The notes under the pieces were generated by a model. That model made no database searches, was not told where the DNA came from, and was given only the letters and a program-made list of their open reading frames with translations. Shown here in pieces: positions 1-37,352 of a stretch of 37,352 nt of DNA. This stretch comes from Chloroflexota bacterium. Lineage in GTDB: Bacteria > Chloroflexota > Anaerolineae > Anaerolineales > VGOW01. Each line of letters starts with the position of its first letter. Positions within the stretch are counted from its first letter, which is position 1. The stretch covers positions 1 to 37,352 of the forward strand of contig JACPWC010000054.1 of NCBI GenBank assembly GCA_016197225.1, written 5' to 3'. Made by a program: the position numbers and the translations under genes.

Positions 1-183
1 CTGGGCGGCATTTACCCCGTCTGGCTCTGGCAACCCGGCGAGTCTATCCACGAAATCCGCCGCATCCCGCTCACCGCGCCCGCTTCAGACGGTTGCTACC
101 GGATCGAGCTTGGCCTCTTCAACCCGCAGACCGGGGCGCGCACTCCGGCCTTCGACAGCAATGGGGCCAGGCTGGAAAACGAC
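1..183 (+). repeat. Direct repeat copy 1 (partner at 1992-2165)
   Basis: This stretch is repeated at 1992-2165. By eye the only difference is a 9-base in-frame insertion near 129-138 in this copy. It is the C-terminal coding part of two tandem paralogues. The full repeat may extend left of the window. Confidence 0.85.
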
Positions 184-213
184 GTGCTGATAGTAGAGCC
201 AGGCCGCCCATAA
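1..213 (+). CDS. C-terminal end of a membrane protein, paralogue of the next gene (5' end outside window)
   Basis: An open frame enters the window at base 1 and stops with TAA at 211-213, giving about 70 residues. Its first 61 codons are nearly the same as the end of the next gene: bases 1-183 match 1992-2165 except for a 9-base in-frame insertion (Arg-Thr-Pro). The last residues then diverge (DVLIVEPGRP here, DIVVINLPAP in the neighbour). This shows directly a tandem duplication of a large membrane-protein gene whose C-terminal soluble domain is almost unchanged. That domain probably faces outside the cytoplasm, by analogy with the neighbour; its function is unknown. Confidence 0.8.
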   Translation: MGGIYPVWLWQPGESIHEIRRIPLTAPASDGCYRIELGLFNPQTGARTPAFDSNGARLENDVLIVEPGRP

Positions 214-227
214 CTTCCATCAAGCCT

Positions 228-2195
228 ATGCGCCCGATAAAACTCCTCTTCTGGTTCACCCCGCCTGTTCTCGCCATTGCACTTTACGGTTCCACCCTCA
301 CCCTGCCTTTCTTCTGGGACGATGTTGCAAACTTTCAATTCCTGTTTGACCGCCCGCTGGCCCAAATCTGGGTGGAGTCGTCCGGCTTTCCTTACTATCG
401 CCCGCTCACATTTGTGCTGTGGCGGTTGATACAAATCACCTTCGGGCCTCTCAACCCGGCTCCTTATCACGCCCTCAACATTCTTGCCCTCATTGCCTGC
501 GGCTGGGTCGTAGGCTTGCTGGCAAACCGGCTCGCCCGCAACCCATCTGAGTTGCCGCAGGAGACGGCCCCTGCCGATGAATTCCTGACTGGCTGGCTGG
601 CTGGAGCGTTGATGACGGTCTTCCCGTTTGCCGCCCTCGTCGTGCCGCTCGTCGCCTCGTTCTTTCATCTATTCGTTACCCTGGTCGTCGCAGGGGCGTG
701 CGTCTGCCTGCTAGAGTTTGAGCGAACGCGAAAAATGGGATGGGCCATGGCAGCCATTGCCCTCGCCGCCCTCGCTCCGTTCGCTCACGAGTCCGGCATT
801 ACCGCCGCCGCGTTGATGGCGATCTGCTTTGCCGCCCGCCATCTCAAGGGCAATCTTCAATCTCTAATCGCCCGCCGCCAATCACTTGCCATCCTGGCTC
901 TATCCTTCCTCTTCAACCTGGCTTTCATCCCCTGGTGGGCGCGCATCCCCAAAGCGCAAAACGGAGGCGACGTTGGCGCGGGCTGGATCGGCTGGGAGTC
1001 GGTGGGGCAAGCCATCGTCTTCTTCTTTGAAAGTCTCACCTTCCCAATCCAGTTTCTGGCCCGGCCTCTGATGAAGCTCGGCCTGGTAGACATGCTCGCC
1101 GTCCTGGGCCTGGGCCTGGCGGCTCTCGGCCTGGCCGCCGCGATTCTCAAAGAGCGGCGCTGGCTGGTCTTTGGCCTGGCCTACTGTTTCGCCGCCGCCG
1201 CGCCCGCCATCGCCGCCTTGCCCTTCTCGTACATCATCGTCAGCCCGCGATTGATGATGGTGACTGCGCCTGCCGCCGCCATTTTGTGGGCGACGGTGAT
1301 CGCCGATGGGACACGGCGGCTGGCCCGGCCGGGAATCAGGATCGGGGTCGCCGCCACTGTAGTGGCGGCTATATCGTTCGTCCCGGCCCTGCACATCAGC
1401 CGCGAAGTCCGTCTGCATCATCTGACGCTCGATCATCTGTATGCGTTTGTCGCCGACCTGCAAGCGCACCCGGACGACCAACACCTGATCGTCAACGCCG
1501 TAAACTGGACGGCGCCGGTGAATGCCACCTACGCCCTCGGCCACGAAGGTGTGGAAGTGATGCCCGCTTACCTGACGCCGCAATTGATGGCCTGGGTTCA
1601 CACTCAAACTCTTTACAACGTGGACGCCATCACCTTTCCCCTCGTTTTCCCGCAATTGAATGACATTTATTTTTCAACCTGGGGTGAAAGCGAAGCGCTC
1701 GACTGGAACGTGATGGCCGAGCGGGTGCGGGTCGCCGACCGCGTCGCCGTCGTTCAGTATGCCGACGACAATATTCAATATCTTGAGGTAGGTAATGTCG
1801 GCCCGGCCAGCGGCGAGGCCGTTGTCTCGTTTGAAGACCGCATCTGGCTGACGGCAATTGAGGTCACACTCAAGGGCCAAGTCATTGAACTGCGCTTGAG
1901 CTGGCGCGTGAACGCCGTTTCGGGCGAAGACATTTTTGCCAACGCCCTCGACTGCGCCGGAAACGTGGCCGGGCTGTCGGGAGGGGCAAGCCTGGGCGGC
2001 ATTTACCCCGTCTGGCTCTGGCAACCCGGCGAGTCTATCCACGAAATCCGCCGCATCCCGCTCACCGCGCCCGCTTCAGACGGTTGCTACCGGATCGAGC
2101 TTGGCCTCTTCAACCCGCAGACCGGGGCGGCCTTCGACAGCAATGGGGCCAGGCTGGAAAACGACATCGTGGTGATCAACCTGCCAGCGCCTTAG
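228..2195 (+). CDS. Polytopic membrane protein, GT-C glycosyltransferase-like
   Basis: A 655-residue protein starting at ATG 228, 14 bases after the stop of the upstream paralogue. The frame is open further upstream, but that part only reads the duplicated gene in another frame. The N-terminal two thirds hold many hydrophobic segments. The first is followed by a short loop with FFWDD and then PYYRPLTF, an arrangement like the first extracytoplasmic loop of GT-C fold glycosyltransferases, which place an Asp pair there. The C-terminal third, from about residue 430, is soluble and ends in a beta-rich domain shared with the upstream paralogue. A role in transferring sugar from a polyprenyl-linked donor is plausible. 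It is an inference from fold features and not from a recognised family signature. Confidence 0.7.
   Translation: MRPIKLLFWFTPPVLAIALYGSTLTLPFFWDDVANFQFLFDRPLAQIWVESSGFPYYRPLTFVLWRLIQITFGPLNPAPYHALNILALIACGWVVGLLANRLARNPSELPQETAPADEFLTGWLAGALMTVFPFAALVVPLVASFFHLFVTLVVAGACVCLLEFERTRKMGWAMAAIALAALAPFAHESGITAAALMAICFAARHLKGNLQSLIARRQSLAILALSFLFNLAFIPWWARIPKAQNGGDVGAGWIGWESVGQAIVFFFESLTFPIQFLARPLMKLGLVDMLAVLGLGLAALGLAAAILKERRWLVFGLAYCFAAAAPAIAALPFSYIIVSPRLMMVTAPAAAILWATVIADGTRRLARPGIRIGVAATVVAAISFVPALHISREVRLHHLTLDHLYAFVADLQAHPDDQHLIVNAVNWTAPVNATYALGHEGVEVMPAYLTPQLMAWVHTQTLYNVDAITFPLVFPQLNDIYFSTWGESEALDWNVMAERVRVADRVAVVQYADDNIQYLEVGNVGPASGEAVVSFEDRIWLTAIEVTLKGQVIELRLSWRVNAVSGEDIFANALDCAGNVAGLSGGASLGGIYPVWLWQPGESIHEIRRIPLTAPASDGCYRIELGLFNPQTGAAFDSNGARLENDIVVINLPAP
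1992..2165 (+). repeat. Direct repeat copy 2 (partner at 1-183)
   Basis: Second copy of the C-terminal coding repeat, 9 bases shorter than copy 1 and otherwise identical on reading. The near identity suggests recent duplication or gene conversion. Confidence 0.85.
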
Positions 2196-2200
2196 TTTTT

Positions 2201-2227
2201 GCAGGGCGAATTGACAATTCGCCCTGC
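2201..2227. terminator. Perfect hairpin, possible terminator
   Basis: A 12-bp perfect inverted repeat (2201-2212 with 2216-2227, loop GAC) lies just after the membrane-protein stop and before efp. It has no strong T-run downstream (AATTT only), so terminator function is likely but weakly supported. Confidence 0.5.
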
Positions 2228-2370
2228 AATTTCCGAAACCTTGAGGGTCTTTCGGATAGGCTCTCAGGTGTTTGACGGACTCGCCGTCACCCCGCTATAA
2301 TCTCCCCTGGATTTCTCGTGCGACGCAAGCATTCTGCGTCGCACTTTGCTGAAAGGAACTTGAGCAGTTT

Positions 2371-2928
2371 ATGATTGACGTGAATACCCTTCGCAAAGGG
2401 GTCACTTTCGAGTTGGACGGCGACCTCTTCAAAGTGCTGGACTACTCGCACAACAAACCGGGGCGCGGCAACGCCACCATCCGCACCAAAGTCCGCAACC
2501 TGCGCTCCGGCGTCACCGTTGAAAAAACTTTCCAGTCCGGCGACCGGGTGCAGGACATCCGCCTGGATCACCACCAGGCCCAGTATCTTTATCACGACGG
2601 CGGCCTGTACTACTTCATGGACACCGAGACTTACGACCAGCCGGCGTTGAACGAGGCCCTGCTCGGTGACGCCTCCCAATATCTGAAGGACGGCATGGAG
2701 ATTAAGCTGACATTCTACAATAGCGAACCGATTGACGTGGAACTGCCGGCGACGGTTGACCTGAAGGTGGTCCAGGCCGAAGTGGCCGTGCGCGGCGACA
2801 CCGCCAACGCCGTCAACAAATGGGTGACAACCGAGACCGGCCTGCGGGTGCAAGCGCCGCAATTCGTCAAGGTGGACGATGTCATCCGGGTCAAGACCGA
2901 GAGCGGCGAGTACCTGACCCGCGTTTAG
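2371..2928 (+). CDS. efp: Elongation factor P
   Basis: A 185-residue protein of the standard EF-P length. It has the N-terminal KOW-like domain, the middle OB domain and the C-terminal OB domain ending in GEYLTRV. EF-P binds ribosomes stalled on consecutive prolines and stimulates peptide bond formation. The tip of the conserved loop reads KPGRGN, so the residue that is often a modified Lys (Lys34 in E. coli) is Arg32 here. An Arg tip is also found in proteins rhamnosylated by EarP and in the Thermus protein. The start is ATG 2371, with a GAAAGGA Shine-Dalgarno sequence at 2351-2357, rather far upstream. The gene stands alone between hairpins, and its stop codon abuts a MITE-like repeat. Confidence 0.95.
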   Translation: MIDVNTLRKGVTFELDGDLFKVLDYSHNKPGRGNATIRTKVRNLRSGVTVEKTFQSGDRVQDIRLDHHQAQYLYHDGGLYYFMDTETYDQPALNEALLGDASQYLKDGMEIKLTFYNSEPIDVELPATVDLKVVQAEVAVRGDTANAVNKWVTTETGLRVQAPQFVKVDDVIRVKTESGEYLTRV

Positions 2929-3022
2929 AGAGTGTCTTAAAAGTCGCTCAAAGCCCGCGTCCTCGCAGGCCCCTTCGGGCAACCGCGAGGACGCGGTTGG
3001 AGAGCAGTTTTAAGACAGTCTC
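2929..3022. mobile_element. MITE-like nested palindrome behind efp
   Basis: About 94 bp with near-matching terminal inverted repeats: AGAGTGTCTTAAAA on the left (2929-2942) and, read inward from the right end, GAGACTGTCTTAAAA (3008-3022). Inside is a 12-bp perfect stem (2955-2966 with 2985-2996) and a central 4-bp stem (2969-2972 with 2977-2980). TTAG occurs directly at both outer edges (2925-2928 and 3023-3026), as a 4-bp target duplication would. One TTAG contains the efp stop codon. No protein is encoded. The element may also act as the efp terminator. Confidence 0.6.
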
Positions 3023-3025
3023 TTA

Positions 3026-3063
3026 GAATTTGGATTGCGGAGCCTGATCCGCAATCCAAATTC
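3026..3063. repeat. Perfect 16-bp stem hairpin followed by AATCC-rich tract
   Basis: Arms 3026-3041 and 3048-3063 pair perfectly around a 6-base loop. Behind it up to 3085 is a degenerate repetition of CAATC/AAATCC words. It may be an intergenic repeat or an RNA hairpin in the leader of the next gene. Confidence 0.6.
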
Positions 3064-3085
3064 CACAATCAGAAATCCAAAATCC

Positions 3086-3421
3086 ATGCGCACTCCCTAC
3101 GGTGCAGACTGCAAATACTATTACGCCGATTTTCACCGGGGCCGCCAGACCCAGGAGTGCCGTCTGCCCCGGCGCGACCGGCCCAACGAAAAGTGGACGC
3201 CCGATCTTTGTCGGGCCTGCCCGGTGCCGCGCCTGCTGTTAGCCAACGCCTGCCCACACCTGACGTTCAGCGGTCGAATCGATCGCGGCTTCCTGGGCCT
3301 CAACCGGAAAATGATCGTGGAGGCGGCCTGCAACAAAAGCGGCGGCCCGGTGGCCGAACCGGCCGTCGGTTGCGGCCAGTGCCACGAGGATTCGCCGCCC
3401 ATCGAGTTCAAACTCGAGTAA
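3086..3421 (+). CDS. Small Cys-rich conserved hypothetical protein
   Basis: A 111-residue protein from ATG 3086; the frame is open upstream but only through the AATCC repeat tract. No signal peptide is visible. It has ten cysteines, including a CRAC pair, an isolated NAC, an AAC and a closing GCGQCH cluster. That spacing suggests bound zinc or an iron-sulphur cluster, but I do not recognise the family. The gene ends 5 bases before the HAD/DinB gene and is probably co-transcribed with it. No function is assigned. Confidence 0.7.
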   Translation: MRTPYGADCKYYYADFHRGRQTQECRLPRRDRPNEKWTPDLCRACPVPRLLLANACPHLTFSGRIDRGFLGLNRKMIVEAACNKSGGPVAEPAVGCGQCHEDSPPIEFKLE

Positions 3422-3426
3422 GTGTC

Positions 3427-4632
3427 ATGTCAATCAATACTTTGCTTTTCGATCTCGATGACACGTTGCTTGGCAACAACACCGAGAAATTCATCATTCC
3501 CTATCTGCAACGGTTCGCCGCCCACCTGGCCCCGGTCGTCTCGCCCGAAGCATTCACTGCCGGATTGATGATCGGCACTCAAAAGATGGTCGCCAACGAT
3601 GACCCGCGCCGCACGCTGGCCCAAACTTTCGCCGAGCAGTTTTATCCGGCTGTCAATCTCTCGCCCGAAACCCTCCATCCCTACATCGCCTCTTTTTATG
3701 CCGAACGCTTCGGCAGTTTGCGCCGCGAGACAACTGCGATCCCGGCGGCCAAAGAATTGATGCGCTGGGCGTTCAGCTCCGGGCTGAAGGTTGCCATTGC
3801 CACCAATGCCCTGTTCCCGCGCACAGCCATTTTGCAAAGGCTGGCCTGGGCCGGTGTCAGCGCCGACGAATTCCCCTACGCCCTCGTCACCTCCTACGAG
3901 TTCATGCACTTCGCCAAGCCCAGCCCGGAGTATTACGCCGAGACGCTCACCTGGCTGGACCGCCGCCCGGAAGAAACATTGATGATCGGTAATGACTGGC
4001 ATCAGGACATCGCCCCGGCGCACGCGATGGGCATCAACACCTTCTGGGTGGCCCCCGCCGACTCGGCCCCACCGGCCAACTCGGCCCACCCCGTCGGCCA
4101 GGGCGACATCGCCCAATTCTTAGCCTGGGCACGCGAGAGGGACGGTCTCGAAAATGTTGAGCCGTTGCCGCCCACGCCCCGCTCGGCGCGGGCACAGCAA
4201 GCCGGAACGCTGGCGGTGATGATGGAACTGGTTCGCCCGTTGAGCCAGGCCGACTGGCAGAGTCGGCCCACCCCGGACTCGTGGTCGCTCGCCGAGATCG
4301 TCTGTCATCTGCGCGATGTTGAAATTGAAGTCAACCTGCCGCGTCTCAAGCGAGTATTGGAAGAGGCCAATCCATTCATCTCGGCGATTGACAGCGACAT
4401 TTGGGCGGCGGAGCGGGATTATCAGAGTCAGCCTGGCCCGGCGGCGCTGCAAGTGTTTGCCGAAGCGCGCCGCGAGACGCTGGCCCTGCTCGACCATTTG
4501 ACGGACGCCGACTGGGGACGCCCGGCCCGCCACGCCATCTTTGGCCCAACAACTCTGTGCGAGCTTGTGAGATTCACCAACGAGCACGATCGTTTGCACT
4601 TGAGGCAGATGCGAGGGAATCTCAGCGTATAG
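3427..4632 (+). CDS. HAD-superfamily hydrolase fused to a DinB-like domain
   Basis: A 401-residue two-domain protein. Residues 1-245 form a HAD phosphatase. Motif I is FDLDDTLL with the nucleophile Asp9 and acid/base Asp11, motif II is Thr126, motif III is Lys164 in FAKPSP, and motif IV is GND with Asp190 and nearby Asp194. Residues 255-401 look like a DinB_2 four-helix bundle with candidate metal-binding His294 (CHLRDVE) and His387/His391 (NEHDRLH). HAD enzymes hydrolyse phosphate esters, and DinB-type bundles often act as metal-dependent thiol transferases; the substrates here are unknown. The first in-frame ATG after the upstream stop is at 3427. The gene converges on the pullulanase gene with only 14 bases between stops. 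Confidence 0.85.
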   Translation: MSINTLLFDLDDTLLGNNTEKFIIPYLQRFAAHLAPVVSPEAFTAGLMIGTQKMVANDDPRRTLAQTFAEQFYPAVNLSPETLHPYIASFYAERFGSLRRETTAIPAAKELMRWAFSSGLKVAIATNALFPRTAILQRLAWAGVSADEFPYALVTSYEFMHFAKPSPEYYAETLTWLDRRPEETLMIGNDWHQDIAPAHAMGINTFWVAPADSAPPANSAHPVGQGDIAQFLAWARERDGLENVEPLPPTPRSARAQQAGTLAVMMELVRPLSQADWQSRPTPDSWSLAEIVCHLRDVEIEVNLPRLKRVLEEANPFISAIDSDIWAAERDYQSQPGPAALQVFAEARRETLALLDHLTDADWGRPARHAIFGPTTLCELVRFTNEHDRLHLRQMRGNLSV

Positions 4633-4646
4633 CCACCCAGCCTCGA

Positions 4647-7600
4647 TTATTTCTTAGCCGACCTTCGCCAGAAGAACAGCCCTGCCAATCCTGCTACCAA
4701 CACCCCGCCGAGCGCGATCCACAACGTTGGTGGTTGAGCGGCTGGCGACTCCGAAGCGGGCGTGGCCGTGATCGCCGGGGCCGCCGTCACTGTTGGTTCA
4801 ACTTTCTCCTCTTTCACCACAAACACAACTGTGGTGCGGCCCGGCACGCTGAACGCGCCGCTGGCTGAATCGAATTTCGAGTCGCGTACTGAAACATCCG
4901 CCGAACTTTGTTGAACCGGGTGCAGAGTCAATGCCAGGCCTTTGAGGCTCTCGTCGGCGAAAGTCACGGCTTCGGGTTGAGCGTTGAACAGCACGACAAT
5001 GTCCTTGTAGTTGTCGTCCAGCCCGTCGGCGTCAGTGAGGCGCATGACGATCAGGCCGGGCGTTTGCTCCGGGCCGGTGTTGAGGAAGGTCAGGGCGCGC
5101 TGAATCTGCTCCGCCGTTTGCAGGCGGAACAAGGCCGAACTCTTGCGAATCTGCAACATCTCCCGGAAGTGGGCGGCGGCGCTGAGGATGTTTTCCGGCG
5201 CAGGCTTCAAAGCCGGGTTGCCGAGCAAGGCGGCCATCAAGTCCCAGCGCGCATTTCCAAATGCTGGGAGGCCGACGCCCCAGTTGTCCCTCTGCCCCGT
5301 CCAATCAATTTTATTGAACCAGTCGCTAGAGTTGTAGCTGTTGCCGTCGAGCGACTTCGAGCGCAGAAGATCGTCGCCGGCGTGGAAGAACGGCACGCCC
5401 TGCGACAACATCACCAGACTCACCCCCAGGCTATTCATCCGCGTCCGGTCGGCCACACTAGCCTCGGCAGGCGCTTTCCATTGAATGGCGTCGAACAAGG
5501 TCTCGTTGTCGTGCGCGGAGGCGTAGACGATGTTCTCCTGCGGGTCAAGGGTGTAACCGGCCGGAGAGCCGTTGTAGTCCACCGCCTCGCCCGTCACCGG
5601 CTGGCCCGAAGCGTCCACGAGCGCGTACTCCTTCAGGTTGCCTGCCAGCGCCACCCGAATCCAATCCGTGTATTTCAGCAATTTGGCTTTCTGGTCGGCC
5701 TCCCCGCCCTGCCCGGCAAAGTCGCTGGGCGCGGTGAAGAGGCCGGTGATGAAGCCCTGCTCGCGTGGGTCGCCAAACGGGCCGCCGCCGCGCGCCGCGT
5801 CGCGCAGGCGATCATTGAACACGCCGATGCCCGTGCCGCCGATGTTGAGTTGGGTTGCATTGACGCCGCGTTTGTTGTCGGCCACTTCGCCAAAGTTCCA
5901 GCCTTCGCCGTAAACGTAAACGGCTTTGCCATCCACGCCGTCGTCGGCCAGGGTGAGACCGTCCAGCGCGGCCCGCACGTTGACCATGTTGCTCACCATG
6001 TGGTGGCCCATCAGATCGAAGCGGAAGCCGTCCACTTTGTAGGCCGTCGCCCACGTCACCAGCGAGTCAATCATCAACTTTTCCATCATCGCGTTTTCGG
6101 TGGCGGTGTTCTGGCAACAAGTGCTGGTCTCCACCCGGCCATCGGCGTTGAGGCGGTGATAGTAGCCCGGCACAATTTTGTCCAACACCGAGTTGTCGTT
6201 CTGGCCGCTGGCGTTGGTGTGGTTGTAGACCACGTCCATCACCACCCGCAAGCCGATACGGTTGAGGGCCTGCACCATCTCGCGGAACTCAAGGATGCGA
6301 GTCGGGCCGTCGGGGTTGGTGGAATAACTGCCTTCGGGGGTGGTGTAGTGAAAGGGATCGTAGCCCCAGTTGAAGCCGTCATTTTCACGCGTGGGGCCGA
6401 CGAGCAGTTGTTGCTCTTCCGAGTCGGGCGGCAGGGCGGCCAGAGTTTGCTCGTCCACCGTTTGCCAGGCGCTTTTGTCCTCGTTGACGCTGGCAATGTC
6501 AAAAGCGGGCAGGAGGTGAATGTGAGTAAGGCCGGCCTCGGCCAACTCCTTGAGGTGCTTCATGCCGTTGGACTCGGACACGGTGAACGCCCGATACGTG
6601 CCGCGCAAATCTTGTGGCACGCTGGCGTCGGAGATGCTGAAATCGCGGATGTGCAGTTCGTAGAGGACAATGTCTTCGGGCGCGGCCAACGGTGGTTTAG
6701 CCGTGTCGGCCCAACCGGCAGGCATGAGGGCCGAATCGGCCAGGTCAACAATCTGACTGCGGGTGCTGTTCATCGAGAGGCTGAACGAGTAGGGATCAGT
6801 CACGAGATTCTTTTCGACTTTGCCGGTCGAGGGAACATACACTTCGACTTCGTAGAGGTAAAACTTGCCCGTCCATCCCGGTTCGCCAGTGATGTTCCAA
6901 ACGCCGGCGCCGGCGTCAACGGTCATGGATAACGTGGCGCTGGCCGCCGCCTTCGAATCGTCAAACAGATGCAAGGTGACGGAACGGGCCGTCGGCGCCC
7001 ACACCCGCAATGTAGGAACATCGCCGTCAAACGTCACGCCGAGCGGGCCATCGTAAGAGTAAAGGTCGTCGAGCACGCCGGGAATCTGGATCGAGGTGGC
7101 GTCCAGCACTTTGCCATCTTTGTCCAGCACCACCACCGCCGTCTGGCTCCGCAAAATGCCGGGGAGCTTGTCGAAGTCGGCAGGGTCAATTTTGATCGGC
7201 GCAAAGCCGTTGATGAAGGGGCGCTTTTGCACAACGGTGAAGGGGAGTCCGCCCAGGCTGTATTTGAGCGGGATGAACTGGCCGCCGGTCACGCCATCCG
7301 GTTCCAGCTTGAGGCCGCCGTCCGGGGCGTAATAGAGGGCGTAGGTGATGCCTTGTTCCTCGGGGCGCGGCGTGTTCCAGGCAATAGTGTCGCGGGTCAC
7401 CCAGTGAGCGTGAAACTTCGTCAGGTCGCCGCGAGGCGCGCCCTGAGTGCTCACCGTCAGCGCGTGGGTGATCGGATCGTAACCCAAATACACCTCATTG
7501 CCTTCGCTCACGGTGAAGGGAATGGCTGTGCCATCTGGAGCGCCGTCCGCGCCATAAGTTTCATCTGTGCTTTCGTTGAGGGCCACTTTGACCTCGTAAT

Positions 7601-8492
7601 CGCCCGGCGGCAGGTCGCGGGTGGTAAGGGCCAGCGTGCCCGTGCCGCCCGGGTCCTGCAACCAGGAGCGCAAACAGCCGGGGTCGTTATCGCCGGCGCA
7701 ACCGAGTTCACTCTGAAACGTGCCCATCGCCACGGCAATCACTTCGTTGACCGAGTCGGCCACCCAGTGAGTTTTGTGATCGTAATAAAACTTGACCTCG
7801 GTCGGCTCGGTCAGGATCAGCGGAATGTCGGCCCCACCGCTCTGGGCGTTCCGGCCGTAGTTGACGGCCCAACTGCCGTTGAGGGCCGCCTTGTAGCGCG
7901 AGCCTTGTTTATCCTGATCGTTATCGGGCTGAACGGTGAACGCGCCCTGCCACACACCATCTTCTTCATCGTACGCGAGCGCGGTGGCCGGGCAATCGGG
8001 TTGCCAGTCGCCGGAACAGCCTAACTCGGATTGCAGTGTTCCAGGGATGACGACGAGATCGGGCTGTGGCGCTTGCACGGGCGCGCCGCTGGCGTTGACG
8101 CTGTCGGTGATTTGATGAGTCTTGTGGTTATAAGTGAATGTGACCTGAGTGTCCTGGCCGAGCACCAGCGGAATGTTTGGGCCGTCTTGTTGACCCCCCA
8201 ACCCGTAGTTCTCGGTCCAACTGCCGTTGAGGGCTATTTTGTATTCGTAACTTCCGGCAGGCAAGGCAAACGTGCCTTCCCACACGGCCTTATCGGCGTT
8301 GTAGGTCAGAGCCGTGTCGGCGCAGTCGGGTTGCCAATCGCCCGAACAACCCAGCTTGCTCTGGATGGTGCCGGGAACAACTACCGTTTCGGGATCGGGC
8401 GTGTCTTGAGCTAAGGCCCGTCCGGGCGGGCTGAACATAGCCAACACCATCGCCGCAACCAGCAGTATGTTCAATAATTTTTGGTGTTTCAT
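4647..8492 (-). CDS. pulA: Secreted type I pullulanase with three X25 modules and C-terminal membrane anchor
   Basis: A 1281-residue protein that cleaves alpha-1,6 branches of pullulan and starch. An N-terminal signal peptide ends near ALAQ (about residue 29). Three tandem X25-type beta modules follow, each with a [10 protein letters not shown]-like start and a GSWT.NYG core, at roughly residues 38-135, 143-245 and 252-350. A CBM48-like N-domain comes next, then a GH13 catalytic domain with the FNWGYDP type I pullulanase signature. GH13 regions: DVVYNH, nucleophile Asp826 in GFRFD, acid/base Glu863 in GEGWN, and Asp995 in AHDN. The end is a Thr/Pro/Ala-rich linker and a transmembrane helix closed by WRRSAKK, so the enzyme is probably held on the outer face. 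A Shine-Dalgarno sequence AAAGGATGAG precedes ATG 8492. It is last in the maltodextrin gene row, 12 bases behind the neopullulanase. Confidence 0.95.
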
Positions 8493-8504
8493 CGTCTCAT
8501 CCTT

Positions 8505-10274
8505 TTAGCAACGCAACTTCTTGAGCAGCACGCCGCCGAAGGCGGGCAGGCTTAAACGCATCGCGCCCGCATCAACTTGCGCTTTGCACGCCGGGTCGGT
8601 GGCCAGGGCGACATCTGATTCCGAGACGGGCAATGTCACTTCCGCCGCCTGCTCCGAAAGATTCAGTGCGCAGACCAGACTCCCTTCAGAATCGGCGCAA
8701 CGGTAAGCGAGGAGGCCGCCCTCGGCAAGAATCGTTTGCCGCGATCCGCGCCGCAGAGCAGAATGTTGCGCCCGAACCCGGCACCGGCCGCGATAGAACG
8801 CCAACAGACTCGCATCCTGGGTTTCGCCCCAGAGCATAGGCAGGCGCGCTTCTTTGTCGTTACCCCAGCCTTTGGCGCGGACATCGTGGCCCTGTGATAG
8901 CCCGACCTCGGTGCCGTAGTAAATGATGGGCGCGCCGCCCAGTGTGAACTGGCACAGGGCGGCCAGCTTGAGTTTGCGCGCGTCGCCCTGCGCCACCCAC
9001 AGAAAGCGGTTCATGTCATGATTGTCGAGGAAGGAGGGCCGGGTGAACGAAGCCGGGAAGAAGGCCTCGTGCCGATCCAGGAAATCGGCGAAGCGTCGCG
9101 CATCCCACCGGCCATAGGCAAAAGTTTGGCGGAGGGCTTCGAGCAAAATGAAGTCCAGCGCGCCATCCAGGCCGCCCTCAAACGAGAGGAGCGAATCGGG
9201 CAGGTCAATGGCCTCGCCAAACGTCCAGCAATCCGGTTTGGCGGCGCGGGTGATGCGGCGGAAGTCGGCGTAGAAATCGGGCGTGGGGCCGATGCAGTAA
9301 TCCACCCGAAAGCCGTCCACGCCGAAGTCGAGCCAGTATTTGGCCGCCTCTAAAACATGGTCGCGCGCCGGGCGGTGGCGCAAATTAATTTTCGGCAATT
9401 CTTTCACCCCGAAGAAGGTTTCGTATTTGTCCGGCCACTCTTCAAAGGTGTACCAGTTGACGAACTGGCTACTGCGATCTTTCGTCGCCTCGACGAAAGT
9501 CGGATGCTGGTTCGACCAGTGATTGGGCGCGAAATCCATCAGCACCCGCAGGCCGCGCGCGTGGGCAACATTGAGCAATTCTTTGTAATCGTCTTTTGTG
9601 CCCAGGCGCGGGTTGATCTCGAAGAAGCTGGTAGCGTCGTAGCCGTGATAACTTGGGCTGGAAAAGATCGGCGTCAGCCACAAGCAGTTCGCGCCGAGTT
9701 CCACGATGTGATCGAGCTTCTCGATGATGCCGCGCAGGGTGCCGTTGCATTTGAGATTGGGTTTCCTGGCAACGCGTGGGAAATCGGGAGACGGATCGTA
9801 AAAACGGTCGGCGAAGATCTGATAGACGATGGCGTCTTTGGCCCAGTCGGGCGGCGGGTCGGCGTCCACGTAGAAACCGTAATACGTTCCGTCGTCGGCC
9901 AAAACATCACCCGCCGCCAGCCGGTAACGGACAACCGTTCCAGCGGGCTGGCCAGGGATCACGCCGCGAAAACGGCGGACGTAACCCCAAAGCAAAACGT
10001 CCCATTCTGTATCAACCGTCTCCAAAGGAATTGCGTGTCCATGTCTGGCCTGGCCGTTCACTCCTTCGGGATCGCTCCCGTCATTCGTCCAATAGGCCCA
10101 GGCATGATTCTGGGTGTGGGCCGGGCCGAGGGTGAGTTCAACAGTGACGGCTTCCCCTGGCAGAGGGTCGCGCGGCGCGCGGCGGTGAGCGTGAGTGACT
10201 CCGCCCCGGCGGGCGCGCGCGTGGGCAATGCGCGCTTCATCAGTGGAGAATGATCCAAAAATAAAATCGTCCAT
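8505..10274 (-). CDS. Cytoplasmic GH13 neopullulanase / cyclomaltodextrinase-like glycosidase
   Basis: A 589-residue enzyme without a signal peptide. An N-terminal beta domain (to about residue 140) precedes a GH13 barrel starting at DAIVYQIFADRF. Catalytic residues visible: Asp325 in GFRVD, Glu354 in TFGEA, and Asp420 in DNHD; region I is LMDFAPNH. The N-domain plus barrel layout and cytosolic location fit neopullulanase, cyclomaltodextrinase or maltogenic amylase, which cut imported maltodextrins or cyclodextrins. Which of these it is cannot be told from sequence alone. The gene sits 24 bases after the lipoprotein amylase and 12 bases before the pullulanase, so the three are probably one transcript. 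The Shine-Dalgarno sequence (GAGATAA) is weak. Confidence 0.9.
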   Translation of the reverse strand: MDDFIFGSFSTDEARIAHARARRGGVTHAHRRAPRDPLPGEAVTVELTLGPAHTQNHAWAYWTNDGSDPEGVNGQARHGHAIPLETVDTEWDVLLWGYVRRFRGVIPGQPAGTVVRYRLAAGDVLADDGTYYGFYVDADPPPDWAKDAIVYQIFADRFYDPSPDFPRVARKPNLKCNGTLRGIIEKLDHIVELGANCLWLTPIFSSPSYHGYDATSFFEINPRLGTKDDYKELLNVAHARGLRVLMDFAPNHWSNQHPTFVEATKDRSSQFVNWYTFEEWPDKYETFFGVKELPKINLRHRPARDHVLEAAKYWLDFGVDGFRVDYCIGPTPDFYADFRRITRAAKPDCWTFGEAIDLPDSLLSFEGGLDGALDFILLEALRQTFAYGRWDARRFADFLDRHEAFFPASFTRPSFLDNHDMNRFLWVAQGDARKLKLAALCQFTLGGAPIIYYGTEVGLSQGHDVRAKGWGNDKEARLPMLWGETQDASLLAFYRGRCRVRAQHSALRRGSRQTILAEGGLLAYRCADSEGSLVCALNLSEQAAEVTLPVSESDVALATDPACKAQVDAGAMRLSLPAFGGVLLKKLRC

Positions 10275-10298
10275 CAGTTATCTCTTACAATGATTTCT

Positions 10299-11978
10299 TC
10301 ACGGCGTCAGTTGAATAATCACCGCCGTTTCAGCCGGGATTTCCTGAAAAGGGGTGTAGCCACTGAAACCGCCGTTGGCGTTGATCTCAGGGGCGGCCGG
10401 GTTCTCCAACCCCAAGACCGACACAGCTTTGAGCGGCCCGATGAATGGGCCGGCCTCTAATGTCAAGTTATAAAGGTCGGCAGTGAGCGGCTTGGGGTGG
10501 ACGTTGACCAGAATCAGAAAGGCCTCGTCGTCGTTGTAGCGCAAAGCGGCATACAAGCGTTGCGTGTCGGCGTCCACGACGAGCGTCTCGCCGGTGCGCA
10601 GGGCGGCGTGTGTGTTACGCAAGTGGATGAGATCGCGATAGAGGCTCAGAAGCGAGTCCGGGTCATCGGTTTGCCGGGCCACGTTCGTCTCTTTGTAATC
10701 GCGGGCGGCGGCATTCCAGGGCGTGTGCGTGGAGAAACCAACTTTGGAATTTTCGCCGCTCCATTGCATGGGACGGCGGATGTTCTCGTCGGGCTTGACG
10801 CCGGTCATGCCAATCTCTTCGCCATAATAAATGAACGGGACGCCCGGCGAGGTTAACAGCATGACAGCGGCCAGCTTGGCCTTCTGCACATCTTTCAGAA
10901 CGCTCATCACCCGGTCTTGATCGTGATTGGTAAGGAAGACCCCGTACTGGCCGGGCGGGTAACTGTTCACGACCGTATCCAAATTGGCAATCGCGCTGGC
11001 CGCGATCGGGCCGCTGGCCGACCGCACAAACGCCCCGGCCAGATCGAACTCGAAAGCAACATCCACTTCATCGCCAATATAATCCACTACCTGCGGCGTG
11101 AGTGTCCAGGCTTCGCCCACCGCAAACGCCTGTGGATTGATGCTTTTATACGACTGATGAAAGGCTTGAAGCCAGGCGTGGGTAGCGGGCGTGTTTTCCT
11201 GAGCCGGGCCTTGCTCGACGAAGTGCTTGATCGCATCCATGCGAAAACCGTCCGCGCCCATGTCTTCGAGCCAGAAGCGGGTGATGTTCTCAATTTCCGC
11301 GGTGACTTTTGGATTCTCCAAATTCAAATCCGGCATTTGCGACCAGAAGACGGCATAGTAATAGCCGTCTTTGCCGGCATACCAGACCTGCTGGCCCCAC
11401 GGCCCTTTGTAATTAGGGGCCTCATCCGCCCAGACATACCAGTCACGATAATCGGGATTGCCTGAATTCGATTCCTTGAACCAGGGATGGCCCGTCCCGG
11501 TGTGGTTGAGCACCAGGTCAAGGATCACCCGAATACCGCGTTTGTGAGCCTCGCCCACCAGACGAAGGAAATCTTCTTTCGTGCCGTACTCTTGATCAAC
11601 GGCGTAATAGTCTACGACATCGTAGCCGTGATAACTGGGCGATTCCATGATTGGCATAAGCCAGATGCCGGTCACGCCCAAATCGGTAGTTGTGTCGGGG
11701 TCGCCGTCGTTGAGATAGTCCAGCTTTTCGATCAGCCCATTAATATCTCCCACGCCGTCGCCATCCGAATCCTTGAAACTGCGGACGAAGACTTCGTAGA
11801 ACACCGTTTCGTTCCACCACGGGCCGGTCGGGGCCGGTTCAGCCGTCGGTGTTGGAACAACGGCAGTTTCGGTTGGAGGGGGCGACTCAACCGTAGGCGT
11901 CCCGGCATTGCTGGTGGTGCAAGCCGCTAGAATCAGCAAGGCCAAAAGAGCAGAGCATCGTTGCCAAGGGTGTTTCAT
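10299..11978 (-). CDS. Lipoprotein alpha-amylase (GH13)
   Basis: A 559-residue lipoprotein. The signal peptide has the lipobox LAAC (Cys at residue 20), then a Thr/Pro linker, then a GH13 barrel beginning at NETVFYEVFVRSF. The DSDGDGVGD loop is the usual calcium-binding loop of this group. Catalytic residues: Asp248 in GFRMD, Glu289 in VGEAW, and Asp353 in NHDQD; region I is DLVLNH. It should hydrolyse alpha-1,4 (possibly alpha-1,6) bonds of starch or maltodextrin outside the membrane and feed the MalEFG transporter. AAAGG precedes ATG 11978 at good distance. A short palindrome (AGACCT...AGGTCT, 11999-12015) lies between it and the upstream cytochrome fusion and may be a weak terminator. Confidence 0.93.
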   Translation of the reverse strand: MKHPWQRCSALLALLILAACTTSNAGTPTVESPPPTETAVVPTPTAEPAPTGPWWNETVFYEVFVRSFKDSDGDGVGDINGLIEKLDYLNDGDPDTTTDLGVTGIWLMPIMESPSYHGYDVVDYYAVDQEYGTKEDFLRLVGEAHKRGIRVILDLVLNHTGTGHPWFKESNSGNPDYRDWYVWADEAPNYKGPWGQQVWYAGKDGYYYAVFWSQMPDLNLENPKVTAEIENITRFWLEDMGADGFRMDAIKHFVEQGPAQENTPATHAWLQAFHQSYKSINPQAFAVGEAWTLTPQVVDYIGDEVDVAFEFDLAGAFVRSASGPIAASAIANLDTVVNSYPPGQYGVFLTNHDQDRVMSVLKDVQKAKLAAVMLLTSPGVPFIYYGEEIGMTGVKPDENIRRPMQWSGENSKVGFSTHTPWNAAARDYKETNVARQTDDPDSLLSLYRDLIHLRNTHAALRTGETLVVDADTQRLYAALRYNDDEAFLILVNVHPKPLTADLYNLTLEAGPFIGPLKAVSVLGLENPAAPEINANGGFSGYTPFQEIPAETAVIIQLTP

Positions 11979-12046
11979 GATCCAGTGCCTTTCAAATAAG
12001 ACCTGCCGCAGGTCTAAGCCACAATGCTCCTCGAGGGCAATGATAT

Positions 12047-15000
12047 TTAGTTGCCTTGTTGCCCTGATGGAATGTTTTCCAGATTGCCGCCTACAGGCAG
12101 GCCGCTAGGAACGGAGGCTGGGATAGTGTTTTCCAGTTGCAGGGCGCTGGGCGAGGTAAGCGCATTGAGAAAGGCCAGCAGATCCTGCATCTCTTGATCT
12201 GAAAGTTGGGTCTGCTCCGACGCGACATCGGATTTGGTTGCCAGAATCGCCGCTAACACTTCAGGCTGGTTCTGGCAGGTGTCTTGCAAGACAATGGCTA
12301 GTTGAGCCGGATCGTAACCTTGCAGACTCGCCGCCGGATTCAGGTGATGCCGGACGACGGCTTCCAGTGTCGTAAAAGCGCCGTTGTGCATCCAGGGCCC
12401 GGTGAGGGCCACGTTGCGGAGCGGCGGCGTGCGGAAAGCGTAGCGATCACAGTCGTTGCCCGTCTCCCGCGCCCGGCCAAAGTCAAAGGGTTGTTCGCGG
12501 CCTTTGCCGTCGCCAAGTTGCGGCACGGCCAGGTTGTAAAACTTCTGGTCAGTGAGCAGGCCGCCGGAGTGGCAACTGGCGCAGGCGGCTTCCCCGTAGA
12601 ACAAAGCCGCGCCGCGCTTGGCTTCAGGCGAGAGTGCCGCCAGATCGCCTCGAATGTAGCGATCAAACGGGCTGTCTTCAAACGTAAAGACCATGTTTTC
12701 GTAAGCGGCCATCGCGTTGGCGGCATGTTCAAAGCCCAATGAGTCCACCGGCGCGTCAGGGTAAGCGGCCCGGAAGAGTTCAACGTAACCCGGAATCACC
12801 AGCAGGCGCTTCATGATCGCCTTCCAGATCGGGCGCGCGGCATAATCGGGAAGCATCGCCAGTTCGTTAGTCTGGCCGAGGATGTCTTTGTCGCCCCGGT
12901 CGCCGCGCATCTCGTCACGTGAGGTCACCGGGAACATCGCCTGCGCGGCCAGCAAATTATCCAAACCCGACGGCAGGCGGTCACTGGCCGGCGTGTCGAA
13001 GCCAGTCGCAAGCGTGCCCGACACCCGCCCGTCCCAGAACAACACTTTCCATTCCACATATCCCAGGTTGAAGAGCGGCTGGGCGTTGCGCGGAATAAAG
13101 TCGCGTTTGTCTTCGAGCTTCACGCGCAGTTCACCCAGGCCCTGCCCGCGCGTGCCGATAGAGAGTGAGAGATTATCGCCAGTGGCCTTGAGCGAATGAT
13201 GACAGGTGGCGCAGGCAATGTCGCGGTTGCCGCTCAGTTCCGGGTCCCAGAACAAAGCCTCGCCCAGCTTGACCAACTCTGGCGAGGGCGGGGCAGGGTT
13301 GGTGGGCGGACGCGCGCCAGCCTGCTTCATCAGGTTAACCAATTTGGCGTCCGGGCCTTGCCCGACGACCAAAGCCAGAACGAGCGCGCCGGCCAAAACA
13401 ACTGCGCCCATCAGAATCAATCTTGAGCCTGAAACAGAAACGCGCAACGCCAGTACGCCCAGACAAGCGACCAGAATGAGGCTGAAGATCAGAATCAACG
13501 GACTCGCATTCGTCTGAGCTTGAATCTGGGGGGTGGCCGCCTTTTGAAAAAGCGGCTGGAGTCCTGTGTTCCCCTGTTGCGGATAGAGCAGGCGGTAGCG
13601 CTGGTTGGCGGCCACCCCGGTGAAAACTTGTTTCGTTCCGTCCGGCCAGCGGATGGTCAGATCAGCCGAGGTCTGCCGGCCCAGCCCAAAGTACAAGGCC
13701 AGTTCATTTCCGGCCCCGAGGCCCGAGCCGCTGATCACATCCTGCATTTGCGTCATACCGTCGGACGTGGTCAGGTAGACACGCGCCCCGACGGCGTCCC
13801 GGTTGACCGGCCCGCCGCCGACCAGTTCCAGAGCCAGCCAGCGATTGTTTTCGGTCAGGCCGGTCTGGTTGTGATAGAGGCGGTAGCCCTCATCCATGTT
13901 ACCGACGGCCAGATCAACCCAGCCATCGCGGTCATAATCGGCGTAGGCCGCTCCCATGCTCATGCGAATGTCGGACGCTTGATTGTTGCAGGCCACCACT
14001 GTAAACGTGCCATCGGCGTTATTGCGGAAGAGTTTGTTGGCGGCGATGTCTTCGTGGTTGGTGGTGTCGGCTATCGCAAGATACAAGTCGCGCCAGCCGT
14101 CGTTGTTGTAGTCAAAAAACACGGCCCCCCACCCGATCCCGTTTGGGGTTTGCACGCCGGCCTGCCGGGCGACTTCCTGAAAGGTTCCATCGCCGTTGTT
14201 TTGCAACAGTTCCATCGGGCCGACGTTGGAGTAGTAGTAATCCAGGTCGCCGTCGTTGTCGTAATCGCCAATAGCCAGGCCCATGCCAAACAACCGGGAG
14301 TCGGCTCCGGCTTCACCCGCAACCTGGGTAAAGCACCATCCTTTACAGCCGGGGCCGTCGTTGCGCCACAACTTGTTGCCAATTCCGTTGATGAATTCGT
14401 CGTTGACCAGGTAGATGTCAAGGTCGCCGTCGTTGTCGTAGTCATTGAAGCTGGCGACGAAGCCCGCCCCGTTCAAACCGCCGCCCAGATAATCGGACAC
14501 ATCGCCGAACGTGCCATCGCCGTTGTTGTGGTATAGATGATCGGCGTCGCCCTCCATCGGTCGGCCACACTTCGGGTAGCACGACCAGTTGGCGATATAG
14601 AGATCGAGAAAGCCGTCATTGTCGAAGTCGCCCCACGAGGCAGTTTTGCTGTTGCGGTTATCGGTGATGCCCGCCTGCCGGGTGACATCCACCCAGCCCT
14701 TCCCGTCCTCATTGCGGAAAAGATTGTCGGCGCCCCAGTTGGCGACGAACAGATCGCGCCAGCCATCATTGTCGTAGTCGGCGAAGATTGCGCCGGCGCT
14801 GTGCGCGGCAGGCAAGGCCACCTGCGCTTGCAGAGGTGAGACGGAGAACGTGCCGTCGCCGTTGTTGTGGTAGAGCGTGTTCGGCCCGGCGGGGTCGGTC
14901 ACGTAAAGATCAACCCAGCCGTCGTTGTCGTAATCGCCCCACGCCTGCCCAATCGCCATCTCCAAACTGACGACCCGGTTGTGAGTCACGCCGGCCTGAC

Positions 15001-15127
15001 GGCTGACATCCACAAAAGCCTCAGCCGCCGCCGGCGTTTGCGCGGCAGCAGAATTAAGATAGCCCTGCTGTTGCAACAGGGCTATTCCCAAAACAACCAG
15101 TATCGTCAGCGTCACTGCGCGCCGCAC
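12047..15127 (-). CDS. CRTAC1-type FG-GAP propeller fused to di-haem cytochrome c peroxidase / MauG-like domain
   Basis: A 1026-residue exported protein starting at GTG 15127, 5 bases after the malG stop, with AAGGAA upstream. Domain order: a signal peptide; about seven FG-GAP/VCBS repeats with calcium-type D-x-D/N-x-D-G loops (for example WGDYDNDGW and FADYDNDGW), which would form a beta-propeller; an ASPIC/UnbV-like segment (DAVGARV to IRWPDGTKQ); two transmembrane segments near residues 545-600; then a cytochrome c peroxidase/MauG domain with two haem c sites, Cys639-x2-Cys642-His643 and Cys849-x2-Cys852-His853. The family reduces peroxide or oxidises a protein partner in the periplasmic or outer-face space. 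Why such a redox protein sits inside a maltodextrin operon is not known. The fusion appears to be a real continuous frame. Confidence 0.88.
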   Translation of the reverse strand: MRRAVTLTILVVLGIALLQQQGYLNSAAAQTPAAAEAFVDVSRQAGVTHNRVVSLEMAIGQAWGDYDNDGWVDLYVTDPAGPNTLYHNNGDGTFSVSPLQAQVALPAAHSAGAIFADYDNDGWRDLFVANWGADNLFRNEDGKGWVDVTRQAGITDNRNSKTASWGDFDNDGFLDLYIANWSCYPKCGRPMEGDADHLYHNNGDGTFGDVSDYLGGGLNGAGFVASFNDYDNDGDLDIYLVNDEFINGIGNKLWRNDGPGCKGWCFTQVAGEAGADSRLFGMGLAIGDYDNDGDLDYYYSNVGPMELLQNNGDGTFQEVARQAGVQTPNGIGWGAVFFDYNNDGWRDLYLAIADTTNHEDIAANKLFRNNADGTFTVVACNNQASDIRMSMGAAYADYDRDGWVDLAVGNMDEGYRLYHNQTGLTENNRWLALELVGGGPVNRDAVGARVYLTTSDGMTQMQDVISGSGLGAGNELALYFGLGRQTSADLTIRWPDGTKQVFTGVAANQRYRLLYPQQGNTGLQPLFQKAATPQIQAQTNASPLILIFSLILVACLGVLALRVSVSGSRLILMGAVVLAGALVLALVVGQGPDAKLVNLMKQAGARPPTNPAPPSPELVKLGEALFWDPELSGNRDIACATCHHSLKATGDNLSLSIGTRGQGLGELRVKLEDKRDFIPRNAQPLFNLGYVEWKVLFWDGRVSGTLATGFDTPASDRLPSGLDNLLAAQAMFPVTSRDEMRGDRGDKDILGQTNELAMLPDYAARPIWKAIMKRLLVIPGYVELFRAAYPDAPVDSLGFEHAANAMAAYENMVFTFEDSPFDRYIRGDLAALSPEAKRGAALFYGEAACASCHSGGLLTDQKFYNLAVPQLGDGKGREQPFDFGRARETGNDCDRYAFRTPPLRNVALTGPWMHNGAFTTLEAVVRHHLNPAASLQGYDPAQLAIVLQDTCQNQPEVLAAILATKSDVASEQTQLSDQEMQDLLAFLNALTSPSALQLENTIPASVPSGLPVGGNLENIPSGQQGN

Positions 15128-15132
15128 TGAGC

Positions 15133-16047
15133 TTATTCCTTGACCGCGCCGGTAGTCAGGCCGCCCGCGATCTGATCTTGCAGGGCCAGATAGGTGATCA
15201 TGATCGGCAGGGCGCCGATCAACGCCCCCGCCGCGAAGACGCCCCATTTTTTGTCGAATTGTCCGGCGGTAAAAATCTGCAAGCCCACCATCAGGGTGTA
15301 TTCGCTAACATCGTTGAGCAGAATGCGGGCCAGGATGAAGTCGCCATAGGTGCCGATGAAGGACAGGATACCGATCACCACCAGGATCGGGCGCAGGAGC
15401 GGCAGGATGAGGTTCCAGAAAATCTGGAAATGTGACGCGCCGTCAATCATGCCCGATTCGTCAATGGCGCGCGGGACGGTGTCCAGAAACCCTTTCATCA
15501 GCCAGATGTTGATGCCCATGGAGCCACCCAGGTAAACCATGATCAACCCGGTATGCGTGTTCAGGCCCAGAGCCGGAACAATCTTGCCGAACTGAACGAT
15601 GAGCACGTAGTTGGCGACCAGAGCCAGCAGGTTGGGGAAAACCTGAATGAGCAGGATGCCTTTGAGAATCGTGACCCGACCGGCGAAACGCAGGCGGGAA
15701 AAGGCATAAGCGGCCAGGGTGGTGATCGAAAGGCTCAAAATCGTGGTAATGCCGGCCACCTTGACCGAGTTCCACAACCATTTCCAGTAAAACAGTTCGC
15801 CAAACGAGAAATCCGGGTCGAGATTGAACAGGCGCTCATAGTTTTTGAAGCCGGCCTGGCGCGGAATTAGGTACTGGGTCGCCAGCGAGTTGGTGTTGTC
15901 GAACGAGGCCGACACCATCCACAGCACCGGGAAAATTGAGAAGGCGATCAGGAACACGGCCAGAACCAGCCTCGCCACCACGCCAAGTTGCTTTTGGAAT
16001 TTTTGCGACGTTCGAAGTTGCTGATAAGACTGGGACAGGCTAGACAT
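15133..16047 (-). CDS. malG: Maltose/maltodextrin ABC transporter permease MalG
   Basis: A 304-residue inner-membrane permease with six hydrophobic segments and the cytoplasmic coupling motif DESGMIDGAS...LPLLRP (EAA loop, around residue 197) that docks on the ATPase. The start at ATG 16047 is backed by a strong GGGAGGAGGT. The longer frame upstream only reads malF in another phase. The start overlaps the malF stop by 8 bases (ATGTCTAG), which implies translational coupling. No malK ATPase gene is in the window, so a shared MsiK-type ATPase elsewhere is likely. Confidence 0.95.
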   Translation of the reverse strand: MSSLSQSYQQLRTSQKFQKQLGVVARLVLAVFLIAFSIFPVLWMVSASFDNTNSLATQYLIPRQAGFKNYERLFNLDPDFSFGELFYWKWLWNSVKVAGITTILSLSITTLAAYAFSRLRFAGRVTILKGILLIQVFPNLLALVANYVLIVQFGKIVPALGLNTHTGLIMVYLGGSMGINIWLMKGFLDTVPRAIDESGMIDGASHFQIFWNLILPLLRPILVVIGILSFIGTYGDFILARILLNDVSEYTLMVGLQIFTAGQFDKKWGVFAAGALIGALPIMITYLALQDQIAGGLTTGAVKE

Positions 16048-17638
16048 TTTCACTGACCTCCTCCCACATGTTGGTGAAGCGGTACTGGAACAAAGTGATA
16101 GAGCCGACAATGATGAAAACGATGATGGTAATCGCCGAGGCATAGCCGTATTGCACGCCGCGCCCGCCGCCTTCGAAGGCCAGTTTGTAGACATAGCTGA
16201 TCAAGATGTCGGTATGACCGGCCTGGGTGGTGGCCCCCACAATCGGCGGCCCGCCCTGGATGAACAGGTAGATCAGGTTGAAGTTGTTGAAGTTGAACAC
16301 GTACGATGCAATCAACAACGGGCCAACCGCCACTAGCAAGAGCGGCAGGGTAATGCTCCGGAAGCGATACCAGGGACTCGCGCCGTCCACAGTGGCGGCT
16401 TCGTACAAATCTCCCGGAATAGATTGCAAAGCGCCGCTGGTGACCAGCATGAAATAGGGGTAACCCAGCCACAGGTTAACTATCAACACCGCGATCTGGG
16501 CCCAGATCGGTTCCGTCGTCCAGTGCGGCGCCCAACCAAATAAGTATTCCAGGGTGCGGTTAATGATGCCGAATTCGGAATTCATCATGCCACGCCAGAT
16601 CAAGATCGTGATCAACCCTGGAATCGTGTAAGGAATGAGCAGAAATGAGCGAATGATTTTCTTGAGCGGGAAATCCTTGTCGTTATAGAGAATCGCAATA
16701 AGCAGTCCCAGCGAAAAGGTGGAAAGAACGCTAACGGTTGGGAAGATAAAGTTCCAGATGAGGATCTGCACCAGCGGGCCACGCAGGGCGGGGCTGGTGG
16801 CAAATTGGACGAAGTTATCAACTCCAATCACGGTGCGGAAACCCGGCTTGAGGGTCTTGCCGTCTTTGGTCGTAAACGTGCCGTTGACGGCCTGGTAAAC
16901 ATCGCCGTTGGACTGATCGGTGATGGTATCCGTCGCTTCATCGTAGACGTAAAGAATTTCCAATTCTGCCGCTTCGCTGGGCGAGCGGATTTGAACCGTC
17001 TGATCGCCTTCCAGCCCAAACTTGACGTTGGGCAGTTCTTTGTCGGCGGCGGCCAATAAGGTGTTCAGCCGCTTGTAGCCCTCGATGGTTTGCGGAATCC
17101 CTTTGCTGTCCGCTTCGCCGATGCCGGCCTCGCCCGGTTTGGCCGGCGTGATTTCCTCACCCGGTTTGGCCAGGAACGATTCGCCGCCCTCGTTGACCAG
17201 CCACAAGGCATAAACACCGGCATCAGATTTAAAAGCCGTCCATTTGTAAGAGTTGCCGGAGTCTGGCAAATAGGTAGCCTCTTGAATGAGCGGCAGGGCT
17301 TCCTCTTTAGTCTGCAAATGGCCGTCGCCATAATTGGTGAAGGCAACGTAGACGGTGAAAATGATTGGGTAGATCGTAAAGAGGAGCATGAACGCCAGGC
17401 CAATCGCCATCCATCGAAAGGGATAAGCCCGGGGCAGCAGGAAAATCAGGTTGAACATTAGGGTGATGAGGCTCAGGATCACTGCGAGTTGAGTGAAGCT
17501 TTTGGTCACCGCATTAGCAATAAACCAGATCGCGCCTGCATCGAATAAGAGGACAAAGAGAACTCGCATTGACACCGAAAACGGCGACTCGACCGGCATC
17601 CCTGACGCTTTCGTTTGCCCAACGGCCATTGCCTTCAT
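16040..17638 (-). CDS. malF: Maltose/maltodextrin ABC transporter permease MalF
   Basis: A 532-residue permease, similar in length to E. coli MalF (514). Three N-terminal membrane segments are followed by a long outer loop (about residues 100-270, hydrophilic, Gly/Asp/Lys rich) like the MalF P2 loop that contacts MalE. The transport core follows, with the EAA motif YEAATVDGASPWYRF starting near Glu413. The start is ATG 17638 with AGGGAG 6 bases upstream. An earlier in-frame start would lie in the terminator leader. It forms the membrane channel with MalG. Confidence 0.95.
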   Translation of the reverse strand: MKAMAVGQTKASGMPVESPFSVSMRVLFVLLFDAGAIWFIANAVTKSFTQLAVILSLITLMFNLIFLLPRAYPFRWMAIGLAFMLLFTIYPIIFTVYVAFTNYGDGHLQTKEEALPLIQEATYLPDSGNSYKWTAFKSDAGVYALWLVNEGGESFLAKPGEEITPAKPGEAGIGEADSKGIPQTIEGYKRLNTLLAAADKELPNVKFGLEGDQTVQIRSPSEAAELEILYVYDEATDTITDQSNGDVYQAVNGTFTTKDGKTLKPGFRTVIGVDNFVQFATSPALRGPLVQILIWNFIFPTVSVLSTFSLGLLIAILYNDKDFPLKKIIRSFLLIPYTIPGLITILIWRGMMNSEFGIINRTLEYLFGWAPHWTTEPIWAQIAVLIVNLWLGYPYFMLVTSGALQSIPGDLYEAATVDGASPWYRFRSITLPLLLVAVGPLLIASYVFNFNNFNLIYLFIQGGPPIVGATTQAGHTDILISYVYKLAFEGGGRGVQYGYASAITIIVFIIVGSITLFQYRFTNMWEEVSENV

Positions 17639-17686
17639 GATGATCTCCCTGCTCAATAAAGATAAACACCCCGCAAAAATATCCAG

Positions 17687-17731
17687 AAAAAAAACAAGAT
17701 GAAGGCCGAGGATTATCTCCCCGGCCTTCAT
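17687..17731 (-). terminator. Intercistronic terminator between malE and malF
   Basis: On the - strand a 10-bp perfect stem (17722-17731 with 17699-17708, 13-base loop) is followed by TTG and a run of eight T (17694-17687). It lies after the malE stop and 48 bases before malF. A partly efficient terminator here would make binding protein in excess over permease, as is usual for such transporters. Confidence 0.8.
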
Positions 17732-17746
17732 TGTGAACAGCTTTAA

Positions 17747-19127
17747 CTACTTGGTAACGATGTCCAGGAGTTTGGTCTCCGGGTCGAAAGTGAACGAAAC
17801 GGTGCCGTCGGCGGCCAGGGTGAACTTGTAGTTCGGGCCATCCTGCGCGCCATCAGAGCCGTAGTTGGTCGTCCAGGAGCCATCCAGCGCCACTTTGACT
17901 TCGTAGTCGCCAGCCTTCAAGCTCCAGGGGCCGCTGGCGAATTTGCCATCATCGCCCTTGGTCATGGCAGTCACGGCGCATTCCGGTTGCCAATCGCCGG
18001 GGCAACCGGCGGCGGCCTGGTACGAGCCTGGGGCGTTGACCATGCCGGTCAGCGGGTTGGCGATCAGCGCGCGAATCTTGGCGCCGGCATCGGCGAGCGC
18101 AGCCTCCGGCTCCTGCTTGCCATCGCGGACGAGAACGACAGCATCATTCCAACTTCCCCACACCGAACCCATGGCCGGGATGTCGGGCATCATCGAGGAA
18201 TTCGAGCCTGCGTCGCCGATGGCCACCAGGTCGGCGTCGTCGGTCTTTTCCAACACCGGCAGGAAGGCCGACGCGCGGCCACCCGCATCTTGCAGGGTCT
18301 GCATCACTTCTTCGGTGGCGATAAACTCGGTCAGGAAGGCTTGAGCCAGCAGGGCATTCTCACTTTGAGCATTGACGTAAATGCCTTGCGTGCCGGCAAA
18401 CGAAGCGCCGGGGCCGGCTGGGCCTTCGGGGAATCCGGCAATGGCGTAAGGAACGCCCGATTCGCGGATGCGATCCAGCGCCCACGGGCCGGCCATGATG
18501 AAGGGCACTTCGCCGGTCTCGAACAGGGCATGGTTGTTGGCCCAATCCCAGTCGGTGGGCAGGTTGCCGGCATCCACCTGTTCTTTCAGCCAGGTGTTGG
18601 CGGCCACCATGCCTTCACTGTCCACGCCCAGGTCTTGGGCGTCGTAGTCGCCCGTGGCGTCTTTGCCGAAGATGTAACCGCCAAAGGAGGTGAACAACGG
18701 ATAAAGATCGTAGGTGGTGCCGGTGACGGCCATGATGTAGGTGACCTTGCCATCGGCTTTCAACGCTTCGCCGACAGCTACCAACTCATCCCAGGTGGCT
18801 GGCGGGGTTTTCACCAGGTCGGTGTTGTAGAAGAAGCCCAGATTCTCGGTAGCGTAGGGCATGCAGTACAGCTTGCCGCCATAGGTGCAGGCGTCAATCG
18901 CGACCGGGTTGAAATCAGCCGCCTTGTCGCCCAGATCAATCTCGGCAACCAGGCCATTGGCCACCAGCGCGCCGCCCTGATCGTGCGCCACGCCGAAGAG
19001 AATGTCCGGGCCTTCGCCGCACAGCCGTCGCCTGGGGAGCTTCGGTGGTCGCGGCGGGGCCGCAAGCGGCCAGGGCAAGGGCGGTAATCACCAACAGACT
19101 GAGCGCCCACATAATATTCTTTTTCAT
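17747..19127 (-). pseudogene. malE: Maltodextrin-binding lipoprotein MalE with C-terminal X25 module; frame broken near the N-terminus
   Basis: ATG 19127 with AGGAGGAG gives a lipoprotein signal (lipobox LAAC) and about 34 residues ending APQATA. The next part of the protein, from GEGPDILFG, is in another frame, meeting at about 19020. Solute-binding proteins of this family carry roughly 50-60 residues between the lipid anchor linker and the GEGPDI segment, and these are absent. So there is a deletion whose length is not a multiple of three, either real or an assembly error. The rest, about 420 residues, is intact: a cluster-1 type sugar-binding fold and then a C-terminal module of about 90 residues (starting near GCPGDWQPEC) homologous to the X25 repeats of the pullulanase. 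The long frame starting at 19078 begins with out-of-phase residues and is not the true N-terminus. Confidence 0.8.
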
Positions 19128-19258
19128 TTTGAATCTCCTCCTAAGAGATACTGTTTGAATTTGAGCCAATAGGGTTATTGATCTTGTTGCTTTGGGTGTT
19201 GAATATAATCACCTCCTTAGTGCGAGTCTGACGGGATATTGCCAAATTCAGTAAAGGT
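19128..19258 (-). promoter_or_regulatory. malE leader region
   Basis: 131 bases between the ROK gene and malE. The malE ribosome binding site AGGAGGAG lies at 19135-19142. A second, near-complete anti-16S sequence AAGGAGGTGAT lies at 19208-19218 with no ATG at a proper distance; an open frame of about 23 codons runs from it to a TAG at the malE binding site. No convincing sigma-70 promoter was found. Confidence 0.45.
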
Positions 19259-20512
19259 CTACGCGCTGACCAGGTGAGTAGGCCGCTCGCCGGCTTCAAT
19301 ATAATGCCGGAATGTTTCTGTTAGGGCAACCGACACGGCTCCCAGAACAGTCGAGCGCCGGCCCAGAGCCGCCAGTTTAATTCTTGCCGCCGTCGAAGAA
19401 GACCGAAGGCTTCTTTGTCCCACTGCTTCCCGAACCGGGTCCAGAAAAATGTTGCCGGCGCCCGTGACGCCGCCGCCGAGCAACACCAGGCCAGGATTAA
19501 GCAAGTTGATCAGGCTGGCTAAGGCACAACCCAGATGCCGTCCAGCATCATTCAGCAGTTGCTGACTCACCGGGTCTCCAGCCTGAGCCGCCAAAGCCAC
19601 GTCGCGCGCTGTGACGGGCCGGGAATGATTGATTTCTGCCAGAGAGGTGCGTTGCCCGGCCTTCACCGCTAACTGCGCCCGTTGAGCAATGGCCTCACCG
19701 CCAGCCATCGCTTCCAGACAGCCGTAGTTGCCACACTTGCACGGCGGGCCGTCTTCACTGATGGTGACGTGGCCGATTTCTCCGGCGGTTCCTAGTACAC
19801 CATTATAAATCTTTCCATCAAGCAACAGGCCACAACCGATCCCGGTAGCAACTTTGATGTAGACCAGGTTGGGTTCCCCCCGGCCTGCTCCAAACGCCCA
19901 TTCACCCAACGCGCCCAGGTTGGCGTCGTTGTCCAGGGTCGTCGGCTTTCCCCAGCGATCCTCGATCTTGCACCGGATTGGGAATCCATCCCAGCCAGGC
20001 ATGATCGGCGGCGAGGAAACAGTGCCCAGGGAAACATTCACCGGCCCCGGCACGCCCACCCCAATGCCAGTGACTTCAGAAATATCACAACCACATTTTT
20101 TCAGCGTCGCTTCGACCGCCTGGCATATCCCTTCGAGGCAGGCCTCGGGGCCAATCGCAATGTCGAAATCAATATCAGAGTCGGCCAGTGTTTTGCCGTT
20201 TAAGTCAGTCGCCAGCACAATTAGATGGGTGGCTCCAACATCAATCCCAATCACTCGGCCAGCCTCCGGGTTGAGCTGAAGTAGCGTTGGAGGCCGTCCG
20301 GCGAGCGAGACACCGATGCCGGTTTCTCTCAGCACCCCGGAATGAAGCAACTCATCCACAATTGCAGAGACGGTGGCCCGGCTCAACGTCGTCAGGCGCG
20401 CTGCATCTGCTCTCGAAATGCCGCTCTCACTTTCGCGGATTGCTTCCAGAATAGCAGATTTGTTTAGTTGTCTTACAATCTTTGGGTCAGCAACCGTCTT
20501 TTTTGGGTGCAA
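19259..20512 (-). CDS. ROK-family transcriptional repressor
   Basis: A 417-residue protein. An N-terminal winged helix (about residues 14-70, SRADAARLTTLSRATVSAIV) precedes a ROK sugar-kinase-like domain with the ATPase-type GIDVGATH motif, DNDANLGALGEWAFG, and the zinc motif CKCGNYGCLE in the ROK signature region. Such regulators repress sugar genes and let go of DNA when they bind a sugar or sugar phosphate. The likely start is TTG 20512 with TGGAGTG 8 bases upstream; no ATG is better placed. It is the first gene of the maltodextrin row and probably controls both itself and malE. Confidence 0.9.
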   Translation of the reverse strand: MHPKKTVADPKIVRQLNKSAILEAIRESESGISRADAARLTTLSRATVSAIVDELLHSGVLRETGIGVSLAGRPPTLLQLNPEAGRVIGIDVGATHLIVLATDLNGKTLADSDIDFDIAIGPEACLEGICQAVEATLKKCGCDISEVTGIGVGVPGPVNVSLGTVSSPPIMPGWDGFPIRCKIEDRWGKPTTLDNDANLGALGEWAFGAGRGEPNLVYIKVATGIGCGLLLDGKIYNGVLGTAGEIGHVTISEDGPPCKCGNYGCLEAMAGGEAIAQRAQLAVKAGQRTSLAEINHSRPVTARDVALAAQAGDPVSQQLLNDAGRHLGCALASLINLLNPGLVLLGGGVTGAGNIFLDPVREAVGQRSLRSSSTAARIKLAALGRRSTVLGAVSVALTETFRHYIEAGERPTHLVSA

Positions 20513-20543
20513 GAGTCACTCCAGGCAGTGTTTTGCCGCGAAG

Positions 20544-20586
20544 ATGTTATTACATGTGCTTTTGTTTGTCAACGGGCAAAACAAAT
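20544..20586 (-). promoter_or_regulatory. Promoter of the ROK gene with overlapping operator-like inverted repeat
   Basis: On the - strand TTGACA (20572-20567) and TAACAT (20549-20544) are 17 bases apart, 31 bases before the TTG start. A TTTGTTT...AAACAAA-type inverted repeat at 20561-20586 covers the -35 box, a typical place for an autoregulatory ROK operator. Confidence 0.55.
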
Positions 20587-20602
20587 AACTGGCAAGAGAA
20601 AT

Positions 20603-20632
20603 TTGACAAAGAACTTCAAGTTATGTCATAAT
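20603..20632 (+). promoter_or_regulatory. Sigma-70-like promoter facing the mobile element
   Basis: TTGACA (20603-20608), 18-base spacer, CATAAT (20627-20632). It points rightward, but no + strand gene follows; only the antisense of the serine recombinase lies ahead. It could be a remnant promoter from the pre-integration locus. Confidence 0.4.
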
Positions 20633-20685
20633 GCCCACATCTTCAGTCTGGTATTGCCAGACATCATTGATTGCCTTCGGGCCAG

Positions 20686-22158
20686 CTATCCTTCAGAAAG
20701 GATAGTTGCTTGTGGTACACCCTCAGCCCGCTCCACCAACTCCCCTTTTCTGACATAAATCTTCGGCAAGATTGCCAATAGCACGGGCCGCAATTCGTCA
20801 TCCGGTTTATTCAACCTGTCTTGGTTCGCCACAAATGCCAATATCCGCGCGCGCAACTCGGCAGGCTCAAGGGTCAGGGCTGGCGCCGGTTGACTGTGTT
20901 CGAGTTCTTGCACCTGATCGCGGATGTGGGCCAGTTCGCTAGTCAACGCCGCCCGCGCCGCCGCCGACTCAACCCCTTTTAGATCGCGCTCTATATCCCT
21001 CGCTTGTTCGCTTAGTCCCTCAATCGCCCGCGCCACGTGGGGGCTATGGGCAACCGGGGAAGGTGTTTCAATAGTCGCCAAATAATCATCTACCTGGGCC
21101 TCGCTAATGTCATTGTAAATCGCGTTGATCAGGTCTTTGAGTTTGTGCTCGCGGATAGTGTTCGCCGGGTGCCTCGGCACGCCAGAGCCAGCGCGAACAT
21201 GCGCCGTGCACCGATAATAGCGGGTGTCCGGCTCGCGTCTGTTGTGTATCACGTGGCTTGCCATTGGCCGCCCGCAATAGCCGCAGTGCAAAATTGTTGA
21301 GAATAGCCCCGTATTCATCGCGCGGGGGAAAGACTTAGCCACTAATGCCCGCCGCGCCAATTCTGACTCTATGCCGCGCGCCGTTTGGTCGTCAAACATG
21401 GGGGGCAAACTAGACACGACACGAATAGCCCCCGCTTGCTTGCTATTGAACTTCAGCGCCCCCCGGTAGGCCGTATTACGCATTAAGCCCCGAATGTAAC
21501 TCGCGCTCCTTACCCGGCTATCCGGCCAAGCAAAAGATTGTGCTATTCGTTCGTATGGCACGCCATTGATAAACAGCCGCGCCAATTCATACAGCAGTGC
21601 TTGACGGTCTTTATCTATCTCGTAGCCCGTCACCACGCCCGCCTCGCCTCGCACGGGAATATACCCCAGAGGGGCGTTAGAATGGGGCAAGCCGCGCTTC
21701 ACTCGGCCAAGATGCCCCATGCGAATACGATCTGCCCGCCGTTCATTCTCGGCTTTGGCCGCCCAAACTTTGATAGGGAAAGTATCCCGGTCAAATGTTC
21801 CTCGCGCCAGGCCAACCGCCAGCCGCGTTGACTCTAACACGTCTAACAAGTCAATCATCGGGCGATACCCACGACATAGCCGGTCTTCATTCCATGCGAG
21901 AAGTACGTCAAACTCCCCGCCCCTCGCCGCGTCAAGCATAGCCAGCCACGCGGGGCGGTCATGCCGCCAACCCGAGGGCGGGACTAGCCGCTTACCGCTC
22001 CGATAATTCTCAGCATCTACCCAAGTGGCTACCACCGTCAAGCCATTGCGGGCCGCGAGTTCGGTACAATCTCCAACTTGCGCCGTAATGCTATAACGGT
22101 CTGCCCCGTCTTGTTCCTCACTACTCACTCTGGCGTAAATCGCCGCTCGTTTCGTCAT
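20686..22158 (-). CDS. Large serine recombinase / site-specific integrase
   Basis: A 490-residue protein. The N-terminal resolvase domain begins AAIYARVSSEEQ with catalytic Ser12 and Arg10, and includes LLAWNEDRLCRG. A recombinase domain follows (about residues 170-280), then a zinc-ribbon segment beginning HCGYCGRPM with YYRCTAH, then a coiled coil near residues 385-435. The second half of the zinc site is less regular than usual (Cys/His mixture). These enzymes integrate or excise DNA at attP/attB through a Ser-DNA link. GGGAG precedes ATG 22158. It is the last gene of the element, and its end abuts the probable left boundary. Confidence 0.92.
   Translation of the reverse strand: MTKRAAIYARVSSEEQDGADRYSITAQVGDCTELAARNGLTVVATWVDAENYRSGKRLVPPSGWRHDRPAWLAMLDAARGGEFDVLLAWNEDRLCRGYRPMIDLLDVLESTRLAVGLARGTFDRDTFPIKVWAAKAENERRADRIRMGHLGRVKRGLPHSNAPLGYIPVRGEAGVVTGYEIDKDRQALLYELARLFINGVPYERIAQSFAWPDSRVRSASYIRGLMRNTAYRGALKFNSKQAGAIRVVSSLPPMFDDQTARGIESELARRALVAKSFPRAMNTGLFSTILHCGYCGRPMASHVIHNRREPDTRYYRCTAHVRAGSGVPRHPANTIREHKLKDLINAIYNDISEAQVDDYLATIETPSPVAHSPHVARAIEGLSEQARDIERDLKGVESAAARAALTSELAHIRDQVQELEHSQPAPALTLEPAELRARILAFVANQDRLNKPDDELRPVLLAILPKIYVRKGELVERAEGVPQATILSEG
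20690..20702. other. Candidate left att core
   Basis: CCTTCAGAAAGGA lies within the last codons of the serine recombinase and matches 33782-33794 except for one base. Serine integrases share only a short core between attL and attR, but this word is itself partly palindromic, so chance is possible. Confidence 0.3.
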
Positions 22159-22196
22159 GCCTGCTTCTCCCTTCGTTGTGAGCTATTCCGCTCGCC

Positions 22197-22247
22197 ACTG
22201 CCCACCACGCGCCGCCCGCTTGCGCGCCGCCCCGCGTGATGGGCAGT
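22197..22247. repeat. Long GC-rich hairpin upstream of the serine recombinase
   Basis: ACTGCCCA (22197-22204) pairs with 22240-22247 and CACGCG (22206-22211) with 22233-22238, one mismatch between. It is either a terminator without T-run for the gene at 22259 or a palindromic recognition site. Confidence 0.55.
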
Positions 22248-22258
22248 TCGCCAGATGA

Positions 22259-22489
22259 TTAGCTTTCACCTGCCAGCGCAAACCGCAAGCCCGCTGGGGT
22301 TGTCTCTGCCTTCGCAGTGGGCAGATAGATGACCAAGCCGGCCAGCGCGTCATCGCTCTTGCACTCCACTGACAGCCCGCTTTGCTGGCAATACCTCAGC
22401 GCCGATTGAAGCATGTCCAGTGCCTGGGCCGGGGTGATGGGTGTCGGCTTGCGCTTGCCCCCTGTTTCGCCTTGCTTTGTTGACTTCAT
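22259..22489 (-). CDS. Small hypothetical protein of the element
   Basis: 76 residues from ATG 22489, chosen because AAAGGAAGG lies 8 bases upstream; an earlier in-frame start lacks one. It has a Lys/Gly-rich N-terminus, then an amphipathic part (PAQALDMLQSALRYCQQSGLSVECKSDDALAGLVIYLP) like short accessory proteins of phages and plasmids. No family is recognised. Confidence 0.6.
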   Translation of the reverse strand: MKSTKQGETGGKRKPTPITPAQALDMLQSALRYCQQSGLSVECKSDDALAGLVIYLPTAKAETTPAGLRFALAGES

Positions 22490-22630
22490 ACTGTGCCTTC
22501 CTTTCGTTGCTGAGTAATCCAAACTTCCCGCCGTAAGCGCATAGCCGGCCCGCCTTGCTCCCTTTGCGCCATGTCCAATACTTGCCCCCGTGTGTGACTT
22601 CGATTCGCCACTCAGCGGGGGCGATAGTCG

Positions 22631-23413
22631 TTATTTTGGGACGATAACTTTCGGCGGCTTGTGTCCATTGCGACTCGGCTTCACGGTTGGCACTTCCTCA
22701 GCTTCGGCGTTGTAGTTCACCGTCGCCGCTGTTTGGCGGGCTGTGCCTGCCAGCGTGGGCCGTCCTTGCGGATGGGCAGGCCGCGCCGCTTCGCTCGCGC
22801 TTACGCTTCGCCGGGGCGCATTGCCTAAGGTCTCACCTACCAGCGCCCGCGCCGCTTCGTTGGCCGCCTCCTCTACCGCTTGCGTCACATCGGCCTGTTC
22901 CGTCGCCTTCTGAATTTGCGACAACAGCGCCGCATGAGTCGCCGCCTTCACGCTTTCCCTCATGTCACGCTCGCGGCTTGACGGGTCAAGTAGCCACAAC
23001 AGACTCCAACCCACCATACACAACAGGGGCAAGGCCGGCAGGATGTATATGCCGTAGTTGGTCAGGAAGCCCGGCAGGATTGTTTGACTGTGGCGGCCAG
23101 CGTCCAAGACGGCATTGAAGGCAATCAGGGTCAGGTCAAGCAGGTAGAAGGCAATCGCCGTCATGCGTTGCGCTCCCGGTTGTGTCCAGAAGTGAATCGC
23201 CAGAGGCAGGGCGATTGCAGTTAGCTCTAGGGCCACAATGCCGATAACGGCCAGGGGCAACAGCGCTGGGTCAATCGTGGCCGCAAAGAGGCTGTAGCTC
23301 CTCACGGCGGCATACACTAACCCGGCCAGGTAGACAATGAGGCTGAGGACGATTGCCAGCCCTTTGAGGGCGTGGTGTTGATTCTCTTGCATTGCTTTTG
23401 AGATGGTTGTCAT
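22631..23413 (-). CDS. Membrane protein with four predicted helices, function unknown
   Basis: 260 residues from ATG 23413 with GAAAGGAAC upstream. Four hydrophobic segments lie at about residues 17-38, 50-72, 83-100 and 113-145. A cytoplasmic-looking Ala/Glu/Gln helix follows (QKATEQADVTQAVEEAANEAARAL), then a basic Pro-rich tail ending KPPKVIVPK. It resembles in layout the small integral membrane proteins of plasmids and conjugative elements, but no motif identifies it. It is flanked by hypothetical genes. Confidence 0.65.
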   Translation of the reverse strand: MTTISKAMQENQHHALKGLAIVLSLIVYLAGLVYAAVRSYSLFAATIDPALLPLAVIGIVALELTAIALPLAIHFWTQPGAQRMTAIAFYLLDLTLIAFNAVLDAGRHSQTILPGFLTNYGIYILPALPLLCMVGWSLLWLLDPSSRERDMRESVKAATHAALLSQIQKATEQADVTQAVEEAANEAARALVGETLGNAPRRSVSASEAARPAHPQGRPTLAGTARQTAATVNYNAEAEEVPTVKPSRNGHKPPKVIVPK

Positions 23414-23443
23414 GGTTCAAAGTTCCTTTCGTGATGGATGTAG

Positions 23444-23527
23444 TAAAATCTTGGCATAGCGGGGCGCTTTTGCGAGTTCCCCTTGCTACTGCGAACGCTC
23501 GGCCCTATACCGGGCGTTCGCTCTTTA
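23444..23527 (+). ncRNA. Candidate short transcript opposite to the element genes (locus 1)
   Basis: TAAAAT (23444-23449) could be a -10 box. A small stem (GGGG-CGC with GCG-CCCC) follows, then a 12-bp stem (23491-23502 with 23510-23521) and TCTTTA. The U-tract is weak and no -35 is clear. The hairpin may instead end the - strand gene at 23525. Confidence 0.3.
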
Positions 23528-23833
23528 TGCGTCGCTCACTTCCACGCCGGGGAAGGCTTCGGCGTAGTTCACCTCATGCTCTGACAAGTTGCCTTCGTAC
23601 AGCGCGATTGCCTCTTCAAGCGTCACCGGGTCAAGGCTACTCCCCTCACCTTGCCACTGACTGAGGGTGACGGTGAAGTATGCGCCGTTGGGAGTGCGAT
23701 ACAAGAAGGTGTTGCGCCCGTGCCGCTCGAAGTTGTGGCCGTCCCAGTAGTCATCTCCGGCGATAAGAGTCGCGGTCTTCACGCTGTACCGCTTGCGGCC
23801 AATGATGCGAGTAAATTTTTCAGGTGGTTTCAT
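23525..23833 (-). CDS. Conserved hypothetical protein of mobile elements
   Basis: 102 residues from ATG 23833 with GAAAGGAG upstream. The N-terminal half (IIGRKRYSVKTATLIAGDDYWDGHNFERHGRNTF, described here in parts) has the look of a small beta-rich protein often seen in plasmids and prophages, with a WDG and an FERHGRNTFLYRT core. The C-terminal half is acidic and helical. No enzyme motif and no membrane segment. Function unknown. Confidence 0.7.
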   Translation of the reverse strand: MKPPEKFTRIIGRKRYSVKTATLIAGDDYWDGHNFERHGRNTFLYRTPNGAYFTVTLSQWQGEGSSLDPVTLEEAIALYEGNLSEHEVNYAEAFPGVEVSDA

Positions 23834-23938
23834 AAGTTGGTCTCCTTTCGGTCTGTGCCGATAGTGTCCCCGCGACGCTCTGGGCGGGGTTGGGCCTGTT
23901 GCCCATGTGATGATTGTTATCGGGGTGTTCGCTCCCCG

Positions 23939-24172
23939 CTATGCCGCATCTACTGATAGCCCCAACTCCACCCGCCGCCATTGCAACGTTGCCAGCATTT
24001 GCGCCGGGTCAAAGAGTGGCCCGGCCAGAAGCAGGCCGCCGCAATGTGGACACGCTCCTTGAAGTTCATTCGCCAGTGATACAGCGCCCTTGCATGACGG
24101 GCAGAGACGCCGACGGTCGTACAACTCGCGCGCCATGCGGTCTAGGTTCGCCTGTTGGGTTGGGGTCATCAT
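23939..24172 (-). CDS. Small zinc-ribbon protein
   Basis: 77 residues from ATG 24172 (a second ATG follows immediately) with GGAG upstream. The frame is open further upstream to 24355 but runs through a terminator hairpin, so that part is rejected. CPSC and CPHC, 18 residues apart, form a zinc ribbon; the rest is helical. It may be a regulator or an accessory replication protein; no family is recognised. Confidence 0.6.
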   Translation of the reverse strand: MMTPTQQANLDRMARELYDRRRLCPSCKGAVSLANELQGACPHCGGLLLAGPLFDPAQMLATLQWRRVELGLSVDAA

Positions 24173-24238
24173 GTCCGACTCCGTGGTGGGCGGGGTGTGC
24201 CGGTGTGTACGCACCGAACACCCCCCGGCCCATGAATC

Positions 24239-24279
24239 AAAAAACGGGCGGCCCGCCGTTGCTCTGGCAAGCCGCCCGT
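24239..24279 (-). terminator. Intrinsic terminator downstream of the xis-like gene
   Basis: On the - strand ACGGGCGGC (24279-24271) pairs with 24252-24244 and is followed by six T (24244-24239). Confidence 0.8.
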
Positions 24280-24285
24280 CTCTGG

Positions 24286-24320
24286 TAAAATCGGGTGAGC
24301 CTTGCCCGCCGCGTACACGG
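24286..24320 (+). promoter_or_regulatory. Extended -10 box on the + strand (locus 2)
   Basis: TGGTAAAAT (24283-24291) has the TGn extension of an extended -10. A GC hairpin (CCCGCCG with CGGTGGG, one G-U pair) follows near 24304-24323. No terminator is clear, so an RNA end is not assigned. Confidence 0.3.
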
Positions 24321-24373
24321 TGGGTGGGGTTAGGGGTCGTGAAGTGGTTGCACACTGCGCGGCCCCGCTTATA

Positions 24374-24410
24374 GGGTTATAAATCTTGTAACTAACAGGA
24401 TTATAAGCCC
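24374..24410. promoter_or_regulatory. Imperfect palindrome around TTATAA, operator candidate
   Basis: GGGTTATAAATCTTGT (24374-24389) is mirrored by ACAGGATTATAAGCCC (24395-24410) with a short spacer. It contains TATAAT-like boxes on the - strand and lies between the excisionase-like gene and the terminator. A related TATAAT/TTATAGG palindrome lies at 32417-32436. Confidence 0.4.
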
Positions 24411-24430
24411 ATCTCCTGAAAAGTCAAACC

Positions 24431-24628
24431 TTACTTTTTTCGCCCTCTTTTTGCTCCTAGTTTTTCAACCTTGCGAAGATAAGCCAGTAGACTCGCCCGG
24501 TCAACTTGCCAGACGATTCCAAACTTCCGTGCTTTGACCTTGCCCCCTCGTATCAATTCCCGCAAGTGTTCGGGATGATACCCGCTCAGTTCGGCGGCCT
24601 GTTTCGTCGTTATCCAAGTCTCTGCCAT
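24431..24628 (-). CDS. Excisionase-like HTH protein (HTH_17, MerR-type helix)
   Basis: 65 residues: TTKQAAELSGYHPEHLRELIRGGKVKARKFGIVWQVD reads as a single winged helix of the excisionase/HTH_17 family (the sentence gives it in motif form: TTKQAAELSG, then HLRELIRGGKV, then a WQVD wing), followed by a basic tail KRGRKK. Such proteins bend DNA at att sites and direct recombinase toward excision, or act as small regulators. With two recombinases in the element it could serve either. Confidence 0.85.
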   Translation of the reverse strand: MAETWITTKQAAELSGYHPEHLRELIRGGKVKARKFGIVWQVDRASLLAYLRKVEKLGAKRGRKK

Positions 24629-24681
24629 AGATGACTCCCGCCGCCGCTTCTCCCCGATTGACAGCCGTGTTACAATATGGG

Positions 24682-24777
24682 TGAGAAGTGTGACAGCCGC
24701 AAACGTCCCGTATAGGTCGGATTCCCTCTAACAAGAGGGATTAGGTTTGTCCCCCCCTAATCAAGGGGGCTTCTCGT
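24682..24777 (+). ncRNA. Candidate structured small RNA (locus 3)
   Basis: An extended -10 TGTTACAAT (24668-24676) precedes a region with CCCTCT-AACA-AGAGGG (near 24724-24739) and CCCCCT-AATCA-AGGGGG (near 24752-24768), two hairpins of the same design. GAGAAG (24683-24688) could pair with CTTCTC near 24769-24774 to close the whole, followed by GTTTA. It fills the gap between the xis-like and DUF3800 genes on the opposite strand. Confidence 0.4.
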
Positions 24778-25347
24778 TTAACGCCCCAAGTCCCTGATAA
24801 TCCCCTGTTCAAGCGCCGCGTCAAACAAGGCTTTCATCTCCGCCCGCCCTTCGTGGGCCTCTCTCACAAATCCGCAAACCGCATCGGCCAGCCGGATCAG
24901 GGCGTCATTCTCTTCACGCCTCACCCCGCGCACCTTTTCCACCTTTGCCCCCCAGCGCCGTATTCGGCGGCTGTAGTCTTGCCATTGCTCTTTAGGCAAA
25001 GCGTCTACGACAATCACGTTATGGCTCTCATTGCCGGTTTGCTTCACAGCCAGGGCAATAGTTTGAGTTGTGAGGCTGTCGTAATCCCGGCTATCGGCGT
25101 GCCGGGCAAACGTCAATCGCCCGGCAAACAATGGCTTCTGCAACGCCAACCGGATATAGACCAAACGCCGGTCAGGAGTCGTCCGCATCCATTTTCGCCT
25201 GCCCCGCCGCGATTGTTTCTCAATCTCTTCGCAAGCCTTACGCCAGTCTTCAAGGTATTGCCCGGCTACGACTACCGCCACGATGAACAATTGGCCCTTT
25301 GTGTCTTGGCCGGTTTCGTCAACGTAGTAGTATCGCTTGTTGGACAT
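24778..25347 (-). CDS. DUF3800 protein (RNase H-like fold)
   Basis: 189 residues. It begins with the family hallmark YYYVDETGQD (acidic Asp10-Glu11) and ends with IRLADAVCGFVREAHEG, whose Asp completes the acidic site; NVIVVDAL in the middle gives another. DUF3800 proteins are predicted RNase H-fold nucleases common on phages, plasmids and defence islands; their substrates are mostly unknown. Full length for the family. No partner toxin or helicase is next to it. Confidence 0.85.
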   Translation of the reverse strand: MSNKRYYYVDETGQDTKGQLFIVAVVVAGQYLEDWRKACEEIEKQSRRGRRKWMRTTPDRRLVYIRLALQKPLFAGRLTFARHADSRDYDSLTTQTIALAVKQTGNESHNVIVVDALPKEQWQDYSRRIRRWGAKVEKVRGVRREENDALIRLADAVCGFVREAHEGRAEMKALFDAALEQGIIRDLGR

Positions 25348-25420
25348 GCGCCGTATTCTAACCCATCGCCGCGCTCGCGCAACTTCCGCGCCCGCTATTC
25401 TGTTGGTAAGGTTCTAAGTG

Positions 25421-25759
25421 CTATCCGGGTAGCAGTTCCAATCCATTGAGCTTGTCAGTGATTTCCTCAAAGTGTGCCTTTAGCGCAGGCGACAAATCAG
25501 CGTAAGCCGCTTCGCATCTATCAACCAACTCTTGGGGCATTCGCGCCTTTAGCGCCTCAAATGTCTCTTTGTCGCCCGGCTGGGGTTCGCCCAGCCCGCC
25601 CCGCCGAAGTCCAGCCGCCCGGCCACATGCGGCCAACTCTGTCTGAGTGGTGTTGGCGGCAACCCACTGAGCAAGGGCTGTCACCGCCGCTTCAATCTCG
25701 GCCACAAGTCGCGCTTTGAGTTCGGCCTCTGCATTGTCAAGCCGCGTTTGTAGACTCAT
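25421..25759 (-). CDS. Coiled-coil hypothetical protein
   Basis: 112 residues from ATG 25759 with GGAG 9 bases upstream; the start overlaps the previous gene by 23 bases, which points to coupling. N-terminal helix MSLQTRLDNAEAELKARL with heptad look, then a Gly/Pro turn and two acidic helices. No family recognised. Probably part of the same transcript as the two upstream replication genes. Confidence 0.6.
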   Translation of the reverse strand: MSLQTRLDNAEAELKARLVAEIEAAVTALAQWVAANTTQTELAACGRAAGLRRGGLGEPQPGDKETFEALKARMPQELVDRCEAAYADLSPALKAHFEEITDKLNGLELLPG

Positions 25760-26135
25760 TTTTTGCATCTCCAATCTTCAACGCGGCTTCAATGGCCGCG
25801 AGTCGCTCCTCTAGCTCGCCAGTCTTTATCGCCTCAACGAAGGCGTGAGCAATGCCGACAATCAACCGCCCGCGTTGCACTGAATTTTCAAGCGGCATGG
25901 CCTCGGCCAGGGCGTAATCCAGTACCGCCAACACATCGTCAAGCGTTCGCACTTTTGGCGGTAACGTTGCCGGGTCGGTTGCGCCATGTGGCGTTCGGTG
26001 ACGTTCACCGCCGCGCTTGCGGCCCTCGGCCCGCGCTCTACCATGCGCCGGGGAGTGGAAAGTACAGTACCCATCCGGCCCGGCTTTGGTTGTGCATCGT
26101 TGCCCATCCTTTTTGATTGCTTTGCAATGCTTCAT
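25737..26135 (-). CDS. Small CxxH zinc-binding protein of mobile elements
   Basis: 132 residues from ATG 26135, with AAGGAC upstream; the longer frame to 26201 has no better site. The N-terminus CKAIKKDGQRC, then AGPDGYCTFH, forms a C-x9-C-x10-C-x2-H metal site typical of short proteins on phages and plasmids. A basic linker (GRARAEGRKRGGERH) and a helical C-terminal half follow. It starts 8 bases after the stop of the PriCT-like gene. Function unknown. Confidence 0.7.
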   Translation of the reverse strand: MKHCKAIKKDGQRCTTKAGPDGYCTFHSPAHGRARAEGRKRGGERHRTPHGATDPATLPPKVRTLDDVLAVLDYALAEAMPLENSVQRGRLIVGIAHAFVEAIKTGELEERLAAIEAALKIGDAKNESTNAA

Positions 26136-26601
26136 AACGTCCTTAGCTCTGGTAAGTTTGGCTTTGCTCGTTACCGCCAATTGGCGGTAAGGCCGTTGCA
26201 ATCATTGGCGGTAACTCCGGCAGTGGCCCAAACTTCGCCGCCCATTGCCGCCAATCTTCGGCCTCGGCCAGCGGCCAGCCGTCACCGTAACGATGCTCAC
26301 GAATAGCCGCCGCCGCGAGTGCCTGGGCCAGGGCGGGCCACTGCGAACGGTCAATCGGATCAGGTTGCGACGTGAGCTTGTCGAATAGCGACTCGCCTGC
26401 GTTAGTCCCGCCTTGCGGGATTGCCGCCAAAGTCAGGCGATTACCATCACGGGCCGTTACCACCAAACCGCGCTCGGCAATCAGGGCGGATGTAATCGGC
26501 GCATCGGCGGTAACGATTGGCGGTAATCCGCCCTGGGGGTCGAATGGATTACCAGCAAACGGATCGCCGGTGTCATCGTCGGGCGTGGGCATTGGCGATA
26601 A
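25923..26601. repeat. Cluster of TTGGCGGTAA repeats, including a 20-bp perfect palindrome
   Basis: The 10-mer TTGGCGGTAA (either strand) occurs exactly at 25955-25964, 26171-26180 (reverse), 26181-26190, 26205-26214 and 26517-26526. One-mismatch copies lie at 26245-26254, 26421-26430, 26504-26513 and 26592-26601, and a 9-base copy at 25923-25931. The copies at 26171-26190 are head to head and make a perfect palindrome. They lie inside two genes and use the codons TTA CCG CCA, so a rare-type Leu codon is repeated, which argues for a DNA-level signal such as initiator or repressor binding. Confidence 0.7.
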
Positions 26602-26955
26602 TGCGCCATGCCGCGCCGGTTGGGGCGGGGCAAACTGCGTGATAGCTCGCGGGGGTTGAAACGTCCGACTCTTGCGCTTGCTGAAGTTGCGCCCCTCGAC
26701 TCGCTTGCCAAACTCGCTCGTCGTCATCTTTTCAGCGTCGGCCAGTTTGTGGGCCAGTTCTTTTTCAGTCCAGGCCGGTTTACAACGGTTGGCGTTGTAC
26801 CAGCGCATGGCGTCCAACGCCTCGGCGGTGGATAGGCCAAAGCGGAAGCACTCACACGCGGCCCGGAGAGTCGCGTCATGGCCGCCGCTCCCGCTGATCG
26901 CCGGAGGGAGTTTTTCGAGATAGGCCATAGCACGGGATAGGTTAGATTGCGCCAT
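26143..26955 (-). CDS. Replication protein with PriCT-like domain
   Basis: 270 residues from ATG 26955 (AAAGGG upstream); a GTG at 27000 is an alternative. Residues 10-80 read RAMAYLEKLPPAISGSGG, then HDATLRAACECFRFGLS, then WTEKELAHKLADAEK, the pattern of the C-terminal helical domain next to primases (PriCT type) that helps primase-helicase or plasmid/phage primases. The middle is Pro-rich and disordered, the C-terminus has two short helical parts. It lacks its own catalytic motifs, so it probably works with the prim-pol/ATPase upstream. Confidence 0.7.
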   Translation of the reverse strand: MAQSNLSRAMAYLEKLPPAISGSGGHDATLRAACECFRFGLSTAEALDAMRWYNANRCKPAWTEKELAHKLADAEKMTTSEFGKRVEGRNFSKRKSRTFQPPRAITQFAPPQPARHGALSPMPTPDDDTGDPFAGNPFDPQGGLPPIVTADAPITSALIAERGLVVTARDGNRLTLAAIPQGGTNAGESLFDKLTSQPDPIDRSQWPALAQALAAAAIREHRYGDGWPLAEAEDWRQWAAKFGPLPELPPMIATALPPIGGNEQSQTYQS

Positions 26956-26971
26956 AGGTTTTGCCCTTTCG

Positions 26972-27103
26972 ACTGTTTCCCGAGGGTAAGCCACTTTCAC
27001 TATGACCGCTTCCCGTTTCGACTGTTTCCCCCTTAAGGGGGGGGAAACGGGAAACAGTCAAAATAACTGCTTCCGGGAAACAGTGGGAAACACGGGAAAC
27101 AGT
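26972..27103. repeat. Iteron-like array of GGGAAACAGT, candidate replication origin
   Basis: Exact copies on the + strand at 27049-27058, 27075-27084 and 27094-27103, and in reverse at 26972-26981 and 27021-27030. Partial copies GGGAAACGGG (27042-27051) and GGGAAACACG (27085-27094) interleave. The array fills the gap between the prim-pol gene and the PriCT-like gene. Directly repeated sites next to initiator genes are the form of iteron origins. Confidence 0.65.
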
Positions 27104-27105
27104 CA

Positions 27106-28959
27106 CTATTCCCCCCCCTTTGGCAAGCTAAAAAGGTGGCTCCCGCGTGGCCCGTCGCTCATGTATACCTGCCCGGCTAAAAGCATCTCGGATAGCACGG
27201 CGTCAAACGTTTGGCGTCTCACTCCGGCAAGGTTGGCGAGGGCATTTTTACTCAAAGGCTTGTCACTGCCCGCGAGGGCCGCTTTGATTTTGGCGATAGT
27301 CTCATCTTTGGCCGCCGCCTTCACGTCGGTAACATCCGCCGCCCAAAACCGCGCCGTAACTAATTCGTGATTGGCGTCATCCTCATAGGCAAACTTTGCC
27401 GCGATGGGCTTCACGCTCGCGCCGCGTTCTTTCGTCGGAGTGAGGGTGACGATCAGATCGTCACGCTTTGCCAGCAGAATCAGATCGGCCTTTGCTTCGA
27501 TGCCACTAAACCCGCGCAAAGTTTCGCCTTGCCGCTTATCGCCCATCGGCCCAGCCTTGCGCTCGTGATGGATCACAATCACCGCCGCGCCCGTTGTCTC
27601 TGACAGCCAACGGAGGCCCGCCATTGGCACTTTCATATCATCAGAGTTCTGATTAGCATCGCCGGATACTTCGGTGAGGTTGTCAATGATGACGAGTCGC
27701 ACGCCCAACGATTGCACGCGCCCGGCCAAGTCTTGCATATCTTGAGTATTGCCGGCGTCAAGCCATGTTTCGGGCATTGAGACATAGTAAACCGGCACAG
27801 ACTCCGGCAGTTCCCTTGCACGGGCCAGGGCCGCGAAACGCTCATGAGTCCGTCTTTGCCCATTGTCGAAGTCGAGCCACAGCACCGCGCCCTGTGTAGT
27901 GGCAATGCCCGTGCCGGGTTGGTTGGGTCGGGGTAGAAAGGATTTACCCGCCGCCACGCTCACAGCTAAATCAGCCAATTCCATGCTCTTGAGTGTGCCA
28001 GGCGCGCCGTAAACAATGTTCAAAGTGCCTTCGCCAATGACGCCGTCTAAAATCATTTTGACGGGCGGGCGGGGCGTGTACGCATCGGCCAGGGTGAAAA
28101 TTTGCCAGGGGTCTACAGGCTGATCAGCTTGGGCGATCAACTCGGCAATGATGGGTGGGAGTGAGGGCGGGGCGATGGTCAATTGCGATTCGTCTGCCCA
28201 TTGGTAGGGCGGCCCCTCGGGATGGTCAGGATGAACTGAAGGCGGTAAGACGATATAGCCGCCGTCGCTTTTTGTGTCCACCTTAGCACCCAGCGCGTCG
28301 TTTTTGCTTTTGCAATTGCCCTGATAAATCAGGTGACAGCCCGGCCCTGTCCATTGACCATCTTCAATCTTGCCGGGGGTGATGGACGTAAGAGGGCTTT
28401 CAACTATGCCATGCTCGGCCTTCAGTCGCTCCCACGTTGCGCGGCCTTCGTCACCGTCGGGGTCAATGACGGCCAGCCCCGACAGGCCACAAGCCAGCCC
28501 GATATTTGCAGTGGGCCAGTGTGTCCACCACTGGCGAATCTTCGCCGGGTCAGTTGTGGCGTCTTTGAAGCCGTGAGTCGTGATGGGGTCTTTCGTCTTT
28601 GGCCGAAGGGGGAACACATGCCAGCCCATCGCCGCATAGCGCAAGGCCCACGCCAAAAACGAGTCACCCGCCGGGCGTAGCTTCGCGCGTTCGGTGTCCA
28701 CTTCGCGCCGAATCAAATCGGCGTGAGATTCGCTTGTCAGAAGACGGTCAAGCGTTTGGGCCGCGTTGCCGTTAGCGCGTGAAAGTTCATCGGCGTAAAA
28801 GTGCCAGTTGACGGGAGTCGAGTCGAGCGAGGCAATCTCAGCCGGTGAGACTGGCAACCTAAGCAGTTGCCGGGCAATGATGTTCGCGCCGGTGGGCCGC
28901 GTGTTCACTGCGGGCATATCGTCGGGGACTTCGGGAGGAGGCGGGTTGTATACTTTCAA
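27106..28959 (-). CDS. Prim-pol (primase-polymerase) fused to RecA-type ATPase
   Basis: 617 residues if it starts at TTG 28959, which overlaps the upstream stop (TTGA) and has GAGGTG before it; ATG 28917 is a second choice. After about 90 residues a prim-pol domain begins (AWALRYAAMGWHVFPL), with Asp166-x-Asp168 in VIDPDGD and a His in GCHLIYQG as the AEP active-site set. Then a RecA/AAA_25 ATPase: Walker A GAPGTLKS at 318-325, Walker B LVIIDNL, and a sensor-like VIVIHHE. A C-terminal winged helix follows. The pairing of primer synthesis and helicase-type ATPase is usual for replication proteins of plasmids and satellites. Confidence 0.9.
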   Translation of the reverse strand: MKVYNPPPPEVPDDMPAVNTRPTGANIIARQLLRLPVSPAEIASLDSTPVNWHFYADELSRANGNAAQTLDRLLTSESHADLIRREVDTERAKLRPAGDSFLAWALRYAAMGWHVFPLRPKTKDPITTHGFKDATTDPAKIRQWWTHWPTANIGLACGLSGLAVIDPDGDEGRATWERLKAEHGIVESPLTSITPGKIEDGQWTGPGCHLIYQGNCKSKNDALGAKVDTKSDGGYIVLPPSVHPDHPEGPPYQWADESQLTIAPPSLPPIIAELIAQADQPVDPWQIFTLADAYTPRPPVKMILDGVIGEGTLNIVYGAPGTLKSMELADLAVSVAAGKSFLPRPNQPGTGIATTQGAVLWLDFDNGQRRTHERFAALARARELPESVPVYYVSMPETWLDAGNTQDMQDLAGRVQSLGVRLVIIDNLTEVSGDANQNSDDMKVPMAGLRWLSETTGAAVIVIHHERKAGPMGDKRQGETLRGFSGIEAKADLILLAKRDDLIVTLTPTKERGASVKPIAAKFAYEDDANHELVTARFWAADVTDVKAAAKDETIAKIKAALAGSDKPLSKNALANLAGVRRQTFDAVLSEMLLAGQVYMSDGPRGSHLFSLPKGGE

Positions 28960-29126
28960 CGCCCCACCTCTCGGAGAATTGCGCGGGCGATTCGTTGAGT
29001 AAGATACCGAAACAAGCGCCGGTGACGTTTGCGCCGCTCCTGATTCGGATCGGACTCGGCCAGCGCCGCCGCTCGCTCGGCGAGGGCGGCCAGGTGTTGC
29101 CATGTTGTCGAGGGCGCGTTATTCAT
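28956..29126 (-). CDS. Very small basic protein
   Basis: 56 residues from ATG 29126, which overlaps the upstream stop (ATGAATAA). Helical, with an acidic middle and a strongly basic part (ERRKRHRRLFRY) toward the end; could bind nucleic acid. Its stop overlaps the TTG start of the prim-pol gene, so the genes are coupled. No family recognised. Confidence 0.55.
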   Translation of the reverse strand: MNNAPSTTWQHLAALAERAAALAESDPNQERRKRHRRLFRYLTQRIARAILREVGR

Positions 29127-29310
29127 GGGCCGCCTCCGGGCTTTTTTCAGCCTCAGCCCGGCCAGCGTCGGCAGTGGGCGAGGGCAGGCGCGCAGGAACA
29201 CCCTGGGCCAGCGCAAACCGATAAGCAACCGCGAGAAGCGCATGAACTAGCCGCTCGCGTTCGGGGTCGGGCGGGCATGTGAGAGGAGCAGGATTAAGCG
29301 GCTTGGACAT
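29119..29310 (-). CDS. Very small hypothetical protein
   Basis: 63 residues from ATG 29310, overlapping the end of the upstream gene by 17 bases and its own downstream gene by 8. A Pro-rich start, one helix (RLVHALLAVAYRFALAQG), and an Ala/Glu-rich tail. The dense overlaps support a real reading frame. Function unknown. Confidence 0.5.
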   Translation of the reverse strand: MSKPLNPAPLTCPPDPERERLVHALLAVAYRFALAQGVPARLPSPTADAGRAEAEKSPEAAHE

Positions 29311-29500
29311 TCGCGGCCTCCGCCGGTTCGCCCTCGGCCTGCTTCGCTTTCGAGTCGGCGGGCAAGAGGCCGCGCCGTTCTAGCTCTTGCCGCAAAATAT
29401 GACGCACTTCGTCAGCAGGGCCGCGCAACTCTAAGGCGGCCAGCTTTCCAAGCGCGTCATACTCAGTCAGTGACAAAAAAAGCTTCATCCGGGTCAGCAT
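29294..29500 (-). CDS. Small helical protein, possible regulator
   Basis: 68 residues from ATG 29500 (ATG 29503 just before is equally possible; GGAGG lies directly upstream). It contains LTEYDALGKLAALELRGPADEVRHILRQELERRGLL, given here only as a description: a short strand and two helices, similar in shape to small ribbon-helix-helix-like or Arc-type accessory proteins. First gene after a terminator hairpin, at the head of the replication genes. Confidence 0.55.
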   Translation of the reverse strand: MLTRMKLFLSLTEYDALGKLAALELRGPADEVRHILRQELERRGLLPADSKAKQAEGEPAEAANVQAA

Positions 29501-29516
29501 CATTCCTCCGCGAATC

Positions 29517-29552
29517 AAAAAAGGGACTGCATTTCTTTTGCAGTCCCTTTTT
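29517..29552 (-). terminator. Strong intrinsic terminator
   Basis: A 13-bp perfect stem (29518-29530 with 29540-29552) with T-runs on both sides, so it can work in both directions. On the - strand it ends the 439-aa gene. It lies only 14-17 bases before the start of the next gene. Confidence 0.85.
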
Positions 29553-29601
29553 ATCAGAAAAACTCTCACGTAGGCAATCTCACGAGTCTAACGACTTTTT
29601 C

Positions 29602-30921
29602 TCACGTCTTACGTTTCATTATTTTGAGATTGCGTCTTGTCGGCATGCGGTAATTACGTCGCCATTCAGAAAAAAGGTTGTCCACTCTTCCCGGTTGGAG
29701 ATGCACTTTGGGCGCAATGTCTGGCGTAGTGTGTTCGTCAAAATACATATCAACCATCGTTTGATATTCAGTACATCCGGCAATCCTCGGCTTGGCTTTC
29801 AGATTGTCGCGCACGAACTCCCATTCCTTGAGTTTCGGCTGTGTTGATTTTGTGTTGCTCTTCGGCTTTACTTTTCCGCCATTGCCTTCAATGGTGGCAG
29901 ATGCCTCGTCTGTGCATTTCCAAATCTCTCTACAGCGCGCAAAAAAAGCGTCAACGAACGGCTTGGGGTCATATGAAAATGCAGTGAGGTGATAAGAAGA
30001 CAGGAATGCTTTTACTGAGAGGGGGTACTTGCCGCCCACATAGTGCCCGTGAAACTCAACTAAGGTCAGGCCCATCTTCATTGTGGGATTATCAATTTTG
30101 CCAACACGGGCTAGAAACATCAGCGCCCATACTTTACCCACAACTGGCTTAGGTACAATTGCCGCAAACGGATCACTGGTTACATTTATTCTTGACACAT
30201 AGTCTTGTGGCAGGTATTTATCGTTATATTTATCAATAAACGTTCGCAGTTCATTCTCAAAGCCTTGTTCATCTGTGTCAAGATACAGAGTAAGCGTTTG
30301 TAAATTCGTTTGTCCATTTTCACCCGTGCCGGTCGCCGTCTGTTGCTCTGTGCTTGAAAGGGGCAGAGTAATCTCTTTTGACTGAATAAGCCGCCCGTTG
30401 TCGAGTCTGGTAACAGAGCCGCTCGTGGGCGTGTCAATGATAGTTTCCCCGCTATGCTCCCACGCCACACTCGCACCGCTCGCCGTCGGTTGCTCTACCC
30501 ATAGTCTTTTTTCTTTCAGCGTTTGTACCAAATCCGCTTTCGCGTTCTCGTACGTATCAGCCAAATTGCGATGGTCAGCAATCCTGCTTGTCCACCCGGC
30601 GATGACTTTCTGCCTCTCCTCTTCGGTTGTGTATTGCTTGCCTGGGCTGTCTTTGAAAATCCCCTCTTTCTCGGCCATTTGTTCAGGGGTCATCAAGTCG
30701 TATTCTTGTTTTTCGCGCGCGATGATGACAAACTCAGTAGAAACATCATCGCGCTTGCTGAGTCTGACCTGTCCCATGTGATTGTAATGCAGGGAGTAGA
30801 CCACACTTGCAGGTGTGGGGGTGTGCCGCTCATAGAGAAAGAAGTTTTGACGGTGGAAACTGTCAAAGAAGTCAACAATTGCGGCGTCTAAAACATCAAT
30901 TGGTTTGAATAATAATGTCAT
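29602..30921 (-). CDS. Unrecognised 439-residue protein of the element
   Basis: 439 residues from ATG 30921 with GGAG 8 bases upstream; an earlier in-frame start at 30966 lies inside a terminator. No signal peptide or membrane segment. N-terminal part (to about 90) has FFDSFHRQNFFLYERH and repeated beta-type segments; the middle is helical and charged; a Thr/Ser-rich stretch surrounds residue 200; the C-terminal 100 residues are basic and end KIMKRKT. No known catalytic motif is visible. The gene looks more A+T rich than its neighbours and is closed off by terminators on both sides, so it is an independent cargo unit. Defence or another accessory role is only a guess from its place. Confidence 0.75.
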   Translation of the reverse strand: MTLLFKPIDVLDAAIVDFFDSFHRQNFFLYERHTPTPASVVYSLHYNHMGQVRLSKRDDVSTEFVIIAREKQEYDLMTPEQMAEKEGIFKDSPGKQYTTEEERQKVIAGWTSRIADHRNLADTYENAKADLVQTLKEKRLWVEQPTASGASVAWEHSGETIIDTPTSGSVTRLDNGRLIQSKEITLPLSSTEQQTATGTGENGQTNLQTLTLYLDTDEQGFENELRTFIDKYNDKYLPQDYVSRINVTSDPFAAIVPKPVVGKVWALMFLARVGKIDNPTMKMGLTLVEFHGHYVGGKYPLSVKAFLSSYHLTAFSYDPKPFVDAFFARCREIWKCTDEASATIEGNGGKVKPKSNTKSTQPKLKEWEFVRDNLKAKPRIAGCTEYQTMVDMYFDEHTTPDIAPKVHLQPGRVDNLFSEWRRNYRMPTRRNLKIMKRKT

Positions 30922-30938
30922 CCTGCACACTCCAAAAC

Positions 30939-30973
30939 AAAAAAGCCGCCCGCGCCCATCGCGCAAGCGGCTT
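30939..30973 (-). terminator. Terminator behind the tyrosine recombinase
   Basis: On the - strand AAGCCGC (30973-30967) pairs with GCGGCTT (30949-30943), followed by T-run 30944-30939. It lies 18 bases before the start of the 439-residue gene. Confidence 0.7.
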
Positions 30974-30984
30974 GTGCATCATGC

Positions 30985-31060
30985 TATACTTTGCACTGCC
31001 AGCCGCTTGCATCGGCTCGGCCATGCCCCGCGATGTATCAGCATCGGCGGGGCGTTTTTA
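30985..31060 (+). ncRNA. Candidate small RNA between the tyrosine recombinase and the 439-aa gene (locus 4)
   Basis: Extended -10 TGCTATACT (30982-30990). Downstream are a small hairpin AGCCG-CGGCT (about 31001-31017) and a strong + strand terminator: GCCCCGC-GATG (31025-31035) with CATC-G-GCGGGGC (31042-31053), then GTTTTTATT. The T-run is on the + strand only, so it ends a rightward RNA, not the recombinase gene. Confidence 0.55.
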
Positions 31061-31071
31061 TTCTAACAGAC

Positions 31072-32055
31072 TCAGCGCATCCCGCCGCCGCTCCCGTTGT
31101 ACTGTATGTACTCCTCAGCCGGATTCTCTACCCGGTCGGTTTCGTGGTAGTAAATCATCGTCGTTGAGATATTAGCGTGCCGGGCCATCGCCTGCACCTT
31201 TTGCACGGGCGCGCCGCGCTTCACTGCCGTTGTGATCGCCGTGTGGCGTAGGCTGTGGGTTGTCTTATTCTTGCCCACCACGCCCGCCGCCTTGTATGCC
31301 GCCTTCACAATGCCACGAATGGCCCGCAAGGATAGCCGCTCATCTCGCGCCCGGTTGGAAAGCGAAGTAAACAGCGGCCCCCCTGCCGGGTCATTGCCTC
31401 TGGCAGATAGCCAATCGTGCAAGGCCGCCTCAGCGTCGGGGTGAGCTATCACAATCAATTCATCGGCCTCAGCCCGCCCCTTGCCCGTCACGGCCAGCAC
31501 CAGCCGCCCGCCTTCGGTTCGCACGTCGCCCACGTCGGCGCGATGCACTTCCACACTACGCGCCCCGGTGTAGGCCATGAGGTGAAGCATAGCCGCGTCA
31601 CGCTTGCCCGCCGGGGTGTCACGGTCAGGGGCGGCCAGCACCCGCAGTACCTCAGCATCGGTCAGGGCGGCCCGCTTGTGGGCCTTGCTCGTGCCGGTTC
31701 GCTTTGCGCCCTTCACGCTCGCCGCCGGGTTGTGAATCAATCGCCGCGCCCCCACAGCCCACGCAAAGAAGGCCCGCACTCCAGCCAGCCAGGTATTCAC
31801 CGCGCCCGGCTTGTGGCCTTCGGAGAGTAGGGCCGCCTTCCACTCGCGGATCGCTTCATCGGTGACGGTCGTTCGCCGCTCGGCCCATGTGATGAATTTT
31901 CCCATGCCGCGCTTATACGTCTCTGCCGACGTGGGCGACAATTCGCCCGCGCTTACCTGTAGGTCAAGGGCCGCGTGCCACTCGCCCACGAGGGCGAGAA
32001 TATCAGCATCCTGGGTGACGGCTTTGGGTTGGGTGACGGTTAGACTCTTGCTCAT
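31072..32055 (-). CDS. Tyrosine recombinase (phage integrase family)
   Basis: 327 residues. N-terminal SAM-like core-binding domain (about 20-125), then a catalytic domain with Arg166 (TGARSVE), Lys in GKGR, His267-x2-Arg270 (HSLRH), His293 (ARHANISTT) and nucleophile Tyr302 (MIYYHE). All residues of an active enzyme are present. XerC/D-like length without the arm-binding domain of lambda-type integrases. It cuts and rejoins DNA through a Tyr-DNA link; with the serine recombinase the element has two unrelated systems. Confidence 0.93.
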   Translation of the reverse strand: MSKSLTVTQPKAVTQDADILALVGEWHAALDLQVSAGELSPTSAETYKRGMGKFITWAERRTTVTDEAIREWKAALLSEGHKPGAVNTWLAGVRAFFAWAVGARRLIHNPAASVKGAKRTGTSKAHKRAALTDAEVLRVLAAPDRDTPAGKRDAAMLHLMAYTGARSVEVHRADVGDVRTEGGRLVLAVTGKGRAEADELIVIAHPDAEAALHDWLSARGNDPAGGPLFTSLSNRARDERLSLRAIRGIVKAAYKAAGVVGKNKTTHSLRHTAITTAVKRGAPVQKVQAMARHANISTTMIYYHETDRVENPAEEYIQYNGSGGGMR

Positions 32056-32078
32056 GGTTATCTCTCTGAAAGAGTGAA

Positions 32079-32111
32079 GGGCGGCTATCCGGTCATGCTG
32101 GACAGCCGCCC
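32079..32111 (-). terminator. Terminator-like hairpin after the SWIM-type gene
   Basis: GGGCGGCT-A-TCC (32079-32090) pairs with GGA-C-AGCCGCCC (32100-32111). On the - strand TTCACTCTTT follows, a weak U-tract. Confidence 0.5.
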
Positions 32112-32118
32112 CGACTTG

Positions 32119-32334
32119 TTAGAACTTCCGGCCTTGCGCCCTCCGCTCGGCTTGCACGGCCTCCACGTGGTCACAGCCGCCGTAAAGGGTGAAGCTATGG
32201 CACTTGCACTCATACGCGCCCTTCACGCTCACCGTGACGCGATGATTACCGCGCTTGTCGGCAACGGTGTAAATGACTTCGGCGGGTTGTACTTTGATTG
32301 CTTGGTTGAAGGTGGTAGTATTCTGAGTGTTCAT
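32119..32334 (-). CDS. Small SWIM-type zinc-finger protein
   Basis: 71 residues from ATG 32334, picked for GGGAGGT 7 bases upstream. The end reads YECKCHSFTLYGGCDHVEAV, a C-x-C-xn-C-x-H SWIM motif; the first half is a short beta region. SWIM fingers bind DNA or proteins. It sits directly before the tyrosine recombinase, perhaps as an accessory factor. Confidence 0.7.
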   Translation of the reverse strand: MNTQNTTTFNQAIKVQPAEVIYTVADKRGNHRVTVSVKGAYECKCHSFTLYGGCDHVEAVQAERRAQGRKF

Positions 32335-32416
32335 TGTGACCTCCCGTGTCACTTTGAGCGTTGCGGGTTGGGTGTTACAGCACTCAGCCCGCTCTTGATT
32401 CATCGTCTCTGTATTG

Positions 32417-32436
32417 CCTATAATCAATCTTATAGG
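32417..32436. promoter_or_regulatory. Palindrome CCTATAA / TTATAGG, operator candidate
   Basis: Perfect 7-bp arms with a 6-base spacer, 83 bases before the SWIM-type gene. Similar TTATAGG words occur near 24369-24376 in the leader region of the xis-like gene. Confidence 0.4.
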
Positions 32437-32505
32437 ATTTAGCCCCAAAAGTCAAGGGGCATTTTCCCGCCCGAAGTCCAACGCCCCGGCCAGCAAAGAT
32501 ACAAA

Positions 32506-32529
32506 AGGCAGTGGACTATGCCACTGCCT
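32506..32529 (-). terminator. Terminator of the secreted-protein gene (repeat copy A)
   Basis: AGGCAGTGG (32506-32514) pairs perfectly with CCACTGCCT (32521-32529). On the - strand the hairpin is followed by TTTTG. A near copy lies at 33553-33577. Confidence 0.7.
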
Positions 32530-32605
32530 GATAATGCGCCTCGAAAACTGGCCTGCCAACAAAAACGGAAGCGGGACGAAGCAGATTACAGCGAGTATAG
32601 CGCGT

Positions 32606-33406
32606 CTACTTCGTTGTGACCTCTATGCTCCATTCCCCTTCCGCTTGAATCTCTAATATCAAAAAATCACTTCTAGGCAAAATCTGCGTTCCCTCATACG
32701 GATCAGTCGTATTGACCAACGAATCTCTTCCACTGTCGCTCCATGCCCGTACCCCAAAATACCGCGCTCCTGCATTGCCCTTTATCTTCGCTAGGTCGGG
32801 TACACCGCCCTCGACCAAGATTACGTCATCCCCTTTGCCGTTGAACACACCCGGCGCTGTTAGCACCCTCATAGAGGCCAGCGGCAAAATCTCAATTGTC
32901 CAGTCTCCCGTTGCAGTCACTTCAAACCGCGTTGTTGCTTGCCCGTCCCGAAAGTCTAGTGGCCGCACACCGTCGTATGGGTCTGTTGTGTTAACGAGCA
33001 AGTCAATAGAGTCTCCCGACTCATTGTAGTTCTTTACTGCAAAAAAATGCGCGCCCGCATTGCCTGTAATGTGTACAATCGCCGCTCCAAATGGGTTGAC
33101 GGCATCCACAATCGAATCGCCGTTCCCGCTCAATACAATTGGCTCTGGCGTGTTAGTGGGAATCGGCGTCTCGGTCGGTGGGTCGGTTGGTCTGGGCGTA
33201 TTGGTAGGGGGAGGGGTATCGGTTGGGGCCACTTCTGTGAGGGCCGCCTGGGTTGCGACCGCAGACTCGACTTGTTCCACTTGTGCCACTTGGGGCGTTG
33301 AAGTTCCTTTTGGCCTCGTGGCTACGGTTGCCACCAGACAAATGCAAGTGCCAACAATGCCCACTAACACGACAATCAAGATATTCCGCAAGCGATTGTT
33401 TTTCAT
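32606..33406 (-). CDS. Anchored extracytoplasmic protein with two copies of a beta domain
   Basis: 266 residues. An N-terminal transmembrane/signal segment (RNILIVVLVGIVGTCICLVATVA) precedes a TPxPTxTP linker (about residues 60-88). Two homologous domains of about 85 residues follow, each with a G-x-GD start, GNAGAHFF/GNAGARYF, LVNTTDPY and a closing EGEW or TGDW-IEI/IEV. The layout is of a surface-exposed protein of Chloroflexota type; ligand unknown. The gene lies outside the recombinase genes but still inside the probable element, flanked by two copies of a small terminator repeat. Confidence 0.75.
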   Translation of the reverse strand: MKNNRLRNILIVVLVGIVGTCICLVATVATRPKGTSTPQVAQVEQVESAVATQAALTEVAPTDTPPPTNTPRPTDPPTETPIPTNTPEPIVLSGNGDSIVDAVNPFGAAIVHITGNAGAHFFAVKNYNESGDSIDLLVNTTDPYDGVRPLDFRDGQATTRFEVTATGDWTIEILPLASMRVLTAPGVFNGKGDDVILVEGGVPDLAKIKGNAGARYFGVRAWSDSGRDSLVNTTDPYEGTQILPRSDFLILEIQAEGEWSIEVTTK

Positions 33407-33720
33407 CTTCTATCCCTCCGCGACAAAGTTTGTGTTACGCCCGATATTAGCATAATACGGCCTCACTTGTTTATAGGCAAATGTCACGAGTTTGACAGGT
33501 CTAGCGCCCCGGCCCGCGTGGGCAAGGCCAGGGCGGGCAGTGGCAAACAAAAAGGCAGTGACTTTGCTTCACTGCCTCTGAAAACGTCTCTGGGCCGCTC
33601 CTGGGCACGCCTACGCCTCGACAGCCACGCGGCCCGGTTCGGTTATCCTATTGGCCCGCCCGCCTGACAAGCTACACTCACGCGCCCGAGGAGAAGTGGC
33701 AAATATCCTGCTTGCGCCCC
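33407..33720. other. Gene-poor stretch with repeat copy B
   Basis: No supported gene. A CGCCCCGGCC word (33505-33514) and a hairpin AGGCAGTGA...TCACTGCCT (33553-33577) repeat the arrangement found at 32482-32529. On the - strand the hairpin is followed by TTTTTG. The 66-residue + frame here (33467-33667) has no start signal and is not called. Confidence 0.5.
33553..33577 (-). terminator. Terminator-like repeat copy B
   Basis: 9-bp perfect stem (33553-33561 with 33569-33577), then TTTTT on the - strand. No gene is known just upstream on that strand, so it may be a relic of a duplicated unit. Confidence 0.55.
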
Positions 33721-33739
33721 GCCGGTAGGGGTGCTATAC
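33711..33739 (+). promoter_or_regulatory. Promoter of the small structured unit
   Basis: TTGCGC (33711-33716), 17-base spacer, TATACT (33734-33739) with the TGC extension just before. Confidence 0.5.
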
Positions 33740-33781
33740 TCTGCCCATTCTTCGGGGGGATTTTTTATCACAATAGGCAAT

Positions 33782-33794
33782 CCTTTAGAAAGGA
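33782..33794. other. Candidate right att core
   Basis: CCTTTAGAAAGGA, one base different from 20690-20702. It overlaps the Shine-Dalgarno sequence of the 15-codon frame. Confidence 0.3.
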
Positions 33795-33809
33795 GGAGGT
33801 GGTGTCAAT

Positions 33810-33857
33810 ATGAGTACAAGTAGCACATCCTGCGCTGTGGCACCCCTCTTCAGCTAA
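33810..33857 (+). CDS. Putative 15-residue leader peptide
   Basis: ATG 33810 with AAAGGAGGAGGTGG upstream encodes MSTSSTSCAVAPLFS and stops at TAA 33855-33857. The codons for CAVAP lie in the left arm of the big RNA stem, so ribosomes on this frame would open it. Either a leader peptide of an attenuation-like device or an accidental frame. Confidence 0.35.
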   Translation: MSTSSTSCAVAPLFS

Positions 33858-33902
33858 GTTGTAACAGACTTGTCTGTTATGGCTGAGATAGTGCCACAGC
33901 GC

Positions 33903-33944
33903 AAAACAAACAGCCCCATCAAAATTGATGGGGCTGTTTGTTTT
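33903..33944. terminator. Bidirectional terminator, 20-bp perfect stem
   Basis: Arms 33903-33922 and 33925-33944 with a 2-base centre. The outer part is AAAACAAA / TTTGTTTT, so it gives a U-rich end on both strands: for the small + unit and for the L,D-transpeptidase gene. Confidence 0.9.
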
Positions 33945-33954
33945 CATCTCAAAC

Positions 33955-34845
33955 TCAGTATTGCACCGTCACCGGCGTTCCGATGCTGGACCAGTTGTAG
34001 GCCCATTCAGCCTCAGCGGTGGGCATATTCACGCAACCGTGACTCATTGGCGCGCCAAAGTTGTTGTGCCAGTAAGTTCCATGCAGGCCATAGCCCTTGT
34101 AAAAATACATCACGTAAGGAACGCTGGGCAAGTCGTAGCCAGGGCCGATCATGCGCTGAGACCTATACCGCAAATAGATGTAAAACGTGCCAACCACCGT
34201 CGGCGTCTGAGGCAAGCCGGTGGATACCAGGGTTGACCGAACCAGCGTATCGCCCTCGTAGGCATATAACATCTGCTCCGAAAGATCGATCAGGAAGCGC
34301 CGACCATTCCCGGCCGGGGCTTGTGGCGCCGGGGCCGCCGTCGTGTCGGTGGGAGGCGTTGATGCAGCGCTTGCCGTGCTCACTACGCTCGCTTCGCTCG
34401 GAATCGTCAATTGCTGACCGACATAAATCGTCACATTCGCCAGGCCGTTCGCCGCCTGAATCGCGGCCACGCTCACGCCGTACTTCAAGCCAATGCGAAA
34501 CAGATTCTCGCCGCGCTGGACGGTGTGAACGCCATTACTCGCGCCGGCGCTGGGAGCAGGCGCAACGGGCTGGCTGATCACAGGCGCAGGCACGGCGGCA
34601 CTCGCTCCACTCGCTTCGCTCGCTGCGCTCGGAATAACCAGCACCTGCCCGGCGTAGATCGTGTTGCCGACAATGCCGTTGGCCGCCCGGAGCGCATCAA
34701 CGGTGACACCGTGATTCAACGCAATGCGAAACAGAGTCTCTCCCGGTTGAACCAGGTGAGTCGGCGTATCGGCCAGAACCGGCGGCCCCCAGGCCAACAT
34801 CAGCAAAGTTGCTACTGCGCCCAGAATACGAACGATTCGAAGCAT
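33955..34845 (-). CDS. L,D-transpeptidase with two LysM domains
   Basis: 296 residues from ATG 34845 with AAAGGAAAA upstream. Signal peptide (to about ADTP), LysM 1 (THLVQPGETLFRIALNHG to VLVIP), an Ala/Ser/Pro linker, LysM 2 (VHTVQRGENLFRIGLKYG to LTIP), then a YkuD catalytic domain with HGTYWH and the active-site SHGCVNM. It acts on peptidoglycan outside the membrane, using LysM to hold glycan strands and the Cys to form 3-3 type cross-links or attach proteins. The linker part carries low-complexity CGCTCGCTTCGCTCG DNA twice. Divergent from degV. Confidence 0.93.
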   Translation of the reverse strand: MLRIVRILGAVATLLMLAWGPPVLADTPTHLVQPGETLFRIALNHGVTVDALRAANGIVGNTIYAGQVLVIPSAASEASGASAAVPAPVISQPVAPAPSAGASNGVHTVQRGENLFRIGLKYGVSVAAIQAANGLANVTIYVGQQLTIPSEASVVSTASAASTPPTDTTAAPAPQAPAGNGRRFLIDLSEQMLYAYEGDTLVRSTLVSTGLPQTPTVVGTFYIYLRYRSQRMIGPGYDLPSVPYVMYFYKGYGLHGTYWHNNFGAPMSHGCVNMPTAEAEWAYNWSSIGTPVTVQY

Positions 34846-34916
34846 GGTTGTTTTCCTTTCAGCCTCCCTGCATCCTACCTCACAAGGTGCGCCCGGCAAA
34901 TAACACGCCTTGCCCC

Positions 34917-34922
34917 TATAAT
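34917..34922 (+). promoter_or_regulatory. -10 box for degV
   Basis: TATAAT, 52 bases before the degV start. No good -35 at 17 bases; the region also lies upstream of the divergent L,D-transpeptidase. Confidence 0.45.
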
Positions 34923-34973
34923 ACCCGAAACTTACCCTGAATTCTGGTGTTGTTATTAGACGGAGGAAACCCT

Positions 34974-35816
34974 ATGACCCGCATTGCCATTGTCACCGAT
35001 AGCACCGCTTACATCCCCCCCAACCTGGTGAGTCAGTTCGGCATCCACGTGGCCCCCCAGCAACTTATCTGGGGCACCGAAACTTTTCAAGACGGCGTGG
35101 ATATCTCACCGGTCAAGTTTTACGAGCGGCTCAAAGTTGATAAGGTCAACCCCAAGTCGTCTCAGGCTTCACCGGGCGCATTCAAAGAGATTTTCAGCAA
35201 CGCCCTCAAAGACGCCGATGCGGTGCTGGCCATTGTGATCTCCAGCGGCGTGTCGCAAACCTTTAATTCGGCCATGGTTGCCAAAGCTGATTTTCCGAGC
35301 GGGCAAGTAGAGGTGATCGACTCGCAAACGACGGCCATGGCTATGGGCTTCATCTGCCTGGCCGCGGCCCGCGCCGCCGCCGCAGGCCAATCGCTGGCCG
35401 AGGTGAAAAAGCTGGCCGAAGACTACAAGAACAAGGTCGGCGTGATCTTTGTCGTGGACACGCTCGACTATCTGCATCGCGGCGGGCGCATCGGCGGCGC
35501 GCAAAAGTTCATCGGCAACGCTTTGAACGTCAAGCCCGTCCTGGAACTCAGAGGCGGCAAGGTTGAACCGCTGGAGCGCGTGCGGACGAAGAAGAAAGCG
35601 ATTGAGTTCGTGATCAACAATATTGCCGAGCGTGTGGGCGGCAAGACTCTCCGCCTGGCCACTCTTCACGCCAACGCCGAGGCCGAAGCCAAAGAATTAT
35701 TGGCCAATGCTTCTGAGCGGCTCAAGCCGATCGAGACTGTCCTGGCCGAAGTCAGCCCGGTGGTTGGCACGCACACCGGCCCTGGCACGGTTGGCCTGGC
35801 CTGGTGCGCTGAGTAA
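34974..35816 (+). CDS. degV: DegV family fatty-acid-binding protein
   Basis: 280 residues, usual for the family. The start at ATG 34974 has GGAGG at 34962-34966. N-terminal IVTDSTAYIPP, middle ISSGVSQTFNSA (fatty-acid carboxylate binding), then VEVIDSQTTAMAMGF and DYLHRGGRIG. DegV/FakB proteins bind a fatty acid; in Firmicutes they present it to the kinase FakA for phosphorylation. No FakA is here. Single gene with its own promoter and terminator. Confidence 0.93.
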   Translation: MTRIAIVTDSTAYIPPNLVSQFGIHVAPQQLIWGTETFQDGVDISPVKFYERLKVDKVNPKSSQASPGAFKEIFSNALKDADAVLAIVISSGVSQTFNSAMVAKADFPSGQVEVIDSQTTAMAMGFICLAAARAAAAGQSLAEVKKLAEDYKNKVGVIFVVDTLDYLHRGGRIGGAQKFIGNALNVKPVLELRGGKVEPLERVRTKKKAIEFVINNIAERVGGKTLRLATLHANAEAEAKELLANASERLKPIETVLAEVSPVVGTHTGPGTVGLAWCAE

Positions 35817-35843
35817 GTTTCTTCAACGCATTAATGCCAAATG

Positions 35844-35893
35844 AACTTCCCTGGTTCCCCCGTCAGCGGCGGGCGACCGGGGAAGTTTGTTTT
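35844..35893 (+). terminator. Terminator of degV
   Basis: A 12-base arm (35844-35855) pairs with 35876-35887 with one G-T pair, then TGTTTTA. Confidence 0.75.
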
Positions 35894-36079
35894 ACCGGAA
35901 GGGAGTCGAGAGGAAGACCCCGCCGAGGTAAATCAAATACGCGCCACAGGTGACAGCGGGCCGACGACGAAGCCTCGTCGCGCGCTTTCGGTGACGATGG
36001 CCGTGGATACCGGCCCCGGTGTCACCACCGCCCCAAAGCCGACGACGAAAGAGAAGGCGAAGAGAAGAGGCAGGGTCAA
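35892..36079 (-). pseudogene. Relic of a LysE-family exporter
   Basis: On the - strand one frame reads LPLLFAFSFVVGFGAVV, then TPGPVSTAIVTESARRGF (the PGP and RRGF motifs of LysE/RhtB translocators), and stops. Another frame then reads AYLIYLGGVFLSTPF, which fits the later YLxyLG part of the family. The middle is missing and frames change, so the gene is dead. It directly follows the GNAT gene, whose stop overlaps an ATGA. Confidence 0.6.
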
Positions 36080-36082
36080 GTC

Positions 36083-36607
36083 TCATACTCCCCCGGTTAT
36101 CGAATAAATGAGCGTTGGCAGACTGTCGCCATTGATGCCATCCACTTTCTTTTCGAGGGTCATGCCAATCTTACCGGCGACTCTTTGCGAGGCAATGTTC
36201 TCCGGTTCAATCAAACAGATCAGCCGCGACAAGCGCAAACGCTCGAAGCCGTATTCGACGATAGCCCGGGCGACTTCAGTGGTCAGCCCCTGCCCCCAAT
36301 AGTCTTGAGCCAACGTATAAGCCACTTCTACTTCCTGCTGTCCTTCAATCGTCCACGGAAGCAAGCCACAGCGACCGATGAATTTGCCGGTCTCTTTGTG
36401 GATGGTCGCCCAAAGTCCCAGTTCGGGATATTTGGGATGCCCGTGCATGTGCCATTCGAGTTCTTCCTGCGCTTCTGGGCGCGAACGCGGCGCATCGGGG
36501 ATGTATTTGGTGATTTCAGGATCGCAATACAACGCCCAGAGGTCATCCAAGTCCGAAAGGACTTGATGGCGGAGGGTGAGGCGTGGGGTCTCGAGGATCA
36601 TTGCCAT
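36083..36607 (-). CDS. GNAT-family N-acetyltransferase (RimJ/RimL-like)
   Basis: 174 residues. ILETPRLTLR at the start and an acetyl-CoA binding region (VEVAYTLAQDYWGQGLTTEV) with the Q/R-x-x-G-x-G/A-like loop, then RLICLIEPENIASQRVAGKIGM, typical of the RimL-type GNAT subgroup. It moves an acetyl group from acetyl-CoA to an amine of unknown identity. ATG 36607 or 36601 could start it. It is 12 bases behind the TPR gene. Confidence 0.88.
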   Translation of the reverse strand: MAMILETPRLTLRHQVLSDLDDLWALYCDPEITKYIPDAPRSRPEAQEELEWHMHGHPKYPELGLWATIHKETGKFIGRCGLLPWTIEGQQEVEVAYTLAQDYWGQGLTTEVARAIVEYGFERLRLSRLICLIEPENIASQRVAGKIGMTLEKKVDGINGDSLPTLIYSITGGV

Positions 36608-36619
36608 TGCCTGTCTTCT

Positions 36620-37225
36620 TCAACTCAACGTCAACTGAATCGCCTGCTCCAGCGTCATGGCGCGTCCGGCAGTCCACCAGTGTGCGAAAGCGGCGTCATC
36701 CATCTGCGCGGGCAAGTCCCTCAACTGCCTATCGAAATAAACCTGCTCATCGGGTGTCATGGGCGTGCCGCCTTTTTCACGGAGCGCGTTCGCGGCAGCG
36801 AATAGTTGCAGGGCGTGTTCGGGATGATTTTGCGCGAGGGCGATGAAGCCAAAACATTCCAGTTGATGCGCGATTGCGCCTATTTGCTCTACATCACGAA
36901 AAGCGACGATGGTTTCACGATAGATGTCCAGCGCTATTGCGTAATTGCCCAATTCTCTCTCCATGTGCGCCAATTCGCTTTTGGCAATGATCACATTGAA
37001 ATGTGCGCCGATTTCATGGTAAGCCTGGAGCGCTTTTTCAATTAAGGCGCGGGCTTCCTCATAATCCTTTCGGTGGACAGCGATACGACCTTTCATTTCA
37101 TGGGCAACCGCCACTGTCCATTCAATACCTGCCTCCTGTGATACGCGGATGGCTTCATCCGCATATCGTTCCGCCGCGTCTATATCGCCGTGTAATTCCA
37201 AAGTCACGCGTGTCAGGTTGTTCAA
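36620..37225 (-). CDS. C-terminal part of a TPR-containing regulator, truncated by an IS
   Basis: 201 residues in frame to 37225, of a protein with tetratricopeptide-type helix pairs (RYADEAIRVSQEAG, then MKGRIAVHRKDYEEARALIEKAL, given as short examples) and a C-terminal segment ending GRAMTLEQAIQLTLS that is usual for large TPR/ATPase regulators of this kind. The beginning NNLTRVTLELHGD is already inside a TPR, so the N-terminal domains (often a HTH and NTPase) are missing. The frame is closed by a stop just upstream, where IS sequence begins. Confidence 0.8.
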   Translation of the reverse strand: MNNLTRVTLELHGDIDAAERYADEAIRVSQEAGIEWTVAVAHEMKGRIAVHRKDYEEARALIEKALQAYHEIGAHFNVIIAKSELAHMERELGNYAIALDIYRETIVAFRDVEQIGAIAHQLECFGFIALAQNHPEHALQLFAAANALREKGGTPMTPDEQVYFDRQLRDLPAQMDDAAFAHWWTAGRAMTLEQAIQLTLS

Positions 37226-37352
37226 TAGACATTATTGGAAATAATTTTTAAGTTGATAGGAGAAGGATCGCAGATAGCGAAAGTCAGTACGAAGGTTGTG
37301 CAAAGCGCAAGCGACTTGCATCACCAAATCGGAGAATCCTTTCGCGGTATTG
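37226..37352 (-). mobile_element. End of an insertion sequence
   Basis: From about 37226 to the window edge the sequence is unrelated to the TPR gene and encodes a transposase C-terminus on the - strand. The exact IS tip and target duplication cannot be set without the other end. Confidence 0.65.
37232..37351 (-). CDS. Transposase C-terminal fragment
   Basis: 39 residues ending in TAA at 37232-37234; the rest lies outside the window. FSDLVMQVACALHNLR is a typical C-terminal helix of IS5/IS4-like DDE transposases, carrying no catalytic residue itself. Too short for the ORF list but in frame to the edge. Confidence 0.65.
   Translation of the reverse strand, partial: NTAKGFSDLVMQVACALHNLRTDFRYLRSFSYQLKNYFQ

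Follow-up and report, generated by a model that had tools for sequence, protein, structure and literature searches.

In SaPI/PICI elements, which are small and integrated, short iterons lie directly 3' of the gene for an initiator helicase, to which a primase may be fused (PMC6092414, PMC7581432). The C-terminal domain of the helicase reads these iterons, an arrangement for which SaPI Rep and SCCmec Cch2 are the precedents: SaPI Reps are of the DUF927 or D5/Primase_C kind and act with a long AT-rich region, and the isolated C-terminal domain of Cch2, a D5-related 3'-5' helicase, binds three 5-nt iterons right after its gene, in a system with dedicated primase activity in a separate polymerase-primase (PMC7581432). 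ORF904 of the archaeal plasmid pRN1 joins Prim-Pol, SF3 helicase and winged helix in one protein, and a required, fast-changing inverted-repeat origin, a 100-nt stem-loop free of iterons, lies 3' of its gene (PMC4234260). The P4 alpha protein likewise unites origin binding (by a winged helix), unwinding and priming, the last by a bacterial Toprim-type primase (PMC4234260), and in RSF1010 these tasks are divided among RepA, RepB' and RepC at oriV, with the helicase RepA working alongside a separate origin binder, RepC (PMC4234260, PMC8965321). PrimQH proteins combine a primase, a RepA-type or other ATPase and a C-terminal WH, which their authors suggest might recognise an origin; in the available text of that paper no origin is identified and the word 'iteron' is absent (PMC5862659). 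Our searches of open-licence papers brought up no account of an iteron origin lying downstream of the gene for a RepA-type helicase.

The stretch of DNA analysed here (the window) is a whole contig of 37,352 bases (C54) from a 4.81-Mb, 98% complete Chloroflexota genome. It contains an array of short repeats whose first site lies 2 nt after the stop codon of a helicase-primase gene and whose far end lies 16 nt before the start codon of a gene of 270 amino acids (Table 1). Prior annotation of the sequence (the original prediction) had placed the array between a prim-pol gene and a PriCT-like gene. The former identification was borne out, the gene encoding AAA_25 in addition to Prim-Pol; the latter was not confirmed, since at E 0.01 the 270-aa product matched no family in Pfam, PHROG or NCBIfam.

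Table 1. Features of the array, its flanking genes and the element that carries them (positions in the window).
Feature	Position	Strand	Remarks
Large serine recombinase	20686..22158	-	3' end abuts attL
Left attachment core ATCCTTCAGAAAGGA	20688..20702	+	sequence repeat
Excisionase-like small DNA-binding protein	24431..24628	-	TIGR01764 E 3.3e-6; phrog_66 E 4.4e-5
Gene after array, 270 aa	26143..26955	-	also in L002
Iteron array (putative origin)	26972..27103	.	nine ACTGTTTCCC/GGGAAACAGT sites, 10-base word, 132 bases
Exact GGGAAACAGT sites	26972-26981(-), 27021-27030(-), 27049-27058(+), 27075-27084(+), 27094-27103(+)		
Two-mismatch sites in array	27085-27094, 27066-27075, 27042-27051, 27005-27014		
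Palindrome GTTTCCCCC-TTAA-GGGGGGGGAAAC (C5-TTAA-G5)	27024..27048	.	inside array
Prim-Pol / RepA-like (AAA_25) helicase / winged-helix protein, putative initiator	27106..29103	-	665 aa with putative start codon
C-terminal winged-helix domain, about residues 591-659	27127..27333	-	AlphaFold2 model
Predicted recognition helix, about residues 630-642	27178-27216	-	in winged helix
AAA_25 RepA-type helicase domain, residues 339-518	27550..28089	-	PF13481 E 4.2e-34
Prim-Pol domain, residues 153-312	28168..28647	-	PF09250 E 3.7e-44
Right attachment core ATCCTTTAGAAAGGA	33780..33794	+	sequence repeat

The array is specific to its spot in the genome and far above chance. Five exact 10-mers in 132 bases, in both orientations, had been predicted and are present; the predicted total of seven copies had to be revised, since four two-mismatch sites stand where two partial ones had been counted, giving nine in all. 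Counted against shuffled sequence, as had been proposed, the 10-mer matches nine times in the window with at most one mismatch, versus a mean of 2.03 and a largest count of 5 in 100 shuffles. The array holds nine sites in 159 nt (up to three mismatches allowed), where 690 other stretches of that length in the window average 1.0 and never exceed 4, and five of the seven exact copies in the 4.81-Mb genome lie within it. Taken in the reading direction of the helicase-primase gene, the sites run > > > < (27094, 27085, 27075, 27066), > > (27049, 27042), the palindrome, which the original prediction had not mentioned, and < < < (27021, 27005, 26972). CAAAATA (27059-27065) and the GC palindrome with its TTAA centre part two sets of sites, and no long AT-rich stretch was found within the array.

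An AlphaFold2 model of the helicase and winged helix had a mean pLDDT of 89.8. The closest solved structure to the helicase is RSF1010 RepA, itself a replicative helicase (Z 23.6, 2.6 Å over 219 residues), which its sequence profile also matched (E 3.3e-14); by sequence and predicted fold, then, it belongs to the RSF1010 RepA type and is presumably a hexamer. The winged helix gave weak matches to MecI/BlaI sequences (E 0.014-0.022) and, over residues 615-641, to HTH_Crp_2, the latter below its cut-off. Modelled alone, it matched generic winged helices only, with a best Foldseek E of 7e-3 and a best structural match of Z 10.8 (3.7 Å over 72 residues). Because these matches are generic, we claim no closer family for it; the P4 alpha origin-binding domain was not among its listed structure matches, which excludes nothing.

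Comparison with the described systems places this locus beside several of them. Like SaPI/PICI, the window has short iterons directly 3' of a gene for a primase-fused putative initiator helicase in a small integrated element, and its predicted winged helix would correspond to the C-terminal domain that reads SaPI iterons. The two differ in that the window helicase is of the RepA/RecA type (AAA_25) and in that two sets of sites enclose a C5-TTAA-G5 palindrome in place of a long AT-rich region. The array's position and its recurrence in relatives (below) put the putative origin immediately 3' of the initiator gene, as in SaPI/PICI; we nevertheless do not assign the element to that group because its helicase class differs. 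The original prediction of a plasmid origin is supported as to the origin, 'plasmid' being somewhat narrow for a layout of the SaPI/PICI type. SCCmec Cch2 shares the downstream iterons and the primase activity, with another helicase class and its primase on a separate protein, and pRN1 ORF904 shares the order of domains, with an SF3 helicase and a stem-loop in place of AAA_25/RepA and iterons. P4 alpha unites its three functions in one protein; the corresponding domains are present in the window protein, whose primase is Prim-Pol rather than Toprim. The P4 helicase class also differs from that of the window, and the P4 iteron decamer GGTGAACAGT resembles the window word GGGAAACAGT. RSF1010 has the same helicase fold in one of three separate proteins, unlike the single fused protein of the window with its own winged helix, and its iterons are 20 bp long as opposed to the 10-bp sites found here; no RepC-like family match was obtained among the element ORFs scanned.

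Do related helicase genes carry such arrays? As a shared motif, the exact 10-mer of the window was rejected: among the 36 loci fetched first, it is absent from all except the window's own. A search for local repeats that fixed no motif revealed that most relatives carry their own array in this position, composed of a different word in nearly every case: AATCCCAC (L007), AGTTTCC (L008), CGTTTGGCA (L010 and L011; also given as CCGTTTGGCA for L010), TTGTCCTT (L020), AGTTGTGAA (L021), CAGTTTGG (L038) and GCGTGACA (L066). The original prediction named as its weak point a loss of the array where both flanking genes are kept, and the opposite was found. Of 203 loci, the only relative found to keep both genes is L002, whose module is shared by three viral contigs; at the same spot it has an array of CTGGTATCA, and its second gene is 66% identical to the window's over residues 7-102.

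To quantify this recurrence, we reduced the 203 loci to 187 matched helicase ORFs, 180 with a usable 3' end (closed, at least 150 nt after the stop, at most 60 N), 107 genes differing in their last 80 residues and, finally, 88 left at <85% identity; these include the window's own gene (as L035), and outside them fall L045, with a masked stretch, and L059, with 106 nt after the stop. A significant array (at least three copies, with at most 2 of 200 shuffles as good; the exact statistic) was present within 220 nt 3' of the stop in 62 of the 88 non-redundant genes, namely 34 of 42 closer (profile E <1e-60), 26 of 39 middle and 2 of 7 weakest relatives, and absent by this statistic from the remaining 26. 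By the same measure, arrays occurred in 4 of 76 upstream stretches and at 9 of 400 randomly drawn ends of other ORFs. A mismatch-tolerant statistic gave arrays in 34/42 closer and 26/46 other genes and at 2/120 randomly drawn ORF ends as controls, the controls being judged at 0/50 shuffles and the genes at up to 1/100; under it the median distance from the stop to the first site is 9 nt. By either statistic, 38 of the 42 closer genes have an array; the four that do not are L051, L058, L091 and L201, and L051 has repeats some 130-450 nt beyond its stop. Distant phage relatives are frequently devoid of arrays. Across the 55 loci of at least 5 kb, the place of the array ranks first among repeat clusters on its own in 29, shares the first rank in 12 and comes behind another cluster in 14.

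Many relatives also have CCCCC-TTTAA-GGGGG, CTATAG or a similar palindrome centre at this place, and palindrome scores of at least 11 were reached by 20/42 closer genes, 5/46 more distant ones and 7/300 control ORF ends. Of the 44 arrays that have five sites or more, 12 follow the orientation order 'at least two >, then <, >, <', chosen post hoc after the arrays had been viewed, against 4.7 expected on shuffled orientations (p 0.001); the window array follows it if its two-mismatch sites are counted, and not otherwise.

One viral contig (IMGVR_UViG_3300029202_000233) encodes two related helicases (L049 and L050), each followed by its own array, with a similar TTTTAGTTTT-like word shared between them. 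Genomes G247 (L006, L038) and G235 (L008, L199) have two modules apiece, apparently with different words within each genome, the arrays of L006 and L199 being significant in the tolerant statistic only. In L037, the array seems to restart about 225 nt further on (TTAGTTTTCTAGCTTTCCGAGTTTTCTGG, from 2463), resembling a duplicated origin.

The genes around the array vary. Pfam AAA_25 is found in 29/29 aligned members of the helicase family; N-terminal to it stands Prim-Pol in the window, and elsewhere DnaB-N (L006, L038, L057, L058), PriCT-2 (L010), NrS-1 HBD (L019, L021), Toprim (L066) or a part with no match (L037, L092). The 270-aa gene follows in the window and L002, and other loci have a zinc-finger-primase-like, primase-like, HNH-like or unknown protein there, as read by eye. 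Because both the N-terminal domain and the next gene vary, it is the helicase with its C-terminal domain that the array accompanies; Prim-Pol as the partner of the array was rejected, for relatives without it keep the array.

We then compared the similarity of array words with that of the proteins, in two groups selected by name. The first took in 21 of the 34 closer positives, those resembling alignments A2/A3; the second, forming one viral group, took in 18 of the other 28. With helicase similarity held constant, words covary with the winged helix among both the closer genes (r 0.32, p 0.003, n=21) and the more distant viral group (r 0.44, p <0.0002, n=18), and the helicase given the winged helix adds nothing (p 0.88 and p 0.33, respectively); such partial Mantel p-values tend to come out too small. 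Helicase similarity alone also correlates with the words in the viral group (r 0.47, p 0.0002), and across all 62 arrays both partial correlations are significant, that of the helicase (0.21) exceeding that of the winged helix (0.15). Co-transfer by linkage could mimic covariation, because the end of the gene that encodes the winged helix adjoins the array. Together, these comparisons point to the winged helix as the part that reads the word, with the pooled 62 arrays not singling it out.

Among nine named phage and plasmid records, an array 3' of the gene is clear in three. The closed circular plasmid III of Ca. Promineifilum breve (Chloroflexota; 40,759 bases; L009) has four copies of GACCTGTA, with 0/200 shuffles as good; its incomplete gene table names no replication genes besides those for PriCT-2 and AAA proteins, and its pentapeptide-repeat gene is more repetitive than its array. 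Plasmid III may be a phage-plasmid or excised prophage, because capsid and terminase genes are present. Its module recurs in G067, a genome of the same class as the window genome, where 300 bases around the gene end are identical. In Rhizobium phage RHph_N65 the gene is followed by 12 copies of GCGGAGAT, and in Roseobacter phage CRP-821 by seven copies of TGTATAAA, with like palindromes CCCCTATATAGGGG and AAACCCTTTAGGGTTT, respectively. Microbacterium phage Saratos is borderline (three copies, 2/200 shuffles, inside the next gene), and Gordonia phage Upyo, Mycobacterium phage KayaCho, Caulobacter phage RW and ctyzp037 have no array after the gene. The same is true of Caldicellulosiruptor bescii plasmid pATHE01 (L218, 8.3 kb), whose strongest repeat cluster lies inside its AAA (RepA-like) gene, 270-440 nt before the gene end. 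At 6391-6555 of pATHE01 are nine AGAGTGAA sites, six at exact 9-nt spacing and some inverted; this cluster may be an origin within the gene or else a repeat of the coding sequence.

In the window, the array lies within an integrated element of 13.1 kb (about 20688-33779) with a serine integrase. In a genome of the same genus (G399), the ROK and LysM genes adjoin without an element between them, and a single related att copy, ATCCTTATGAAAGGA, stands between the two; alignment to G399 ends at window position 20475 and resumes at 33777. We place the left end of the element by the att repeat because 20516-20687 are unaligned to this relative. The integrase, the att repeats and a relative's unoccupied site together mark it as an integrative element, and the repeats, the empty site and the excisionase-like protein (whose TIGR01764 match, at 27.4 bits, is slightly below the cut-off of 28.8) suggest that it is excisable. 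No tRNA was found in the window. On the right-hand chromosomal flank, the att core runs on as AAAGGAGGAGGTGGTGT (33780-33803), which is kept in the same-genus empty site and may be a ribosome-binding-site-like leader used as an integration target.

Among the element ORFs scanned (8 with Pfam, 18 with PHROGs and 10 with NCBIfam, very small ORFs being left out), none matched a capsid or terminase. The element encodes a second, internal tyrosine recombinase (31072-32055) beside the serine recombinase and, upstream of the helicase-primase on the same strand, a 454-aa ORF (29602-30966) that likewise matches nothing in these three databases at E 0.01. A second repeat cluster, of the word TTGGCGGTAA, occupies 25922-26601, in the 3' half of the 270-aa gene and just past its end: five exact copies lie in 25955-26526, of 13 genome-wide, and with one mismatch allowed there are 11 sites in 680 nt, in both orientations, including a perfect palindrome, TTACCGCCAATTGGCGGTAA, at 26171-26190. 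No 9-mer cluster as strong was seen after the array of L002.

We consider the array to be very probably the replication origin of this small mobile element, and the protein that binds it to be probably the helicase-primase itself. The fuller mechanism that we regard as likely is as follows: the C-terminal winged helix of the Prim-Pol/RepA-like helicase would bind the ACTGTTTCCC sites, which on both sides point at the C5-TTAA-G5 palindrome; the palindrome would open or extrude; the hexameric RepA-type helicase would load there as a ring; and the fused Prim-Pol domain would prime synthesis, to be extended by the host replisome. Replication would follow excision, as the original prediction held, which fits the att repeats, the same-genus empty site and the presence of a relative on a closed circular plasmid. 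Placed at the 3' end of the gene for its initiator, an origin would keep site and protein together, and each lineage would have changed its word along with its winged helix, preventing cross-reaction of related elements; word diversity may in this way keep co-resident elements apart.

The array might instead be an origin whose sites are bound by another protein, either the 270-aa product or a host factor, which then recruits the helicase. This is how RepC acts in RSF1010, the source of the closest structure to our helicase; the 270-aa gene, however, is kept in only one relative found (L002), the C-terminal domain aligns in most of 30 members and the words covary with it, which makes a separate binder unlikely. 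A role as an operator, through which the winged helix or another regulator controls the next gene or operon, would suit an array placed between two genes of the same direction and so near the second start codon, and winged helices of the MecI/MarR kind, weakly matched here, are mostly repressors. Nonetheless, nine sites over 132 nt in both orientations exceed an operator's needs, the array is kept while the next gene differs in most relatives, and no sigma-70-like promoter was found in 26000-29600, versus 1.2 expected; we therefore hold this role to be quite improbable.

The inverted repeats might also be a transcription terminator, or an RNA element that closes the helicase mRNA: the single strand, folded as DNA, is more stable than its shuffles (z -5.3), and there is one terminator-like match at 27066-27084. 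Yet such sites are no more frequent than chance in 26000-29600 (3 versus 4.2 expected), the strong palindrome is followed by no T run, no Rfam match reached the gathering score in the window, and a terminator has no need for repeated copies of an element-specific word, so that we find this explanation scarcely credible. A partition (centromere-like) site is very unlikely: the winged-helix model, generic in its fold, does resemble the plasmid segregation protein TubR (rank 8, E 0.014), but the element ORFs scanned include no ParA/TubZ family match and the neighbour of the array is a helicase-primase. Replication from the array, initiated by the helicase-primase, remains our preferred reading.

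More broadly, elements and phages with RepA-type helicases may share a previously undescribed class of origin, a stereotyped cassette behind the helicase gene, with a word that the helicase's own winged helix determines, a proposition that we regard as evenly balanced. The array and helicase-primase supply an origin and an initiator that can be put to the test for integrative elements and phages whose hosts are hard-to-culture Chloroflexota or other bacteria, as with the Rhizobium and Roseobacter phages; to our knowledge, the replication of these elements and phages has not been studied so far. The known rule that an initiator helicase reads iterons behind its own gene would be extended from SF3/D5-type to RepA-type helicases. 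If the proposition is true, origins and the compatibility of elements with one another would be readable from sequence alone, and the many independent pairs of word and protein would constitute a natural recognition code, for which dozens of paired winged helices and words provide the material, as they do for orthogonal mini-replicons.
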